NCBI RefSeq assembly: GCF_011038975.1
Contig: NZ_JAAKEC010000014.1
Span: 1-64,000, forward strand
Length of the DNA stretch: 64,000 nucleotides
DNA from: Adlercreutzia sp. ZJ176
Lineage (GTDB): Bacteria > Actinomycetota > Coriobacteriia > Coriobacteriales > Eggerthellaceae
Direction of reading: 5' to 3'
The notes under the pieces were generated by a model that ran no database searches, was not told where the DNA came from, and saw nothing but the letters and a program-made list of their open reading frames with translations. The position numbers and the translations under genes are program-made. Positions 1 through 64,000 of this stretch are shown here, one piece after another (within the stretch, counting starts at the first letter, position 1; every line of letters starts with the position of its first letter).

Positions 1-2
1 AG

Positions 3-1073
3 CCCGCGCCCGCGCCCGCGGGGCGTTCGCAGGCCGCCGCGCCGCCCGCAGGCCGCCCGCAGGCCGCACCTCCGGTCGCAAGCCGCCCGCAGGCCGCACC
101 TCCCGCGCAGCCGTCCGAGTACGGCCGCGGCAGCGGGCGCTACGCCACGCGCGCCCGCAAGCGCGGCCCGTGGCGCGTGGTGTTCTGGCTCGCGCTCGCG
201 GTGCTCGTGGCATCGCTCGGCGCGCTCGCCTACATCGGCTTCACATACTGGAACGGGCAGCGCGCCTACGACGAGATCGCGAGCGCCAACCTCACCGTCC
301 CCGAGGACGCCGCCTCGGCCACGCTCGCCGACTTCTCGGTTGACTGGGACGCCCTGCGCGCGGTGAACCCCGACGTGGTGGGTTGGGTGTACGTGCCTGG
401 CATCGGCGTGAACTATCCTATCGTGCACCGTCCTCATGACGACACCTACTACCTCAACCACACCTTCGGCGGCGACACCACCGGCCAGTTCGGCGCGGAA
501 TTCGGCTGCATCATGCTCTCGGGCGAGAACAGCGGCGACTTCACCGACGAGGTGAACGTGGTCTACGGGCACAACATGGCGAACGGCTCCATGTTCGCCC
601 CGTTCGCGGGCTTCACCGACCCGAGCGTGTTCAACGCGCACCGCACGATCTACGTGCTCACGCCGGCGGGCAACTACCGCCTGAGCACGTTCGCCGTCGA
701 CCGCATCGCGGGCGTTGACACCACCGTCGTGGTGCCGAGCCAGACGCCCGACGAGCTTGCCGCCTACGTGCAGAAGCGCATGGACGACTCGCTTGTGGCG
801 CCTGACCCCGCGCCGCGCCCCGCGTCTGAGATCTCGCAGGTGTTCGCGTTCTCCACCTGCGACAACGCTCAGGACACCTACCGCTTCGTCACGTTCGCGG
901 AAGTGGTCGAGTACCTCCCCGCGGGCGGTACCACGACGCTGGGCGGCTCGAACGCCGCAAGCGGCGCAGCTGCGCAGGCGTCGGGCGACGCGGGCGCGGA
1001 GGGCGGCGCCGACGCGGTGAACCCCGCCGACGTTTCCAGCATCAGCGACATGGCAGAGGAGAGGGCTTCGTGA
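3..1073 (+). CDS. Class B sortase, 5' end outside window
   Basis: Membrane-anchored cysteine transpeptidase that attaches surface proteins or pilins. The reading frame is open to the left edge, so the start is missing; a GTG at 177 is only an internal candidate. Residues before about 177 are a repetitive Pro/Ala/Gln-rich cytoplasmic stretch, followed by one hydrophobic anchor (VFWLALAVLVASLGALAYIG). Counting from 177, the triad is H132 (VYGHNMANGSMF), C228 (FAFSTCDN) and R236 (TYRFVTF), the class B arrangement. An Ala/Gly-rich tail follows the catalytic domain. The stop overlaps the purF start. No sorting substrate is visible in the window. Confidence 0.9.
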   Translation, partial: PAPAPAGRSQAAAPPAGRPQAAPPVASRPQAAPPAQPSEYGRGSGRYATRARKRGPWRVVFWLALAVLVASLGALAYIGFTYWNGQRAYDEIASANLTVPEDAASATLADFSVDWDALRAVNPDVVGWVYVPGIGVNYPIVHRPHDDTYYLNHTFGGDTTGQFGAEFGCIMLSGENSGDFTDEVNVVYGHNMANGSMFAPFAGFTDPSVFNAHRTIYVLTPAGNYRLSTFAVDRIAGVDTTVVVPSQTPDELAAYVQKRMDDSLVAPDPAPRPASEISQVFAFSTCDNAQDTYRFVTFAEVVEYLPAGGTTTLGGSNAASGAAAQASGDAGAEGGADAVNPADVSSISDMAEERAS

Positions 1074-2542
1074 GCATGTCGACCATGCCGGGTGAGCGGC
1101 CCGACCGGCCCGAGGAGGAGTGCGCGGTCTTCGGCGTGTACGCCCCCGGCGAGGACGTGGCGCGCATGACCTGCTACGGGCTGCAGGCGCTGCAGCACCG
1201 CGGGCAGGAGAGCGCGGGCATCGCCGTGGGCGACGGGGAGACCGTCATGGTGGCGAAGGATTTGGGACTCGTCACCCAGGTGTTCGACGAGGCGGCGCTC
1301 TCCGCGCTCGAGGGGCACGTGGCCGTGGGGCACGTGCGCTACTCCACGAGCGGCGGCAAGGCATCGTGGGAGGCCGCCCAGCCGCACATCTCGGCCATCG
1401 ACGACGAGCTCATCGCGCTCGCGCACAACGGCACGCTCGTGAACACCGCGCGCATCCGCACGCAGCTCATCTCCGAGGGCGTGCAGCTGCGGGCGGGCAC
1501 CGACTCCGAGGTGGCCGCCAAGGCCATCGGCTTCGTCACGCGCCGGACGCACCGCCTGCGCGACGGCATCGGGTTCGCCATGGAGAACCTCAAGGGCGCC
1601 TACGCCATGGTGCTCGTCACCTCGCGGGCGCTCTACGCCTTCCGCGACCCGCACGGCATCCGGCCGCTGTGCATCGGGCGTCTGCCCGAGGGCCGCGGCT
1701 GGGTGGTGTCGAGCGAGACGTGCGGGCTCGACATCGTGGGCGCGCAGTACGTGCGCGACGTGGCCCCCGGCGAGGTGCTGCGCTTCTCCGAGGCGGGCAT
1801 CGACTCCGAGCAGGCGGTTCCCGCGCTCGAGCCCGCGGCCTGCATCTTCGAGTACGTCTACTTCGCGCGTCCCGACAGCCTGCTCGACGGGCAGAGCGTC
1901 TACCAGGCGCGCCGCGCCATGGGCCGCATCCTGTCGCAGGAGGCGCCCGTCGAGGCCGACCTCGTGCTCGGCGTGCCCGACTCGGGCGTGCCGGCGGCGC
2001 TCGGCTACGCCGAGGCCAGCGGCATCGCCTACACCGACGGCATCGTGAAGAACCGCTACGTGGGGCGCACGTTCATCCAGCCCACCCAGGCCATGCGCCA
2101 GCTGGGCATCCGCCTGAAGCTCAACCCGCTGCCGAGCGTGCTTGCGGGCAAGCGCCTCGTGGTGATCGACGACTCCATCGTGCGCGGCAACACGTCGAAG
2201 AAGCTCGTGCAGATGCTGCGCGACGCGGGCGCCACCGAGGTGCACCTGCGCATCGTGAGCCCCGAGGTGACGTGGCCGTGCTTCTACGGCATCGACACCG
2301 ACACGCGTGACCAGCTCATCGCGGCTAACATGACGCTCGAGGAGATGAACGCGTGGATCGGCTCGGACTCGCTGGCGTTCATCTCGCTCGAGGGGCTGCG
2401 CCGGTCGGTGGCCGGCGCGCGCACCCAGGGCTTCTGCGAGGCCTGCTTCACCGGCGAATACCCCGTGGAGATTCCCGCGGAGACGGCGAAGAGATCGCTC
2501 CAAACCAAGCGCGACCCAGGCGAGCCCTGCCCCCTGTCCTGA
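1070..2542 (+). CDS. purF: Amidophosphoribosyltransferase PurF
   Basis: First committed step of purine synthesis: PRPP plus glutamine to phosphoribosylamine. The N-terminal class II glutaminase begins after a short propeptide, with nucleophile C18 in EEECAVFG. The C-terminal phosphoribosyltransferase domain carries the PRPP motif VVIDDSIVRGNTSK. Cysteines in EPAACIFEY, TWPCFYG and FCEACF match the [4Fe-4S] ligands of the Bacillus-type enzyme. Length (490 aa) is normal. GTG at 1070 overlaps the sortase stop by 4 bp and has GAGAGGG upstream; ATG at 1076 is an alternative. The co-transcription with a sortase that this overlap implies is unusual. Confidence 0.96.
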   Translation: MSMSTMPGERPDRPEEECAVFGVYAPGEDVARMTCYGLQALQHRGQESAGIAVGDGETVMVAKDLGLVTQVFDEAALSALEGHVAVGHVRYSTSGGKASWEAAQPHISAIDDELIALAHNGTLVNTARIRTQLISEGVQLRAGTDSEVAAKAIGFVTRRTHRLRDGIGFAMENLKGAYAMVLVTSRALYAFRDPHGIRPLCIGRLPEGRGWVVSSETCGLDIVGAQYVRDVAPGEVLRFSEAGIDSEQAVPALEPAACIFEYVYFARPDSLLDGQSVYQARRAMGRILSQEAPVEADLVLGVPDSGVPAALGYAEASGIAYTDGIVKNRYVGRTFIQPTQAMRQLGIRLKLNPLPSVLAGKRLVVIDDSIVRGNTSKKLVQMLRDAGATEVHLRIVSPEVTWPCFYGIDTDTRDQLIAANMTLEEMNAWIGSDSLAFISLEGLRRSVAGARTQGFCEACFTGEYPVEIPAETAKRSLQTKRDPGEPCPLS

Positions 2543-2560
2543 GCAATCTTTCTTCCTTAT

Positions 2561-2684
2561 GTCATCCTGAGCGAGCGAAGCGAGTCGAAGGATCTGGCCC
2601 CGAACACGGCGCGCCCGCATGCGCAGCTCACGTGCGACCGGATCCTTCGACTCCGCGCCCTCCGGGCGCTCCGCTCAGGATGAC
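2561..2684. repeat. TCATCCTGAGCG palindromic repeat, full copy
   Basis: A 124-bp element between purF and purM with perfect 13-bp terminal inverted repeats (GTCATCCTGAGCG at 2561-2573, CGCTCAGGATGAC at 2672-2684). The inner arms are AGTCGAAGGATC and GATCCTTCGACT. Related copies lie at 4628, 56857, 57251, 60079 and 60397. It may act as a transcript-stabilising or terminating hairpin; it encodes nothing. Confidence 0.85.
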
Positions 2685-2760
2685 ACGAGGCGGCGATGCG
2701 CGGGTGTCCCCAAGCAGAGCGCGCCTGCATGTTGATGCACGCGTTCGACCTGCGAATGTA

Positions 2761-2766
2761 TATAAT
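2761..2766 (+). promoter_or_regulatory. -10 box of the purM promoter
   Basis: A consensus TATAAT 35 bp before the purM start, just after the palindromic repeat. No convincing -35 box was found at 16-18 bp. It suggests purM-purN has its own promoter in addition to read-through from purF. Confidence 0.5.
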
Positions 2767-2800
2767 TCGAGGTATCGGTAATTCCCTGGAAAGGATGCTC

Positions 2801-3880
2801 ATGGAAAAACAGGTGACTTACGCCCAGGCCGGGGTGGACACGGCCGAGGGCGCGCGCGCGGTTGACGCCATCAAGGGCGTGGTCCACGAAACGTACCGTC
2901 CCGAGGTCGTGGGCGATATCGGCGGCTTCGGCGGCCTGTTCTCCATCGCGGCGGCCAAGGACATGGCCGACCCGCTGCTCGTGAGCGGCACCGACGGCGT
3001 AGGCACCAAGCTCAAGGTGGCCCAGATGCTCGGGCAGCACTCCACGGTGGGCATCGACCTGGTGGCCATGTGCGCCAACGACATCCTGGCCACGGGCGCC
3101 GAGCCGCTGTTCTTCCTGGACTACGTGGCCATCGGCAAGCTCAAGGCCGAGGCCGTGGCCGACATCGTGGCCGGCATCGGCGAGGGCTGCAAGCAGGCCG
3201 GCTGCGCGCTCATCGGCGGCGAGATGGCCGAGCACCCCGGCGTGATGGACCCGGACGACTACGACCTGTCGGGCTTCTGCGTGGGCATCGTCGACCGCCC
3301 GAAGATGCTCGACCCTGAGAGCGTGCGCGAGGGCGACGTACTCATCGGCCTGGCCTCGAGCGGCCTGCACTCCAACGGCTACTCGCTCGCGCGCAAGGTG
3401 TGCGTCGAGGGCAGAGCGCCCGAGGAGCTGCGCGCGCCGCGCGAGGAGCTCGAGGGGCGCAGCGTGCTCGAGGCCCTGCTCACCCCCACGCGCATCTACG
3501 TGAAGCCGGTGCGCGCCGTGGTGGACGCGTGCCCGGGCGCGGTGCGCGCGCTCGCGCACATCACGGGCGGCGGCATCTCCGAGAACCTCAACCGCGCGCT
3601 GAACGAGGGCGTGGACGCCGAGGTCGACCTCGGCACGTGGCCCGTCCCCTCCGTGGTGGAATACGTGTGCGACGCGGCGCACCTCTCCGAGGCCGAGGCG
3701 CTCAAGACCTTCAACATGGGCCTCGGCCTCGTGCTGATCGTCGACCCCGCGCAGGCCGAGGCCGTCGAGGCCGCATGCGCCGCGGCGGGCGAGACGACGT
3801 ACCGCGTCGGGCGCGTCGTGTCCGGCACGGGCGAGGTCCGGTATGCGAACGAAGGCGGGCTCTATGGCTTCAGCGCTTAA
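2801..3880 (+). CDS. purM: Phosphoribosylformylglycinamidine cyclo-ligase PurM
   Basis: AIR synthetase, the fifth purine step, converting FGAM to AIR with ATP. The 359-aa product has the family landmarks GTDGVGTKL, MCANDI, GGEMAEHPG and GLHSNGYSLAR. ATG at 2801 is chosen over 2795 because GGAAAGG at 2788-2794 then sits 6 bp upstream. The 3' end overlaps purN by 17 bp, indicating translational coupling. Confidence 0.96.
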   Translation: MEKQVTYAQAGVDTAEGARAVDAIKGVVHETYRPEVVGDIGGFGGLFSIAAAKDMADPLLVSGTDGVGTKLKVAQMLGQHSTVGIDLVAMCANDILATGAEPLFFLDYVAIGKLKAEAVADIVAGIGEGCKQAGCALIGGEMAEHPGVMDPDDYDLSGFCVGIVDRPKMLDPESVREGDVLIGLASSGLHSNGYSLARKVCVEGRAPEELRAPREELEGRSVLEALLTPTRIYVKPVRAVVDACPGAVRALAHITGGGISENLNRALNEGVDAEVDLGTWPVPSVVEYVCDAAHLSEAEALKTFNMGLGLVLIVDPAQAEAVEAACAAAGETTYRVGRVVSGTGEVRYANEGGLYGFSA

Positions 3881-4478
3881 GATCGGCGTGCTGCTCTCCG
3901 GCAGCGGCACCAACCTCCAGGCCATCATCGACGCCGCGGCCGACGGGCTGCCGGTGGAGATCGTGCACGTGATCTCGTCGCGTCCCGACGCGTACGGCAT
4001 CGAGCGCGCGAAGGCGGCGGGCATCTCGGTCACGGCGTTCAACCGCGACGCGTACGCCGACCCGGCCGCGGCCGACGCGCGCATCGTGGAGGAGATGCGG
4101 GCCGCGGGCGCGGAATACGTGGTGATGGCGGGCTACATGCGCAAGCTCACCCCCGTGGTGCTCGACGCGTTCCCCGACCACGTGCTCAACCTGCACCCGG
4201 CGCTGCTGCCCTCGTTCAAGGGCGCGCACGCCATCGCCGACGCGTACGAGGCGGGCGTGAAGGTGACGGGTGTGACGGTGCATTTGGCCAACGAGGACTA
4301 CGACAAGGGCCCCATCGTGGCGCAGCGCGCCGTCGAGGTGCGCGAGGGCTGGACGATCGACGAGCTGGAGAGCGCCATCCACGCGGTGGAGCACGTGCTC
4401 TACCCCGAGGTCCTGCGCGCCATCGCCGAGGGCCGCATGAGCATGGACGAAAAGAGGATTATCCACATTTCGGAATAA
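3864..4478 (+). CDS. purN: Phosphoribosylglycinamide formyltransferase PurN
   Basis: Transfers the formyl group of 10-formyl-THF to GAR. The 204-aa product carries GSGTNLQAI (phosphate loop), the catalytic Asn/His region LNLHPALLPSFKG, and the Asp-bearing loop VHLANEDYDKGPI, where many relatives have HxVDxxxDxGP. ATG at 3864 lies inside the purM tail. The formyl-THF it consumes can come from the Fhs encoded at 37.9 kb. Confidence 0.95.
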   Translation: MASALKIGVLLSGSGTNLQAIIDAAADGLPVEIVHVISSRPDAYGIERAKAAGISVTAFNRDAYADPAAADARIVEEMRAAGAEYVVMAGYMRKLTPVVLDAFPDHVLNLHPALLPSFKGAHAIADAYEAGVKVTGVTVHLANEDYDKGPIVAQRAVEVREGWTIDELESAIHAVEHVLYPEVLRAIAEGRMSMDEKRIIHISE

Positions 4479-4488
4479 AAGTGCTATA

Positions 4489-4594
4489 GTGCCGTGGGAT
4501 GCATCCCCCCTATGTCACTGATAATCGTTACGGGTCTCGCCCTTCCGCTTTTCCCGAGCCGGAAGGGCGGCAACCTACGTTGTGGGGACGGCAC
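4489..4594 (+). other. Candidate structured RNA, unidentified
   Basis: The purN to xdhC-like gap holds nested complementarity. GTGCCGT (4489-4495) pairs with ACGGCAC (4588-4594). Between them are the hairpin GGGATGCATCCC (4496-4507) and a stem GCCCTTCCG/CGGAAGGGC, followed by a GGCAACC segment. A -10-like TATAGT overlaps the 5' arm. I could not match it to a riboswitch class; the GGCAACC stretch recalls SAM-binding RNAs but the rest of that core is absent. Confidence 0.35.
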
Positions 4595-4627
4595 GGTGGC
4601 TCGCATCATGTCCGGCGCCTGACGGAT

Positions 4628-4724
4628 GTCATCCTGAGCGAGCGAAGCGAGTCGAAGGCTCTGGTTCCGGGCACGATGCGTCCGCATGCGCAGCTCCCTC
4701 GCAGCCAGATCCCTCGATCCCGCG
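4628..4724. repeat. TCATCCTGAGCG repeat, degenerate copy
   Basis: The left half matches the copy at 2561 (GTCATCCTGAGCGAGCGAAG, then AGTCGAAGG). The right half is decayed (GATCCCTCGATCCC) and lacks the terminal inverted repeat. It lies just upstream of the xdhC-like gene. Confidence 0.7.
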
Positions 4725-4767
4725 GCTCGACGCCCGTCCTTCATCGAACGAGAGAGAGAGGAACTCC

Positions 4768-5757
4768 ATGATCGAATCCGCGCTCAAGCAGATCATCGCC
4801 GACCTCGAGGAGGGACGGGTGCCCCGGCTTGCCGCCGACGACTTCCCGTGCTTCTCGGAGGAGGCGCTCGCGGGCAAGGAGCACGTGAGCCCGGCGTACC
4901 TCGACGTGATTGCCGAGAGCCTGACGCCGGCCGACATCCCCACGTTCGAGCGCGCCCTGCGCGCCATCGACGAGGGCGACCTGGCGTGGCTCGGCTTCAA
5001 AGTGGTCTACGACGCTGCGGCGGCGCAGGCCAACGTCGACAACGAGGTGACGAAGAAGTACGGCGAGGCGGGCTCGGCCGACGGCGAGCCGCTCGTGTTC
5101 TTCTGCAACGACGCCAAGGAGATCGTGGCGTCGCGCGCGTACTCGGACCGCGACAAGTTCCAGATGAAGGACGTCACGCGCGGCCCCTCGATGCACAACG
5201 AGCAGTTCGAGGGCCTCACCTGGGCGAGCGTGGCGCTGTTCGAGCCGGTGCGCGTGTGGCTCTTAGGCGCATCCGACGCGTCGAGCGAGGTGTGCGCGCT
5301 TGCCGCCCACGTGGGGTTCGACGTGGTGGCCGTCGACTACGACGCGGCCTATCTCAACGAGGAGCGCTTCCCCGCGGCGCGGCGCATCCTTTTGTCCGAC
5401 GGCACCTTCGAGGGGCTGTCCGCCTACGCGGCGCGCCCCGAGGACTACGTGTGCGTGCTCACGCGCGGGCACATGTTCGACCCGGAGGGCTGCGTGTGGG
5501 CGGCGAAGTGCGGCGCGCGCTACATCGGCATGATGGGCTGCAAGGGGAAGAACGACACCGTGCACGACCTGGTGCTGGCGAAGGGTGCCACGCAGGAGGA
5601 CTGGGAGCGCATCAAGCGCCCCATCGGGCTGAAGTTCGGCGCCAAGACGCCGGCGGAGCTCGCCATCGCCATCGTGGCCGAGCTGGTGGACGTGCGCTAC
5701 CGCCAGCGCTACAGCGCCGAGGCGCGCGAGCGCCACGAGCGGAGCCTCGGGCGGTAG
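4768..5757 (+). CDS. XdhC/CoxI-family protein
   Basis: The C-terminal half matches the XdhC Rossmann domain: VRVWLLGASDASSEVCALAAHVGF, VCVLTRGHMFD, YIGMMGCKGKND and IGLKFGAKTPAELAIAIVAELV. XdhC-type proteins bind molybdenum cofactor and help sulfurate or insert it into molybdo-enzymes, which fits the molybdoenzyme island downstream. The N-terminal half (about 150 residues, with a conserved-looking FFCNDAKE) is not the usual CoxI N-domain and I do not recognise it. ATG at 4768 follows GAGAGAGAGGAA. The product is 329 aa. Its substrate enzyme is unknown. Confidence 0.8.
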   Translation: MIESALKQIIADLEEGRVPRLAADDFPCFSEEALAGKEHVSPAYLDVIAESLTPADIPTFERALRAIDEGDLAWLGFKVVYDAAAAQANVDNEVTKKYGEAGSADGEPLVFFCNDAKEIVASRAYSDRDKFQMKDVTRGPSMHNEQFEGLTWASVALFEPVRVWLLGASDASSEVCALAAHVGFDVVAVDYDAAYLNEERFPAARRILLSDGTFEGLSAYAARPEDYVCVLTRGHMFDPEGCVWAAKCGARYIGMMGCKGKNDTVHDLVLAKGATQEDWERIKRPIGLKFGAKTPAELAIAIVAELVDVRYRQRYSAEARERHERSLGR

Positions 5758-5820
5758 CCGCTTGGCTTGCGCGCCCTTTCGCCTGCGGCTTTGCCGTGGT
5801 ATTCTGCGTGGAAGAAGAAA

Positions 5821-5896
5821 CGCGTCGTGACTGACGGGCTAGCGTGGGTCACCACGGGGGAGCGGCGCGCAGAGATGAGCCGACCGTCTGGGCAAG
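5821..5896 (+). promoter_or_regulatory. ZTP (pfl) riboswitch aptamer
   Basis: The sequence shows the pfl-motif core: CGTGACTGACGGGC, then GTGGGTCACCACGGGGGAGCG, a variable linker, and CCGTCTGGGCA. This class binds ZTP/ZMP (AICAR nucleotides), which accumulate when 10-formyl-THF is limiting, and switches on purine and C1 genes. It lies directly upstream of the IMP cyclohydrolase and AICAR formyltransferase genes, the expected targets. Confidence 0.9.
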
Positions 5897-5927
5897 CCGT
5901 TCGAGCAGAGTGGCTTGCCCTTTTGCG
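5890..5927 (+). terminator. Intrinsic terminator of the ZTP riboswitch
   Basis: GGGCAAGCC (5890-5898) pairs with GGCTTGCCC (5912-5920), followed by TTTT. The 5' arm overlaps the aptamer pseudoknot strand CTGGGCA, so ligand binding should block terminator formation. Confidence 0.85.
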
Positions 5928-5988
5928 TTCGCGGGGGCGGTCGCGCGCTCGGCGTGCCGATATGAGGGACGACTGACAAGGAGTGCTG

Positions 5989-6624
5989 ATGCAAGACCTC
6001 ATCGAACTGCTCAAGAACAACTCGTATCCGGGCCGCGGCATCGTGGTCGGAGCGGACCGCGTCTACTACTTCATCATGGGACGCAGCCGGAACAGCCGCA
6101 ACCGCATCTTCGTCAAGACCGAGGACGGCATTCGCACCGAGGCGCACGACCCGGCGCTTCTGGAGGATCCGAGCCTCATCATCTACCATCCGGTGCGCGC
6201 CTTAGGCGACGCGCTCGTGGTCACCAACGGCGACCAGACCGACACCATCGTGGAGGCGGGCGACTTCCGCGCGGGCTGCATGAAGCGCGAGTTCGAGCCC
6301 GACGCACCGAACTTCACGCCGCGCATCTCGGCGATCGTCAACCCCGACGGCACCTTCGAGCTGTCCATCCTGAAGCACCAGGAATCGGGCCGCTGCCTGC
6401 GCGAGTTCTTCGCCTACGAGGGCGCTGACGAAGGCACGGGCTACTTCATCAGCACGTATCAGGGCGATGGCGACCCGCTGCCCACGTTCGCCGGCGAGCC
6501 GGTCGAGGTGGCCCTGCCCGATCCCGACGCGGTGTGGGCGGCGCTCAACGCCGACAACAAGGTGTCGCTCTACGCCAACGTCGGCGGGGAAGTGACCCTC
6601 TACAACAAGAACCTCGGCGACTAG
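5989..6624 (+). CDS. IMP cyclohydrolase, PurO-type
   Basis: Ring closure of FAICAR to IMP, the last purine step. The 211-aa product resembles the stand-alone IMP cyclohydrolase family first described in archaea rather than the N-domain of bifunctional PurH: NSYPGRGIVVG near the start, YYFIMGRSRNSRNR, and GTGYFISTYQGDGDPLPTF. ATG at 5989 has AAGGAG 5 bp upstream. It lies behind the ZTP riboswitch and is followed by a separate AICAR formyltransferase gene, so the two PurH activities are on two polypeptides. Confidence 0.85.
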   Translation: MQDLIELLKNNSYPGRGIVVGADRVYYFIMGRSRNSRNRIFVKTEDGIRTEAHDPALLEDPSLIIYHPVRALGDALVVTNGDQTDTIVEAGDFRAGCMKREFEPDAPNFTPRISAIVNPDGTFELSILKHQESGRCLREFFAYEGADEGTGYFISTYQGDGDPLPTFAGEPVEVALPDPDAVWAALNADNKVSLYANVGGEVTLYNKNLGD

Positions 6625-6664
6625 GTTTCACAACTGCGACTTGCGGGGGCGGTCGGCAGGGAGC

Positions 6665-6774
6665 GGGGCTGGCAGGCATTCCAATTCGCTCAGACAGTCC
6701 TCGCTTTGTGTGACAGTCCGCTGGACTGTCACAGTCGCTGCGGAACTCGCTCGGTTGGAACGCCTGCCAGCCCC
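6665..6774. repeat. Modular palindromic element, copy A
   Basis: The outer arms at 6665-6684 and 6755-6774 are 20 bp inverted with one mismatch. The inner perfect hairpin is TGTGACAGTCC (6709-6719) / GGACTGTCACA (6723-6733). Between outer and inner arms lie CGCTCAGACAGTCCTCGCT and CGCTGCGGAACTCGCT. Copy B follows in inverted orientation and a third copy lies inside tsaB. Confidence 0.8.
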
Positions 6775-6810
6775 TTTGCGCAATCCCTCAATTGAGGCAA
6801 CGATTAGCAT

Positions 6811-6919
6811 GGGGCGGGGCAGTGCTCCGCGCGCAGTTCCGCAGCGAATGAAAATGTCCAGTGGACATTTTCATTGAGCGAGGACTGTTTGAGCACGGAA
6901 TGCTGCCCCACACCCCGCT
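6811..6919. repeat. Modular palindromic element, copy B
   Basis: Inverted relative to copy A. It carries GCGCAGTTCCGCAGCGA and GAGCGAGGACTGTTTGAGCA on either side of a different inner hairpin, AATGAAAATGTCCA (6847-6860) / TGGACATTTTCATT (6862-6875) with a one-base loop. The outer arms GGGGCAGTGCTCCG and CGGAATGCTGCCCC are imperfect. Together copies A and B fill the 331-bp gap inside the purine operon. Confidence 0.75.
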
Positions 6920-6955
6920 CCCGCACCCGACGACTATGACAGCAAAGGAGATCTT

Positions 6956-8134
6956 ATGAACGAACTGGAACTGAAGTACGGTTGCAACCCCAACCAGAAG
7001 CCTTCGCGCATCTTCATGAAGGACGGCTCTGACCTGCCCCTTCAGGTGCTGAACGGCAAGCCCGGCTACATCAACTTCCTCGATGCCCTGAACTCCTGGC
7101 AGCTCGTGCGCGAGCTTGCGGCCGCCACGGGGCTGCCGGCGGCGGCGTCGTTCAAGCACGTGTCCCCGGCGGGCGCCGCGGTGGGGCACCCGCTCACCGA
7201 GACCGACCGCGCCATGTACTTCGTCGAGCAGGAGGGCGAGCTCTCGCCGATCGCCTGCGCCTACATCCGCGCGCGCGGCGCCGACCGTTTGTGCTCCTAC
7301 GGCGACTGGGTGGCGCTGTCCGACACGTGCGACGCCGACGTGGCGCGCTACCTGAAGCTCGAGGTGTCCGACGGCATCATCGCCCCGGACTACACCGACG
7401 AGGCGCTTGAGATCCTCGCGAGCAAGAAGAAGGGCAAGTACAACGTGGTCAAGGTGGACCCGGCGTACGAGCCCGCCGAGCAGGAGCTCAAGGACGTGTT
7501 CGGCATCACCTTCGAGCAGGGCCACAACAACTTTGAGATCAACGAGGAGCTGCTGGCCAACGTGGTGACGGCGAATAAGGAGATCCCCGCCGCCGCCAAG
7601 ATCGACATGATGGTGGCGCTCATCACGTTGAAGTACACTCAGTCGAACTCTGTGTGCTACGTGAAGGACGGCCAGGCCATCGGCGTGGGCGCCGGCCAGC
7701 AGAGCCGCATCCACTGCACGCGCCTGGCGGGCGGCAAGGCTGACAACTGGTGGCTGCGCCAGCATCCCAAGGTGCTCGGCCTGCAGTTCGTCGACGGCAT
7801 CCGCCGTCCCAACCGCGACAACGCCATCGATGTGTACACCTCCGACGAGTGGGAGGACGTGCTGCGCGACGGCGAGTGGCAGCAGGTGTTCGCCGTGAAG
7901 CCCGAGCCGCTGACGGCGGAGGAGAAGAAGGCGTGGATCGCGAAGATGGAGGGCGTGACCGTGGGCTCCGACGCGTTCTTCCCGTTCGGCGACAACGTGG
8001 AGCGCGCGCGTAAGTCGGGCGTGGCCTACATCGCCGAGCCGGGCGGCTCCATCCGCGATGACAACGTGATCGAGACGGCCGACAAGTACGGTATCGCCAT
8101 GGCCTTCACGGGGATGCGTCTGTTCCACCACTAA
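6956..8134 (+). CDS. Stand-alone AICAR formyltransferase (PurH C-domain type)
   Basis: Formylates AICAR with 10-formyl-THF. The 392-aa product corresponds to the formyltransferase half of PurH with no MGS-like cyclohydrolase domain: LKYGCNPNQKP at the N-terminus, the Lys-His pair in ASFKHVSPAGAA, TQSNSVCYVKDGQAIGVGAGQQSR, SDAFFPFGDNVERA and SIRDDNVIETADKYG. ATG at 6956 follows AAGGAGATCTT. It probably responds to the ZTP riboswitch upstream, and a strong hairpin follows the gene. Confidence 0.93.
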   Translation: MNELELKYGCNPNQKPSRIFMKDGSDLPLQVLNGKPGYINFLDALNSWQLVRELAAATGLPAAASFKHVSPAGAAVGHPLTETDRAMYFVEQEGELSPIACAYIRARGADRLCSYGDWVALSDTCDADVARYLKLEVSDGIIAPDYTDEALEILASKKKGKYNVVKVDPAYEPAEQELKDVFGITFEQGHNNFEINEELLANVVTANKEIPAAAKIDMMVALITLKYTQSNSVCYVKDGQAIGVGAGQQSRIHCTRLAGGKADNWWLRQHPKVLGLQFVDGIRRPNRDNAIDVYTSDEWEDVLRDGEWQQVFAVKPEPLTAEEKKAWIAKMEGVTVGSDAFFPFGDNVERARKSGVAYIAEPGGSIRDDNVIETADKYGIAMAFTGMRLFHH

Positions 8135-8174
8135 GAGCTGCTCGAGATGAGGTAAGAGCTGCTTGAGAGCGAGG

Positions 8175-8213
8175 CGAAGGGGCCCGCGGCTCACCGAGCT
8201 GCGGGCCCCTTCG
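8175..8213 (+). terminator. Terminator after the AICAR formyltransferase gene
   Basis: CGAAGGGGCCCGC-GGCTC pairs with GAGCT-GCGGGCCCCTTCG across a short loop. The 3' side ends in CCCCTTCGTGC, with a weak T tract. It closes the purine operon. Confidence 0.75.
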
Positions 8214-8321
8214 TGCTCATACGGCTCAAGCCCCTGCGCATGTGCGGAAGCTTTCCCATAGCCAAAGAGGGGCGGGAAGGCGGGAGAGCCGCCTCAGCCA
8301 CTTTGGGGCTTGAGGCTCGTA

Positions 8322-8512
8322 CACCGACAACGCCCTCTTTGCATCCACGGCTTGGAAAAGCTGGCTGGAAAACGCGCGTTATCGGTGCTCCAAGCCCCGA
8401 AAACCACCGACAACGCGCATTCTCCAGCCACTTTTTCCGAGAAATCGTCGATAACGGCCTCGTTTCATCCAGAATCACCTGAGGGGTGGATGGAAAAGCA
8501 CCGTTGTCGGCG
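8322..8512. repeat. Five 26-bp motifs at 41-bp spacing
   Basis: Copies lie at 8322-8347 (+), 8362-8387 (-), 8405-8430 (+), 8446-8471 (+) and 8487-8512 (-). Read in one direction all five fit CRYCGAYAACG, then a variable GC/T-rich stretch, then CATCCA or CAGCCA. Start-to-start distances are 40, 43, 41 and 41 bp. Mixed orientation excludes a CRISPR array. Adjacent opposite copies can form long imperfect hairpins. Function is unknown. The rest of the 8214-8675 gap holds the 36-bp tandem repeat and no gene. Confidence 0.7.
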
Positions 8513-8555
8513 ATTGACGGAAGGTGAGCGAGTGGGGCGGAATGTGAGCGGGCGT

Positions 8556-8627
8556 GGCTGGTGTAGCCGGTGCGATGGGCGTGGCTGGCTTGGCTGGTGT
8601 AGCCGGTGCGATGGGCGTGGTTGGCGT
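8556..8627. repeat. 36-bp tandem repeat, two copies
   Basis: The unit begins GGCTGGTGTAGCCGGTGCG at 8556 and again at 8592, with two or three differences over the 36-bp period. It lies between the 26-bp motif array and the MFS gene. No credible coding frame crosses it. Confidence 0.7.
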
Positions 8628-8675
8628 GGTGGGGCGGGCGAGGCGCGTCGCGCGCGGCCCTGAGCATGCGCAGTG

Positions 8676-8713
8676 AGAGAGCCCCGCGGCCTTCGGCTCG
8701 CGGGGCTCTCTCT
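8676..8713. terminator. Hairpin terminator downstream of the MFS gene
   Basis: AGAGAGCCCCGCG and CGCGGGGCTCTCT form a 13-bp stem with a CCTTCGGCT loop region. It lies 37 bp past the stop of the minus-strand MFS gene and is strong in either direction, but it has no long T tract. Confidence 0.6.
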
Positions 8714-8749
8714 AGGGGGGATGAGGGCGGGTTGCCGCCCGAGGGTAGG

Positions 8750-10138
8750 TTACTTGCCAGGCGCGGCAGCCGACGTCTCGCCCGTGCTCGCCGTGGCGCT
8801 TCCCGAGGCTGCGACGGGGCAAGCTGCGGCGGCCGCTGCGCCCTCGGTCGCGCCCCCGGCCGCCTTCGGCTTGGAGGCCCAGGCCAGCATCAGGAACGCC
8901 ACCGCTATGACCGCCGCGGAGACGTACATGCCGGGGACGTAGCTGCCCGTGAGGTCATAGGCGAGGCCCCACAGCGGCGCGCCGATGGCCTGGCCGAGCA
9001 CGTTCGCCATGCTCACCAGTCCCCAGATGGCAGCGTAATCCCGCGGGCCGAACGCGACGCTGGTGACCATGGGCGCGAATACCGAGGTGTTGGCGTTGCC
9101 GATGGACATCAGGATGAGCGCCACGCAGATGACCGCGACGACGGGCGTGGCGGGCAGCAGGATGAACGAGACCAGGTACAGCGCCGAGCACAGAAACAGC
9201 GTCTTGACGAGGCCGAGCTTGTCGGCCACGATGCCGGCGCCCGAGCTGGTGAAGATGATGCCCGCGGAGATCACCGACATGAACACGCCGGCGGTGATGG
9301 CATCGAACCCGACGCTCACGAAGTACGCGGCCAGGTGCTGCGTGACGGTGACTGTGACGGCGAGGAGCAGGAAGGCCAAAAGGATCACCCACAGCTGTGG
9401 CATCTTGAGCGCCGTGGCGTAGGGCACGCCCGGCAGCTCGCCCGCGCTGCCCGAGCCAGCCTGCGCGCCAGCTTGCGCGCCGAAGGGCGCAAGCCCCAGC
9501 TCGGAGGGGTCTGAGCGCAGCAGGAGCAAGCCCACCGGCGTGGTGAGCGCGAACACGACGCAGCCGAGCAGAACGTATCCCGCCTGCCAGCCCAAAGACT
9601 CGATGACCGCGGGGAACACCAGGCTCAGCACCATGGCGACGATGCCGCCGCACGCGGCGGCCGCGCCCATCACGAACCCGCTCTTCTCGACGAACCACGT
9701 GTTCACGATAACCGGCACCACCGCGTAGCTGCAGCCGAAGAATCCGAGTCCGATCAGGCATCCCACCACGTAGAACATCGGCAGCGTCGCGCAGAGCGAC
9801 AGGGCTGCCATGGTGAGGCCCGTCCAGATGCCGCCGCATATCACGAACCGGCGCGTGCCGAAGCGCGCCACGAGCTTGCCGTAGACGGGCAGCGTGATGG
9901 TGCCCACGATGGTGATCAGGCTGAAGTACAGCGAGAACGTGGAGCGGTCGAACCCCAGGTCGCGCGTCACCGGATCCATGAAGAAGCCGAAGCTCACCGT
10001 GCCTGCGATCATGGCGCTCATGATGAGGCAGGCCGCGGCGGCGGTCTTCACGTATGGCGCGCTCATCCGCTGCTTCTCGCGCTTCGCGCCCGTGGCGTCT
10101 GCCATGTGCCCGCCACCTCGCTTTTCCTCGTTTCCCAT
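8750..10138 (-). CDS. MFS transporter, OFA-like
   Basis: A 462-aa major facilitator with about 12 hydrophobic segments, a long central loop after TM6 (SDPSELGLAPFGAQ...) and the inter-TM motif GKLVARFGTRR. It resembles the oxalate/formate antiporter branch, which moves organic anions. It diverges from the first molybdopterin oxidoreductase gene, so it is a candidate importer or exporter of that enzyme's substrate or product. ATG at 10138 follows GAGGAGGAGT. The C-terminus is Ala/Ser/Thr-rich. Substrate unknown. Confidence 0.85.
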   Translation of the reverse strand: MGNEEKRGGGHMADATGAKREKQRMSAPYVKTAAAACLIMSAMIAGTVSFGFFMDPVTRDLGFDRSTFSLYFSLITIVGTITLPVYGKLVARFGTRRFVICGGIWTGLTMAALSLCATLPMFYVVGCLIGLGFFGCSYAVVPVIVNTWFVEKSGFVMGAAAACGGIVAMVLSLVFPAVIESLGWQAGYVLLGCVVFALTTPVGLLLLRSDPSELGLAPFGAQAGAQAGSGSAGELPGVPYATALKMPQLWVILLAFLLLAVTVTVTQHLAAYFVSVGFDAITAGVFMSVISAGIIFTSSGAGIVADKLGLVKTLFLCSALYLVSFILLPATPVVAVICVALILMSIGNANTSVFAPMVTSVAFGPRDYAAIWGLVSMANVLGQAIGAPLWGLAYDLTGSYVPGMYVSAAVIAVAFLMLAWASKPKAAGGATEGAAAAAACPVAASGSATASTGETSAAAPGK

Positions 10139-10210
10139 GTGACTCCTCCTCGCGTTTTGCCGTGTTTGAGTTGCCGAGAAGTATAGGAATCGCCGCTTTG
10201 CGGCGCCTAT

Positions 10211-10245
10211 GGAGGATCCTCCAAAACTTCACGATCCTTTTTGGA
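10211..10245. promoter_or_regulatory. Candidate operator of the first molybdoenzyme operon
   Basis: A perfect palindrome GGAGGATCCTCC (10211-10222) runs into the inverted pair TCCAAAA (10220-10226) and TTTTGGA (10239-10245), 12 bp apart. The same heptamers recur upstream of the second molybdoenzyme gene at 15696-15772. A -10-like TAGAAT at 10280-10285 would give a leader of about 220 nt, which fills the rest of the 10139-10510 gap and contains no gene. Confidence 0.5.
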
Positions 10246-10510
10246 AGCTTTACCGTTTCGGGGCGCAGCCCTCGCTTTCTAGAATGGGCCATGTTCGGCG
10301 CACAGTGCGCGCAGCGCTGTGGGGGAGCAGGCGGCGTCCGGCCGCCATGTTCGGCTCAGCGCGCGCAATCGCCAGGCGGCTGCGCCAGCCGCGCGGGCCA
10401 TGCGCGCTTCGAGGGACTGCGGCTTCGCGGCCCTCGGGGAGGCGGCAAGCGCGGGAGGCGCATCCCCTGGCGGCAGGCGCCGCATAGGGAAACTCAAGAG
10501 AGGAGACGGA

Positions 10511-12913
10511 ATGGAGTACAACAACGAGTACAACCTCGACCTGTACCCGAAGAAGCTTCACTGGAAGGAGGGCGACCTCACCGCGACGCGCACCACCATG
10601 TGGTCGGGCCCGGGCTGCCACGAGGGTTGCCAAGTCATCTTCTACACCGACGAGGACGGCAAGCTCGTCAAGGTCGAGGGCGACCCGAACTCGCCGTTCA
10701 ACCAGGGGCGCCTGTGCATGCGCTGCCTCGAGCTGCCTGAGCTCGTGAACCACGAGAGCCGCCTCAAGTACCCCATGAAGCGCGTCGGCGAGCGCGGCGA
10801 GGACAAGTGGGAGCGCATCAGCTGGGATGAGGCGTACGACATCATCTGCGAGAACGTGCGCAAGTTCCAGGAGACCGACGGACCTGAGTCCATCATCTCG
10901 ATGATCGGCACCGGCCGCAACGTCTCCCAGGTCATCGCGCACAACCAGTACGCCAACTTCGGCGGCCCGGACCTCACGCTGTGCTTCCTCTCGGGCGACT
11001 CCTGCATGCTGCCCCGCACGGCCCTGTGCTATGTGGTCATGGGCAACCAGTGGGTGGCTGACATGAGCCAGTTCCGCGAGACGCGCTACGAGGACGATCC
11101 CGAGTGGGTCGTGCCCGAGTGCATCGTGCTGTGGGGCACCAACCCCGTCGTGTGCAACTCCGACGCCTTCCTCGGCCACTGGATCGTGGAGTGCATGAAG
11201 CGCGGCTCCGAGCTGCTCTCCATCGACCCGCAGCTCACCTGGATCGGCAGCAAGGCCAAGTACTGGCTGCGCCTGCGCCCCGGCACCGACGCGGCCCTGG
11301 CGCTCGGCATGCTCAACATCATCATCAACGAGGACCTCTACGACCATGAGTTCGTCGAGAAGTGGTGCTTCGGCTTCGAGGACCTGCGCGAGCGCGTGCA
11401 GGAGTACCCGCCCGAGAAGGTCGCCGACATCTGCTGGATCGACAAGGACCTGCTCATCGAGGCGTCGCGCTGGTACGCCCAGGCCAAGCCGTCCACCATC
11501 CAGTGGGGCCTGGCCGTCGACATGTCGAAGATCGGCACGCAGACGGCGCTCGGCATCGCGTGTCTGGCCGGCATCACGGGCAACATCGACAACCCCGGCG
11601 GCAACATCCTGATCGACCAGGCCGGCGGCCTGGAGTTCGGCTACAACTCCGGCATCGAGTACCTCAAAGAGGGCATGGTGCAGAAGCGCCTGGGCAACTC
11701 CAAGTACAACTTGAAGAAGTACGGCTTCACGGCCAGCTCGCAGTCTGACTGCATCCTCGAGGCGTGCGAGACGGGCAAGGACGAGAACGGCAACCCGCGT
11801 CCGGTGAACATGCTGTGGATCCAGTCGTCCAACCCCATCACCAACATGGGCCAGGACGCCCCGCGCATCTACCGCGCCATGAAGAACGTGCCGTTCATCT
11901 GCGTGATCGACATGTTCAAGACCCCGTTTGCCGTGGCCTGCGCCGACCTCATCCTGCCGTGCGCCATGTCCAACGAGCGCGACTGCGTGCGCGTGTGGTT
12001 CGACCCGATCCGCTCGCTCACGAAGTGCGGCCAGTACTACGAGGCCAAGGAAGACGAGCAGATCATGATCGACCTCGGCCATCGCCTGAACCCCGACGTG
12101 TGGCCCGAGTGGGTGCAGACGCCGCGCGACTACATGAACTGGCGCATGCAGACCGCCCCGGCCTGCCGCTACGACAGCATGGAGGAGCTCGAGGAAGCGG
12201 GCGGCTGGCACTACCACGACTTCCGCTACTACAAGCACGAGAAGGGCCTGCTGCGCTCTGACGGCCAGCCCGGCTTCAACACGGTGACCGGCCTCTACGA
12301 GCTGTCCGTCACGCTGTTCGACGCCTGGGGCGACGACCCGCTGCCCTTCTACGAGGAGCCGCCCACGAGCCCCTACCGCACCCCGGAGCTCTGCGAGGAG
12401 TACCCGCTCGTGCTCACCACCGGCAAGCGCTCGTTCGAGTTCTTCCACTCCGAGTGGCGCCAGGCCGACACCACCTCGCGCGAGCTGCATCCGGTTCCGT
12501 ACTTCGACATCCACCCCGACACGGCTGCCAAGTACGGCGTGGCCGAGGGCCAGTGGGTCTGGATCGAGAACCAGATGGGCAAGTGCCGCCAGGTGGCGCG
12601 CTTCGACTCCACGCTCGACCCGCGCGTGATCTCCACCGAGCACGGCTGGTGGTTCCCCGAGCAGGAGGCTGCCGAGCCGAGCCTGTTCGGCGTGTTCAAC
12701 TGCAACCCGAACAACCTGATCCCGCAGTGCGAGAACGGTGAGTCCGGCTACGGCGCCCCCATCAAGTGCTCCATCGCCAAGGTCTACCCGTGCACGCCGG
12801 AGAACAGCGCGCCGGAGGACCAGCCGTCCTTCCAGGTGACCCGTGGCAGCGGCTACTCGCATGGCGAGTCCCATGCCACCGACACGCCGAGCTTCTACGA
12901 CATGCGGAAATAG
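10511..12913 (+). CDS. Molybdopterin oxidoreductase, dehydroxylase/acetylene-hydratase-like
   Basis: An 800-aa catalytic subunit of the DMSO-reductase superfamily. Family signatures are GRLCMRCLELPELVN, WERISWDEAYDII, MIGTGRNVSQ, NPVVCNSDAFLGHW, and the C-terminal dinucleotide-binding domain (LTTGKRSFEFFHSEWRQ, EHGWWFPEQ). There is no Tat signal peptide, so it should be cytoplasmic. Cluster-type Cys are only C36, C40, C69 and C72: the usual first Cys of CxxCxxxC is absent. C165 in GDSCMLPR sits where the Mo-ligating residue is expected (inference). The ferredoxin gene starts 15 bp after the stop. Similar cytoplasmic enzyme/ferredoxin/MFS loci in Gordonibacter reduce catechols, but the substrate here cannot be read from sequence. 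Confidence 0.88.
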   Translation: MEYNNEYNLDLYPKKLHWKEGDLTATRTTMWSGPGCHEGCQVIFYTDEDGKLVKVEGDPNSPFNQGRLCMRCLELPELVNHESRLKYPMKRVGERGEDKWERISWDEAYDIICENVRKFQETDGPESIISMIGTGRNVSQVIAHNQYANFGGPDLTLCFLSGDSCMLPRTALCYVVMGNQWVADMSQFRETRYEDDPEWVVPECIVLWGTNPVVCNSDAFLGHWIVECMKRGSELLSIDPQLTWIGSKAKYWLRLRPGTDAALALGMLNIIINEDLYDHEFVEKWCFGFEDLRERVQEYPPEKVADICWIDKDLLIEASRWYAQAKPSTIQWGLAVDMSKIGTQTALGIACLAGITGNIDNPGGNILIDQAGGLEFGYNSGIEYLKEGMVQKRLGNSKYNLKKYGFTASSQSDCILEACETGKDENGNPRPVNMLWIQSSNPITNMGQDAPRIYRAMKNVPFICVIDMFKTPFAVACADLILPCAMSNERDCVRVWFDPIRSLTKCGQYYEAKEDEQIMIDLGHRLNPDVWPEWVQTPRDYMNWRMQTAPACRYDSMEELEEAGGWHYHDFRYYKHEKGLLRSDGQPGFNTVTGLYELSVTLFDAWGDDPLPFYEEPPTSPYRTPELCEEYPLVLTTGKRSFEFFHSEWRQADTTSRELHPVPYFDIHPDTAAKYGVAEGQWVWIENQMGKCRQVARFDSTLDPRVISTEHGWWFPEQEAAEPSLFGVFNCNPNNLIPQCENGESGYGAPIKCSIAKVYPCTPENSAPEDQPSFQVTRGSGYSHGESHATDTPSFYDMRK

Positions 12914-12927
12914 AGGGGGTTAGAGAA

Positions 12928-13272
12928 ATGACGAGAGGCGAATACGGTCTTCTGATCGACTACCAGTACTGCTCCGGCTGCCACGCCTGCGAGGTGGCCT
13001 GCAAGAAGGAGCACGAGATGCCCAAGGGCGACTTCGGCATCAAGGTGCTCAAGGACGGCCCGCGCCAGTCCTCGGACGGCGTGTGGGAGTTCGACTACAT
13101 CCCGGTGCCCACGCACCTGTGCGATCTGTGCGCGATGCGCGTCGACATGGGGAAGCTCCCCACCTGCGTGCATCACTGCCAGGCCGGCGTCATGGTGTAC
13201 GGCCCGATCGAGGAGCTCGCCGCGAAGGCGAAGGCTGCCGCGAAGGACAAGATGGTCATCTTCGCGAAGTAG
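12928..13272 (+). CDS. Ferredoxin-type electron-transfer subunit, two [4Fe-4S]
   Basis: A 114-aa iron-sulfur protein and the likely redox partner of the preceding molybdoenzyme. Cluster ligands are C15xxC18xxC21xxxC25 (YCSGCHACEVACKKE) and a second set HLCDLC...LPTCVHHC. This is a shortened version of the DmsB/transhydroxylase small subunit. There is no signal peptide or membrane anchor. ATG at 12928 is preceded by GAGGGGGT. About 60% of positions look shared with the protein at 18304. Confidence 0.92.
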   Translation: MTRGEYGLLIDYQYCSGCHACEVACKKEHEMPKGDFGIKVLKDGPRQSSDGVWEFDYIPVPTHLCDLCAMRVDMGKLPTCVHHCQAGVMVYGPIEELAAKAKAAAKDKMVIFAK

Positions 13273-13298
13273 CGCGCAGGCGCTGATCTAAGGGAAAA

Positions 13299-13336
13299 GG
13301 CGGCTCGCGCGCTTGTAGGAAAGGGGGCGAGCCGCC
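13299..13336 (+). terminator. Hairpin between ferredoxin and MFS genes
   Basis: GGCGGCTCGC (13299-13308) pairs perfectly with GCGAGCCGCC (13327-13336). There is no T tract after it, so it may be an attenuating or RNA-protecting hairpin rather than a full stop. A -10-like TATAGT at 13420-13425 could restart transcription for the MFS gene. Confidence 0.5.
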
Positions 13337-13444
13337 ATGACCCCGCACGTTCCAGGCGAGGGCGGCTGGCTGATGAAACAGCCGGCTGTCCCTGTTTGGG
13401 GCTGCGGTCCATAGGGGATTATAGTATTTCTAGGAGGAAACAAA

Positions 13445-14719
13445 ATGGAGGAGAAGTTATACCCCAGACGCTGGGCTATCCTCATCGGCATGACCTTCAT
13501 CCTGGTCGCCATCCAGTTCAGCGTTATCTTGCCCGGTGGCGGTGCCATCCTGGTCATGCAGCAATACGGCATCGAGCCGATGATGTTCTCCATGATCATG
13601 ACCGCTCCGTATCTGACGGGCTTTCTGTTCGCCATTCCCGCGGGCGTCTTGGCTGACCGCATCGGCTTGAACAAGGTCCTGGTCACGGGCTTTCTGATCT
13701 GCCTCGTCGGCGTCGCCATCCGCATCTTCTCGGGCAGCGACTTCGCCATGCTGATGATCGGCACCATCGTCATGGGCTTCGCCCCGGCCGCCCTGAACGC
13801 CAACTCCGCGAAGCTTCTGCGCGTGTGGTTCCCGGGCAAGGCGAACTCGTTCGCCATGGGCGTGTACACCGCCGGCATGAGCTTCGGCGCCGCGCTCGCC
13901 CTGTTCTACGGCTCCCACATCGCCACCATCAACGAGGGCTGGATCTTCTCGACCGCCCTCGTCGCCATCGGCATCGTGATCTGGCTCCTTCTGTATCGCA
14001 AGCATCCTGACGGAGACGAGATCGACAAGGAGCCCATCGTCGAGTACCTGCGCGTCGTCCTCAAGAACAAGGACGTCTGGGGCATCTCGATCTTCGCGTT
14101 CCTCGTGTTCGGCGGCATGAGCAACCCGAACTCCAGCTTCATGGTCGCTGCCATCACCACGCTCGCCGGCGGCGATCCCGCTGTCGCTGCTGAGGCTGGC
14201 ACGCTGTCCACCCTCAACACCGTCATTGCGGCGACGCTGTCCATGATCCTGCCCGTCGTGTTCGTCGCGCGCTTCAAGAACATGCGCACGCCTGCGCTCA
14301 TCTGCTGCGCTGGCAGCGCCGTCTGCTTCGGCGTCCTGTACTTCGTGCCCTACGGCCCGATGACGTGGGTCCTCTACATCCTGCAGGCCGTGTTCTTCTG
14401 CTCGATGATGCCCATCGTCAAGATGCTGCCTGCGCTTCTGCCGAGCGTCAAGCGCGAGCACCTCGGCGTGGTCGGCGGCGTCCAGGCCACCTTCCAGAAC
14501 TTCGGCATGTTCCTGCTGGGGTCCTACGTGCTGTCCCCGCTCGTGATCGCCGTGACGGGCCAGACCGACGGACTGGTGTTCTACCAGGGCATCTACATCG
14601 GCATCGCCATCCTGTGCGTGCTGTCCTTCCTGAGCATGTTCCTGTTCAGCAACGTTCGCTCGAACGTGGCCGACAAGATCGCCGACGAGAAGGCCGCCGC
14701 CGAGGGCAAGGCCGCCTAA
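13445..14719 (+). CDS. MFS transporter
   Basis: A 424-aa major facilitator with 12 predicted membrane spans, the motif GVLADRIGLNK between TM2 and TM3, and a charged central loop (YRKHPDGDEIDKEPIVEY). The start is supported by AGGAGG 7 bp upstream of ATG 13445. It is encoded between the two molybdoenzyme/ferredoxin pairs in the same direction, so it is probably the substrate or product transporter of one of them. It is not closely similar to the minus-strand MFS at 8750. Substrate unknown. Confidence 0.88.
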   Translation: MEEKLYPRRWAILIGMTFILVAIQFSVILPGGGAILVMQQYGIEPMMFSMIMTAPYLTGFLFAIPAGVLADRIGLNKVLVTGFLICLVGVAIRIFSGSDFAMLMIGTIVMGFAPAALNANSAKLLRVWFPGKANSFAMGVYTAGMSFGAALALFYGSHIATINEGWIFSTALVAIGIVIWLLLYRKHPDGDEIDKEPIVEYLRVVLKNKDVWGISIFAFLVFGGMSNPNSSFMVAAITTLAGGDPAVAAEAGTLSTLNTVIAATLSMILPVVFVARFKNMRTPALICCAGSAVCFGVLYFVPYGPMTWVLYILQAVFFCSMMPIVKMLPALLPSVKREHLGVVGGVQATFQNFGMFLLGSYVLSPLVIAVTGQTDGLVFYQGIYIGIAILCVLSFLSMFLFSNVRSNVADKIADEKAAAEGKAA

Positions 14720-14754
14720 GCCGAGCACCTCACCGGGCTTGAGGCCCGAGACCG

Positions 14755-14781
14755 AGGCGCCCGGCTTCAGGGCGGGCGCCT
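14755..14781 (+). terminator. Hairpin after the MFS gene
   Basis: AGGCGCCCG (14755-14763) pairs with CGGGCGCCT (14773-14781), followed by TGTGG. A second hairpin, GAGGCGCAC (14838-14846) / GTGCGCCTC (14858-14866), precedes the small zinc-ribbon gene. Confidence 0.55.
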
Positions 14782-14886
14782 TGTGGTCGTCAAGCGCATC
14801 AGGGCTTCCCGCGCATGCGGGGGCCCTGCATGCGTCCGAGGCGCACATGCGAGGCACGTGCGCCTCTCGTTTCGAGAAAGAGGCAC

Positions 14887-15162
14887 ATGGGAAACTGTCA
14901 CTACTGCTTCAACTGCGGGAGGTGCCGCGGCGAGACGCCGCCAGGCGTGTTCGTGCGCCGGTGCCCGGCGTGCCGCCACGTGAACGAGCGCGGTGCGCGC
15001 GCATGCGAGGCGTGCGGATCGTCGCTCTACCTTGACCCGACGAAGGTCATGGGCCATCCGCGCCGCGACGCGGGCGCAGATGCGGCAGGCGTGCCGGAGG
15101 GGGGCGCATCCGCGGGAGCGGACGCGCCTGCCAGCGCGGGCGCCCAGCCTGCGTCAGCCTGA
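14887..15162 (+). CDS. Small Cys-rich zinc-ribbon protein
   Basis: A 91-aa protein with C4xxC7xxC10xxC13 (GNCHYCFNCGRCRG) and a second ribbon RRCPACRH...ACEACGSSL, then an Ala/Gly-rich tail. These are probably structural zinc or iron sites; no enzymatic motif is present. ATG at 14887 is supported by AAAGAGG. The Cys spacing near the start recalls the N-terminus of the trigger-factor-like protein at 19049 (CYVCNPLCGKC), suggesting a common theme in this island. Function unknown. Confidence 0.65.
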   Translation: MGNCHYCFNCGRCRGETPPGVFVRRCPACRHVNERGARACEACGSSLYLDPTKVMGHPRRDAGADAAGVPEGGASAGADAPASAGAQPASA

Positions 15163-15211
15163 GCGCGCAGCCCGACGGCGCCGCGCAGCCCGACGGCGCC
15201 GCGCCGCAAAA

Positions 15212-15243
15212 AAGCAGAGGCGGCCTTTTGCGCGCCTCTGCTT
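15212..15243 (+). terminator. Terminator after the zinc-ribbon gene
   Basis: AAGCAGAGGCG (15212-15222) pairs with CGCCTCTGCTT (15233-15243); an A-rich run precedes it. Just upstream, an 18-bp unit GCGCAGCCCGACGGCGCC occurs twice in tandem. On the other strand CGCCCGACCG/CGATCGGGCG (15291-15318) can terminate the minus-strand gene at 15337. Confidence 0.7.
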
Positions 15244-15336
15244 CGCGAGAAGGAGAACGACGTAGTTGAGGGCGGCGGCAAGGTGCCGCCCGCCCGACCG
15301 CCGAAGCGCGATCGGGCGAGGTGGGCTGCTGCCGCG

Positions 15337-15564
15337 CTACTGCCGCGGTGCGCCCGGCGCCTGAGGCGCGCCCGGCGTGCGGGGAGCGGGAGCCCCTGGC
15401 GCGCTCGGCGTGCCCGCGGAGGCGCCGCCCGGCGCGATGGACGACAGGTCAGCGCCGCAGCCCTTGCAGGTTTCCGGGAAGGGCATGTTGGGGATGACGG
15501 GGATGATCTTCCCGCATCCAGGGCATTTCTTGGGGCCGGACACTTCGGCTGGTCTGAAGCACAT
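15337..15564 (-). CDS. Small zinc-ribbon protein, minus strand
   Basis: A 75-aa protein: MCFRPAEVSGPKKCPGCGKIIP...ETCKGCGADLSSIAPGG, one four-Cys ribbon (CPGC and CKGC) followed by a Pro/Ala/Gly tail. Start ATG at 15564 on the minus strand follows GAGAGGA. It diverges from the second molybdoenzyme gene and would share its control region. No function can be assigned; a redox-sensing or chaperone accessory role is only a guess. Confidence 0.65.
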   Translation of the reverse strand: MCFRPAEVSGPKKCPGCGKIIPVIPNMPFPETCKGCGADLSSIAPGGASAGTPSAPGAPAPRTPGAPQAPGAPRQ

Positions 15565-15695
15565 GGTTGGATCCTCTCTTCGGGTTGTTCGTGAAGGGGC
15601 TGCTCTCCGCGCGACCGCGCTTGAGGAGCGCTCGGCGGCGAGCCCGACGGTTGAGGAGTCTAAGGGGCTTCGACGGCGGGGGATATGGCAAACCG

Positions 15696-15772
15696 TCCAA
15701 AAAACGGGGTGCTTATCTTGGAGGTTTTGGAAGCCGGGCGCCCGAGCGTGCCGCATGAAGAAGGCTCCAAAA
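15696..15772. promoter_or_regulatory. Candidate operator of the second molybdoenzyme operon
   Basis: Heptamers TCCAAAA (15696-15702), TTTTGGA (15725-15731) and TCCAAAA (15766-15772). The first pair is inverted and 22 bp apart, one helical turn more than the 12 bp seen at 10220-10245. The remaining 15565-15947 gap holds no gene and no clear -10 box. Confidence 0.45.
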
Positions 15773-15947
15773 AATGGGCGCGAGGGTTTGTAGGCTTCTC
15801 CATATGCCTTCTTCGGCCGGTTCCCTATGCTGGCGATGTTCAGGGCTCTCCCGCAGCCGGAGGCATTGCGAGCGAGGCGCTTTCAGGCGCTTGGAGACAA
15901 GCGGGAGATTCCCGATTCAAGAGAGAAAAGGAAGAGGAAGGTGGGTT

Positions 15948-18311
15948 ATGGAGCTTTTTGAGAAGAAGTTCAATCCCGAACTCTACAAGACTGACTTCCA
16001 TTGGAAGGAGGGGGACTACGACGTCTACCGCGTGTGCCACTGGTCGGCGCCGGGCTGTCACAACTCGTGCGGCATCCTGCTGTACGTGAAGGACGGCAAG
16101 CTCGAGCGCGTCGAGGGCGACCCGAACCAGCCGTACAACCGCGGGCGCCTGTGCATGCGCTGCCTCAACCTGCCTGAGGCGTGCAACGACCTGCTCAACC
16201 GCCTGAAGTGGCCGGTGAAGCGCGTCGGCGAGCGCGGCGAGAACCAGTGGGAGCGCATCAGCTGGGACGAGGCGTACGACATCATCGTCGAGAACGTGCG
16301 CCGCATCCAGAAGGAGTGGGGCCCCGAGGCCATCTGCGGCATGATCGGCACGGGCCGCAACGTGTGCTGGCAGAACCCGCTCATCTGCTACGCGGGCTTC
16401 GGCTCGCCCAACATGAGCTTCGGCTTCCTGTCGGGCGACTGCTGCATGGTTCCCCGCACGTCGCTGTCGTTCTGCGTGTGCGGCGACCTGCCCGTCGTCG
16501 ACGCGTCCCAGTTCAACGAGGAGCGCTGGGACCATCCCGAGTACGAGTACCCCGAGGTCGTGCTCGTGTGGGGCAACGACGTGATCAAGTCCAACGGCGA
16601 CGGCTTCTTGGGCCACTGGATCGTCGACATGATGACGCAGGCCAACACCAAGCTCATCGTGGTCGACCCCGACCTCACCTGGCTCGCGTCGCGCGCTGAC
16701 GTGTGGATCCAGCCGCGTCCGGGCGTCGACTCCGCCATCGCCATGGCCATGACCAACGTGATCATCGAGGAGGACCTCTACGACCACGACTTCGTCGAGA
16801 ACTGGACGTACGGCTTCGACGAGCTGGCCGCGCGCGTGAAGGACATGACCCCCGAGAAGGCCGCCGAGATCGCGTGGGTTGACGCCGAGGACATCCGCAA
16901 GGCTGCGCGCATGTTCGCCGCTGCCAAGCCGGGCGCCCTGCAGTGGGGCCTGACCACCGACATGCGCGTCAACGGCATCTCCGAGGCCCACTGCCTCATG
17001 TCGCTGAACGCCATCTGCGGCAACGTCGACCAGGCCGGCGGCAACTACCTCGCCCGCGAGGCCTACAGCATGAACCTCGCGTATCTGTGCGGCTACTTCG
17101 AGAACCTCGACGTCGACATGCGCGCCAAGCGCCTGGGCAACGACATCTCGCCGATGCACCAGTTCGGCCTGAGCTCCACCGCGGCGTCTGACGTGGTGCT
17201 CCAGGCGATCGAGTGCGGCGAGCCCTATCCGGTGAAGATGCTGTGGTTCCAGGGGTGCAACTCCATCGCCAACATGGCCGCCGAGGCTCCGCGCGTGTAC
17301 GAGGCCATCAAGACCACCGAGTTCAACGTGGTGGTTGACTACTGCATCACCCCGACGGCCGTCGCCTGCGCCGACATCGTGCTCCCGTGCGCCATGAGCC
17401 CCGAGCGCAACCAGCTGCGCACGTGGTGGACGCCGCTGCGCCAGTCGACGCGCGTGGTCGAGTACTACGAGTCCAAGACCGACGAGCAGATCATCCTCGA
17501 GCTGGGCAAGAGGCTGAACCCCGAGGCGTGGCCGTACGAGACCGACATCGACCTCCTGAACGCCCGCCTGAAGGAGGGCGACGTCCCCGAGGACTTCGCC
17601 GGCCTGCAGGAGATGGTCTACGACTGGGAGCCGCTCGAGTACCATCGCTACGAGAAGGGCCTGCTGCGCCCCGACGGCCAGCCCGGCTTCAACACCCCGA
17701 CGGGCATGATCGAGCTGTACTGCACGACGCTCGAGGCGTTCGGCAACGACCCGCTGCCGAGCTACGAGGAGCCGCCCGAGAGCCCGATCAGCACCCCGAA
17801 GCGCTTCGAGGAGTACCCGATCGTCCTCACCACGGGCCATCGCTCCTTCGAGTTCTTCCACTCCGAGCATCGCAACCAGAAGACGATGCGCGAGTTCCAT
17901 CCCAACCCGCGCGTGCGCATCCATCCCGAGACGGCCGCCAAGTACGGCATCGAGGACGGCCAGTGGGTGTGGATCGAGAACCAGCGCGGCCGCTGCCGTC
18001 AGATCGCCTGGGTGACCGAGGGCATGAAGCCCGGCTGCGCGAGCGCCGAGCACGGCTGGTGGTTCCCCGAGACCGAGGGCGCCGAGCCCAACCTGTTCGG
18101 CGTGTTCGACTCCAACATCAACAACCTCACGACGATGATGGTCGTCGGCGAGACGGGCTACGGCGCGCCCTACAAGGGCCTTCTGTGCAAGATCTACCCC
18201 TGCACGGAGGAGAACAGCAAGATCATGCCGTCTGAGCAGGTAACGCGCATGGGCGGCTGGGAGTACGACCGCGTTGAGAAGCTGGCCATGGGAGGTTATA
18301 AATATGAGTAA
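15948..18311 (+). CDS. Molybdopterin oxidoreductase, second paralogue
   Basis: A 787-aa catalytic subunit, a paralogue of the enzyme at 10511 (shared GRLCMRCLNLPEACN, WERISWDEAYDI, MIGTGRNVC, EEPPESPISTPKRFEEYPIVLTTG). There is no Tat signal. Cys for a cluster are C37, C41, C69 and C72, with C30 seven residues before C37 instead of three. The candidate Mo-ligand region reads GDCCMVPR. ATG at 15948 is preceded by GAAGAGGAAGG. The last 8 bp overlap its ferredoxin gene. It probably reduces or transhydroxylates an aromatic or similar small molecule; the exact reaction is unknown. Confidence 0.88.
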   Translation: MELFEKKFNPELYKTDFHWKEGDYDVYRVCHWSAPGCHNSCGILLYVKDGKLERVEGDPNQPYNRGRLCMRCLNLPEACNDLLNRLKWPVKRVGERGENQWERISWDEAYDIIVENVRRIQKEWGPEAICGMIGTGRNVCWQNPLICYAGFGSPNMSFGFLSGDCCMVPRTSLSFCVCGDLPVVDASQFNEERWDHPEYEYPEVVLVWGNDVIKSNGDGFLGHWIVDMMTQANTKLIVVDPDLTWLASRADVWIQPRPGVDSAIAMAMTNVIIEEDLYDHDFVENWTYGFDELAARVKDMTPEKAAEIAWVDAEDIRKAARMFAAAKPGALQWGLTTDMRVNGISEAHCLMSLNAICGNVDQAGGNYLAREAYSMNLAYLCGYFENLDVDMRAKRLGNDISPMHQFGLSSTAASDVVLQAIECGEPYPVKMLWFQGCNSIANMAAEAPRVYEAIKTTEFNVVVDYCITPTAVACADIVLPCAMSPERNQLRTWWTPLRQSTRVVEYYESKTDEQIILELGKRLNPEAWPYETDIDLLNARLKEGDVPEDFAGLQEMVYDWEPLEYHRYEKGLLRPDGQPGFNTPTGMIELYCTTLEAFGNDPLPSYEEPPESPISTPKRFEEYPIVLTTGHRSFEFFHSEHRNQKTMREFHPNPRVRIHPETAAKYGIEDGQWVWIENQRGRCRQIAWVTEGMKPGCASAEHGWWFPETEGAEPNLFGVFDSNINNLTTMMVVGETGYGAPYKGLLCKIYPCTEENSKIMPSEQVTRMGGWEYDRVEKLAMGGYKYE

Positions 18312-18642
18312 CTACGGACTTTTCATCAACTACGAGTACTGCACGGGCTGCCATACGTGCGAGGTGGCCTGCAAGAAGGCGCTCAACCTCCCCGAAGGGC
18401 AGCATGGCATCGTGGTGTTCGAGGACGGTCCGCGCAAGAACGTCAACGGCACGTGGGAGCTCACCTACCTGCCGCTGCCCACGCACCTGTGCGACTTCTG
18501 CGCCGACCGCGTAGCGGAGGGGCGCCTCCCCAACTGCGTGCACCACTGCCAGTCCGGCATCATGGTGTACGACACGCTTGAGAACCTGGCGAAGCTGGCC
18601 GAGAAGCACCCGCGCAGCGTCATCTACAACGCGCAGGCCTAA
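18304..18642 (+). CDS. Ferredoxin-type electron-transfer subunit
   Basis: A 112-aa partner of the preceding enzyme, with ligands C15xxCxxCxxxC (YCTGCHTCEVACKKA) and HLCDFC...LPNCVHHC. GGAGG lies 8 bp before ATG 18304, which overlaps the molybdoenzyme stop, so the pair is translationally coupled. A 15-bp perfect hairpin (18674-18688/18699-18713) follows, without a T tract, probably a processing or stability element before the next gene. Confidence 0.92.
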   Translation: MSNYGLFINYEYCTGCHTCEVACKKALNLPEGQHGIVVFEDGPRKNVNGTWELTYLPLPTHLCDFCADRVAEGRLPNCVHHCQSGIMVYDTLENLAKLAEKHPRSVIYNAQA

Positions 18643-18748
18643 GCCTCGCCGAACGCTGACGCAGCGGCGTCATGCGGCGCTGCCGGGACGCAGGGCTCTC
18701 CCGGCAGCGCCGCGCATCTGATAACGCTCAATGAGAAGGAGAACTGAG

Positions 18749-19009
18749 ATGGCAGGTAAGGAACCTTTCCCCACGTTGGTCGTCAACGAAGTGTGGGCTC
18801 GCTGCGGCGGTTGCTGCGAGTGCGAGGACGCGTCCCACGGCCATGACGAGAAGTGCGGGCAGCGCTGCATCCTCCCCATGCAGGGAGGTCCGAACATCGG
18901 CGGGTGGGAGGCCATCGCGCGCGATCCGGAGGGGCCGCTCACAGCCGACAACTGCATGATCGTGTGCGCGCCGTGCTTCAAGAAGATGCGCGACGCAGGG
19001 CGCATCTAG
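18749..19009 (+). CDS. Small Cys-rich HNH-like protein
   Basis: An 86-aa protein with a CGGCCEC motif near residue 19, CGQRC, and LTADNCMIVCAPCFKKMRDAG at the end. The Cys pairs plus the N-x-x-x-x-C-x-x-C tail look like the zinc frame of an HNH nuclease fold, but the catalytic His residues are missing, so nuclease activity is unlikely. AGAAGGAGAACTGAG precedes the ATG. It lies between a molybdoenzyme/ferredoxin pair and a chaperone-like gene and may be an accessory or metal-delivery protein (inference). Confidence 0.6.
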   Translation: MAGKEPFPTLVVNEVWARCGGCCECEDASHGHDEKCGQRCILPMQGGPNIGGWEAIARDPEGPLTADNCMIVCAPCFKKMRDAGRI

Positions 19010-19048
19010 CACCGGGATTCAAGTCAAGGATTGAGAAAGGGGTCTGCC

Positions 19049-20476
19049 ATGCCGTGCTACGTGTGCAACCCGCTGTGCGGCAAGTGCGGGCCCCGACGTG
19101 AGATGCCTGCCGCGCTCAAGGGCAGGTACATGGTGGGGAAGAGGAAGAAGAAGGCCATGGACTACCAGCTTTGCGCGGCCGATTCCACCGAGCTGCAGAG
19201 AACGTACGAGGTGAGCCTCACGGCTGAGGAGACGAAGCGCCTCGTCGACGAGATCTACGCGTTTCTGGCCATGCAGGCGGGCATCGAGTACCTCGCCGAC
19301 CAGAGCGCCGAGGCGCTCGCCGGGCGCTTCGGCGACGATCTGGGCAAGCGCGTGGCGAGCTGCCTCGCGAACCAGTGCGCCGACAAGATCATCGCCGCGG
19401 AAGGGCTCGCCGCCGCGCTCGAGCCCGTGGTGCGCGACGCCTCCGAGATAGGGGAGGGCGCGCCCTTCACCTGCAAGGTGCTGATCCACGTCAAGCCCGA
19501 GCTGGAGCTCTCCTCGTACGAGCCGGTGTCTCTTCCCATCCCCGCGTTCACCGTCTCGCCCGAGATGGTCGAGCGGAATGTGCGGGCGATCGTCGAGGAC
19601 CGCGCGCGCTACGTGGACGACGAGTCGGCCGCGCGCGTCTCCCCGAGCGTGAAGGCCGTCATATCGCTGCGCACCGAGAAGTGCGGCATGGAGGTCCAGC
19701 CGCTCACCTTCGAGAGCATCGTCTACCAGATGGGCAGCGGGATCCTCCCGCAGCAGATTGACGACGCCCTTGCGGGCATGGAGCCGGGCGAGACGAAGGA
19801 GTTCTCGTTCACGGTCACGAGCAAGAACTTCTTGGGGCTTGACGTCGAGGAGACGATGGACTCGACGCTGAGCGTGCTGCGCATCGTGAGGAAGGAGACC
19901 CCCGAGCTCACTGACGCGTGGGTGAAGGGCAACGTCCCCGGCGCCCATGACGTGGAGGGCTTCTACGAGCTCGTCAGGGGCAACCTGTCGGTGCGCGCGC
20001 GGGCCGACTACGATCGGCTCAAGGACGAGGCCGCTGCGAGCGCCCTCGCCGAGCGCCTCCCCGCGTTCGAGCTTCCGGATCTGTACTACGACTACGCGCG
20101 GGCGGGGCTTCTGCAGAACGTCTCGGCCGCCCTTGCGCGCAAGGGCATGAGCGAGGAGGAGTTCTACCTCGCCCAAGGTGTCACGAGCAGCCAGTTCATG
20201 ATCCAGATGAGCGCCCGCGCGCGCGAGGTGCTGCGCCAGGGCCTCGCGCTTGACGCGCTCGCGCGCCACGAGGGCTTCGAGGTCGGGGAGGCCGACCTGG
20301 ACCGCGCGGCCCGCGCCATATCGCCCCGGGATCACACGGGGGCGCGCAAGATGCTCGAGATGAACGGGCGCACCTACCAGCTGCGCGAGATGGCCCTGCG
20401 CCAGAAGGCGCGCGCGGTCCTCGCCGAGCGGGCCGTGGTGCAAGGGGTCGAGGCTCCGGGCACCACGGGCGCTTAG
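19049..20476 (+). CDS. Trigger-factor-like chaperone with N-terminal Cys knuckle
   Basis: A 475-aa protein. After MPCYVCNPLCGKCGPRR (C3xxC6xxxC10xxC13) it follows trigger-factor architecture: an N-domain, FTCKVLIHVKPELEL, an FKBP-like region (MGSGILPQQIDDALAGMEPGETKEFSF), PELTDAWVKG, and a helical C-domain. The ribosome-docking GFRKGKxP signature is not present at the expected place (AGIEYLADQSAEALAG instead). It is therefore likely a dedicated chaperone for the molybdoenzymes rather than the housekeeping factor; the knuckle may bind zinc. ATG at 19049 follows GAAAGGGG. Confidence 0.75.
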   Translation: MPCYVCNPLCGKCGPRREMPAALKGRYMVGKRKKKAMDYQLCAADSTELQRTYEVSLTAEETKRLVDEIYAFLAMQAGIEYLADQSAEALAGRFGDDLGKRVASCLANQCADKIIAAEGLAAALEPVVRDASEIGEGAPFTCKVLIHVKPELELSSYEPVSLPIPAFTVSPEMVERNVRAIVEDRARYVDDESAARVSPSVKAVISLRTEKCGMEVQPLTFESIVYQMGSGILPQQIDDALAGMEPGETKEFSFTVTSKNFLGLDVEETMDSTLSVLRIVRKETPELTDAWVKGNVPGAHDVEGFYELVRGNLSVRARADYDRLKDEAAASALAERLPAFELPDLYYDYARAGLLQNVSAALARKGMSEEEFYLAQGVTSSQFMIQMSARAREVLRQGLALDALARHEGFEVGEADLDRAARAISPRDHTGARKMLEMNGRTYQLREMALRQKARAVLAERAVVQGVEAPGTTGA

Positions 20477-20514
20477 GCGTCAGGCGCCAGGCACCGGGAG
20501 CCTGGCGCGGTATT

Positions 20515-20550
20515 CCCGGCGGGGCGCTCAGCGGAGGGCGCCCCGCCGGG
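20515..20550. terminator. Bidirectional terminator at the island's convergent end
   Basis: CCCGGCGGGGCGC (20515-20527) pairs with GCGCCCCGCCGGG (20538-20550), tail TCTTC. It separates the chaperone gene from the minus-strand regulator. A second hairpin, GCGCCAGGC/GCCTGGCGC, lies just upstream. Confidence 0.75.
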
Positions 20551-20553
20551 TCT

Positions 20554-22167
20554 TCAGGCGAAGAGGTCCTCGAAGCTGCACCCGACGATCTTCCGGAACA
20601 GCTCGGGGTCGTGGATGAGCTTCGAGTACAGGATCGAGAAGTCGAAGAGCAAACGGTCGCGCGACCAGTTCTCGTCGAAGTCAAGCCCGAAGCGGTTCTC
20701 GATCTTGCCGATGCGGTAGAGCACGGTGTTGCGGTGCATGTGCAGCTTCTCGGCCACGACGGTCGCCTTGCGCTCGTAGTGGATGTAGGTGGCGAGGATG
20801 CGCGCGTCGTCCCCGCCGTTCGCCGCGTTCTCGGCGATGATCTTGTCGAGGATGGTGTGCGAGAACGAGAAGTCGCGCAGGGCGGGGCTCATCTCGTCGG
20901 AGTCGACGACCAGAAAGCGCAGGGCCTCCTCGAAGGTGTAGCACAGCTTGCCGCGCTCTTCGCCCGACATGGTGAACCAGTAGGCGAGGTTGATGTTGTC
21001 CTTGTACTTCGAGACCAGCTGGATCTGCTGGTAGGCGAACTTGACGTTCGTGATCTCGTCGAACACCTGGGAGACGGCGACGAACCCCTTCGCGGGATCG
21101 CAGTGGGGCAGAAGCTGCTCTTCGATGGCGCGGTTCGACAGGCTGTTGTCGAGGCCCTTGGAGTAGAGGAGCAGGTAGAGGCGGTCGTCGTAGACGACCG
21201 TGGCGCTGCGCCCCCCGTTGATCCGCTTGAGCGTGAGCGCCAGGTCGCTGAGGTTCTCGCGCGGAACGCCCTCGCGCGGCTCGAAGCAGAGGAGGCGGAA
21301 CTCCGCGTCAAGGGGGATCCTGATGTTCGAGGCGTAGTCGTTCAGCTGCCCCCGGCTGACGTAGCGGCCGTTGACGAGGTCGTCGAAGAGCGCGAAGAAC
21401 GAGTAGCGAACGGGGTCGAAGCGCCCGGTCTGCAGGTCGGCCCTGCTCGAGAGCGACGTTGCCAGCATGTCGAAGAGGTCGCGCTGCCCGCGCGAGGGCT
21501 CTCTCTCGTAAAGCGCCATGAGGAGGAGCTGGCTGCCCTTCTCCTCGCCGATGGTGGCGTTCTCTATGACGAGGTCGCTCGGCCCGTTCTTGAACGAGAC
21601 GGGGGAGCGGCGGATCATCCTGACGCTGTTGACGATCTCGCGCTCTCGGCAGAGGAAGTCCTTGCAGAGGGGCGAGCCGATGTTCGTCAGGGCCTTTGCG
21701 AGGGGCTGCGCGTCGTTGCCGTAGAGCAGAAGCGGTGCGCCGATGATGCGCGCGCTCTTGTTGAGCATCTGCCTGAACCCGTCAGGCGACGTCGTGACGT
21801 GGGCGAGCTCGCTCTGCCACGACTGGATGAGCAGGAAGTAGTTCTGCAGCTTTTGGAGCAGGCCCGTCGGCGCGCTGCTCTGCTCGACGACGATCATCGG
21901 GCTGCCGAGCTCTCCGAGGCCCTCGAGGGCGGGGGCGTCTGCCATGACGATCAGGAGCGCGCCGGGGTAGAGCGCTGCGGCCTGAGGCGCCGCCTTCGCG
22001 CTGCATACGAACAGCATGTCGCGCTCGGGTATGACGCCCTTCTCCCAGTGGACGGACGACACCCACTTGAAGCGCGCGGTCTTCCGCTCGGGCTCTGAGA
22101 TGATGGTGCAGGGCCTGAGCGCGTCGATGATCATGTGATAGCTGATATAGGGAATGTCAACAGCCAT
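20554..22167 (-). CDS. PucR/CdaR-type transcriptional regulator
   Basis: A 537-aa regulator. The C-terminus carries the PucR helix-turn-helix: HYERKATVVAEKLHMHRNTVLYRIGKIENRFGLDF. The long N-terminal and middle regions have no recognisable sensor domain. ATG at 22167 (MAVDIPYISYH) is preferred over 22200 because GAGGGGGA lies just upstream and a minus-strand TATAAT at 22204-22199 puts the start of transcription between them. It is adjacent and antiparallel to the molybdoenzyme operon, so it is a likely substrate-responsive regulator of it. Confidence 0.85.
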   Translation of the reverse strand: MAVDIPYISYHMIIDALRPCTIISEPERKTARFKWVSSVHWEKGVIPERDMLFVCSAKAAPQAAALYPGALLIVMADAPALEGLGELGSPMIVVEQSSAPTGLLQKLQNYFLLIQSWQSELAHVTTSPDGFRQMLNKSARIIGAPLLLYGNDAQPLAKALTNIGSPLCKDFLCREREIVNSVRMIRRSPVSFKNGPSDLVIENATIGEEKGSQLLLMALYEREPSRGQRDLFDMLATSLSSRADLQTGRFDPVRYSFFALFDDLVNGRYVSRGQLNDYASNIRIPLDAEFRLLCFEPREGVPRENLSDLALTLKRINGGRSATVVYDDRLYLLLYSKGLDNSLSNRAIEEQLLPHCDPAKGFVAVSQVFDEITNVKFAYQQIQLVSKYKDNINLAYWFTMSGEERGKLCYTFEEALRFLVVDSDEMSPALRDFSFSHTILDKIIAENAANGGDDARILATYIHYERKATVVAEKLHMHRNTVLYRIGKIENRFGLDFDENWSRDRLLFDFSILYSKLIHDPELFRKIVGCSFEDLFA

Positions 22168-22265
22168 GCTCGTCCCCCTCGATCTGCCGACTGAACCCAT
22201 TATAGCGAGCAGGCCCTGCCCTTCGAGGCGTTCGGCGGCTGTACGTTCCTCCGAAAATCAGCCTC

Positions 22266-24146
22266 CTATTTTGTTAAATCCTCCATTGTGGTCGGCTGGG
22301 GGTTGGACGCCTGCGCCCCAGCGCCTTTGCGGCGATCCTCGGGGCGCTCTCCCGTCGCGGCCTCCCCGAAGATCTGGCTGAGGGACTCGTTGCTCAGGGT
22401 GAGGAAGAGGTACTTGAAGCTCAGGAGCATCCAGTCGCGGGCCGTCTTGCTCGACAAGTCGAAGCAGAAGCGCCTCTGGATCTTCTCGACGTGGTAGAGC
22501 ACGGTGTTGCGGTGCATGTGCATGCGCTGCGCCACGGCGGTGGCGTTGCGCTCGCTCTGCAGGTAGAACCACATGAGCGCAAGGTGGTTCGTGCCGTTCT
22601 CGAGGTCTTCCTGGTGCAGGATGGACGCGATGGAGCACTGGAACGCGAACTGGACGAAGCGCTGGTCATGGGCGGTGGGGTCGATCAGGTAGTACAGCAG
22701 CGCGTCCTCGAACAAATACGCGCCGCGGGCGTGCGAGCTGGTGTCGGCGAACTGCTCCTGCAGGATGGCGCCGCGGAACCCCAGCGCGATCTGCGTCTGC
22801 CGGAAGGCGAGGTCGAGGTCAGTGATGTTCTTGAACACCGACGAGACGCCGCTGATCACGTCGTAGGGCTCGAACACCTTGCGGCGCAGCTCGTCTAGCG
22901 TGCGCGAGTGCGCGAGCTTGCCGTCGGCGCCGCCGCTGTACAGCAGTGCCAGCACGTGGCTCTGGTGGGGGAAGCAGCGCACGTTGCCGTCGTTGAGCGT
23001 GGAGGCGGCCTTCGCCACCAGCCGTGCGCGCTTGGGGTCAGCTCCCTCGTCGACGTCGCACGCCACCAGCTTGAAGTGCCCCGCGTCGGCGAGCCCCGCC
23101 ATGTCCATCTGGGCGCTCACGTACGCCTCGCTGAGCGGCGCGTGCTCGAGCAGCTTGCTGAAGAAGAAGTACGACGGCGTGTTGAGCTGCGCCTCGTGGC
23201 TCCAGATCTTCTCGCACAAAGGCGTCATGCGCCTCACCAGCGTGAGGAACAAGTCCCGCATGCCCTCGGTGTCGGGCATGGCGTTGCACGCCATGGAGAT
23301 GGAGCCGAAGTAGGAGTGGTTGATGTGGATGGGGTGCGACACGCGGTCGAACGGCGTGATCTCGGACGCGGCGCGCGTGTAGAAGGTCTTCTCCGGCAGG
23401 CGAAAGCGCTTCTCGGCGATGGTGTCCGGGGTGAGGCAGCCGTTGTCGATGATGGTGCGATGCAGCTCGTCGGGCGGCTCGACGGCGGTGGTGCGCGCGA
23501 TCACGTTGAAGTTGTTGTCCGAGACGAAGATGAAGTTGCCGATCACGGACGCGCTCGCGTCGAGCATGTCGGTGAGCGTGCCTTGGCGCAGCATGATGCG
23601 CTCAAGATCGCTCTCCCAGATGAGGATGCGGACGAAGAACGACTGCAGCAGGAAGAGCAAATGGGTCAGGCTGCAGCGCCGCTCGAGCACGATCGTGCGT
23701 TCGCGGTAGGGCGCGAAGTCCGCGAGGCGGCTTGCGTCGTCGAGCTGCAAAAGGGCGAACGCCGCCGGGCGCTTTGCGAGGAGCTCGCGTGCGCTGGCCG
23801 CGTCGCACACGAAGAGCAGCTGGGACTCGCTGACGCGCGCGGGCGCGGCGCAGGGGGAGCACGCGGGGCAGGTGGGGCATGTGGCGGCCGGGGTCTCTTC
23901 GGCGCTCTGAGCGCATGCGATCGGCGCGTACCAGCGGAACGTGCGTCGGCTTGCCGTGGGCGCCGCGAGCATGCCGGAGCTTGCGAGGCGGTCGACGAGC
24001 ATGGCGGCAGTCACGTGCGGCAGGCTGTTCTCGCTGGTGGGAGGCTGGCAGAGCAGGTCCTCGAGGGCTTGCTCGCCTGCAGCGCACCTCGCGTTTCCTT
24101 CTGCGCGCCCCATGCCTCGATCTGCGTCCTCGCCCTTGCTCCCCAT
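22266..24146 (-). CDS. PucR/CdaR-type transcriptional regulator, second
   Basis: A 626-aa paralogue-like regulator with HTH QSERNATAVAQRMHMHRNTVLYHVEKIQRRFCFDL near residue 550 and the same overall plan as the gene downstream. The N-terminal part includes a Cys cluster (TCPTCPACSPCAAP, four Cys in 10 residues), which could be redox- or metal-sensitive. Start ATG at 24146 follows GGAGAGGGAAG; a minus-strand TAGAAT box lies at 24221-24216. Two such regulators beside two enzyme operons suggest one each. Confidence 0.83.
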   Translation of the reverse strand: MGSKGEDADRGMGRAEGNARCAAGEQALEDLLCQPPTSENSLPHVTAAMLVDRLASSGMLAAPTASRRTFRWYAPIACAQSAEETPAATCPTCPACSPCAAPARVSESQLLFVCDAASARELLAKRPAAFALLQLDDASRLADFAPYRERTIVLERRCSLTHLLFLLQSFFVRILIWESDLERIMLRQGTLTDMLDASASVIGNFIFVSDNNFNVIARTTAVEPPDELHRTIIDNGCLTPDTIAEKRFRLPEKTFYTRAASEITPFDRVSHPIHINHSYFGSISMACNAMPDTEGMRDLFLTLVRRMTPLCEKIWSHEAQLNTPSYFFFSKLLEHAPLSEAYVSAQMDMAGLADAGHFKLVACDVDEGADPKRARLVAKAASTLNDGNVRCFPHQSHVLALLYSGGADGKLAHSRTLDELRRKVFEPYDVISGVSSVFKNITDLDLAFRQTQIALGFRGAILQEQFADTSSHARGAYLFEDALLYYLIDPTAHDQRFVQFAFQCSIASILHQEDLENGTNHLALMWFYLQSERNATAVAQRMHMHRNTVLYHVEKIQRRFCFDLSSKTARDWMLLSFKYLFLTLSNESLSQIFGEAATGERPEDRRKGAGAQASNPQPTTMEDLTK

Positions 24147-24375
24147 GGTCTTCCCTCTCCGCGCCCCGTGCGGCGCATGTCGTGCAGCATGTCGAGAAGC
24201 GGCATGCCACGTGTTATTCTACCGCAGCGCCTGTCGCTCGCGTTGTTGATTGTGTGCGGGGGAGCTGACCGCTTGGTGACGTGTGCGCGTTGTCGCGGCG
24301 CGTCGGGTTATAATATCCATTCGGTATTCTTGGGTTGCGGCGCTGCGCGCTGCCAAGACGAGGAAGGGACGCTGC

Positions 24376-25890
24376 TTGAAGAAAGCGCTGCTGCTGATAC
24401 TCGGCATCGTCACGGTGTGCTTCCTCATCGCCAATGCCGACTACATCTCCAACATCCTCACCACCATGAAGACGGGCGCGCTTCTCCCGCTCGTCGTGTC
24501 GTGCGTCCTCATGCTGGCCCGCCACTTCGTGCAGGCGGCTTCCTATGACGCGGCGTTCGAGGCGGTGGGGCACCGCACGGGCTTTCTGCACAACGTCATC
24601 CTCATCTACTCGCTCGTGTTCATCAACACGTTCTGCCTGTTCTCCGGCGCCACGGGCGTGGCGTTCATCATCGACGACGCGCACCGCCAGGGCTGCGACG
24701 CGGGCCAGTCGACCGGCGGCGCGATCCTCTCGCAGATCGGGTACTTCGCCGCCATCTTCGTCATATCCACCATCGGGTTCGTGACCATGCTGCTGGCGGG
24801 CCAGATGAACACGCTCTTCTTGATCGGCGGCCTGGCGCTCGCGGGCGTTCTGGTGGTGCTGTCGAGCATGTTCTTCGTGGGGCACTTCCGCCCGCGCGTG
24901 CTGTTCCGCTTCTTCATCTGGCTCGAGCGCCCCATCAACGCGGTGCTCGGCCTGCTGAGGCGAAGCCTCAAGGCCGCGTGGGGCCGTCACACGGCGCACT
25001 CGTTCGTGAACACGGCGAACATCCTCGCGTCGAACCCGAAGGGCACGCTCATCACGGTGGGCTACGCGTCGCTCTCGGCGCTGCTCAACATGGCGTGTTT
25101 GGTGGCGATCGGCTACGCGTTCGGCTTCGAGAACATGGCGGCGCTCGTGGCGGCGTTCGCGGTGGCGGCCATCTCGGTGATCCTGAGCCCCACGCCGCAG
25201 GGCGTGGGCGTGGTGGAGGCGGCCATCGCGGCCATCCTCACGGCGTACGGCTGCTCGCTGGCCACGGCCACGGCCATCGCGCTGGTGTACCGCGGCATCA
25301 TGTTCTGGGCGCCGTTCTGCATCGGCGCGGTGCTGCTGTCGCAGTCGGGCTTCTTCACGTCGAAGAAGACGGCGAGCGAGGAGCAGCGGCACAAGGACAT
25401 CGGGTGGATCTCGGGTACGCTCGTGTTCCTCGTGGGCGTGGTGAACATCGGCCTGTCGTTCGTGCCGGGCACGTTCGCGCCGTTCACCATGCTGACCGAG
25501 TGGGTTGACATGAGCGCGCTGTTCGTGGGGATCCCGCTGATCATGAGCTCGATCGTGCTCATCGTGTGCGCGGTGGGCCTCGTCATGCGCTTCCGCACGG
25601 CGTGGGCCATCACGCTGAGCCTGCTGTCGGTCATCGCGGGCGCGGAGTTTCTGTTCCAGGGCACCATCCAGGTGGGCGTGGTGGGCATAGCGCTCGTGGC
25701 CTGGCTGTTCTTCCAGCGCAACGCCTTCGACCGCCCGTTCTCGGCGGAGGCCGTGCGCGCCTCGGTGGAGGAAGGTCGCAGGCTGAGGGCCGAACGCGCC
25801 GCCGAGAAGGAGAAGGGCGCCAAGGCGAAGCCGCGCCCGCGCGTCGAGAGGGAGGCGCAGGCGAAGCCGAAGCGGCGCCCCGGGAAGTAG
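24376..25890 (+). CDS. Integral membrane protein, MprF/AglD flippase-like
   Basis: A 504-aa polytopic membrane protein of the lysylphosphatidylglycerol-synthase transmembrane (UPF0104) family: hydrophobic N-terminus KKALLLILGIVTVCFLIANA, the family motif SPTPQGVGVVEAAI, and a basic C-terminal tail (AKPRPRVEREAQAKPKRRPGK). It has only the flippase part; no aminoacyltransferase domain follows. TTG at 24376 is chosen because GAGGAAGGGA lies upstream and the hydrophobic segment begins at once. A consensus TATAAT lies at 24309-24314. Lipid substrate unknown. Confidence 0.75.
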   Translation: MKKALLLILGIVTVCFLIANADYISNILTTMKTGALLPLVVSCVLMLARHFVQAASYDAAFEAVGHRTGFLHNVILIYSLVFINTFCLFSGATGVAFIIDDAHRQGCDAGQSTGGAILSQIGYFAAIFVISTIGFVTMLLAGQMNTLFLIGGLALAGVLVVLSSMFFVGHFRPRVLFRFFIWLERPINAVLGLLRRSLKAAWGRHTAHSFVNTANILASNPKGTLITVGYASLSALLNMACLVAIGYAFGFENMAALVAAFAVAAISVILSPTPQGVGVVEAAIAAILTAYGCSLATATAIALVYRGIMFWAPFCIGAVLLSQSGFFTSKKTASEEQRHKDIGWISGTLVFLVGVVNIGLSFVPGTFAPFTMLTEWVDMSALFVGIPLIMSSIVLIVCAVGLVMRFRTAWAITLSLLSVIAGAEFLFQGTIQVGVVGIALVAWLFFQRNAFDRPFSAEAVRASVEEGRRLRAERAAEKEKGAKAKPRPRVEREAQAKPKRRPGK

Positions 25891-25931
25891 CGGGCGCGAC
25901 GAGGCGAAGGGCGCGGCGAGAGGAAGGGCGC

Positions 25932-26426
25932 ATGGGCGGTGAGACGCGCGGCATGGACGGCAGCGGCATGAGCGGCGGCGGGGGGCTGATCGAGACCCTG
26001 GGCGTTGAGTTTTTCGCGGAAGGGCGCGACCGCGTGGAGGCGCGCATGCCCGTCACGCCGGCCGTCACGCAGCCGTTCGGCTTCGTGCACGGCGGCGCCA
26101 CCATCGCGCTTCTGGAGTCGGTCGCGAGCCGCGGCTCCGAGCTGCGCTGCGATCCTGAGTCTGAGCAGCCCTTCGGCGTCGAAGTCCACGTGCGCCACCG
26201 CAAGAGCGGCCGGGAGGGGCACGTGCGCGGCGTGGCGGAGTTCGACCGCGAGGAGCCGTCCCGCGGGCGCGCGGGCGGCGTCAAGCACCTCTGGAACGTG
26301 ACGGCCTACGACGACGCGGGCGACGTGATGAGCGAGGGCGTCGTCACGTGCCGGGTGGTGCCCCGCGCGCCTGCGGGGCAGCGCGACGGCGCGTCCGCGC
26401 AGGGGAGCGCAGGGAGCCGGCCTTGA
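25932..26426 (+). CDS. Hotdog-fold thioesterase, PaaI/MenI-like
   Basis: A 164-aa acyl-CoA thioesterase-type protein with QPFGFVHGGATIALLESVASRG, the hotdog motif carrying the catalytic-loop HGG and Glu. DHNA-CoA hydrolases of menaquinone synthesis have the same motif, but sequence alone does not fix the substrate. ATG at 25932 follows GAGAGGAAGGG, 41 bp after the membrane-protein stop, so the two may be co-transcribed. The C-terminal 20 residues are low complexity. Confidence 0.72.
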   Translation: MGGETRGMDGSGMSGGGGLIETLGVEFFAEGRDRVEARMPVTPAVTQPFGFVHGGATIALLESVASRGSELRCDPESEQPFGVEVHVRHRKSGREGHVRGVAEFDREEPSRGRAGGVKHLWNVTAYDDAGDVMSEGVVTCRVVPRAPAGQRDGASAQGSAGSRP

Positions 26427-26522
26427 GCGGGGCGGCGGGCGCGGGCGCGGCGGGAGCCGGGCGCCCAGGGCGCGCAGGGACGCGTGAGGAGCGCGTGATC
26501 GCAGGTTTGTCGAACTTTTTGC

Positions 26523-26550
26523 TTGCGTCTGCCGCTCAGTGTGGTATCAT
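26523..26550 (+). promoter_or_regulatory. tRNA-Pro promoter
   Basis: TTGCGT (26523-26528) and TATCAT (26545-26550) are 16 bp apart, placing the transcription start about 20 bp before the tRNA. Confidence 0.65.
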
Positions 26551-26576
26551 ATCGTCCGCTGTCGCGAGACAGCCAT

Positions 26577-26653
26577 CGGGTTGTGGCTCAGTTTGGTAGA
26601 GCGCTGCGTTCGGGACGCAGAGGCCGCAGGTTCAAATCCTGTCAACCCGACCA
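26577..26653 (+). tRNA. tRNA-Pro (CGG)
   Basis: Acceptor arms CGGGTTG/CAACCCG, anticodon stem CTGCG/CGCAG with loop TTCGGGA giving anticodon CGG, T-arm GCAGG-TTCAAAT-CCTGT, discriminator A and an encoded CCA (26651-26653). It reads CCG proline codons, common in this GC-rich genome. Confidence 0.96.
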
Positions 26654-26662
26654 TGATCTCAC

Positions 26663-26690
26663 GAGCCGCCTTCGGGCGGCTCTTCTCGTC
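26663..26690 (+). terminator. Terminator after tRNA-Pro
   Basis: GAGCCGCC-TTCG-GGCGGCTC followed by TTCTCGTCT. The rest of the gap to 27047 holds no gene or riboswitch that I recognise; a TACAAT box at 27002-27007 is a plausible -10 for the next gene. Confidence 0.85.
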
Positions 26691-27047
26691 TCTGCGGGCT
26701 TTCGCGTTCCGCGTCGCCAATGCGTTCGGCGGGGGCCGTCCTGTCCCGCGTGCTGCCGATGCGTTCGACGGGTCCTCCTGCACCGCGCGCTGCCGGTGGT
26801 TTTTGGCTCTGTCGCCGTGCCGGCGGTGCCGCCGCTGTCGGTGCTGACAGCCCCCTGACATATTCGCGCCGAGTTGCCAAACCTTCGGCAGATAACCCCT
26901 GATCGTCACAGCTTTCAGGGCAGGGTGGCGGTCCATACGAAAAAGCCTTCGTTTGTGACGCCGTTTCGGACATTCTCCGGCGCTTTCTCGGCATCGCGCC
27001 TTACAATGAAACGATGCGCGTTACCTTACCGGACGAGGACTTGTTGA

Positions 27048-28091
27048 ATGACGAAGTGGGACGTAGTCAGAGAGATAATCTTCGAGGATCTGCAAACCGA
27101 TTCTGACAGAGAGCTGCAGCTGCGCACGCTTCTTCTGGGGACCATCTTCCTCGCCCTCATCTCCGCGATCCTCACCGCCATGAACATCGCGAAGGGTTGG
27201 TGGATCATGACGGGGAGCACCGGGCTCCTCGTGGCGGGGTTCCTCGTCGCCGCCTTGTGCGCCAGCCGAAAGAAGGCCCTGGCGTCAGCCGTCATCACGG
27301 CGGTCATGGTGGCCGTCACCTTCTCCTACTACGCCCTGTCGGGCCAGAACGAGGGCTTCGCCTGCCTGTGGATCCTGCTGGTCCCCGTCATCGGCCCGAG
27401 CCTTCTGGGCATCAGGGTGGCGTTCTTCTTGAGCATGTACTTCCAGCTGTTCCTGATAGCGCTGTTCAGCACCCCGCTGAGCCAGATGGTCGCCGACCAT
27501 TACACCGCCACGTTCCTCGCGCGCTTCCCCGTGCTGTACTTCGCCGCCTTCGGCGGCATGGGCGTGCTGGCCGTCCAGAAGCAGTACTATCTGAACAAGA
27601 CCGTCGACCAGGCCTATCGTGACGGTCTGACCAGGCTGTACAACCGCATCTACTACACCGAGGCCCTCGAGAAGCGCACTGAGGACGACTTCTCCCTGGC
27701 GGTCTTCGACCTGAATCGGCTGAAGTACGTCAACGACACCTTCGGGCACTTGGCCGGCGACGAGATGATCTGCGCCGCGGCCGGCCTTCTGCGCGACACC
27801 TTCGGGCCCGACAGCGTCGTCGCGCGCATCGGCGGCGACGAGTTCGCGGTCATCAGCCCCGCCGACTCCGCGCAGATGGCCGACCTGCTCGCTCGCCTCA
27901 CCCAGAAGGCGCGCAGCTGGAAGGGCTCCTTCTCGGAGTGCGAGTGCCTTCTGGCGCTCTCGGTGGGGTGCGTCGCGCGTGACGAGTTCTCCACGTACTC
28001 GCTCGAGGAGGTGCTGAAGGAGGCCGACCGGCGCATGTACGAGGACAAGGCCGCCTGGTACCGGAGCTCGGGCTTCGACCGCCGCCGCTAG
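27048..28091 (+). CDS. Membrane diguanylate cyclase (GGDEF)
   Basis: A 347-aa protein with about six N-terminal membrane segments (residues ~25-175) and a C-terminal GGDEF domain: DGLTRLYNRIYY, FDLNRLKYVNDTFGHLAGDEMI and the active-site loop RIGGDEFAVIS near residue 262. The active site is intact, so synthesis of cyclic di-GMP is expected. No RxxD inhibitory site five residues ahead of GGDEF was seen. ATG at 27048. It is a single-gene unit; what it senses is unknown. Confidence 0.9.
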   Translation: MTKWDVVREIIFEDLQTDSDRELQLRTLLLGTIFLALISAILTAMNIAKGWWIMTGSTGLLVAGFLVAALCASRKKALASAVITAVMVAVTFSYYALSGQNEGFACLWILLVPVIGPSLLGIRVAFFLSMYFQLFLIALFSTPLSQMVADHYTATFLARFPVLYFAAFGGMGVLAVQKQYYLNKTVDQAYRDGLTRLYNRIYYTEALEKRTEDDFSLAVFDLNRLKYVNDTFGHLAGDEMICAAAGLLRDTFGPDSVVARIGGDEFAVISPADSAQMADLLARLTQKARSWKGSFSECECLLALSVGCVARDEFSTYSLEEVLKEADRRMYEDKAAWYRSSGFDRRR

Positions 28092-28390
28092 GGCGCGGGG
28101 CGCTCTTCCGCGCTCGCGCGCGGCCCCTTCGCGTCCCCGCGCCCCCGCATGCGGTCCCTTCGCCTCCTTTCGCGCTTTCCATGAGGGCGGATGCAGTATT
28201 GATGTGCCGTTACCGTATCGTCTCTCGTGGGGGAACCTGCAATGGTACACTGATGCCCGTAACACGTAAAAGTGAGGGAGCGACTCGCCTTTTCGCCTCC
28301 TCCTCGCGCCGGCCCGCAGGGGGAAGCGGCCTGCGGGGGATGGGCTGCGGCAAGGCGCGCTTTCGTCGGAAGCGAAGAAAAAGGTACCAC

Positions 28391-28936
28391 GTGCACAACG
28401 ACGTATCACAGGTCCTGTTCACCGAGCAGGAGATCGCCCGTCGCGTGGCGCAGATCGGCGCGGACATCACGCGCGACTACGCCGCGGCGGCCTCAGACGG
28501 CATCGTGCTCATTTCGGTGCTGCGCGGCGCGGCCATCTTCATGGCCGATCTTGCGCGCGCCGTCGAGCTGCCGCTCGAGATGGACTACATGGCCGTGTCC
28601 TCCTACGGCAACGGCGCGAAGAGCTCGGGCGTGGTGCGCATCCTGAAGGACCTCTCCACCGAGATCGAGGGGCGGCACGTCATCATCGCCGAGGACATCA
28701 TCGACTCCGGCCTTACGCTCGCCTACCTCATGAAGAACCTCGCGTCGCGCAACCCCGCCTCCATCGAGGTGGCCGCGCTGCTGCGCAAGAAAACCCCAGC
28801 CCAGGCGGAGATCGACTGCCGCTACGTGGGCTTCGAGTGCCCCGACGAGTTCATCGTAGGCTACGGCCTCGACTACGCTGAGCGCTACCGCAACCTTCCC
28901 TGCATCGGCGTTCTCAAGCCCGAGATCTACCAGTAA
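28391..28936 (+). CDS. hpt: Hypoxanthine phosphoribosyltransferase
   Basis: Purine salvage: hypoxanthine or guanine plus PRPP to IMP/GMP. The 181-aa product has the PRPP loop VIIAEDIIDSGLTL, LISVLRGAAIFMADLA and the C-terminal DEFIVGYGLDYAERYRNLP. GTG at 28391 fits the family N-terminus (MHNDVSQVLFTEQEI). An extended -10 (TGG-TACACT, 28243-28251) leaves a 140-nt GC-rich leader with hairpin potential. The ftsH start is 12 bp downstream, the classical hpt-ftsH pair; the usual tilS neighbour is not upstream. Confidence 0.93.
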   Translation: MHNDVSQVLFTEQEIARRVAQIGADITRDYAAAASDGIVLISVLRGAAIFMADLARAVELPLEMDYMAVSSYGNGAKSSGVVRILKDLSTEIEGRHVIIAEDIIDSGLTLAYLMKNLASRNPASIEVAALLRKKTPAQAEIDCRYVGFECPDEFIVGYGLDYAERYRNLPCIGVLKPEIYQ

Positions 28937-28948
28937 AGGCAGCTTCCC

Positions 28949-31225
<2,277 letters not shown>

Positions 31226-31229
31226 CGCC

Positions 31230-32543
31230 ATGAAGTGGACCTGCGGCACCTTCACGTTCGACACGAGCGTGCCCGTCATCATGGGCATCCTGAACGTCAC
31301 GCCCGACTCGTTCTCCGACGGCGACGCGTTCGCCGCGCCCGAGGCGGCGGTGGCGCATGCCGAGGAGATGGCCGCCCAGGGAGCCGCCATCATCGACGTG
31401 GGCGGCGAGTCCACGCGCCCGGGCGCGGCCCCGGTCACGTCCGAGGAGGAGTGGGCGCGCATCGAGCCGGCGGTGCGCGCGCTCGCGAAGCGTGGGATGT
31501 GCGTGTCGGTTGACACGCGGCACGCCGACGTGGCCGCGCGCGCGGTGCGCGCAGGCGCGTCGATCATCAACGACGTGTCGGGCTTCCGCGATCCGGCCAT
31601 GGTCGAGGTGGCGCGCACATGCGACGCGGGGCTCGTGGTCATGCACATGAGGGGCGAGCCGGCCACCATGCAGGACGACACCGCGTATGTCGACGTGGTG
31701 TCCGAGGTGCGCGACTACCTGCGCGCGCGCTGCGCTGAGCTCGAGGCGGCGGGCATCGCGCACGAGCGGATCTGCGTCGACCCCGGCCCGGGCTTCGGCA
31801 AGACGCCGAAGCAGACCATCGAGCTCATGCGCAACCTGCACGAGCTGGTCCACCTGGGCTATCCCGTGATGGCGGCTCCCTCGCGCAAGAGCTACGTGGG
31901 CTACGCCTACCGCATCGACGACCCGCTCGAGCGCGACGCGGCCTCCGCTGCCGAGGCGCTCCTCGCCTGCGAGCTGGGGGCCGGCGTGGTGCGCACGCAC
32001 AACGTGGAGGAGACGGCCCGCGCGCTGGCCGACCTGCGGCCCTACGTGCTTCTGGGCCTGGGGTCGAACGTGGCCCTGGTGGCAAACCCCGGCGAGGAGA
32101 CCGAGGGCAAGATCGCGCAGATCAACCATGCCATCGGGCAGCTGTGCACGCTGCCAGACTCCCAGATCGTCGACGTCGCGAGCTTCTACGGAAGCGAGCC
32201 GGCTTACCTTGAGGACCAGGAGGACTTCGTGAACACGGTGGTGCTGATGCGCTGCGGCATCCCGCCGCGCGAGCTTCTGGGCTACCTGCACGCCGTCGAG
32301 AACAGCCTGGGCCGTGTGCGCGAGGTGGAGAACGGGCCGCGCACGCTCGACGTGGACATCCTGGACTACCAGATGTACGACTTCTCCACCGACGAGCTCA
32401 CGCTGCCGCACCCTCGCGTCACCGAGCGCGACTTCGTGGTGAAGCCGCTGCTCGAGATCCTGCCGGGCCACGTGCTGGCGGACGGCACGCGCGTCGATGC
32501 CGTGCCCGAGTCCGAGCGAGTCGGTCGCTCATGGAAGCTATAG
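31230..32543 (+). CDS. Dihydropteroate synthase-HPPK fusion (FolP-FolK)
   Basis: A 437-aa bifunctional folate enzyme. Residues ~1-275 are dihydropteroate synthase (MGILNVTPDSFSDG, DVGGESTRPGA, INDVSGF, GFGKTPKQTIELMRNL, SRKSYVG). Residues ~285-437 are HPPK (LGLGSNVALV, VASFYGSEPAY, NTVVLMRC, GPRTLDVDILDY, LPHPRVTERDFVVKPLLEI). The substrate flows from the C-terminal to the N-terminal domain. ATG at 31230 is 4 bp after the ftsH stop. It supplies folate to the C1 genes downstream and would be the sulfonamide target. Confidence 0.94.
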   Translation: MKWTCGTFTFDTSVPVIMGILNVTPDSFSDGDAFAAPEAAVAHAEEMAAQGAAIIDVGGESTRPGAAPVTSEEEWARIEPAVRALAKRGMCVSVDTRHADVAARAVRAGASIINDVSGFRDPAMVEVARTCDAGLVVMHMRGEPATMQDDTAYVDVVSEVRDYLRARCAELEAAGIAHERICVDPGPGFGKTPKQTIELMRNLHELVHLGYPVMAAPSRKSYVGYAYRIDDPLERDAASAAEALLACELGAGVVRTHNVEETARALADLRPYVLLGLGSNVALVANPGEETEGKIAQINHAIGQLCTLPDSQIVDVASFYGSEPAYLEDQEDFVNTVVLMRCGIPPRELLGYLHAVENSLGRVREVENGPRTLDVDILDYQMYDFSTDELTLPHPRVTERDFVVKPLLEILPGHVLADGTRVDAVPESERVGRSWKL

Positions 32544-32546
32544 GGT

Positions 32547-32720
32547 TCCGTTCGCCCTGACGGGACGAACGGAACGCCCGACGCCGCGGCCTTCTGATGC
32601 ATTTCACTTAGCCCCTTGTTTGGGGCGCGGCGTTGGCGAAGCCAACTTGGCCCCAAGGCGGGGCTATCTGAAACGCCTCAGAAGCCCTCGCTGACGTTAC
32701 GAACGACAAGTGAGTTTTGA
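32547..32720. repeat. Intergenic repeat with internal palindrome
   Basis: It begins with a hairpin GTTCCGTTCG/CGAACGGAAC after folPK. It contains a 94-bp imperfect palindrome (32591-32684; outer arms CTTCTGA/TCAGAAG, inner arms TAGCCCC/GGGGCTA and GTTGGC/GCCAAC) and ends in CGCTGACGTTACGAACGAC. The same left and right ends flank a different centre at 62808-62918, after groEL. Confidence 0.65.
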
Positions 32721-32745
32721 ACTGTTGCAAGGCGGGGAAGCTCTT

Positions 32746-33564
32746 ATGTTTCGGTTAAGAACATACGATGAGGTCACGTCGACGAATGACCTGGTGAAGC
32801 GGGCGCTTGAGGAGGGGGAGCCCGAGGGGCTCGCCGTGGGCGCGCGGGTACAGACGGCCGGGTACGGCCGGCAGGGGCGCGCGTGGAAGAGCCCCGAGGG
32901 CGGCATGTACGTCTCGCTGCTGCTGCGCCCGCAGGTGCCGCCGGCCCAGCTCCCCACGCTGAGTTTGGTCGTGGGCATGGCCGTGCGCCGCGCGCTCGTC
33001 GCGCTCGCCCCCGGCGCCGCCGAGCGCGTGAAGATCAAGTGGCCCAACGATGTGGTGTGCACCTCCGCCCGCGCCGCGGAAGGCGCCCCGCTGCGCCTCT
33101 CGAAGCTCTGCGGCATCTCGCTGGAGTCGCACGCGGGTGGCATCTGCGTAGGGATCGGCGTGAACGTGCTCTTGCCGCGGGACGCAGGCGCGCCGGCGGT
33201 CGGCGGCAAGAACGTGCCAGCCTACCTGAGCGAGCTCGTCGCGGACGCTTCGGGCGCCCCCGGGGCCCCTGACGAGCGGTCCGCCCCCGACATCCCCGCC
33301 GTGCGCGCAGCCGTGCTCGAGGCGCTCTCGGAGCTCTACCTCGCGTGGACGGCGCATGGCTTCGGCCCGCTTCTGCCCGAGTACGCCGCGCACGCCGCCC
33401 TCGACGGCCTGCGTGTCTCCGTCGAGAACCTCGACGGCTCGCCGGTGGCCGAGGGCGTGGCGCGCGGCGTGGACGCGTGGGGCCGCCTTCTGGTCGAGCC
33501 GCCGCTCGGTGGCGATTTCGTCGCAGTTTCCTCTGGTGAGGCGCATATCTCGTCCGTTCGCTAG
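32746..33564 (+). CDS. birA: Biotin-[acetyl-CoA-carboxylase] ligase BirA, no HTH
   Basis: Attaches biotin to carboxylases. The 272-aa product has TSTNDLVKRAL, the biotinyl-AMP loop GYGRQGRAWKSPEGGMY (~residues 39-55), KIKWPNDVV and the C-terminal SH3-like part. It is a group I enzyme: no N-terminal DNA-binding domain, so it cannot repress biotin genes itself. ATG at 32746 is used because GGCGGGGAAG lies upstream; the GTG at 32710 lies in the repeat. bioY, the biotin importer, is 1.8 kb downstream. Confidence 0.92.
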   Translation: MFRLRTYDEVTSTNDLVKRALEEGEPEGLAVGARVQTAGYGRQGRAWKSPEGGMYVSLLLRPQVPPAQLPTLSLVVGMAVRRALVALAPGAAERVKIKWPNDVVCTSARAAEGAPLRLSKLCGISLESHAGGICVGIGVNVLLPRDAGAPAVGGKNVPAYLSELVADASGAPGAPDERSAPDIPAVRAAVLEALSELYLAWTAHGFGPLLPEYAAHAALDGLRVSVENLDGSPVAEGVARGVDAWGRLLVEPPLGGDFVAVSSGEAHISSVR

Positions 33565-33622
33565 CAACCCCCTCCTCCGCGCGCTACAATGTGTCGGAGC
33601 GAAACGGGAAGGCATGTGAGCA

Positions 33623-35227
33623 ATGGCACGATCAGACGAGCGCATCGAAGGCAACGTGAGCAGCGAAGACAAGCCGGGCGGCAACGGAGGCGGCATCCCG
33701 GACAGCGGCAACCACGGTGACGCCTCAAGTGGCAGCGTCCCGGTTGACGGCGCCCCGGGTGACGCCGCCGAGCGCGGCAGGGCGGCGGCTCCCGTCTCGA
33801 AGGGCGACGCGAAGGTCGCGCGCATGGGCACGGCGTCGGTGCCGAGGCTCGTGGTGGAGTTCGCCATCCCGTCGGTGGTGGGCATGCTGGTGAACGGCTC
33901 GTACGCCATCATCAACTCGGTGTTCCTCGGCAACGCCGTGGGCGAGATCGGCCTGTCGGCCATCACGGTGGCCAACCCCATGCTCATCGTGTTCATGGCG
34001 TTCGCCATGCTCGTGGGCAACGGCGGCAACTCGCTCGCGGCGCTGCGCCTGGGCGAGGGCCGGCACGGCGAGGCCGAGCGCGCGCTGGGCAACGTGGTGT
34101 TCCTGAGCCTGGTGGTGTGGGCCGCCGTGGCGCTGGCCGCTGCGAACCCCCTGATCATCGACGCGGTGCTCACCTTCTCGAGCGCCACCGACGACGTGCG
34201 TCCCTACGCGCGCATCTACATCCAGATCCTGTGCTTCGGCTTCATCTTCCAGATGATCGGCATGGGCGTGAACAACTTCATCCGCACCTCGGGCGCGCCA
34301 GTGCGCGCGCTGGTCACCATGGTGGCCGGGCTTCTGTCCTCGGTGGCGTTCAACTTCCTGTTCGTGATGATGCTCGGCTGGGGCATCGTGGGCAGCGCGT
34401 ATGCGTCGCTCGCCGGCCAGGCGCTCTCGTGCGCCCTGGTGCTGTGGTACTTCATCGGCGTGAAGGACGCGCCCATGCACCTGCGCCTGCGCTACCTGCG
34501 CCCGCAGCCGCGCCTCGTGGGCAGCATCTTCGCGCTCGGCTTCCCCAGCTTCGCCATCCAGGCGGGCATGGCCGTCATCAACTTCCTGCTGAACTACCAG
34601 CTGGTGAAGCACGGTGCCCTCACGGTGATCGGCGCGGAGAACGCGCTGGCGTCCATCGGCGTGGTGCAGCGCATCGGCCAGTTCTCGGTGATGCCGGTGA
34701 TCGGCGTGGCCGTGGCCATCCAGCCGCTTCTGGGCTACAACTACGGCGCGCGCAAGATCGACCGCGTGCGCAGCGCGTACAAGTGCGGCGTGGTGGGCGC
34801 CTCGGCCATCTGCGTGGCGATCTGGGCGTGCATCTACCTGTTCACGGCCGGCGTGGTGAGCGCGTTCGGCATTACGAACCCCGACCTCAACGAGTTCACG
34901 GTGTTTGCCATGAAGGTGCAGTTCGTGACGCTGCCGCTCGTGGGCTTCCAGATCGTGTCGTCGAACTACTTCCAGGCCACGGGCCAGCCGGCGAAGTCGA
35001 TCTTTTTGTCCCTCACGCGCCAGATCGTGTTTCTGGTGCCGCTCATCTGGCTTCTGCCCGACCTGCTGCCGCTCATGGTCCCCGCGCTCAACGGCCTTGA
35101 CGCGCTGTACTTCGCGCAGCCCATAGCCGACGCGCTCTCCATCTGCGTGACGGCGGGCTTCGTGGCGTTCGAGATGCGCCGGCTGGGAAGGGTGCAGCGC
35201 GGCGAGGCTGACCTGAAGGTGAGGTAG
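33623..35227 (+). CDS. MATE-family multidrug exporter
   Basis: A 534-aa transporter with 12 spans in two related halves (LVVEFAIPSVVGMLVNGSYAIINSVFLG and LVGSIFALGFPSFAIQAGMAVINFLL), typical of Na+/H+-coupled drug efflux. An N-terminal hydrophilic tail of about 65 residues, rich in Gly/Asp/Ser, is longer than usual. GGAAGG lies upstream of ATG 33623 and a TACAAT box about 35 bp earlier. Substrate unknown. Confidence 0.9.
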   Translation: MARSDERIEGNVSSEDKPGGNGGGIPDSGNHGDASSGSVPVDGAPGDAAERGRAAAPVSKGDAKVARMGTASVPRLVVEFAIPSVVGMLVNGSYAIINSVFLGNAVGEIGLSAITVANPMLIVFMAFAMLVGNGGNSLAALRLGEGRHGEAERALGNVVFLSLVVWAAVALAAANPLIIDAVLTFSSATDDVRPYARIYIQILCFGFIFQMIGMGVNNFIRTSGAPVRALVTMVAGLLSSVAFNFLFVMMLGWGIVGSAYASLAGQALSCALVLWYFIGVKDAPMHLRLRYLRPQPRLVGSIFALGFPSFAIQAGMAVINFLLNYQLVKHGALTVIGAENALASIGVVQRIGQFSVMPVIGVAVAIQPLLGYNYGARKIDRVRSAYKCGVVGASAICVAIWACIYLFTAGVVSAFGITNPDLNEFTVFAMKVQFVTLPLVGFQIVSSNYFQATGQPAKSIFLSLTRQIVFLVPLIWLLPDLLPLMVPALNGLDALYFAQPIADALSICVTAGFVAFEMRRLGRVQRGEADLKVR

Positions 35228-35352
35228 CGGCTCCGCGCCTGTAAACAAACAGGGCGGAAGTGTAAGCGCGTGAGGATGCGCTGGGAACACGCGTGCGCTA
35301 TAATACGTCCTTTCTTTTCGGCACGTTCATCCAAGGGAAGAGAGGATCGATC

Positions 35353-35997
35353 ATGGAACAAGCCAAGGCGCATGCGACAAGCTCGTCGCGGACGCGCTCC
35401 ATCGCGTTCGTGGGTCTGACGGTGGCCATCATGGCCGTTTCGGCGTGGGTGACCATCCCCATCGGGCCGGTGCCCGTCACGCTGCAGATGTTCGCCGTCA
35501 CCTTCGCCATTGTGGTGCTCAAGCCGAAGGAGGCCATCGCGGCCATCGTGTGCTACCTGGCGCTCGGCGCCGTGGGCGTGCCAGTGTTCTCGGGGATGCG
35601 CGGCGGCATCGGCGTGCTCGCCGGGCCGACGGGCGGCTTTCTATGGGGCTATCTGTTCGGCGTGGCTGCGGCGGTGCTGTTTTTGCACGTGGTGCGCACG
35701 CGCACGGACTGGGACGTGAGCCTCAAGGCCGCCGAGACGGATCCCGCCGCTGCGGCGAAGCTCTCCTTTCCGCAGAAGTTCGCGCGCTTCATGCGCATCT
35801 CGGGCGTCGAGGTGATGGCGGGCGTGCTGTTCACCTGCATCGCGTATCTGTGCGGCTGCGCCCAGTTCATGCCCGTCATGGGCGTGGGGCCCGAGGCCGC
35901 CTTCCTCGCTTGCGTCGCCCCCTTCGTGGGAATTGACTTCTTGAAGATCCTCGCCGCCGTGGCCTGCGCCCGCGTGGTGCGCTCCGCCGTGAGGTAG
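35353..35997 (+). CDS. bioY: Biotin transporter substrate-binding protein BioY
   Basis: A 214-aa S-component of an ECF biotin transporter: six spans, PIGPVPVTLQMFAVTFA and GAVGVPVFSGMRGGIGVLAGPTGGFLWGY, the family hallmarks. A 38-residue hydrophilic insert between spans (TRTDWDVSLKAAETDPAAAAK) is unusual. No ECF ATPase or T-component is adjacent. Consensus TATAAT at 35299-35304; ATG at 35353 follows GGGAAGAGAGGA. Confidence 0.92.
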   Translation: MEQAKAHATSSSRTRSIAFVGLTVAIMAVSAWVTIPIGPVPVTLQMFAVTFAIVVLKPKEAIAAIVCYLALGAVGVPVFSGMRGGIGVLAGPTGGFLWGYLFGVAAAVLFLHVVRTRTDWDVSLKAAETDPAAAAKLSFPQKFARFMRISGVEVMAGVLFTCIAYLCGCAQFMPVMGVGPEAAFLACVAPFVGIDFLKILAAVACARVVRSAVR

Positions 35998-36017
35998 GGA
36001 GGGGCCGGGCGGCAGCG

Positions 36018-36065
36018 CGCCGCATGCGGGCCGGCTTGATGCTGGCCCGCATGCGGCGTCTTTCG
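36018..36065. terminator. Bidirectional terminator between bioY and regulator
   Basis: A perfect 15-bp stem, CGCCGCATGCGGGCC (36018-36032) with GGCCCGCATGCGGCG (36044-36058), followed by TCTTTC on the plus strand. It serves the convergent bioY and response-regulator genes. Confidence 0.9.
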
Positions 36066-36093
36066 GAAACCCTGAACTTGCGGCTGCTGCGCG

Positions 36094-36786
36094 CTAGGCG
36101 CGGAAGCGGTAGCCGTAGCCGCGGACCGTCTCCACCATCGTGGGGTCGTAGCCGGCGGCGGAGATCTTGTCGCGCAGGCGCTTGATGTGGGTGTCCACCG
36201 TCTTCGTCTCGGTGAGGTACTCCCAGCCCCAGGCGTCGCGCAGGAGGTCCTCGCGGGACACCACCTTCCCGGCGCTCTTCATCAAGCACGCCATCAGCTC
36301 GAACTCGCGCGGCGTGAGGTCGATCTCGCCCGCGTCGCCGCGGGCGACGTGCGCGTCCTCGTCGATGGTGATGCCGCTGGCCGTGATGGTGCTGGCGCTG
36401 CCCTGCATATCGCCGGAGCCGCGGCGCAGAAGCGCGCGGATGCGGGCGATCAGCTCGCGCACGCCGAAGGGCTTGGCCAGGTAGTCGTCGCCGCCGATCT
36501 CGAGCCCCACCACCTTGTCGAGCTCGGTGTCGCGCGCCGACAGGAACAGCACGGGCGCCGCGGTCTTCGAGCGCAGGCGGCGGCACAGCTCGTAGCCGTC
36601 GATGCCGGGCAGCATGATGTCGAGGACGAACAGGTCGTAGGCGTTCTTCGCCGCAAGCGCGAGCGCGTCCTCGCCGCTGTTGACGATGTCGGCGGCGTAG
36701 CCTTCCTTGCTCAGGGCATACCCGACGAACTCGGTGATGGAAGGCTCGTCGTCAACGACAAGTATGCGGCTCTGCTTATCGGTCAT
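36094..36786 (-). CDS. OmpR/PhoB-family response regulator
   Basis: A 230-aa two-domain regulator: receiver with ILVVDDEPS, phosphoacceptor D56 (FVLDIMLPG) and KPF; winged-helix C-domain ending VDTHIKRLRDKIS...VETVRGYGYRFRA. Start ATG at 36786 (MTDKQSRILV). No histidine kinase is adjacent on either side, so it is an orphan or its kinase is elsewhere. It diverges from coaX across 133 bp, which contain TATAAT at 36850-36855. Confidence 0.92.
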   Translation of the reverse strand: MTDKQSRILVVDDEPSITEFVGYALSKEGYAADIVNSGEDALALAAKNAYDLFVLDIMLPGIDGYELCRRLRSKTAAPVLFLSARDTELDKVVGLEIGGDDYLAKPFGVRELIARIRALLRRGSGDMQGSASTITASGITIDEDAHVARGDAGEIDLTPREFELMACLMKSAGKVVSREDLLRDAWGWEYLTETKTVDTHIKRLRDKISAAGYDPTMVETVRGYGYRFRA

Positions 36787-36919
36787 GGCTCTGCCTTTCT
36801 CTCGTGAACCGGCCGAATGGCTTTTGGAGGTCGTTCGTTGGGCGATTGCTATAATGTCTGCGATCACTATAGCGAAAGCGACGGGCAACTTCGGAAAGCT
36901 AAGGGCGTTTGTCATAATT

Positions 36920-37702
36920 ATGTTACTTACGATTGACGTGGGGAACACGCACACCGTGGTGGGCGTCTACCGCGACTCCGACAAGGTGGAGCCGCACGCG
37001 ATGTGGCGGGTCGCCACCAGCAAGCACGACACAGCCGACGACGTGCGCGCCAAGCTCCTGCCGCTCATGGCGGCCGCGGGCATAGAGGCGCCCGACGTCG
37101 ACGCGGCGGCGATGGCCTCGGTGGTGCCGGCGCTCACGCGCGCATGGTCGGACGCGGTGCGCGAGCTGGCGGGCGTCGAGGCGCGCCTGTGCACGGCCGA
37201 GGCCGCCAGCGCGGCGGGCCTGTTCAAGAACGCGTATCCCAACCCGCGCGAGATCGGCGCCGACCGCGTGGCCGACGCCGTGGCGGCGCGCGCCCTCTAC
37301 GGCGCGCCGGTGGTGGTGGTCGACTTCGGCACCGCCACCAACATCGAGGTCATCGACGAGGACGGGAGCTTTCTGGGCGGCATCATCGCCCCGGGCGTGG
37401 AGACGAGCGCGGGCGCTCTGTTCTCGCACGCCACGCGCCTGTCGACCATCGACCTCGCGGCGCCTCCGGCCGCCGTCGGCAAAAGCACCGAGGAGGCCGT
37501 GCAGGCGGGCATCGTGCTCGGCGAGGCCGACCGCGTGGACGGCCTGGTGCGCCGCATCTTCGCCGAGCTGGGCCGCACGTGCCCGGTGGTGGCCACCGGA
37601 GGGCTCTCGGCGCTCGTGGCCGCGCACTCGAGCGAGATCACCGAGGTGCTGCCCGAGCTCACGCTGGAGGGCCTGAGGCTGCTCGCCTCCGCGCGCCGGT
37701 AG
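36920..37702 (+). CDS. coaX: Type III pantothenate kinase CoaX
   Basis: First step of coenzyme A synthesis. The 260-aa product shows the ASKHA phosphate motif MLLTIDVGNTHTVVGVY at the start, GADRVADAVAAR, VVDFGTATNIEVID and GGIIAPGVETSAGAL. ATG at 36920 matches the family N-terminus, although no good ribosome site is seen (AAGGG is about 15 bp away). Confidence 0.93.
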   Translation: MLLTIDVGNTHTVVGVYRDSDKVEPHAMWRVATSKHDTADDVRAKLLPLMAAAGIEAPDVDAAAMASVVPALTRAWSDAVRELAGVEARLCTAEAASAAGLFKNAYPNPREIGADRVADAVAARALYGAPVVVVDFGTATNIEVIDEDGSFLGGIIAPGVETSAGALFSHATRLSTIDLAAPPAAVGKSTEEAVQAGIVLGEADRVDGLVRRIFAELGRTCPVVATGGLSALVAAHSSEITEVLPELTLEGLRLLASARR

Positions 37703-37852
37703 CCACCAGTCTGGCTTCTCGCGCCCTTGGCGCACGCAATGTGGAAACCGCCTTCCAAGCCCGCTAGAATAAGCGCATTCTGGCAAACGAGGCGCGGTGC
37801 GTCGCGCGGCGAGGTGCGACGGCGTGCGTCATGAGGAGAAAGCGGGCCCGAC

Positions 37853-39541
37853 GTGTTGACTGACATTGAAATTGCCCAAGCTGCGCACCCGGAGCGCATC
37901 GGCGAGATTGCCAAAAAGGCTGGCATCAGCGAGAAGTACCTTGAGTGCTACGGAAACTGCAAGGCCAAGGTTGACTACAACCTGCTGCGCGAGGAGGAGC
38001 ACGCTCCCGGCAAGCTCATCCTGGTGACGGCCATCAACCCCACGCCGGCGGGCGAGGGCAAGACCACCACCACGGTGGGCCTGGCCGACGCGCTGGCGCG
38101 CCGTGGCAAGAACGTCATGGTGGCGCTGCGCGAGCCGTCGCTCGGCCCCGTGTTCGGCATCAAGGGCGGCGCCGCGGGCGGCGGGTACGCCCAGGTGGTT
38201 CCCATGGAGGACATCAACCTGCACTTCACGGGCGACTTCCACGCCATCGGCGCGGCGAACAACCTGCTGGCCGCGCTTCTGGACGCGCACATCCACAACG
38301 GCAACGAGCTGGGCATCGACGTGCGCAAGATCACGTGGAAGCGCGTGGTGGACATGAACGACCGCCAGCTGCGCAACATCGTGGACGGCCTCGGCGGCAA
38401 AGCCCACGGCGTGCCGCGCGAGGACGGCTTCGACATCACGGTGGCCTCCGAGGTCATGGCCATCTTCTGCCTCGCCACCTCCATCACCGACCTCAAGGAG
38501 CGCCTCGGCCGCATCGTGGTGGGCTACACCTACGACGATCAGCCCGTGACCGCGCACGACCTGCATGCGGAAGGCGCCATGACCGCGCTTCTGAAGGACG
38601 CCCTCAAGCCGAACCTCGTGCAGACCCTCGAGGGCACGCCGGCGTTCGTGCACGGCGGCCCCTTCGCCAACATCGCGCACGGCTGCAACTCCATCATGGC
38701 CACGCGCATGGCCATGGCGCTCGGCGACTACTGCGTGACTGAGGCCGGCTTCGGCGCTGACCTGGGCGCGGAGAAGTTCCTCGACATCAAGTGCCGCCTG
38801 GCGGACCTCGCGCCCGACGCCGTGGTGGTGGTCGCCACGGTGCGCGCGCTCAAGAACCACGGCGGCGTGCCGAAGGCCGACCTCAACGAGGAGAACCTCG
38901 AGGCGCTCGAGGCGGGCCTGCCGAACCTGCTCCAGCACGTGGAGAACATCACGAAGGTGTACAACCTGCCCTGCGTGGTGGCGATCAACGCGTTCCCCAC
39001 GGACACGAAGGCCGAGCTCGACCTGGTGGAGGCCAAGTGCCGCGAGCTGGGCGTGAACGTGGCGCTGTCCGAGGTGTGGGCGCGCGGCGGCGAGGGGGGC
39101 CTCGCGCTCGCCGACGAGGTGGTGCGCCTGTGCGCTGAGGGCGACGCCGAAGGGCGCAGCGCCGACACCTTCGAGTTCGCCTACGGCGACGAGCTCACGC
39201 TGGCGGAGAAGATCGAGGCCATCGCGCGGCGCGTCTACCATGCCGACGGCGTGGTGTTCGAACCGAACGCGAAGAAGGAGCTCGCGCAGCTCGAGAAACT
39301 CGGCTTCGGCGGCATGCCCGTGTGCATGGCCAAGACGCAGTACTCGTTCTCCGATGACCAGACCAAGCTCGGCGCGCCGCGCGGCTTCCAGGTCACGGTG
39401 CGCCAGGTGAAGGTGAGCGCGGGCGCCGGCTTCGTGGTGGCGCTCACGGGCTCCATCATGACCATGCCGGGCCTCGGCAAGACGCCCGCCGCGTTCAAGA
39501 TCGACGTGGACGAGACCGGTAAGATCTCCGGGTTGTTCTAA
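37853..39541 (+). CDS. fhs: Formate-tetrahydrofolate ligase
   Basis: ATP-dependent synthesis of 10-formyl-THF from formate. The 562-aa product has [15 protein letters not shown]-loop [53 protein letters not shown] and [14 protein letters not shown] at 37853 (or TTG 37856) is the start; GAGGAG is about 14 bp upstream. It forms, with fchA, folD and the formate channel, a C1 block feeding purine formylation. Confidence 0.96.
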
Positions 39542-39549
39542 GGTTTGCA

Positions 39550-39592
39550 AGGTGGTATGGCGCGGCGGTAGGCGCGCCATACCACCTCTTTA
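39550..39592 (+). terminator. Terminator after fhs
   Basis: A 15-bp stem, AGGTGGTATGGCGCG (39550-39564) with CGCGCCATACCACCT (39573-39587), followed by CTTTA. It isolates fhs from the small-peptide locus. Confidence 0.9.
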
Positions 39593-39677
39593 TGCCCCTT
39601 TAAGCGGTGGTGCAGGCGCGCTATAATCGCGTCGGCGCTTCGTCGTCCGGGCAGCTTTCCGAGAAGGGAGGTTGCTT

Positions 39678-39764
39678 ATGGATGCACAAACGGTTATCGC
39701 TGTGTGCGAAGTTCTTCTCGTTGTCATAGGCATTATTGGCCTGGTGCTGATGGGTAGAGGGTGA
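39678..39764 (+). CDS. Small hydrophobic peptide, candidate type I toxin
   Basis: A 28-aa peptide that reads MDAQTVIAVCEVLL followed by VVIGIIGLVLMGRG: one membrane span with a basic end, the form of type I toxins. GGGAGG lies 7 bp before the ATG and a consensus TATAAT at 39622-39627. The leader segment GTCCGGGCAGC (39645-39655) is perfectly complementary to 39835-39845, so a long transcript could fold back. A convergent small RNA is predicted at 39786-39861. The peptide at 42993 has the same layout and ribosome-site context (GGGAGG...TTGC..TTATG). Confidence 0.6.
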   Translation: MDAQTVIAVCEVLLVVIGIIGLVLMGRG

Positions 39765-39785
39765 CGAACGGCTTCGTTTTGACGT

Positions 39786-39861
39786 GAAAAAGCCCCGCTT
39801 AGTTTGGACACTGACGGGGCTTCACTCAAACGACGCTGCCCGGACTGGCGGGGCGCCTCTA
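39786..39861 (-). ncRNA. Predicted convergent antisense RNA, locus 1
   Basis: The minus-strand promoter is near consensus: TAGACA (39896-39891), 17 bp, then TGC-TACTAT (-10 at 39873-39868). The terminator is AAGCCCCG/CGGGGCTT (39822-39790) followed by five U. This predicts an RNA of about 76 nt ending 22 bp beyond the peptide stop, so it would be antisense to the 3' part of a longer peptide mRNA. Confidence 0.6.
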
Positions 39862-39925
39862 GTTCGCATAGTAGCACGGTCGCCTGACGCTGTCTAGGTC
39901 GGCCGTGCAGAAGGAGCGGAACTCC

Positions 39926-40552
39926 ATGTTAGATGCTGCTTTCATAGACGAGCTGGCGAGCTCCGCTCCCGTTCCCGGCGGGGGAGGGGCTTGCGCCTGC
40001 TGCGGGGCGCTCGCCTCGGCGCTCGCCTCCATGGTGGGCAACCTCACGGTGGGGAAGGCCCGCTACGCCGACGTCGAGGGCGAGGTGCTCTCGTCGCTGG
40101 GATGTCTGGCCATGCTGCGGGAGCGCCTGGTCGCGCTCGTCGACGAGGACGCGCGCGCCTTCGAGCCGCTGGCGGCGGCCTACCGCATGCCGCGCGAGAC
40201 GCCTAAGGAGCGCGCGGCCAAGGAGGACGCGCTGCAGGAGGCGCTCGTCGGCGCGACCGAGGTGCCGCTTGATATCATGCGCACGTGCGCCGAGGTGCTG
40301 CGCGAGTGCGACTTCATGGCACGTTGCGGCAGTCGCATGGCGATGTCGGACGCGGGCACAGCGGCGCTCTTCGCGAAGGCGGCGCTTTTGGGTGCGAGCC
40401 TGAACGTGCTCATCAACGTGGGGTCGATGGCCGATGCCGCGCGCGCGGAGGCGTACCGCGCGCAGGCTGAGCAGCTTGCTGACGAAGGAGCGCGCCTCGC
40501 CGACGCGGTGTACGCCTTCGTGCTCGAAGAGCTTGGCGGAGCCTCGGCCTGA
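39926..40552 (+). CDS. fchA: Methenyl-THF cyclohydrolase, FchA family
   Basis: Converts 5,10-methenyl-THF to 10-formyl-THF. The 208-aa helical protein of the formiminotransferase-cyclodeaminase family has APVPGGGGACACCGALASALASMVGNLT near the start and LGASLNVLINVGSMADA. AAGGAG lies 9 bp upstream of ATG 39926. It is 43 bp before folD, whose own cyclohydrolase residues are missing, so FchA probably supplies that step. Confidence 0.88.
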   Translation: MLDAAFIDELASSAPVPGGGGACACCGALASALASMVGNLTVGKARYADVEGEVLSSLGCLAMLRERLVALVDEDARAFEPLAAAYRMPRETPKERAAKEDALQEALVGATEVPLDIMRTCAEVLRECDFMARCGSRMAMSDAGTAALFAKAALLGASLNVLINVGSMADAARAEAYRAQAEQLADEGARLADAVYAFVLEELGGASA

Positions 40553-40595
40553 GACCTGCGGTCCGAGGACCTGAACCTGAGAAGAAAGGACCCGC

Positions 40596-41459
40596 ATGGC
40601 GAAGCTGCTTACGGGCAAGCAAGTCGTTGCCTCCCTGGGGGAGGGGCTCGCGCCGCGCGTCGCGGCGCTTGCCGCGCGCGGCATCACCCCCACGCTTGCT
40701 GTCGTGCGCATGGGCGAGCGCCCCGACGACCTCTCCTACGAGCGCACGGCCGCCAAGCGCGCCGCGAGCCTCGGCATCGGCGTGCGCTCGCTCGCGCTGG
40801 CCGCCGACGCGTCCTTCGACGAGCTCGCGTGCGCCATCGAGGCGGTGAACGCCGACGCCTCCGTCCACGGCTGCCTTGTGTTCCGTCCGCTTCCGCCGCA
40901 TGTCGATGAGGCACGCGCCTGCAACCTGCTGCTTCCTGAGAAGGACGTCGACGGGATCACGAGCTCGTCGCTCGCGGGCGTGTTCGCCGGAGCGCCGCAG
41001 GGCTTCCCGCCCGCCACGGCGCAGGCGTGCCTCGAGGTGCTCGACCATTACGGCGTTTCCGTGGAGGGCAAGCACGTGGTGGTGGTGGGGCGCAGCCTCG
41101 TCATCGGCCGGCCGGTTGCCATGATGCTGCTCGGCCGCAACGCGAGCGTGACGTTGTGCCACTCCAAGACCGAGGACCTTGAGTCCCTCACGCGCCTGGC
41201 CGACGTCATGGTCTGCGCCACGGGGCGCCCCCGCGCGTTCGGCGCGGCGTACTTCAGATCCGGCCAGACGGTGCTCGACGTGGGTATCAACTTCGACGCG
41301 CAGGGCGCCCTGTGCGGCGACGTCGATTTCGACGCCGTAGAGCCCGTGCTCGGAGACGCGGGCTCCATCACGCCCGTGCCGGGCGGCCTCGGCTCGGTGA
41401 CCACGAGCGTCACCATGGCACATGTCGTGCAAGCAGCGGAAAAGATCGCGGAAGGATAG
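40596..41459 (+). CDS. folD: FolD-like methylene-THF dehydrogenase
   Basis: NAD(P)-dependent oxidation of methylene-THF. The 287-aa product keeps the Rossmann motif VVVVGRSLVIGRPVAMMLL, PEKDVDGIT and ITPVPGGLGSVTTSVTM. By ungapped alignment to my recollection of E. coli FolD, Tyr50 is kept (Y48), but the Lys54 position is Ala52 and the Gln98 position is Phe96 (GCLVFRPLPP for ILVQLPLP). Those residues are needed for the cyclohydrolase half-reaction, so this copy is likely a dehydrogenase only. Confidence 0.88.
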   Translation: MAKLLTGKQVVASLGEGLAPRVAALAARGITPTLAVVRMGERPDDLSYERTAAKRAASLGIGVRSLALAADASFDELACAIEAVNADASVHGCLVFRPLPPHVDEARACNLLLPEKDVDGITSSSLAGVFAGAPQGFPPATAQACLEVLDHYGVSVEGKHVVVVGRSLVIGRPVAMMLLGRNASVTLCHSKTEDLESLTRLADVMVCATGRPRAFGAAYFRSGQTVLDVGINFDAQGALCGDVDFDAVEPVLGDAGSITPVPGGLGSVTTSVTMAHVVQAAEKIAEG

Positions 41460-41461
41460 CC

Positions 41462-42310
41462 ATGCCCCTGTTCACCCCCACTGAGATCACTGACAACTAC
41501 ATGAGCGCCTCGGTCGGCAAGGCGGCCTCCCTCGCATGGCGCCTGTTCGTGCTGGGCGTGGCTGCGGGCCTGCTCATCGGACTCGGCGCGGTCACCTCCT
41601 CCACGGCGGCGCACGCGCTCGACAACGCGGGCCTCGTGCGCCTGGTGTCGGGGCTCGTCTTCCCCATGGGGCTCATCATGGTGGTGCTCCTGGGCACCGA
41701 GCTGTTCACGGGCAACGCCCTCATGGTGACGGCGGCGCTCGACGGGCGGATCAGCTGGGGGCGCCTCGCGCGCAACTGGGCGATCGTGTACGTGGGCAAC
41801 CTCGCAGGAGCGGTGGCGCTCGCGGCGCTCATGGCGTTCTTCGGGCAGCTCAACATCGGCGGCGGCGACCTGGCGGTCTACACGGCGAAGGTAGCGGCGA
41901 GCAAGGACGCGCTGCCGTGGGGCAACGCGTTCGTGCTCGGCATCTTCTGCAACCTCATGGTGTGCATCGCGGTGTATTTGGGCAACGTCGCTCAGGACGC
42001 GGCGGGGCGCATCCTGGGGCTCTACGTTCCCATCATGGGGTTCGTGCTGGCGGGCTTCGAGCACTGCGTGGCCAACATGTACTACATCCCGGCGGGTATC
42101 TTCGCGTACCTGAACCCCGCCTACACGCAGATGATCGTCGACGCGGGCATCAACACCGCCGTGCTCGACTTCGGCACGTTCGTCACGGCGAACCTCATCC
42201 CCGTCACGCTCGGCAACATCGTGGGCGGCGTGCTCGTGGGCGTGGTGATGTACGCCTGCCACGGCACGAAGAAGGCGAAGGCGGCGAAGGGCAAGGCGGC
42301 GAAGGCGTAA
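41462..42310 (+). CDS. Formate/nitrite channel (FNT family)
   Basis: A 282-aa FocA/NirC-type pentameric channel: six spans, [12 protein letters not shown] and [13 protein letters not shown] (the FNT repeats) and [16 protein letters not shown]. It starts 2 bp after folD, so it is in the fchA-folD operon, and formate is the natural substrate. It would move formate to or from Fhs. The C-terminus is Lys/Ala-rich ([13 protein letters not shown]). HypA/HypB and molybdoenzymes elsewhere fit formate or hydrogen metabolism. Confidence 0.92.
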
Positions 42311-42381
42311 GTTCGCGCATTTTATCATGCGGTGGGCACCGCGAGCCTTTCTGCCGCCGTGCTTTGGCGTATGATGGTGAC

Positions 42382-42903
42382 ATGGCAAGTGGGCTCACAT
42401 ATCTGCGCAAGACCAGCTCAGCCGAGGCGACCAAGCAGCTGGCCTCCACGCTCGCGCCGTTTCTGCACGAGGGCGACGTGGTGGTGCTGAACGGCGACCT
42501 CGGCGCGGGCAAGACGCAGTTCGTGCAGGGCGTGGCGGCGGCGCTTGGCGTCACCTCCCCGGTGACCAGCCCTACCTTCAACATCCTGCTCACCTACGAC
42601 GAGGGGCGCATCCCGCTGCACCACCTCGACCTGTACCGCCTCGACGACGCGAGCGAGCTCGAGGACATCGACTACTACGCGCTCATTGACGGCGACTCCG
42701 ACGGCGCGACGTTCGTGGAGTGGGCGGAGAAGTTCCCCGACGAGCTGCCCTGCGACTACCTCGAGATCACCATAGCCGTTGACGCGGCGGGCCAGCGCAT
42801 CGTGCGCGCGCACTCCTGCGGCTCCCGCGCGCGCCAGCTGCTGTTCGTGTGGGCGAGCGACTCGCGGTCGCGCCTCTCGAAGACGGCGGGGAGCGCCCGC
42901 TGA
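42382..42903 (+). CDS. tsaE: tRNA t6A ATPase TsaE
   Basis: P-loop ATPase driving the threonylcarbamoyladenosine (t6A) complex. The 173-aa product has Walker [12 protein letters not shown] (residues 37-47), [11 protein letters not shown] and [10 protein letters not shown]...FVEWAEKF. A -10-like TATGAT at 42370-42375 ends 6 bp before the ATG, and there is no clear ribosome site, so the mRNA may be leaderless. The partner subunits are fused in the gene at 43281, with a toxin-like locus in between. Confidence 0.92.
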
Positions 42904-42992
42904 CGTAAGCGGCCCTCTCGCCGCATCTGATAGAATGCACAACGCCAGCAAAGTCCGACACGGGTGGCGCCTCTCAAGGGAGGAGTTGCCTT

Positions 42993-43097
42993 ATGCTGAA
43001 AGAAATTCTGAACTTCGTGCTCTACGGGTTACCGGCTTGGGTTGCGGCGGTTGCTTCGCTGTTGCCCCTGTTGCTCGGACGACGGAAAAATAAGTGA
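42993..43097 (+). CDS. Small hydrophobic peptide, candidate type I toxin
   Basis: A 34-aa peptide that reads MLKEILNFVLYGLP, AWVAAVASLLPLLL, then GRRKNK: a single span with a basic C-terminus. AAGGGAGGAG lies upstream, and an extended -10 (TGA-TAGAAT) at 42928-42936. The leader segment 42944-42957 (GCCAGCAAAGTCCG) is complementary, with one G-U pair, to 43190-43203. The convergent small RNA and the inverted-repeat promoters mirror locus 1 at 39678. Confidence 0.6.
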   Translation: MLKEILNFVLYGLPAWVAAVASLLPLLLGRRKNK

Positions 43098-43109
43098 TCG
43101 GATGGTGAG

Positions 43110-43205
43110 CGGGAGAAGCAGAAGGGGCCGGCTGCAACCGACCCCTTGATTCGAAAACACCACGCCGCCCGTACTCCGTTAACCAAACGCGGGCTTTGCT
43201 GGCAT
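43110..43205 (-). ncRNA. Predicted convergent antisense RNA, locus 2
   Basis: The minus-strand promoter is TTGCTT (43241-43236), 18 bp, TGA-TATACT (-10 at 43217-43212). Terminator stem AAGGGGTCGG/CCGGCCCCTT (43147-43122), tail CTGCTTCT. An RNA of about 95 nt ending close to the peptide stop is predicted. Its 5' end has the same sequence as the 5' end of the peptide mRNA because the promoter regions are inverted repeats. Confidence 0.55.
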
Positions 43206-43280
43206 AGCTGCAGTATATCACGGGGCCGCCTCGGCAAGCAAGGCGGCCCCGTGCGAGATAGTTTGCGGAGGTTTGCGAAA

Positions 43281-45998
43281 TTGCAGGCTCGATACGTGTT
43301 GGCGTTTGACACGGCCAATGAGGTGATCTCCATCGGCGTGGGCGCGCTTGACGCGGCCGCGCGCTCGGTCGCGCTCGTCGCGGCTGCCGAGGTGGCGGCG
43401 CGGCGCGCGTCGAACACGCAGCTTCTGCCGCGCATCGACGCGCTGCTCCGGGATGCGGGCGTGGCGCGCGAGGACATCGCGTGCGTGGCGGTGGGGCGCG
43501 GCCCGGGCTCGTTCACGGGCGTGCGCATTGCCATGGCCACGGCCAAGGGGATCGCGAGCGCGCTCGAGGTGGGCCTCGTGGGCGTTTCGACGCTCGACGC
43601 GGTGGCGTGGGGTGCGTGGCGCGCGGGCGTGCGCGGGCACCTGCTCGTGGCGGCTGACGCCATGCGCAAGGAGGTGTACCCGGTCGAGTTCGACGTGAGC
43701 GACGCGGGCACGGCGCGCCTCGGCGAGGACCGCGTGGTGAAGGCGGATGCGTGCGCGAAGGAGTACGCGGCTGAGGGTGCCGATCCCGCCGCCGGCGAGG
43801 GCGCGGGGCAGCTCAGTCGCTCGGACAGTCCTGCTTCGCACGGAAGCGCCGCCGGCGCTTCCGGCTCGTGCGGAACTCGCTTGGTGAGCAGCCCCGAGCC
43901 CTCGTCGGCTCCCGACGCGGCGGAGGCAGAGCGGGGCTCAGTCGCTCATTCTTCCGGGCAGCTGCTCATCACGGGGGATGCGCTCAGGAAGTATGCCGAC
44001 CTGTTCGCGGCGTGCGGCGTGCTGCTCCCCGAGGAGCAGTGGACGCCGACGGGCGCGGGCCTGCTGCTGGCGCTGCAGGCGGCGTGGCGCGCCGGCGAGG
44101 CGGACCCCCTCGACGCGCGTCGGCATGACCCGGTGTTCGCGCTGCCGGTGTACACGCGCCTGTCGGACGCCGAGGAGGCTGAGCGCGCGCGTCTCGCGCG
44201 CGCGGACCAGGCGCTCGCCGGCGCGCGCGGCAGCAAGCACGTCACCATGAACGACACGGCCATCGCCAACGCGCGCGCGAACGGCGAGGGCATCGCCTAC
44301 AAGCCGCTCGACGCGGCACACGTGGCCAACGTGGCTGCGCTCGAGGAGCGCATCATGGGGTCTGACGCGTGGAGCGCGGCGCTCGTCGCCGACGAGCTGG
44401 GCCGCGCCGACCGCGTGTGGTGGGCGGCCTTCGCGGCCGATCCCTCCATGCCGCTTCCGCCTGACGCGCCGCTCGTGGGCTATGCGGGCGGCTGGGTGGT
44501 CGACGGCGACGTGCAGATTCTCAAGGTGGGGACCGCGCCCGAGCACCGCCGGCGCGGCATCGCCGCCGAGCTCGTCGCGCGCGTGGCCGCCGACGCGCGC
44601 AACCTGGGCGCGCGCACGAGCTCGCTCGAGGTGCGCGCGGCGAACGCGGGTGCGCAGGCGCTCTACGCGGCGCTCGGCTACGCGAGCCTCGGCGTGCGCC
44701 CGCGCTACTACTCCGACGGCGAGGACGCCCTCATCATGAAGGCGGAGGCGCTGCCTGCTGCGCGCAAGGACGTCGCGGGCATGGAGCTGCAGCGCCTCGA
44801 CGACGGGGGCGCCGCGCGCGGAGGCGCGGGCGCCGCTGGTGCAGGCGCGTTTGGTGCGGGAGCGACCGGCGCAAGCGCAAGCGCGGCAGGCACAGGCGCC
44901 GACGCAGGCGCGTCCGCACTCGCCGCGGACGCGGGCCCGGCGTCCGAGCCCGTCCGCCCGCTCATCCTCGCCATCGAGTCCTCCTGCGACGAGACGGCCG
45001 CCGCCGTCGTCAACGGGGACGGCATCCTGCTCTCTGACGTGGTGGCCTCGCAGATCGACTTCCACGCGCGCTTCGGCGGCGTGGTGCCTGAGATCGCGAG
45101 CCGCAAGCACATCGAGGCCATCTGCGGCGTGTGCGACGAGTGCCTCGACGTGGCGGCCGCCCGCCTCGGCGGCGCGCCGGGCAGCCTGCGCTGGCGCGAC
45201 CTCGACGCCGTGGCGGTCACCTACGCGCCGGGGCTCGTGGGCGCGCTCGTGGTGGGCGTGGCGTTCGCGAAGGGCGCGGCGTGGGCGGCTGGCGTGCCCT
45301 TCATCGGCGTGCACCACCTCGAGGGCCACCTCTATGCGAACAAGGTGGGCGCGCCCGACTTCGCGCCGCCCGCGGTGGTGTCGCTCGTGTCGGGCGGCAA
45401 CACCCTGCTCGTGCACATGCGCGACTGGGGCGACTACGCCACGCTTGGCGCCACCATCGACGACGCGGTGGGCGAGGCGTTCGACAAGGTGGCGAAGGCG
45501 CTCGGGCTGGGGTACCCCGGCGGCCCCGTGATCTCGCGCTACGCGAAGGACGGCAACCCGGAGGCCATCGCGTTCCCCCGCGCCATGATGCACTCGGGTG
45601 ATCTGCGCTTCTCGCTCTCGGGCCTCAAGACCGCGGTCGTCACCTACGTCAACCAAGAGCGCGCGGCCGGGCGTGAGCTTGACGTGCCCGACGTCTGCGC
45701 GAGCTTCCAGCAGGCGGTCGTCGACGTGCAGGTGGCGAAGGCGAAGCGGGCGCTCGAGGAGACGGGCGCGCGCACGTTCTGTCTTGGCGGCGGCGTGGCG
45801 GCCAACCCCGTGCTGCGCGCGGCCTACGAGGAGCTGTGCGCGAAGATGCGCGTGCGGCTGGTCATGCCGCCTCTGCACTCGTGCGGCGACAACGCGGGCA
45901 TGATCGCGCTCGTGGCGCTCGACCGCTACCGCGCGGGCAGGTTCTTCGGGCTCGACGCCGACGCCCAGGCCCACGCCGACCTCGACGAGCCGTACTAG
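43281..45998 (+). CDS. TsaB-RimI-TsaD triple fusion (t6A synthesis)
   Basis: A 905-aa fusion. Residues ~1-310 are TsaB (LAFDTANEVISIGVG, VGRGPGSFTGVRIAMATAKGIA). Residues ~322-487 are a GNAT acetyltransferase of RimI type (VGTAPEHRRRGIAAELVARV). An Ala/Gly linker runs ~490-558. Residues ~560-905 are TsaD (AIESSCDETAAAVV, metal motif HHLEGHLYA, VSGGNTLLV, FCLGGGVAANPVLR). TsaB and TsaD form the tRNA-A37 threonylcarbamoyl transferase with TsaE; RimI acetylates a ribosomal protein. TTG at 43281 follows CGGAGG; GTG 43296 is possible. The TsaB part carries an in-frame repeat-derived insert at residues ~170-225. Confidence 0.92.
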   Translation: MQARYVLAFDTANEVISIGVGALDAAARSVALVAAAEVAARRASNTQLLPRIDALLRDAGVAREDIACVAVGRGPGSFTGVRIAMATAKGIASALEVGLVGVSTLDAVAWGAWRAGVRGHLLVAADAMRKEVYPVEFDVSDAGTARLGEDRVVKADACAKEYAAEGADPAAGEGAGQLSRSDSPASHGSAAGASGSCGTRLVSSPEPSSAPDAAEAERGSVAHSSGQLLITGDALRKYADLFAACGVLLPEEQWTPTGAGLLLALQAAWRAGEADPLDARRHDPVFALPVYTRLSDAEEAERARLARADQALAGARGSKHVTMNDTAIANARANGEGIAYKPLDAAHVANVAALEERIMGSDAWSAALVADELGRADRVWWAAFAADPSMPLPPDAPLVGYAGGWVVDGDVQILKVGTAPEHRRRGIAAELVARVAADARNLGARTSSLEVRAANAGAQALYAALGYASLGVRPRYYSDGEDALIMKAEALPAARKDVAGMELQRLDDGGAARGGAGAAGAGAFGAGATGASASAAGTGADAGASALAADAGPASEPVRPLILAIESSCDETAAAVVNGDGILLSDVVASQIDFHARFGGVVPEIASRKHIEAICGVCDECLDVAAARLGGAPGSLRWRDLDAVAVTYAPGLVGALVVGVAFAKGAAWAAGVPFIGVHHLEGHLYANKVGAPDFAPPAVVSLVSGGNTLLVHMRDWGDYATLGATIDDAVGEAFDKVAKALGLGYPGGPVISRYAKDGNPEAIAFPRAMMHSGDLRFSLSGLKTAVVTYVNQERAAGRELDVPDVCASFQQAVVDVQVAKAKRALEETGARTFCLGGGVAANPVLRAAYEELCAKMRVRLVMPPLHSCGDNAGMIALVALDRYRAGRFFGLDADAQAHADLDEPY
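43805..43895. repeat. Modular palindromic element inside tsaB, copy C
   Basis: A 91-bp element with outer arms GGGGCAGCTCA/TGAGCAGCCCC, the family segments CGCTCGGACAGTCCTGCTTCG and GCGGAACTCGCTTGG, and its own inner hairpin GGAAGCGCC-GCC-GGCGCTTCC (43842-43862). It matches copies A and B at 6665 and 6811. A half copy (GGGGCTCAGTCGCTC) follows at about 43933. It is read through in frame as a Ser/Ala/Gly-rich stretch. Confidence 0.75.
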
Positions 45999-46102
45999 CG
46001 CGCAGCGCGCCGCCCCGGCTCAGGGCAGGCGGGCGCTTCGGGCTCGCGGCTCGCAAACTCGCGGCTCGCAACGCGCGGCGCTCCCGCGGTTCCCGCGCGC
46101 CG

Positions 46103-46804
46103 CTACTCCCAGCTCTCGAGCAGCCGCCGCACGATGGCGGCGCAGTCGGCGGCAGCGCGCGCCTCGAAGACGGGGTAGTCCACGGCGTCCGACCCGTCGG
46201 CCTTGTCGGATATGGCGCGCACGATGCCGCAGGGCACGCCGCCCAGCCAGCACGCCTGCGCGATGGCGGCGCCTTCCATCTCGCAGCACGCGGCGCCGAA
46301 CGTCGTGCGGATGCGGGCCTTCTCCGCGGCGTCGCGCACGAAGCGGTCGCCGGAGGCCACGCGCCCCTCGTGCACCCCGACGCGGCACGTCGCGCGCACC
46401 GCGTTTGCGAGCCGCTCGCGCAGGCGCACGTCGCAGGGGAACGCGAGCGCGTCGAGCCCCGGCGTCTGCCCGGGCGCGTACCCGAGGTTGCAGACGTCCA
46501 TCAGGTGGTTCACGGCGTCGGTCGCCACCACCACGTCGCCGATGTCGATCGCCGCGTCGAGCGAGCCGGCCACGCCGGTGTTCACCACGTGCGTGACGCC
46601 GAAGCGGCCGATGAGCACCTGCGCGCACACGGCGGCGTTCACCATCCCCACGCTGCACTGCACCACCACGGCGGGCGTGCTCCCGATGACCCCCTCGAAG
46701 AAGTCCCTGTTCGCGCAGGTGGTGACGCGCACGTCGTCGAGCGCATCGCGCAGGGCCTCCACTTCGACGTCCATGGCGCCGATGACGCCGACCTTCACCG
46801 TCAT
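46103..46804 (-). CDS. mtnN: MTA/SAH nucleosidase
   Basis: Hydrolyses methylthioadenosine and S-adenosylhomocysteine (SAH), releasing adenine. The 233-aa product has VGVIGAMDVEVEAL, VVNTGVAGSLD, CEMEGAAIAQA (catalytic-site Glu) and VRAISDKADG (catalytic Asp). AAGGAGG is upstream of ATG 46804. It is 17 bp after luxS on the same strand: together they recycle SAH to homocysteine with AI-2 as by-product. A futalosine-hydrolase role is a minor alternative. Confidence 0.92.
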   Translation of the reverse strand: MTVKVGVIGAMDVEVEALRDALDDVRVTTCANRDFFEGVIGSTPAVVVQCSVGMVNAAVCAQVLIGRFGVTHVVNTGVAGSLDAAIDIGDVVVATDAVNHLMDVCNLGYAPGQTPGLDALAFPCDVRLRERLANAVRATCRVGVHEGRVASGDRFVRDAAEKARIRTTFGAACCEMEGAAIAQACWLGGVPCGIVRAISDKADGSDAVDYPVFEARAAADCAAIVRRLLESWE

Positions 46805-46821
46805 GCCGTCCTCCTTCTGCG

Positions 46822-47316
46822 CTAGTCGAGCAGCGCGGGGTAGGCGGTGTGCGCCTCGTCGAGCACCTCGAGCGTCTCGGCCACGTAGCGGCGCGCCCAC
46901 CACTTCGCCTGCGCGAGGTCGGAGTCGTGGTAATTGCCGCACTCCTCGGGGCGCGCGCCGGGGATCTCGCCCTCGAAGTCGCGCGCGAACGTGAACAGGC
47001 GCAGCACCAGGTCGGCGACGTCAGCGGGCTCGTACGCGCCGAACACCACCAGGTAGAAGCCCGTGCGGCAGCCCATGGGGCCGAAGTAGACCACGCGGTC
47101 GGCCCACGCGGCGTCGTTGCGCAGGAAGGTGGCGCCGAGGTGCTCGAGCGCGTGTACGGCGGCGGTGTCCATCACCGGCTCGCGGTTCGGCGCGGTCATG
47201 CGCAGGTCGAACGTGGTGGTCACGCAGCCGGTGGCGGCGTCCGCGTCGCTGCGCGACACGTACACGCCCGGCTCGAGCACGGTGTGGTCAACGGAAAAGC
47301 TGGCGATTCGCTCCAT
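46822..47316 (-). CDS. luxS: S-ribosylhomocysteine lyase LuxS
   Basis: Splits S-ribosylhomocysteine into homocysteine and the AI-2 precursor DPD. The 164-aa product keeps the metal motif H55-A-L-E58-H59, C83 (GPMGCRTGFYL) and C126 (PEECGNYHD). It is first in the luxS-mtnN operon. A 26-bp palindrome lies 87 bp upstream between it and the divergent MFS gene. Confidence 0.95.
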   Translation of the reverse strand: MERIASFSVDHTVLEPGVYVSRSDADAATGCVTTTFDLRMTAPNREPVMDTAAVHALEHLGATFLRNDAAWADRVVYFGPMGCRTGFYLVVFGAYEPADVADLVLRLFTFARDFEGEIPGARPEECGNYHDSDLAQAKWWARRYVAETLEVLDEAHTAYPALLD

Positions 47317-47402
47317 GGGTCAAACTCCTTCGGATGATGCTCGGATGCCGCCTGGCGGTGCGCGGGGTGCGCTCGGCGGCGCGCGGGGCGCGCGAGGGCG
47401 CT

Positions 47403-47428
47403 GCGCTAGATTGTATACGATCTAGCGC
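47403..47428. promoter_or_regulatory. Operator-like palindrome between luxS and MFS gene
   Basis: GCGCTAGAT-TGTATACG-ATCTAGCGC: 9-bp perfect arms around an 8-bp, itself nearly palindromic, centre. TATAC within it could be part of a -10 box. Its position between divergent genes suggests a dimeric repressor site controlling one or both. Confidence 0.6.
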
Positions 47429-47528
47429 GCGGCGCAGCCAAAACCGCTACACTAGGACGTGACGGTGTTTTGCGGGCGCTGCGGTTCCGGTCGCGCGTTC
47501 GATTGTTCTGACGAGGGAGAACGGGGCT

Positions 47529-48929
47529 ATGGCGGGTTCTGCGCACGTGGTGTCCGACGACGAGGTGACCGAGGGCGCGACGGCGCGCGCATCCGCCGCA
47601 TCCGCCGGGAAGGCGGCTGCCCAGCCGCGGCTGTGGACGGCGGTGTTCGTGCTCATCGTGCTGCTGACGTTCTGCTGCTTCGTGATGGGGCAGGGGCTGA
47701 ACGCGGGCACGTCGGTGTTTCTCTCGCGCGTGGGCTACGGCGCGTCGCTCGCGGGCGTGCTCGCGCTGGTGTTCTCGGCCTCGGCGGCGGTCGCGCGCCT
47801 GGTCATCGGACCGATCATCGACGCCGGGAAGTGCTCGCTGGTCATCCTTCTGGGCATGGTCATCCTGCTGGCGGGCACGGTCGTGCCGCTCGCGGGGCAG
47901 GGCGTGGCGCTCTACACCGCAAGCCGCGTGCTGCAGGGCGTGGGATTCGCCATGGCCACCACCGCCGCGTCGACGGCGGCGGCTGACGTGCTGCCGCGGG
48001 CGCGCCTGGGCGAGGGCATCGGCTACTACGGGCTCGGGCAGGCGCTCGCCATGTCGGTCGGGCCGGCGCTCGCGCTCTTCCTCGCGGGGACCGACCCCGC
48101 GTCGAACCTGTACGCGGGCTTGTCGCTGGTGGCGGTCGCCGGGCTGGCGGTCGCGTTCTTCACGCGCTACGAGCGCAAGCCGCTTGCGCTGCCCGAGACC
48201 TCGGCGTTCCGCGAGCGCTGGGAGCGCGCCGAGCGTGCGAAGGCGCAGGCCGCGGAGGCAGAGCCGCAGGCGGCGAAAGGGGAGGCTGCGCAGGCCGCGA
48301 AGGGGGAGGCCGCGCAAGCTGTGCCGGCCGTGCAGGCCGCGCAGGGGAAGGCTGCGAAGGCGCCGTCCTTCTTCGAGCCGCGCGCGCTTCCCGGCGCCAT
48401 CCCCATGACCATCATGTGCCCCACCTTCGGCTTCGGCATCTTCTTCGTGGGCCTCTACGGCACGCAGATCGGCGTGGCGAACGCGAGTCTGTTCTACACC
48501 ATTTCGGCCATCAGCATGATCGCCGTGCGCCTGAAGTCGAAGTCGTTCATGGACCGCGTGGCTCCCATCAAGACGTTCACGGTGGCGGTGGCGTGCGGCC
48601 TGGTCACGTGCGTGATGCTCTACTTTGGGCCGGCGAGCGACTACGTGTTCTACGCAGCGGGCGTCTTCTACGGGCTGTGCCTCGGCATCAGCCTGCCGCT
48701 CAACCAGGCGGTTGCGGTGAAGAACACCCCGCCCGAGCGCTGGGGCGCCACCAACGCGCTGTTCCTGCTGATGAACGACGTGGGCATCGGATTGGCCAGC
48801 GCGCTGTGGGGATTCACCAACGACGCCTTCGGCTTCGGCGTCACCATCTGCCTGGTGATGGTCTGCCTCGTCGCCTCCTACGTCGCCGCCTGGGTCTTCT
48901 ACCCCGAGAAGGACCGCGCCTGGAGGTAG
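47529..48929 (+). CDS. MFS transporter
   Basis: A 466-aa major facilitator with 12 spans: GTSVFLSRVGYGASLAGVLA and GPIIDAGKCSLVIL in the first half, PAVAVKNTPPERWGATNALF-like cytoplasmic loop in the second. The central loop contains a repeat of AAKGEAAQ units, Ala/Lys/Glu-rich and probably disordered. It resembles YfcJ/multidrug-type MFS. GAGGGAGAACGGGG precedes ATG 47529. Substrate unknown; expression is probably tied to the palindrome at 47403. Confidence 0.85.
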   Translation: MAGSAHVVSDDEVTEGATARASAASAGKAAAQPRLWTAVFVLIVLLTFCCFVMGQGLNAGTSVFLSRVGYGASLAGVLALVFSASAAVARLVIGPIIDAGKCSLVILLGMVILLAGTVVPLAGQGVALYTASRVLQGVGFAMATTAASTAAADVLPRARLGEGIGYYGLGQALAMSVGPALALFLAGTDPASNLYAGLSLVAVAGLAVAFFTRYERKPLALPETSAFRERWERAERAKAQAAEAEPQAAKGEAAQAAKGEAAQAVPAVQAAQGKAAKAPSFFEPRALPGAIPMTIMCPTFGFGIFFVGLYGTQIGVANASLFYTISAISMIAVRLKSKSFMDRVAPIKTFTVAVACGLVTCVMLYFGPASDYVFYAAGVFYGLCLGISLPLNQAVAVKNTPPERWGATNALFLLMNDVGIGLASALWGFTNDAFGFGVTICLVMVCLVASYVAAWVFYPEKDRAWR

Positions 48930-49060
48930 GGCGCCGCCGCGCTCCTCACTTGCGCCTGGCGCCGCGCTCCTGCTCCGCCGCGCCCGCGTCCTTCCTCCCG
49001 CTCCGCCGCGCCCGCGCCCGTCCGCCTGGCCTCGGGGTGCCTGCGTCCGCTCGCCAGCCG

Positions 49061-49804
49061 CTACCGCGGCTTGCGCGCCACGTGGACGGCGGCTATGCCG
49101 CCCGTGTAGTTCTTCCAGGTGACGTCGCGAAAGCCCGCCTCCTCCATGAGGGCGGCGAGGCCCTGCTGGTCGGGGAAGGCGCGGATCGACTTCGCCAGGT
49201 ACACGAAGCCGTCCCGATCGCCGGTGATGAGCCCGCCCCAGAACGGGATGAGGTGCCTCAGGTAGAAGCCGTAGAGCGCGCGCCATGCCCGGTTCGGCGG
49301 CGTGGAGAACTCGAGGCACACGAGCGCGCCGCCGGGGCGCAGCACGCGGTACATCTCGGAGAGGGCGCGCGGGCGGTCGGGCATGTTGCGGATGCCGTAG
49401 GCCATGGTGATCGCGTCGTAGCTCGCGTCGGGGTACGGGATGTTCTGCGCGTCGACCACCTCGAACTCCACGGGCACGCCGCCCGCGGCGCCCGCCGCGC
49501 GGTGCATGCGTGCCACGTCGAGCATCTCGGGCACCAGGTCGGTGCACTGGATGCGCGCGGGCCGCTTCGCGCGCGCCACCGCGAAGGTGACGTCGCCCGT
49601 GCCGCCCGCGATGTCGAGCACCTCGTCGGTCGCGCTGATGGGGGCCTGGCGCATCATGCCGGCGAGCCACAGCCGGTAGGCGCCGAAGCTCGAGACGGCG
49701 TTGAACCGCTCGTATTTTCGGGCGATCTGCGAGAAGATGCTCTTCACGCGCTCGGATGAAAGCTCGGCGGGCGCTTCCTCGCCCGTTGCGGTGTCGATGC
49801 TCAA
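49061..49804 (-). CDS. menG: Demethylmenaquinone methyltransferase
   Basis: Last step of menaquinone synthesis, SAM-dependent C-methylation. The 247-aa product has the UbiE/MenG motifs FSQIARKYERFNAVSSFG, VLDIAGGTGDVTFAVA, YDAITMAYGIRNMPDR and FSTPPNRAWRALYGFYLRHLIP. Start ATG at 49804. The SAH it makes is recycled by the mtnN/luxS pair nearby. The 48930-49060 gap downstream is GC-rich with a short direct repeat (GCTCCGCCGCGCCCGCG) and no gene. Confidence 0.92.
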   Translation of the reverse strand: MSIDTATGEEAPAELSSERVKSIFSQIARKYERFNAVSSFGAYRLWLAGMMRQAPISATDEVLDIAGGTGDVTFAVARAKRPARIQCTDLVPEMLDVARMHRAAGAAGGVPVEFEVVDAQNIPYPDASYDAITMAYGIRNMPDRPRALSEMYRVLRPGGALVCLEFSTPPNRAWRALYGFYLRHLIPFWGGLITGDRDGFVYLAKSIRAFPDQQGLAALMEEAGFRDVTWKNYTGGIAAVHVARKPR

Positions 49805-49852
49805 GGTGTGTACTCCCCGGAATCGCGGTGGGACCGTTCAAACGCGTCTAGT

Positions 49853-49876
49853 ATATCTGTTTTCATATCCGTTTTC
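49853..49876. promoter_or_regulatory. 12-bp tandem repeat in divergent promoter region
   Basis: ATATCTGTTTTC (49853-49864) is followed directly by ATATCCGTTTTC (49865-49876). This AT-rich tandem between menG and the HemW-like gene could be a regulator site or promoter element. A minus-strand TATACT box overlaps its left end. Confidence 0.4.
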
Positions 49877-49955
49877 GCGGGCGCATCGCCGCGAAGAAGC
49901 GGTACCATAGCCGATTGGACTATCCACGCCGACCTTCGCACGTTAAGGAGTACCC

Positions 49956-51284
49956 ATGCTGTCTGAGCGCATGCTCACCACCGTTGTCAAGCAGCTCGCC
50001 CGCTGCGAGCTGGCGCTGAAGCCCACCGACGAGACGATGATGCCCGCGCCCGAGCCGGGCCGCAAGTACATGCTCTACATGCACGTGCCGTTCTGCCAGC
50101 GCCTGTGCCCGTACTGCAGCTTCAACCGCTACGCCTTCCGCGAGGACGTGGCGCGGCCCTACTTCGCCAACATGCGCAAGGAGATGCTCATGGTGCGCGA
50201 CCTGGGGTACGACATCGAGAGCATCTACATGGGCGGCGGCACGCCCACCGTCATGCTCGACGAGCTGTGCGAGACGCTCGATCTGGCCCGCGACATCTGG
50301 GACATCAGGGAGGTGGCGTCCGAGACGAACCCGAACCACCTGGTGCAGCCCTATCTCGACGCGCTCAAGGGCCGCGTGCAGCGCCTCTCCGTGGGCGTGC
50401 AGAGCTTCAACGACGATCTTCTGAAGCAGATGGACCGCTATGACAAGTACGGCAGCGGCGAGGAGATCTACGAGCGCATCGCAGGCGCGCTCCCGTACTT
50501 CGACTCGCTGAACGTCGACATGATCTTCAACTTCCCGAGCCAGACCGAGGAGATCCTCTTCGACGACTTGGAGAAGGTCGCCACGTGCGGCGCGCGCCAG
50601 ACCACGTTCTCGCCGCTGTACGTGTCGCACGGCACCATGAGCAAGATGGCGCGCACCCTCGGCAAGATGGACTACCCGCGCGAGTACCGCTACTACCAGA
50701 TCCTCGACGGCGTGCTCGCGGGCGGGGATGACCCGCTGTTCCACCGCACGACGCTGTGGACCTTCACGCGCAACGGCGCCGACGAGGCGACGCGCGACGG
50801 CGCGCCGCAGATCGACGAGTTCCAGACGTTCTACGACCAGTACCCCGCCATCGGAAGCGGCTCCATCACGTATCTGAACCGCAGCCTCTACGTGAACACG
50901 TTCAGCATCAAGGAGTACAACGAGGCCATCGAGAGCGGGCGGATGTCGCTCATGGGCCGGAGCGACATGTCCGAGCGCGACCTCATGCGCTACTGCTTCT
51001 TGGTGAACCTCTACAAGCTGCGCCTCGACAAGCGCGCCTTCGCGCGCGAGTTCGGCGTGAGCATCGAGCGCGGCCTGCCCGTCGAGCTCGCGTTCATGCG
51101 CGCGAACCGCGCGTTCGCCACCGACACGCCCGACGAGCTCACCCTCACGCCGCGCGGCCGCTACCTCGTGGTGGTGATGTACCGCCAGTTCCTGAGCGCT
51201 ATGAACAACCTGCGCGAGCAGGCGCGCAACGCCCTGTCCGGCCCGGAGCGCGAGCTCCTCTTCGGCGACGGCACCCAAAGGTAG
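49956..51284 (+). CDS. HemN/HemW-family radical SAM protein
   Basis: A 442-aa protein of the coproporphyrinogen-oxidase-like radical SAM family: C47xxxC51xxC54 (FCQRLCPYCSFNRYAF) binds the SAM cluster, MGGGTPT and RLSVGVQSFNDDLLKQMDR follow. HemW members are heme chaperones and others act on heme or porphyrins; the long C-terminal part does not let me choose. No other heme gene is in the window. ATG at 49956 follows TTAAGGAGT. A role in quinone or heme metabolism beside menG is plausible but unproven. Confidence 0.82.
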   Translation: MLSERMLTTVVKQLARCELALKPTDETMMPAPEPGRKYMLYMHVPFCQRLCPYCSFNRYAFREDVARPYFANMRKEMLMVRDLGYDIESIYMGGGTPTVMLDELCETLDLARDIWDIREVASETNPNHLVQPYLDALKGRVQRLSVGVQSFNDDLLKQMDRYDKYGSGEEIYERIAGALPYFDSLNVDMIFNFPSQTEEILFDDLEKVATCGARQTTFSPLYVSHGTMSKMARTLGKMDYPREYRYYQILDGVLAGGDDPLFHRTTLWTFTRNGADEATRDGAPQIDEFQTFYDQYPAIGSGSITYLNRSLYVNTFSIKEYNEAIESGRMSLMGRSDMSERDLMRYCFLVNLYKLRLDKRAFAREFGVSIERGLPVELAFMRANRAFATDTPDELTLTPRGRYLVVVMYRQFLSAMNNLREQARNALSGPERELLFGDGTQR

Positions 51285-51350
51285 GGAAGGGGAGCCGCCG
51301 CGCGCCGCGCAAAGGCGGCGGGCGGCAGCTTTGCGTGTCTCGCGTTGCCC

Positions 51351-51451
51351 TGCGCTCCCGCGCGCAGGGGCGGGGCCTCCGCGTACGTCTCAGCTGCGTT
51401 GTGATGCGATTTCAGCCAGCTGCGCTCCCGCGCGCAGGGGCAGGGCCTCCG
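51351..51451. repeat. 31-bp direct repeats 70 bp apart
   Basis: TGCGCTCCCGCGCGCAGGGG followed by C-G/A-GGGCCTCCG occurs at 51351-51381 and 51421-51451 with one mismatch. Each contains a short self-complementary core (TGCGC/GCGCA). The remaining part of 51285-51588 holds an extended -10 (TGC-TATGAT, 51540-51548) for the next gene. Confidence 0.7.
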
Positions 51452-51588
51452 AGCGTCCCGCGCGGCGCGTCCGCCGCGCGCCTTCAACCGCAAAGAGTGT
51501 GTGTTTGGGCGCGGGCGGCGAGGCGGGTTCGCCGCCCAGTGCTATGATACGAATCTGATCCAGTTTCGCGGACACGAAGAAGGTGCCC

Positions 51589-52947
51589 ATGCTTATTTGC
51601 GCACAATACGTATTCCCCATAACGTCTGATCCCATCACGGGCGGCGCCGTGCTCGTGCGCGATGGCAAGATCCTCGACGTCGGCAAGGTCGAGATGCTGC
51701 GCCTGCGCTATCCCGAGGAGGAGGTGGTCGACTACGGGCTCGCGGCCGTCATGCCGGGGCTGGTCGACCTGCACACGCGCCTCGAGAAGTCGGTGCTGCG
51801 CGGCATGGTGGCCGACATGCCCTACGCCTCGTGGATCCTGTCGGTCATCGAGCGCTCGGGCCGCCTCGAGGCGGGCGACTGGTACGACTCCGCCATCCTC
51901 GGCGGCCTCGACGCGCTGTCAAGCGGCATCACCACCATCGCCGACATCACCTCCACGGGCGCGGCGTGCACGGCCACCCAGAAGCTCGGCCTGCGCGGCG
52001 TGATGTACCGCGAGGTGGGCGTCATGGACAAGCAGCGCGTGAGCTTCGCCATGCGCTCGGCCGAGAAGGACATCATGCACTGGCGCGAGGAGGTCGACCC
52101 CGACCGCGTGACCGTCGGCATCGCCCCGGCGGCCGTGTACGCCACGCACCCGTCGGTGTTCGGGCTCGTGTCGGAGTTCGCCTGCAAGGAGGGCCTGCCG
52201 GTGGCCATGCGCCTGGCGGGCAGCCACGAGGAGTTCAACTTCGTGAAGTACGGCTCCTCGATGTTCTCGGTGCACACCATGGACGAGGCCAAGCGCGGCT
52301 ACGTGGAGATCCCGCCGTGGATGCCCACGGGCGTGACCCCGGTGCGCTACGCGCTGAACTGGGGCGCGTTCGAGTCGCCCAACGTGCTTTTGGTGCACGC
52401 CGTGCACGTCGACGAGGAGGACATCAAGAAGATGCGCGAGTACGACGTGGCCGTCTGCACCTGCCCGCGCGCGAACGCGCAGCTCGGCATGGGCGTGGCG
52501 CCGCTCGGCGCGTTTCTGCGCGCGGGCCTGCGCACCGGCCTCGGCACCGACTCGCCCGCCGCCACCGAGTCGACCGACATGCTCTCCGAGATGCGCGTGA
52601 GCATGCTCATCCAGCGCGCGCTCGACACGCGCCGCTTCCTCGACTCCACCACCATGCTCGAGCTCGCCACCATGGGCGGCGCTCGCGCGTTAGGGCTCGA
52701 GGACAAGATCGGCTCGCTCGACATCGGCAAGTGCGCCGACCTCATCGCGGTCGACCTGTCGAGCTCGCACCAGTCCGCGGGCGCGAACCCCGTCTCGGCG
52801 GTGGTCAACACCTGCTCGGCCTCAGACGTCCTCATGACCATGGTGGACGGCAGGATGCTCTACGAGAAGAACCACTGGCACGTGGACGTGGAGGTTGCGA
52901 AGAACATTGCCCGCGTGATCGAGATTCGCACGAAGTTGCGCGTCTAG
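51589..52947 (+). CDS. Amidohydrolase-family protein with degenerate metal site
   Basis: A 452-aa TIM-barrel amidohydrolase related to MTA/SAH and aminodeoxyfutalosine deaminases (AAVMPGLVDLHTRLEKSVLRG, CPRANAQLGMGVAPLGAFL, GLGTDSPAATESTDM). Several canonical residues are replaced: the second His of HxH is Arg64 (LHTRL), the His and Glu of the HxxE motif are Arg208 and Gly211 (AMRLAGS), and the His of PHAPY is Ala (APAAVYATH). H62, H270 and D321 remain. Deaminase activity is therefore doubtful; it may be a pseudoenzyme or do different chemistry. ATG at 51589 with AAGG 5 bp upstream; GTG 51583 also possible. Confidence 0.78.
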   Translation: MLICAQYVFPITSDPITGGAVLVRDGKILDVGKVEMLRLRYPEEEVVDYGLAAVMPGLVDLHTRLEKSVLRGMVADMPYASWILSVIERSGRLEAGDWYDSAILGGLDALSSGITTIADITSTGAACTATQKLGLRGVMYREVGVMDKQRVSFAMRSAEKDIMHWREEVDPDRVTVGIAPAAVYATHPSVFGLVSEFACKEGLPVAMRLAGSHEEFNFVKYGSSMFSVHTMDEAKRGYVEIPPWMPTGVTPVRYALNWGAFESPNVLLVHAVHVDEEDIKKMREYDVAVCTCPRANAQLGMGVAPLGAFLRAGLRTGLGTDSPAATESTDMLSEMRVSMLIQRALDTRRFLDSTTMLELATMGGARALGLEDKIGSLDIGKCADLIAVDLSSSHQSAGANPVSAVVNTCSASDVLMTMVDGRMLYEKNHWHVDVEVAKNIARVIEIRTKLRV

Positions 52948-53030
52948 TTAGGGCATAATAGGCCGCGCGCCGCAGGCGAGCCCGTCCGCGGTGCGCACGC
53001 GAGAAGAGAAAGCGTCGAAGGCAAGGCGAA

Positions 53031-53249
53031 ATGGCACACTCGAAAAAGCAGCAGGACAAGTCGCGCAACAAGCTGACGCGCGAGCAGAAGGCCGCGCGCG
53101 TGAAGGCTGCCGAGGAGCGCGAGCGCCGCGCCGAGCAGCAGCGCGAGCGCGCCGCGCGCACCAAGAAGATCTTCACGGTAGTGGTGTGCGTGATCCTCGT
53201 CCTGGCGCTGGGCATCCCCACCATGGCCCTCACCGTGCTGTCGCTCTAG
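53031..53249 (+). CDS. Small coiled-coil membrane protein
   Basis: A 72-aa protein: residues 1-45 are a highly charged, basic, helical region (NKLTREQKAARVKAAEERER...), followed by one span IFTVVVCVILVLALGIPTMAL. There is no conserved domain that I recognise. It lies 23 bp upstream of tatA in the same direction and could be a Tat-associated or unrelated membrane peptide. Confidence 0.65.
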   Translation: MAHSKKQQDKSRNKLTREQKAARVKAAEERERRAEQQRERAARTKKIFTVVVCVILVLALGIPTMALTVLSL

Positions 53250-53271
53250 CGATCGTGAAAGGACTCCCACT

Positions 53272-53835
53272 TTGTTTGGCATCGGAGGATTCGAGCTCTT
53301 CCTCATCCTGCTGTTCGGGTTTCTGATCTTCGGGCCCGACAAGCTGCCTGCCATGGCGAAGACCGCCGGCCAGGCCATCGCGAAGTTCCGCAAGGCGCAG
53401 GAGGAGATGAGCGGCACGCTCAAGGCCGAGGTGTTCGACAAGGACGCCGACGCCCCGTTCAAGAACCCGCTCGACGTGATCGACAACGCGGCGGCCAAGA
53501 CGAAGAAGACGGCTGACGCGGCCAAGAAGACGGCGGTCGAGGCAGCTGAGAAGGCCGAGAGCTTCGCCGAGCGCAAGGCGCGCTACGACCGCGAGCGCGC
53601 GGCCCGCAAGGCGGCCGAGAAGGAGGCGGCGGAAGCTGCGGCGGCTGCGGCCGCGACGGCGGCGGCCGAGCCCGTGGCCGAGGTCGCGAGCAAGGCGGTC
53701 GTCGAGGCGGCCGACGCGGGCGCGGCCGCAGCCGCGGGTACGGGCGCGGGTGCTCCTACGGGCGCCGAAACCCCCGCGGGCGCCGCGGCTCCTGTGGCCC
53801 CCGCGGGCGCCTCCGCCGACGGAAAGGAGGCATAA
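53272..53835 (+). CDS. tatA: Sec-independent translocase subunit TatA/TatB
   Basis: A pore or receptor subunit of the twin-arginine system. N-terminal span FGIGGFELFLILLFGFLIFGPDKLPAMAKTAGQAIAKF with the FGP hinge and amphipathic helix. The 187-aa length, with a long charged then Ala-rich tail, is TatB-like or an extended TatA. TTG at 53272 fits: AAAGGA lies 10 bp upstream and the hydrophobic helix starts at once. tatC follows after 3 bp. Confidence 0.88.
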   Translation: MFGIGGFELFLILLFGFLIFGPDKLPAMAKTAGQAIAKFRKAQEEMSGTLKAEVFDKDADAPFKNPLDVIDNAAAKTKKTADAAKKTAVEAAEKAESFAERKARYDRERAARKAAEKEAAEAAAAAAATAAAEPVAEVASKAVVEAADAGAAAAAGTGAGAPTGAETPAGAAAPVAPAGASADGKEA

Positions 53836-53838
53836 GCC

Positions 53839-54624
53839 ATGCCCATCGGTCCGGCGCGCATGCCCCTTTTCGATCACCTCGGCGAGCTGCGCATGCGCCT
53901 CGTGCGCATCGTGGCGTGCCTCGCCATCGCGGTGGTGGTGTTCTACATGGCCACGCCCATCATGGGCCAGTTCCTGCTTCTGCCCATCGCTGAGTTCCTG
54001 CCCATGGACCCGGCGAGCGGCATGGCGTCGCTGCAGGCCATCGACCCGTTCGAGGCGTTCTCCGTGCGCTTCGAGATATCGCTGTTCGCAGGCCTCATCG
54101 CCACCTCGCCGGTCATCCTGTGGCAGCTTCTGGCGTTCTTCCTCCCGGCGCTCAAGCCCAAGGAGCGCAAGTGGTTCATCCCCACGTTCGTCGTGGCCGT
54201 GCTGCTGTTCATCTTGGGCGTGGTGTTCTGCTACGCCGTCATCCTGAACGCGGCGTTCCAGTGGCTCACCGACCAGGCCGCCGGCCTGGGGTATGTGGCC
54301 CCGCGCATGTCAACCTACATTGACATCATCATCAAGTTCGAGATCGCCTTCGGCTTCGCCTTCGAGCTGCCGCTCGTGATCTTCTACCTGGTCATCTTCG
54401 ACGTGATCCCGTACAAGAAGCTCAGGCAGAGCTGGCGCACCATCTACGTGGTGCTCATGGTCCTCTGCGCCATGGTCACGCCCGACGCCTCGCCGGTCAC
54501 CATGATGCTCATGTTCGCCGCGATGGTCGGCCTCTACGAGGTCAGCCTGGCGATGGCGCGCATCGTGCTCGCGCGGCGCATCAAGCGGCAGAACGAAGAG
54601 CTTGCGGCGGAAGAGGACGAGTAA
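53839..54624 (+). CDS. tatC: Sec-independent translocase subunit TatC
   Basis: Receptor for twin-arginine signal peptides. The 261-aa, six-span product has MPLFDHLGELRMRLVRI at the N-terminus, SLFAGLIATSPVILWQLLAFFLPALKPKERKW and FELPLVIFYLVIFDVI. It forms an operon with tatA and runs into hypA (1-bp gap). None of the molybdoenzymes in this window carries a Tat signal, so the clients lie elsewhere. Confidence 0.95.
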   Translation: MPIGPARMPLFDHLGELRMRLVRIVACLAIAVVVFYMATPIMGQFLLLPIAEFLPMDPASGMASLQAIDPFEAFSVRFEISLFAGLIATSPVILWQLLAFFLPALKPKERKWFIPTFVVAVLLFILGVVFCYAVILNAAFQWLTDQAAGLGYVAPRMSTYIDIIIKFEIAFGFAFELPLVIFYLVIFDVIPYKKLRQSWRTIYVVLMVLCAMVTPDASPVTMMLMFAAMVGLYEVSLAMARIVLARRIKRQNEELAAEEDE

Positions 54625-54625
54625 C

Positions 54626-54985
54626 GTGCACGAGCTGGGAATCATGACGGGCGTCTTAGAGGCGTCCACCACGGCCGCGCACGACGTGGGCGCCACGAAG
54701 CTCCTCGGCGTGAAGCTCTCCATCGGGGAGATGACCGAGGCCATCGAGGACGCGCTCGTGTTCGCGTGGGAGGCGCTCACCGAGGACGACCCGTTCACGC
54801 AGGGCGCCGCGCTCGAGGTGAACATGGTGAGCCCGAAGAGCCGCTGCCTCGAGTGCGGGGCGGAGTTCGAGCACGACCGCTTCCATATGTTCTGCCCGGA
54901 GTGCGACAGCTTCGCCACCGAGCTCATAGCCGGTCGAGAGATGCAGATCGACTCGATCGAGGTCGACCTGCCGGATGAGGAGTAA
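54626..54985 (+). CDS. hypA: Hydrogenase nickel chaperone HypA
   Basis: A 119-aa nickel-insertion protein for [NiFe] hydrogenase: N-terminal Met-His-Glu (MHELGIM, Ni site) and zinc ribbon CLECG...CPECD. GTG at 54626 gives the required MHE start and follows the tatC stop directly. HypB follows after 3 bp. The cluster tat-hypAB suggests delivery of an exported uptake hydrogenase. Confidence 0.94.
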   Translation: MHELGIMTGVLEASTTAAHDVGATKLLGVKLSIGEMTEAIEDALVFAWEALTEDDPFTQGAALEVNMVSPKSRCLECGAEFEHDRFHMFCPECDSFATELIAGREMQIDSIEVDLPDEE

Positions 54986-54988
54986 CCG

Positions 54989-55639
54989 ATGCAAATCGAC
55001 ATCAAGCAGCCCATTCTGGACAAGAACGACACGCTGGCCGCCGAGCTGCGCGCCCGCTTCGCCGCCAACCACGTGTTCGTGCTCGACCTTCTGGCCAGCC
55101 CCGGCTCGGGCAAGACGTCCACCATCCTGGCCACCATCGACGCGCTGCGCGACGAGTTCAACATCGCCGTGATCGAGGGCGACATCGCCTCGAGCGTCGA
55201 CGCGGAGAAGATCAAGGCGCAGGGCATCGCCGCCGTGCAGATCAACACGGGCGGGGCGTGCCACCTGGAGAGCGCCATGGTCAAGCGTGCGATCGACGTG
55301 CTCGACCTCGAGCGGCTCGACCTCATCATCATCGAGAACGTGGGTAACCTCGTGTGCCCCACCGACTTCGACCTCGGCGAGAACGCCAAGGTGATGATCC
55401 TGTCGGTGCCCGAGGGCGACGACAAGCCGCTCAAGTACCCCGGCGTGTTCCAGATCGCCGAGGCCGTGGTGCTCAACAAGGTGGACACCATGCCGGTGTT
55501 CGACTTCGACCGCGAGGCGTTCGACGCCTCCGTGCGCCAGCTGAACCCGGGCGCGCCCATCTTCCCCATAGCCGCCACGAAGGGCGACGGCGTGGACGCG
55601 TGGGCCAGCTGGCTGGCGGAGCTCATCCGCGCCGTCTAA
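54989..55639 (+). CDS. hypB: Hydrogenase maturation GTPase HypB
   Basis: A 216-aa GTPase that drives nickel insertion. P-loop LLASPGSGKTST, VIEGDIASSVDAEKI, GGACHLESAMV (metal-site Cys-His), IIENVGNLVCP and VVLNKVDTM. It lacks the N-terminal poly-His or CxxCGC nickel-store of some homologues. The remaining hyp genes are not in this window. Confidence 0.94.
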   Translation: MQIDIKQPILDKNDTLAAELRARFAANHVFVLDLLASPGSGKTSTILATIDALRDEFNIAVIEGDIASSVDAEKIKAQGIAAVQINTGGACHLESAMVKRAIDVLDLERLDLIIIENVGNLVCPTDFDLGENAKVMILSVPEGDDKPLKYPGVFQIAEAVVLNKVDTMPVFDFDREAFDASVRQLNPGAPIFPIAATKGDGVDAWASWLAELIRAV

Positions 55640-55654
55640 CGTGCGCTGCGGCTC

Positions 55655-55710
55655 CTTGCGGCAGCCGACCGAGCCCCTTGTGCGGGGCTGTCTCGGGCGG
55701 GCGCCGCAAG
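55655..55710. terminator. Hairpin after hypB
   Basis: Outer stem CTTGCGGC (55655-55662) / GCCGCAAG (55703-55710); inner arms CCGAGCCCC and GGGGCTGTCTCGG. No T tract on the plus strand. Beyond it the gap to nadE holds two copies of GATGACTTTT and TTGCGGCAGCCGA, with no gene. Confidence 0.55.
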
Positions 55711-55894
55711 AAGCCTCGCTGGCTTTTGCCTGACGGATGACTTTTGCCTCGTTGCAGATTGAGGTTGCTTGCGGCAGCCGATGACTTTTCGGGCCCTCGT
55801 GGTTTCGCAACACGGCGGAAACACGGGGGCCTCATACTGTTCTCGCTCGCTTGCAAGCGCGCAAGCGAAGAGGGAAGCGGAGAGGGGAGGGCCC

Positions 55895-56713
55895 ATGCAG
55901 CCCCAGCAGATGTACCAAGCGTGCGTTGACGCCCTGCGCGCCTACGTGCGCGGCGCGGGATTCGAGGACGTCGTCATCGGGTTGTCGGGCGGCATCGACT
56001 CGAGCGTGGTGGCCGCCATGGCGGTTGACGCCTTCGGGCAGGACCACGTGCACGGGGTCCTGCTCCCCGGGCCCTACTCGTCGGACCACTCGGTCGACGA
56101 CGCCGAGGCGCTTGCGGCCAACCTCGGCATCGACGTGCGCACCGTGTCGATCTGCGAGCCGTTCGAGGCGTTCGAGCACGTGCTCGCGCGTGCGTGCGGC
56201 GGCGAGCTTCGGGGCCTCGCGGCCGAGAACACGCAGGCGCGCTGCCGCATGGTGTGCCTCATGGCCATCTCGAACGCCCGCGGCTGGATGATGCTGAACA
56301 CGGGCAACAAGTCCGAGGCGTGCATGGGCTACTCCACGCTCTACGGCGACACCGCGGGTGCGTTCGCCCCGATGGGCGGCGTGTACAAGACCGACGTGTA
56401 CGCCATGGCGCGCTGGCGCAACCGCCGCGCCGCCGAGGAGGGCTCGGTGTTGCCCATCCCCGTGAACGTGTTCGTGAAGCCGCCGAGCGCCGAGCTCGCG
56501 CCGAACCAGAGCGACGAGGACTCCATGGGAATCGATTACGCCACGCTCGACGCGATCCTCGTGTCCTACGTGGAGCGCGGGCGCGACGCCGCCGCCCTCG
56601 TCGCGGAGGGGTTTGACGCCGCGCAGGTCGACTACGTGATCCGCCGCACGGACTCCTATGCGTTCAAGCGCGCCCTCGAGCCGCCCTGTCCGGACGTGGC
56701 GTTCTACGAGTAG
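55895..56713 (+). CDS. nadE: NAD synthetase, ammonia-dependent
   Basis: Amidates deamido-NAD to NAD. The 272-aa product has the PP-loop S31-GGIDSS (VVIGLSGGIDSSVVAAMAVDA), NTQARCRMVCLMAISN, NTGNKSEACMGYSTLYGDTAGAFAPMG and YKTDVYAMARW. There is no glutaminase (CN-hydrolase) domain, so it uses ammonia or a separate donor. GAGAGGGGAGGG precedes ATG 55895. Confidence 0.95.
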   Translation: MQPQQMYQACVDALRAYVRGAGFEDVVIGLSGGIDSSVVAAMAVDAFGQDHVHGVLLPGPYSSDHSVDDAEALAANLGIDVRTVSICEPFEAFEHVLARACGGELRGLAAENTQARCRMVCLMAISNARGWMMLNTGNKSEACMGYSTLYGDTAGAFAPMGGVYKTDVYAMARWRNRRAAEEGSVLPIPVNVFVKPPSAELAPNQSDEDSMGIDYATLDAILVSYVERGRDAAALVAEGFDAAQVDYVIRRTDSYAFKRALEPPCPDVAFYE

Positions 56714-56755
56714 CGCTCAGCGCTGGCGCGCGCCAGGTGCCGCCCACGTCATCCC

Positions 56756-57370
56756 GAGCGGAGCGTCTGCGTCAGGCGCCCACTCCGCGTCATCCCGGGC
56801 AGTGGGTTGTCCTTGTGTGTCATCCTGGGTGGAGCATACCTGCGCCGTCCTCTCGTGTCATCCTGAGCGGAGCGCCCGCAGGGCGCGCAGTCGAAGGATC
56901 TGGTCGCAAGTGGGTTGTGCATGCGGGTTGCGCAGGCAGCTCGCACATGCGGGTGCGCCGTGCCCGGGCCCGGATCCTTCGACCCGCTTCGCAAAAGTGC
57001 TCAGCGCTGGCGCGCTTGCTCTCAACGCCATGAGGCTTGGGTGCTCCCGCGCATCATGACGCGGGCGCGCGCGATTGAGCTCGCAAGTGTGCGTGCGCGG
57101 CGTTCCCCCATGTCATTCTGGGCAGCTGGTTGTTCTTGTGCGTCGTCTTGAGCGGAGCGTCTGCGTCAGGCGTCCACTCCGCGTCATCCCGGGCAGTGGG
57201 TTGTCCTTGTGTGTCATCCTGGGCGGAGCATACCTGCGTCGTCCTCCCGTGTCATCCTGAGCGGAGCGCCCGCAGGGCGCGGAGTCGAAGGATCTGGTCG
57301 CAAGGGGATGGCGCATGCGGGCGCGTCGTGCCCGGGGCCGGATCCTTCGACCCGCTTCGCTCGCTCAAAC
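56756..57370. repeat. Repeat cluster with 155-bp direct duplication
   Basis: 56756-56910 and 57150-57304 are 155-bp direct repeats with five differences, 394 bp apart. Each ends in a copy of the TCATCCTGAGCG palindrome (left ends 56857 and 57251; right arms GGATCCTTCGACCCG near 56971 and 57342). A partial unit of the GGGCAGTGGGTTGTCCTTG type lies at about 57110. A fragment (TCATCCT...AGTCGAAGGATCTGG) occurs at 57777-57808. The whole 56714-57897 gap has no credible gene. Confidence 0.8.
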
Positions 57371-57479
57371 GCTCCTATAACGTCAAGGGGGCGGATCGCC
57401 CAGGGGTGGCATGGGAAGGGATGGCGCTGCAGGGTTCTTGGGACCTTCACGCCGAGGGGCGTGCAGATTTTTCGAGCTG

Positions 57480-57648
57480 TTTTGGCAGAAATCTTCAGAT
57501 ATTGGTCGTCTTATCATTGGATTATGGGGGTCAGCCCGCGGGCGAGAATTCCTGACCTGCGGATACGCTGAGCGTCGCGAGGCGCGAGCCTCCTGGTTGG
57601 TGATGTTTCAGCCTCGGAGAGACAAATATCTGAAGATTTCTGCCAAAA
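57480..57648. mobile_element. MITE-like element with 24-bp terminal inverted repeats
   Basis: 57480-57503 (TTTTGGCAGAAATCTTCAGA...) and 57625-57648 are perfect 24-bp inverted repeats enclosing 121 bp. The ends are distinctly AT-richer than the surroundings. It encodes no transposase, so it would be non-autonomous. Target duplications were not clear. Confidence 0.6.
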
Positions 57649-57897
57649 TGCCCTGTCAAATTTGCACGATGCTCTGGCTCTGGCCTCGACCTCGGCCTCG
57701 GCCTTGGCGTCGCGTGATGTGCGCGACCATGCGGACACGCGCGCTTGCGCGTGCAAGAGCCTTGCATCCCCCCGTGTCATCCTATATAACATGGAGTCGA
57801 AGGATCTGGTTGCGAGCAGCTTGCGCATGTGACCGTGCGGGCTCATACACTGCGTGGCGTATGGCGTGCGGCGCGCGCGATCGTGTAGTATGGGCGC

Positions 57898-59166
57898 ATG
57901 GACGAAAACGAGACATCGCTGCGCGACATGCTGGTGCGTGACGAGCCGATGACCGCCGTCGACTGGCTCGTCGACGCGGTGGTCGCGCTCGGCGCGTTCG
58001 GCTTCGGCTGCCTGCAGCTCACGCTCTCGGTGAACCTGCTCGTGCCTGACGAGGCGCTGCGTCGCCTGCTCGGCATCGAGGCCGTGGTGCCGACCGCCTA
58101 CGCCATCGTGGCGGTGCTGCTCACGTGCGCGCCGCTCGTCGTGCGCCGCCGCCTTCCCTGGCCCGCCTTCGCAGCCAGCGTCATCGTCTGGATGTTCTTC
58201 CAGGCGCAGGTCAACGCCGTGTCGCTCTCGCTCATAGGGCCGCTTGTGGCCCTGTTCACGCTCGCGCTCGAGTGCTCGCGCTACGAGGCGCTCGCGGCTG
58301 GCATCGCGAGCGCCGCGGTGCTCCTGCTCGTGCCCTCGGCGGCCTCCTCGTCGACGCTCGCCTCGCTCTCGCTCGTGCAGAACGTCGCGTTCGTGGCGGC
58401 GGCGGGGTTCGCGGGCTATGCGCTGCAGGTGCGCCAAGCCTTCCTGCGCGCGGCTGAGGAGCGCGCGGCCGAGGCCGAGCGCACGCGCGAGAGCGAGGCG
58501 CAGCGACGCGTGGAGGCCGAGCGCGTGCGCATCGCGCGCGAGGTGCACGACATCACGGCGCACTCGCTGTCGGCGGTGAGCATCCAGGCGGCGGTAGCCG
58601 AGCGGCTCGCGGAGTCCGATCCGCAGGCGGCCAAGGAGGCCATCGCGGCGGTGCGCGCCACGTCGAAGTCGGCCCTCGACGACATCCGCGCCATGATCGG
58701 CGTGCTGCGCGCGCCGGCGGGCGAGCAGGCTGAGACGGCTCCCACGGCGGGCACCGACCAGCTGCCCAACCTCGTCGCCTACCTGCGCCAGGCGGGCGTG
58801 GCGTGCGCGCTTGACCGGGAGGGGTATGACCGCGCGCTCGTGCCGGCGCACCTCGACGTGGCCCTCTTCGGCATCGCGCGCGAGGCGTGCACGAACATCG
58901 TGCGCCATGCCCACGCCGCCCACGCCTCCATCGCGCTGCGCACCACCGCCGGGTACGCCGAGCTTTCCGTGGAGGACGACGGGCGCAGCTTCGACTATGC
59001 GGCGGCGCGCGCCGCCGGCGCTCCGTTCGGCCACGGGCTCGAGGGCATGGCCGAACGCGCCCACGTGCTCGGCGGCAGCTTCAGCGCCGCGCCGCGCGCC
59101 GCCGGCGGCTTTGCCGTGCGCGTCAGCATCCCCCTTCCGACCAAGGAGGCTTCCGACCATGCCTGA
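57898..59166 (+). CDS. NarL-type sensor histidine kinase
   Basis: A 422-aa membrane kinase: about six hydrophobic segments in residues ~20-180, coiled-coil linker (RAAEERAAEAERTRESEAQRRVEAERV), HisKA_3 dimerisation domain with phosphoacceptor H217 (REVHDITAHSLS), and a HATPase domain (REACTNIVRHAHA, GHGLEGMAERA). The signal sensed is unknown. A TAGTAT box at 57885-57890 ends 7 bp before the ATG, suggesting a leaderless mRNA. It overlaps its response regulator gene by 8 bp. Confidence 0.92.
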   Translation: MDENETSLRDMLVRDEPMTAVDWLVDAVVALGAFGFGCLQLTLSVNLLVPDEALRRLLGIEAVVPTAYAIVAVLLTCAPLVVRRRLPWPAFAASVIVWMFFQAQVNAVSLSLIGPLVALFTLALECSRYEALAAGIASAAVLLLVPSAASSSTLASLSLVQNVAFVAAAGFAGYALQVRQAFLRAAEERAAEAERTRESEAQRRVEAERVRIAREVHDITAHSLSAVSIQAAVAERLAESDPQAAKEAIAAVRATSKSALDDIRAMIGVLRAPAGEQAETAPTAGTDQLPNLVAYLRQAGVACALDREGYDRALVPAHLDVALFGIAREACTNIVRHAHAAHASIALRTTAGYAELSVEDDGRSFDYAAARAAGAPFGHGLEGMAERAHVLGGSFSAAPRAAGGFAVRVSIPLPTKEASDHA

Positions 59167-59866
59167 TTCGCTTTCCGGGGACGTGCGCATCCTCGTCGCC
59201 GACGACCAGGAGCTCGTGCGCAGCGGGTACGCGGCCATCCTCGGCTCCTACGAGGGGCTGCGCGTGGTCGGCGCGGCGCGCAACGGCGAGGAGGCCGTGC
59301 TGCGCGCGACCGAGCTGCGCCCCGACGTGGTGCTCATGGACGTGCGCATGCCGGTGCGCAACGGCATCGAAGCCACGCGCGACATCACCGCGAACCCCCT
59401 GCTCGCGGACACGCGCGTGCTCGTGCTCACCACGTTCGACATCGACGAGTACGTCTACGACGCCCTGGCCGCGGGCGCGAGCGGCTTTCTGCTGAAGGAC
59501 GCCGACCCTGACGACATCGCGCACGCCGTGCGCGTGGTGGCCGCGGGCGACGCGCTCATCCAGCCCTCGGTCATGCGGCGGCTCGTGGAGACGTTCGTGG
59601 CCGCGCGGCCGCGCGCGGGCCGGGGGAGCATGGGGCGGGCGGGCGACGCCGCCGCGGCGCTCTCGAGCCTGACCGACCGCGAGCGCGAGATTCTCGCGCT
59701 GGTGGCGCGCGGCCTCACCAACGACGAGATCGGCGCCGAGCTGTTCATCTCGCCCGCCACGGTGAAGACCCACCTCGCGCGCGTGATGGGCAAGGTCGAC
59801 GCGCACGATCGCGCCCAGCTCGTGGTGTTCGCCTACGAGAGCGGCCTAGTAACCCCCGGCGCATAA
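59159..59866 (+). CDS. NarL/FixJ-family response regulator
   Basis: A 235-aa partner of the kinase upstream. Receiver with ILVADDQELVR, phosphoacceptor D61 (VVLMDVRMPVRNG) and LLKDADPDDI; LuxR-type helix-turn-helix LTDREREILALVARGLTNDEIGAELFISPATVKTHLARVMGK. ATG at 59159 lies inside the kinase 3' end with AAGGAGG upstream. Targets unknown. Confidence 0.94.
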   Translation: MPDSLSGDVRILVADDQELVRSGYAAILGSYEGLRVVGAARNGEEAVLRATELRPDVVLMDVRMPVRNGIEATRDITANPLLADTRVLVLTTFDIDEYVYDALAAGASGFLLKDADPDDIAHAVRVVAAGDALIQPSVMRRLVETFVAARPRAGRGSMGRAGDAAAALSSLTDREREILALVARGLTNDEIGAELFISPATVKTHLARVMGKVDAHDRAQLVVFAYESGLVTPGA

Positions 59867-60078
59867 GGGGAGTCCCTGCCCCGCCCGTCCGCCCCGCACC
59901 CGCCCCGCCCCTGACCCGCGTCACCTGCCCCGCCCCGTGCCCGCTTCGCGTCACCTGCCCCTTTCGCAGCTTCCCGCCCATCCCTTCCCCGCGCTCACCC
60001 GCCCCGCAGCTTCTCGCCCGCCCCGCGCCACTTGTTCGTTCACGCCCATATTCGCATTGCGCTGCCTGTCCACCCCGT

Positions 60079-60202
60079 GTCATCCTGAGCGGAGCGCCCG
60101 CAGGGCGCGGAGTCGAAGGATCTGGTCGCGAGGGGATGGCGCATGCGGGTGCGCCACGCCCGGGGCCGGATCCTTCGACTCGCTTCGCTCGCTCAGGATG
60201 AC
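60079..60202. repeat. TCATCCTGAGCG palindromic repeat, full copy
   Basis: Perfect 13-bp terminal inverted repeats at 60079-60091 and 60190-60202 with the inner GTCGAAGGATC/GATCCTTCGAC arms. Extra right ends (CGCTCAGGATGACAT) follow at about 60217. The preceding 59867-60070 stretch is C-rich low-complexity sequence with no gene. Confidence 0.85.
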
Positions 60203-60396
60203 ATGGGGGGCTGCCCGCTCAGGATGACATAAGTGGGGGCTGCCCACCCAAGACATAAGGGAAGGCTGCTCGCTCAGGACATGGGCACCCGCGTTGCGTC
60301 TCCGGTTGTTGGTCCCGCCCCGCAGCTTCCTACCCATCCCCTCCCCGCGCTACTTGCCCATTCCCGCCTCGCATTGTGCCGCCTGCCCATTCCCGT

Positions 60397-60475
60397 GTCA
60401 TCCTGAGCGGAGCGCCCGCAGGGCGCGGAGTCGAAGGATCTGGTCGCGAGGGGATGGCGCGTGCGGGCGTGCCTC
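60397..60475. repeat. TCATCCTGAGCG repeat, left half only
   Basis: GTCATCCTGAGCGGAGCGCC through GTCGAAGGATCTGGTCGCGAG matches the copy at 60079; the right arm is missing. It lies 60 bp before the groES promoter. Confidence 0.8.
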
Positions 60476-60536
60476 CTCCCAATATGGCGAACGCGTGAAA
60501 ATACGCGCGCCCTTCGCCGGGATTTCCCCAAAGCGC

Positions 60537-60602
60537 TTGCATCCTCGGGGAGGGCTGGTATCATAGCTCACGTCTTTAGCACTCACACCCATTGAGTGCT
60601 AG
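60537..60602 (+). promoter_or_regulatory. groESL promoter with CIRCE operator
   Basis: TTGCAT (60537-60542), 16 bp, TGG-TATCAT (-10 at 60559-60564). It is followed by the CIRCE inverted repeat TTAGCACTC-N9-GAGTGCTAG (60576-60602), the HrcA repressor site, with one mismatch to consensus. A further hairpin CACTCGCG/CGCGAGTG follows in the leader. Confidence 0.93.
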
Positions 60603-60675
60603 CACTCGCGCAGCGCGAGTGTTCAAAAGGTAACAGGCGGCAACGCTTTAACTCGATTGAAAGGAAGGCAGCGCT

Positions 60676-60963
60676 ATGAATCTGAAGCCTTTGGGCGACC
60701 GCGTCATCATCCGTGCCGACGAGGCCGAGACCACCACGGCATCTGGTCTGTACCTGGCCACCGAGTCCAAGGAGAAGCCCCAGACCGGTACCGTTCTGGC
60801 CGTGGGCGAGGGCAAGCTCGACAAGGACGGCAACAGGGTCGAGGTGCCCGTCAAGGTGGGCGACCGCGTGCTCTACGGCAAGTACGGCGGGACTGAGGTC
60901 ACGGTTGACGGCGAGGACGTGCTGATCATGCGCGCCGACGATCTTTACGCGGTCTTCGCGTAA
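60676..60963 (+). CDS. groES: Co-chaperonin GroES
   Basis: A 95-aa heptameric lid of the chaperonin: MNLKPLGDRVIIRADEAETTTASGLYLATESKEKPQTGTV and the mobile loop. GAAAGGAAGG precedes ATG 60676. It is heat-shock controlled by the CIRCE site upstream. A 213-bp gap, without a recognised feature, separates it from groEL. Confidence 0.97.
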   Translation: MNLKPLGDRVIIRADEAETTTASGLYLATESKEKPQTGTVLAVGEGKLDKDGNRVEVPVKVGDRVLYGKYGGTEVTVDGEDVLIMRADDLYAVFA

Positions 60964-61161
60964 GGCAACCTGGCAAGGCACCTGACGGCTTTCCGTGGCG
61001 GCCGCCTAGCCGTTCAAGCCTGTCGCTGGGCTCGGACACGGCGCGAAGGCCGCTTACCTCGCGCCAGCTCGGGCTTTCGCGGCTATGCGACTCACCACGA
61101 AAAAGCCTGCGATCATCGTCGTTGAACCACTTGTCGAACTACTCACTGAATCTCTTTCTGA

Positions 61162-62805
<1,644 letters not shown>

Positions 62806-62807
62806 GC

Positions 62808-62918
62808 CCCTGTTCCGCTCGCCCCGACGGACGAGCAGAGCAGCTCGACGCGGCGAAGGGCTGAGGTGCCCACCTATGCCCCCTCTCGCTGACGTTACGA
62901 ACGACTTGCGAGTTTCAC
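62808..62918. repeat. Second copy of the folPK-birA intergenic repeat ends
   Basis: The left end GTTCCGCTCGCCCCGACGG and right end CGCTGACGTTACGAACGAC (62887-62905) match those at 32547 and 32690. The centre differs and lacks the 94-bp palindrome. Confidence 0.6.
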
Positions 62919-62924
62919 CATTAG

Positions 62925-62953
62925 AGGGAGCGCCTGCTTTGCGGGCGCTCCCT
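62925..62953 (+). terminator. Terminator after groEL
   Basis: AGGGAGCGCC (62925-62934) with GGCGCTCCCT (62944-62953), followed by TGCATTAG. The -10-like TAGAAT of the next gene (62959-62964) begins within 6 bp. Confidence 0.8.
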
Positions 62954-62973
62954 TGCATTAGAATGTGACAGCT

Positions 62974-63969
62974 ATGGAGGAAATCACGCACATCATCACG
63001 CACACGCTCGAGCACGCAGTTGCCGACACGCTCTACCTGATCCCGTTTCTGTTCGTGACGTACCTGGCCATGGAGTGGCTTGAGCACGCCTCGGGCAAGC
63101 GCACGCAGGAGGCGGTGCAGCGCGCGGGAGCGGCGGGCCCGCTCGTCGGCGCGCTGCTCGGCGCGGTGCCCCAGTGCGGTTTCTCGGCGGCCGCGTCCAC
63201 GCTGTACGCGGGCCGCGTGGTCACGCTCGGCACGCTGTTCGCGGTGTTTCTGTCCACCTCCGACGAGATGCTGCCGATCTTTCTGGCCGAGCAGGTCCCG
63301 CCCCTCACCATCGTGAAGGTCGTGGGCGCGAAGGTGATCATCGGTCTGTGCATGGGGTTTGTGGTGGACGCCGCGCTGCGCCTGGCACGGCGCGACAAGC
63401 AGCGCCTGCGCATCCACGAGCTCTGCGAGCGCGACCGCTGCCGCTGCGCGGGCGACTGCGCCACGTGCGCGGACAACCCCGAGCTGGTCTACGAGCACCA
63501 TGACGACTGCGCGCACGGCTGCACGCACGAGCACCACGCGCACGACCACGGCCATGACCACGCGCGCGGGTGGGCTGGCATCGCGAAGAGCGCGCTTTTG
63601 CACACAGTGCAGGTGACGGCCTTCATCTTCGCCATCACGCTCGTGCTCAACGGCGTGCTCGAGGTGGTGGGCGAAGACGCGCTCGCCCGCGTGATCGGCG
63701 CGAACGCGGCGCTCTCGGTGCTCGCGTCGGCGCTCGTGGGCCTCGTCCCCAACTGCGCGGCCAGCGTGGTGATCGCGCAGCTCTACCTGGAGGGCGTGCT
63801 CGGCGCGGGCGCCATGATGGCGGGCCTTCTGGTGTCGGCCGGCGTGGGCCTGCTCGTCCTCGTGCGCGCCAACCGCCACGCGCGTGAGAACCTCGCGATC
63901 GTCGGCGTGCTCTACGCAACCGGCGTGGCCTGGGGCCTTATAATCAACGCATTGGGAATCGTCTTTTAG
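62974..63969 (+). CDS. Putative metal exporter, 10-TM ArsP/Mn-type permease
   Basis: A 331-aa polytopic membrane protein: two related halves with GAVPQCGFSAAASTLYAGRVVTLGTLFAVFLSTSDEMLPI and LVGLVPNCAASVVIAQLYLEGVL. The central loop holds a Cys cluster (CERDRCRCAGDCATC) and a His-rich run (HHDDCAHGCTHEHHAHDHGHDH), typical of metal binding. It matches the putative arsenic/manganese exporter family. ATG at 62974 is only 9 bp beyond a TAGAAT box, so it may be leaderless. Metal not identified. Confidence 0.8.
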   Translation: MEEITHIITHTLEHAVADTLYLIPFLFVTYLAMEWLEHASGKRTQEAVQRAGAAGPLVGALLGAVPQCGFSAAASTLYAGRVVTLGTLFAVFLSTSDEMLPIFLAEQVPPLTIVKVVGAKVIIGLCMGFVVDAALRLARRDKQRLRIHELCERDRCRCAGDCATCADNPELVYEHHDDCAHGCTHEHHAHDHGHDHARGWAGIAKSALLHTVQVTAFIFAITLVLNGVLEVVGEDALARVIGANAALSVLASALVGLVPNCAASVVIAQLYLEGVLGAGAMMAGLLVSAGVGLLVLVRANRHARENLAIVGVLYATGVAWGLIINALGIVF

Positions 63970-63990
63970 CTGCGAGAAAGGGAGGGCCTC

Positions 63991-64000
63991 ATGGCTACAC
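63991..64000 (+). CDS. Start of next gene, cut by window edge
   Basis: AAAGGGAGG followed 8 bp later by ATG GCT ACA: a well-placed start 21 bp after the permease stop. Only three codons are visible, so nothing can be said about the product. Confidence 0.5.

Follow-up and report, generated by a model that had tools for sequence, protein, structure and literature searches.

Catechol dehydroxylases shape the conversion of neurotransmitters and dietary polyphenols by gut bacteria. The Eggerthella lenta enzymes Dadh, Hcdh and Cadh belong to the DMSO-reductase superfamily and depend on accessory genes encoded beside them (PMC11887054, PMC7028382). Deletion of dadhB, dadR or dadhD-H, the latter including the TorD-like dadhF, abolished Dadh activity (PMC11887054). 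Work on these enzymes has been slowed by the difficulty of producing them in active form outside their own group: more than 20 constructs for Dadh were unsuccessful, and Gordonibacter constructs that did work gave no activity in E. coli (PMC11887054). Gordonibacter-type loci (Gp Hcdh; Eadh1/2/3, eam cluster) encode a Mo-enzyme of ~770-800 aa that lacks a signal peptide and is accompanied by a small 4Fe-4S protein, LuxR regulators and, in the eam cluster, MFS transporters (PMC11585353, PMC12771579). The main text of these two papers mentions neither 'trigger factor' nor 'zinc'. As for trigger factor (TF) itself, a survey found just one copy in 97.4% of genomes that have it, and extra copies lack the ribosome-docking motif as a rule (PMC11559001); Coriobacteri, Eggerthella and molybd are absent from that paper's main text.

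The locus described here resembles the Gordonibacter type in gene content, with PucR in place of LuxR regulators, and carries a TF homologue where the Dadh cluster has a TorD-like chaperone. We regard it as an even call whether it comprises two co-located, separately inherited modules for reducing imported small aromatics, one of them with a dedicated maturation kit.

Two modules with cytoplasmic molybdoenzymes

The window is the 64,000-nucleotide stretch of Adlercreutzia sp. ZJ176 DNA that was analysed. Module 1 consists of Mo1, Fd1, MFS2 and, probably, CysA; module 2 consists of Mo2, Fd2, CysB, a remnant of CysC, TFL and the divergent CysD. Both predicted pairs of Mo oxidoreductase and ferredoxin were recovered. 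Mo1 (10511..12913, plus strand; 800 aa) and Mo2 (15948..18311, plus; 787 aa) match all three Mo-bisPGD domains (PF00384, PF01568, PF04879) above cut-off, and their size fits the ~770-800 aa range. Our queries for Mo1, Fd1 and Mo2 started one, one and two codons ahead of the respective start. Each enzyme is followed by a small 4Fe-4S partner: Fd1 (12928..13272, plus), with a DmsB-like match (E 1.8e-13) and Pfam Fer4 below cut-off, and Fd2 (18304..18642, plus), with PF13187 above cut-off and its first 8 bases shared with the 3' end of Mo2. MFS2 (13445..14719, plus; PF07690, E 2.5e-38) lies between Fd1 and CysA (14887..15162, plus), which probably belongs to module 1, a relative in genome G065 being located ~2 kb downstream of Mo1.

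The second MFS gene, MFS1 (8750..10138, minus; PF07690, E 3.8e-37), is a neighbour whose membership is uncertain. PucR1 (20554..22200, minus) and PucR2 (22266..24146, minus) both carry PF13556 (HTH_30) above cut-off, and PucR1 is convergent with TFL in the window, G039 and G086. The original prediction had counted all three among the genes at 10511-20476; they exist, and they lie outside that range. Its picture of one self-contained island does not hold, since the two modules are distributed separately. In a comparison that scored the seven best candidates of most genomes, orthologues of Mo1 (84-90% identity, in nine other genomes) occur where Mo2 is lacking, while the genome G086 contains Mo2 but no closer Mo1 relative than one at 70%.

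Unlike E. lenta Hcdh, a Tat-exported protein of 1193 aa with a membrane anchor, Mo1 and Mo2 show no Tat signal by pattern scan or inspection of their N-termini, and no membrane-anchor gene is found among their neighbours. No TorD match (PF02613) was obtained on the window contig; elsewhere in the same genome, five Mo genes have a TorD gene no more than 3.4 kb away, and four of these encode a Tat motif. The closest solved structure for both enzymes is acetylene hydratase (2e7z; best PDB match of Mo1, E 2.4e-76). In that enzyme Asp13 is catalytic and Cys141 is the tungsten ligand. The equivalents are His and Val in Mo1 by pairwise alignment; in Mo2 the first is His by pairwise alignment and the second is Val as read by eye in an unaligned column. 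By these readings, neither enzyme keeps the two acetylene hydratase residues.

Mo2 orthologues from different genera are 92-96% identical in amino-acid sequence. Where residues are conserved, however, their third codon positions agree at only 61-79% between the window genome and the other four, compared with 58-68% for tig in three of those genome pairs, and for this reason we judge recent horizontal spread of Mo2 unlikely. TFL changes as fast as tig, and Mo2 is almost frozen.

TFL and the small cysteine-rich proteins

TFL (19157..20476, plus; 439 aa) starts at ATG 19157, which is preceded by a purine-rich ribosome site, and matches PF05697 and PF05698 above cut-off. Its AlphaFold2 model (pLDDT 88.6; Foldseek to 1w26, E 6.5e-22) predicts a trigger-factor fold in which the N-terminal, PPIase-like and C-terminal domains are arranged as in TF, a three-domain fold shared with trigger factor and its N-degenerate paralogues (PMC11559001). 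The protein is distinct from canonical trigger factor: it scores 122.9 bits against the NCBIfam tig model (cut-off 180.2), and the GFRxG(xxP) ribosome-docking motif is missing from all five TFL orthologues. Across 93 full-length TF rows the GFRxG motif is present in 21, comprising 13 tig and 8 C16-like proteins, and it occurs in none of the 31 Mo-adjacent rows, for 19 of which the alignment covers the N-domain. TFL also differs from TorD/DmsD, with which it shares a proposed role as a chaperone dedicated to a neighbouring Mo-bisPGD enzyme, in being a TF homologue unmatched by PF02613. A FastTree analysis hinted that TFL branches from the second universal paralogue; this placement was dropped, as the model tree gives no settled sister.

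The Cys knuckle that the original prediction had placed on the chaperone is not a chaperone feature. All four relatives have it at the beginning of a gene of its own, CysC, intact at 92-102 aa, which either stops 42-47 nt before TFL or extends 20 nt into it. In the window, by contrast, CysC is a 36-codon remnant (19049..19156, plus) that is cut short and reads in frame into TFL.

The three small Cys-rich proteins of the original prediction are CysA, CysB and CysD. CysA is a Cys-knuckle zinc-ribbon protein with no NCBIfam match at 0.01. CysB (18749..19009, plus; 86 aa, 9 Cys) lies outside known families, with no Pfam or NCBIfam match, and its four orthologues (80-86% identity) each sit beside Mo2; its structural model was too poor for a fold search (pLDDT 52.8). 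A hairpin between Fd2 and CysB was considered as a conserved part and dropped; the gap there is only ~46 bases in G039. CysD (15337..15564, minus) belongs to the MCFRP family, with one zinc ribbon and an Ala-Pro-Gly-rich tail. It is divergent from Mo2 in the window, G039 and G086, and was not found beside Mo2 in the stretch examined of G073 (the G074 stretch ends too early to count). In our MCFRP alignment, A4, 21 of 22 rows are true MCFRP proteins; row L075 is wrong owing to bad coordinates.

Linkage of helper genes to molybdoenzyme genes

The helper genes are nonrandom neighbours of Mo genes. The set of Mo2, Fd2, CysB and TFL was found in 5 of the 138 genomes of the family. Full-length CysB occurs in the same five, each with Mo2 (at least 92% identity) and a TFL orthologue, and in those same five among 396 class genomes. 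The other family genomes have no full-length CysB and, in a survey that scored the best seven Mo1/Mo2 candidates of most genomes, no Mo2 above 63% among the matches listed. In G052, the best Mo2 match reaches only E 1.5e-81, and knuckle-model hits are partial and weak (best 1.5e-4; 150 of 238 candidates). A check of whether the accessory genes occur independently of Mo genes did not refute the original prediction: CysB and TFL accompany Mo2 in five of five cases each, and in the stretches examined none of the 45 MCFRP proteins is more than 6.8 kb from a Mo gene. These 45 are in loci with Mo genes and none is in the 44 loci without, in stretches chosen around TF and Mo genes and so not a whole-genome count.

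TF paralogues follow a similar pattern. The 24 genomes surveyed for TF copies were chosen mostly for high copy number. Of 57 eligible paralogues, 31 have a Mo gene no more than 1.6 kb away: 4 of 5 TFL, 18 of 35 other full-length paralogues and 9 of 17 short ones. None of the 13 tig genes does, nor any of the second paralogue clade (0/28) or the C16-like group (0/7), together 0/35. The Mo-adjacent TF genes are on the strand of the Mo gene in 29 of 31 cases, and the pattern scan found a Tat motif in none of the 28 TF-adjacent Mo genes whose N-terminus lies in the examined stretch. In G065, four of seven TF genes are within 1 kb of a Mo gene (11.2% expected; P 0.004). The link in G086, where TF genes were taken by C-domain position only, falls short of significance with limits of 2 and 4 kb and appears only at 6 kb (7/9, against 31.5% expected).

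We also measured distances for hits of a zinc-ribbon model, A1, whose eight invariant Cys are imposed by the selection pattern. In the single-contig genome G065, 22 of 25 hits lie within 3 kb of a Mo gene (16% expected); the model, some of whose source proteins come from G065 and G086 themselves, catches MCFRP as well as Cys-knuckle proteins. Hits that start in model positions 1-6 account for 19 of these (16 within 3 kb), and those that start at 13 or later for 6 (all 6 within 3 kb). In G086 (n=32, from 55 rows, at E <= 1e-5), 15 of 23 early-starting hits and 8 of 9 starting at 13 or later are within 3 kb. The distance analysis took 15 of 20 G000 rows and 39 of 40 G065 rows, the remaining G065 row being an opposite-strand overlap with one already counted.

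A putative maturation kit and its alternatives

Our best reading, which we infer from the genes, is that Mo1 and Mo2 are Gordonibacter-type dehydroxylase-like enzymes and that Mo2 has a TorD-independent maturation kit. The MFS protein would bring in a substrate, plausibly a gut-derived aromatic, which the cytoplasmic Mo-bisPGD enzyme and its 4Fe-4S partner would reduce; the PucR regulators may turn the gene set on. TFL would act as a ribosome-freed trigger factor that keeps and folds apo-Mo2 in the cytosol until the cofactor and Fe-S subunit arrive, in parallel to TorD-type chaperones on Tat-exported relatives. CysB, CysC and CysD, as zinc-ribbon or Cys4 proteins, could aid as adaptors or as metal or Fe-S handling factors. 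The metabolic and maturation module of the original prediction thus stands as a gene association, with a putative function.

Several observations sit poorly with the maturation-kit reading. CysC is truncated in the window's own genome, CysD was missing beside Mo2 in the G073 stretch, and the TF link of G086 shows only at 6 kb. The window's genome has 13 Mo genes of this class (more than 800 bits with a purpose-built model), of which only 2 lie 1.6 kb or less from a TF gene, and the kit is therefore not generally needed in cis. A fast TFL beside a near-frozen Mo2 is also not what tight one-to-one co-evolution predicts.

The small Cys proteins could instead be rubrerythrin-type FeCys4 redox carriers that feed the ferredoxin subunit and the Mo-enzyme, with TFL as sole chaperone. 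Their C-x2-C-x(10-16)-C-x2-C pattern is similar in spacing to the rubredoxin domain of rubrerythrin, they adjoin reductases that need electrons, and among 23 knuckle proteins 5 are hit by the rubrerythrin-like model of NCBIfam (best E 4.6e-6), as is, below cut-off, one MCFRP protein (18.6 of 32 bits; CysD scores 11.7). Generic zinc-ribbon models match more members, however (Zn_ribbon_3, 10 of 23, with 2 of 20 re-tested above cut-off), a 4Fe-4S partner is already in place for both enzymes, and we know of no rubredoxin counterpart to the MCFRP start and tail; we consider redox carriers unlikely. It is more doubtful still that expanding Mo arrays simply drag TF and zinc-ribbon genes along as duplication hot-spot passengers without enzyme-specific function. 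Mo genes are indeed many and often clustered (83 in G065, 99 in G086), second-clade and C16-like TF copies exist without them, and the TF link is weak in G086. Yet linkage persists in four genera despite altered spacing (two MFS genes are inserted in G086) and must be old, as Mo2 synonymous sites are about as diverged as those of tig; Mo-adjacent TF lineages span several deep clades, and the Cys families are far above the random-position background.

Zinc ribbons are common among nucleic-acid and protease adaptors, and the small proteins might regulate or adapt the Mo operons in transcription, translation or proteolysis, with TFL a general holdase for high expression. General, divergent roles are described for N-terminally degenerate Myxococcus TF homologues (PMC11559001). 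Dedicated PucR regulators are already there, though, and TFL orthologues occur only with Mo2; we find this combination improbable.

Returning to the maturation kit, we give somewhat less than even odds to an undescribed system in which Eggerthellaceae cytoplasmic Mo-bisPGD enzymes are served by ribosome-independent TF paralogues, recruited several times, and by MCFRP and Cys-knuckle families (with CysB for Mo2), these together standing in for TorD-type chaperones where the enzyme never leaves the cytoplasm. The original prediction knew of no description of the chaperone and Cys-rich proteins in such systems, which goes too far: a chaperone and other accessories are already known to be essential for Dadh (PMC11887054). 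What is new is the kind of accessory, TF-derived and zinc-ribbon, and its tie to the cytoplasmic enzyme type. That small Cys-rich proteins of these kinds turn up again next to comparable enzymes of relatives points to an assembly kit of their own, and these candidate accessory genes are directly testable via co-expression. If the reading is correct, a ribosome-leaving trigger factor serving single metabolic enzymes would be an unusual fate for a mostly single-copy chaperone. Compared with the paralogues of PMC11559001, up to nine Trigger_C loci occur per genome here, and copies lie beside specific metabolic enzymes.

Two molybdoenzyme modules

The island holds two Mo-bisPGD oxidoreductase genes, each followed on the same strand by a small 4Fe-4S partner: Mo1 (10511-12913, +) with Fd1 (12928-13272, +) in module 1, and Mo2 (15948-18311, +) with Fd2 (18304-18642, +) in module 2. 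Both enzymes have all three Mo-bisPGD domains and neither has a Tat motif. Domain searches identify the transporters MFS1 (8750-10138, -) and MFS2 (13445-14719, +) and the regulators PucR1 (20554-22200, -) and PucR2 (22266-24146, -). The source genome (2.7 Mb, 49 contigs) encodes 41 molybdopterin-binding domains. Upstream of the island are an XdhC Rossmann-domain protein of the molybdenum hydroxylase maturation type (4525-5754, +) and, near it, purine-type genes (AIR synthase-like, 2684-3877; GATase/phosphoribosyltransferase, 830-2539). The Pfam match of an AICARFT/IMPCHase domain protein (6956-8134, +) covers only positions 77-310 of 311. Elsewhere in the window, a GNAT acetyltransferase domain and TsaD share a single 966-codon open frame (43098-45995, +), apparently a fusion.

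The closest solved relative of Mo1 and Mo2 is acetylene hydratase, but in pairwise alignments His and Val take the places of that enzyme's catalytic Asp and tungsten-ligand Cys (the second site of Mo2 was placed by eye). The features of Mo1 and Mo2 fit the Gordonibacter-type catechol dehydroxylases, which two papers describe as cytoplasmic, two-subunit enzymes (PMC11585353; PMC12771579), and make both proteins candidate members of that type.

The modules are distributed differently. Among 138 family genomes, Mo2 occurs at 92-96% identity in five (the source genome, G039, G073, G074 and G086), and the next-best match is 63% among those listed (seven best candidates scored in most genomes). Full-length CysB (18749-19009, +), which matches no curated model, is found in the same five; a sixth genome, G132, gives one weak 31-residue match. 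In the class set of 396 genomes, CysB again occurs in those five. The closest relatives (56-61%) of the trigger-factor-like protein TFL (19157-20476, +) also come from these genomes, every other match listed being at most 36%. Mo1 is present at 84-90% in nine other genomes among the best candidates scored, including all five of genus g26, in which no scored candidate matches Mo2 above 59%; in G038 the Mo1 match is split into two pieces. Mo1 and Mo2 are on separate contigs in G073 and G074. CysA (14887-15162, +) probably belongs to module 1, because in the genome G065 Mo1 is followed, some 2 kb further downstream, by a gene for a protein of the CysA kind. The Fd2-CysB gap (18643-18748) contains a strong predicted hairpin (about -50 kcal/mol, z -2.35); in G039 the two genes are separated by just about 46 bases.

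By sequence comparison, Mo2 seems to be of long standing in these lineages and under very strong constraint: the source genome's protein is 92-96% identical to those of the other four genomes, yet at conserved residues only 61-79% of third codon positions agree. For tig, the ribosome-associated trigger factor, the corresponding values in three of the same genome pairs are 55-59% and 58-68%. TFL (57-61%) changes at tig's pace.

Accessory genes beside molybdoenzyme genes

TFL and the small Cys-rich proteins are associated with Mo genes. In the source genome, 2 of 13 Mo genes of the Mo1/Mo2 class have a trigger-factor (TF) gene within 1.6 kb. In G086 the TF-Mo association does not reach significance at 2 or 4 kb but does at 6 kb (7/9 versus 31.5% expected, P 0.006). 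In G065, assembled as a single contig, 4 of 7 TF genes have a Mo gene no more than 1 kb away (11.2% expected, P 0.004).

Of 114 TF-like genes in the stretches analysed, 105 were eligible for comparison: either a Mo gene lay no more than 2 kb away or both flanks extended for 2 kb. At a limit of 1.6 kb, no tig (0/13) or C16-like TF (0/7) has a Mo gene nearby, versus 4/5 TFL genes, 18/35 other full-length TF genes and 9/17 short ones. The exceptional TFL, in G086, is 3.8 kb from Mo, with two MFS genes between. Nearly all Mo-adjacent TF genes (29/31) share the strand of the Mo gene, and none of the 28 TF-adjacent Mo genes with a visible N-terminus has a Tat motif.

The recurrent small Cys proteins are of two kinds. 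Knuckle proteins (CysA, CysC) carry C-x2-C-x(2-3)-C-x2-C and, after it, two CxxC pairs; MCFRP proteins (CysD, 15337-15564, -) start with MCFRP and combine a single zinc ribbon with a long Ala-Pro-Gly tail. With profile A1, which catches both, 22 of 25 matches in G065 (E <= 1e-5) are no more than 3 kb from a Mo gene (16.3% expected, P 6e-15; knuckle-type 16/19, MCFRP-type 6/6). Matches within that distance number 23/32 in G086 (19.5% expected, P 2e-10) and 5/7 in the source genome; the genome G052 gives only weak partial matches (best E 1.5e-4). By pattern, 45 MCFRP proteins occur in 91 analysed loci with Mo genes (1.73 Mb), each within 6.8 kb of Mo, versus none in 44 analysed loci without Mo genes (0.77 Mb). 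The pattern required only MC[FLY]xP and so did not impose the uniform MCFRP start. Against curated models, three MCFRP proteins score below every cut-off shown and 2 of 20 re-tested knuckle proteins exceed that of the generic Zn_ribbon_3. Three of the five Mo2 genomes have a CysD-like gene divergent from Mo2; none was found beside Mo2 in G073, and the G074 stretch ends too soon to tell. The one-strand orders Mo-Fd-Cys-TF and Mo-Fd-Cys-TF-Cys-Mo-Fd, with Cys of either kind, recur (e.g. stretches L085, L100, L107 and L132).

Trigger-factor paralogues and a candidate role for TFL

The predicted TFL model (pLDDT 88.6) matches trigger factor 1w26 over its length (Foldseek E 6.5e-22, TM 0.42). Against 3gty (VIA Z 15.5), its domains are shifted, because the rmsd is 10.0 over 376 residues. 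TFL scores below the NCBIfam tig cut-off. The Cys knuckle originally thought to be fused to this chaperone proves to be a local remnant of CysC (19049-19156, +), since CysC is a separate Cys-rich gene (92-102 aa) between CysB and TFL in 4/4 relatives and TFL has its own start, ATG 19157, behind a purine-rich ribosome site. CysC overlaps TFL by 20 nt in G073 and G074 and ends 42-47 nt upstream of it in G039 and G086; the window keeps just the beginning of the gene, which runs in frame into TFL.

The GFRxG motif docks trigger factor on the ribosome. It is present in 21 of 93 full-length TF rows, namely 13 tig and 8 C16-like copies, and in none of the five TFL proteins, the second-paralogue rows or the 31 Mo-adjacent TF genes (19 align over the N-domain; 12 begin later). 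A 2024 survey reports one TF in 97.4% of TF-bearing genomes and additional copies mostly without the docking motif (PMC11559001). In 24 genomes, chosen mostly for high copy number, we count 2-9 Trigger_C loci per genome, and trees place the Mo-adjacent TFs in several deep clades.

Activity of Dadh requires accessory genes, a TorD-like chaperone among them (PMC11887054). In searches of open-licence literature we found no publication that connects trigger factor, or zinc ribbons of these kinds, with such loci; neither "trigger factor" nor "zinc" occurs in the main text of any of the three papers nearest to the subject (PMC11887054, PMC11585353, PMC12771579). In the mechanism that we consider most likely, at about even odds, TFL would hold apo-Mo2 in the cytosol while Mo2 acquires its cofactor and subunit, with the Cys proteins serving as adaptors or metal-handling factors.

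Two further TF lineages were observed. The second paralogue, which lacks the motif, occurs in 29 stretches (L046, L049, L052, L053 and others), and 0 of 28 eligible copies are within 1.6 kb of Mo. The C16-like lineage (source genome, contig C16; L044, 14976-17481) has similar loci in G010, G028, G049, G055, G073, G074 and G075. Because it keeps GFRxG, some genomes have two docking-motif TFs; a second, shorter TF gene adjoins it in 7 of 8 genomes.
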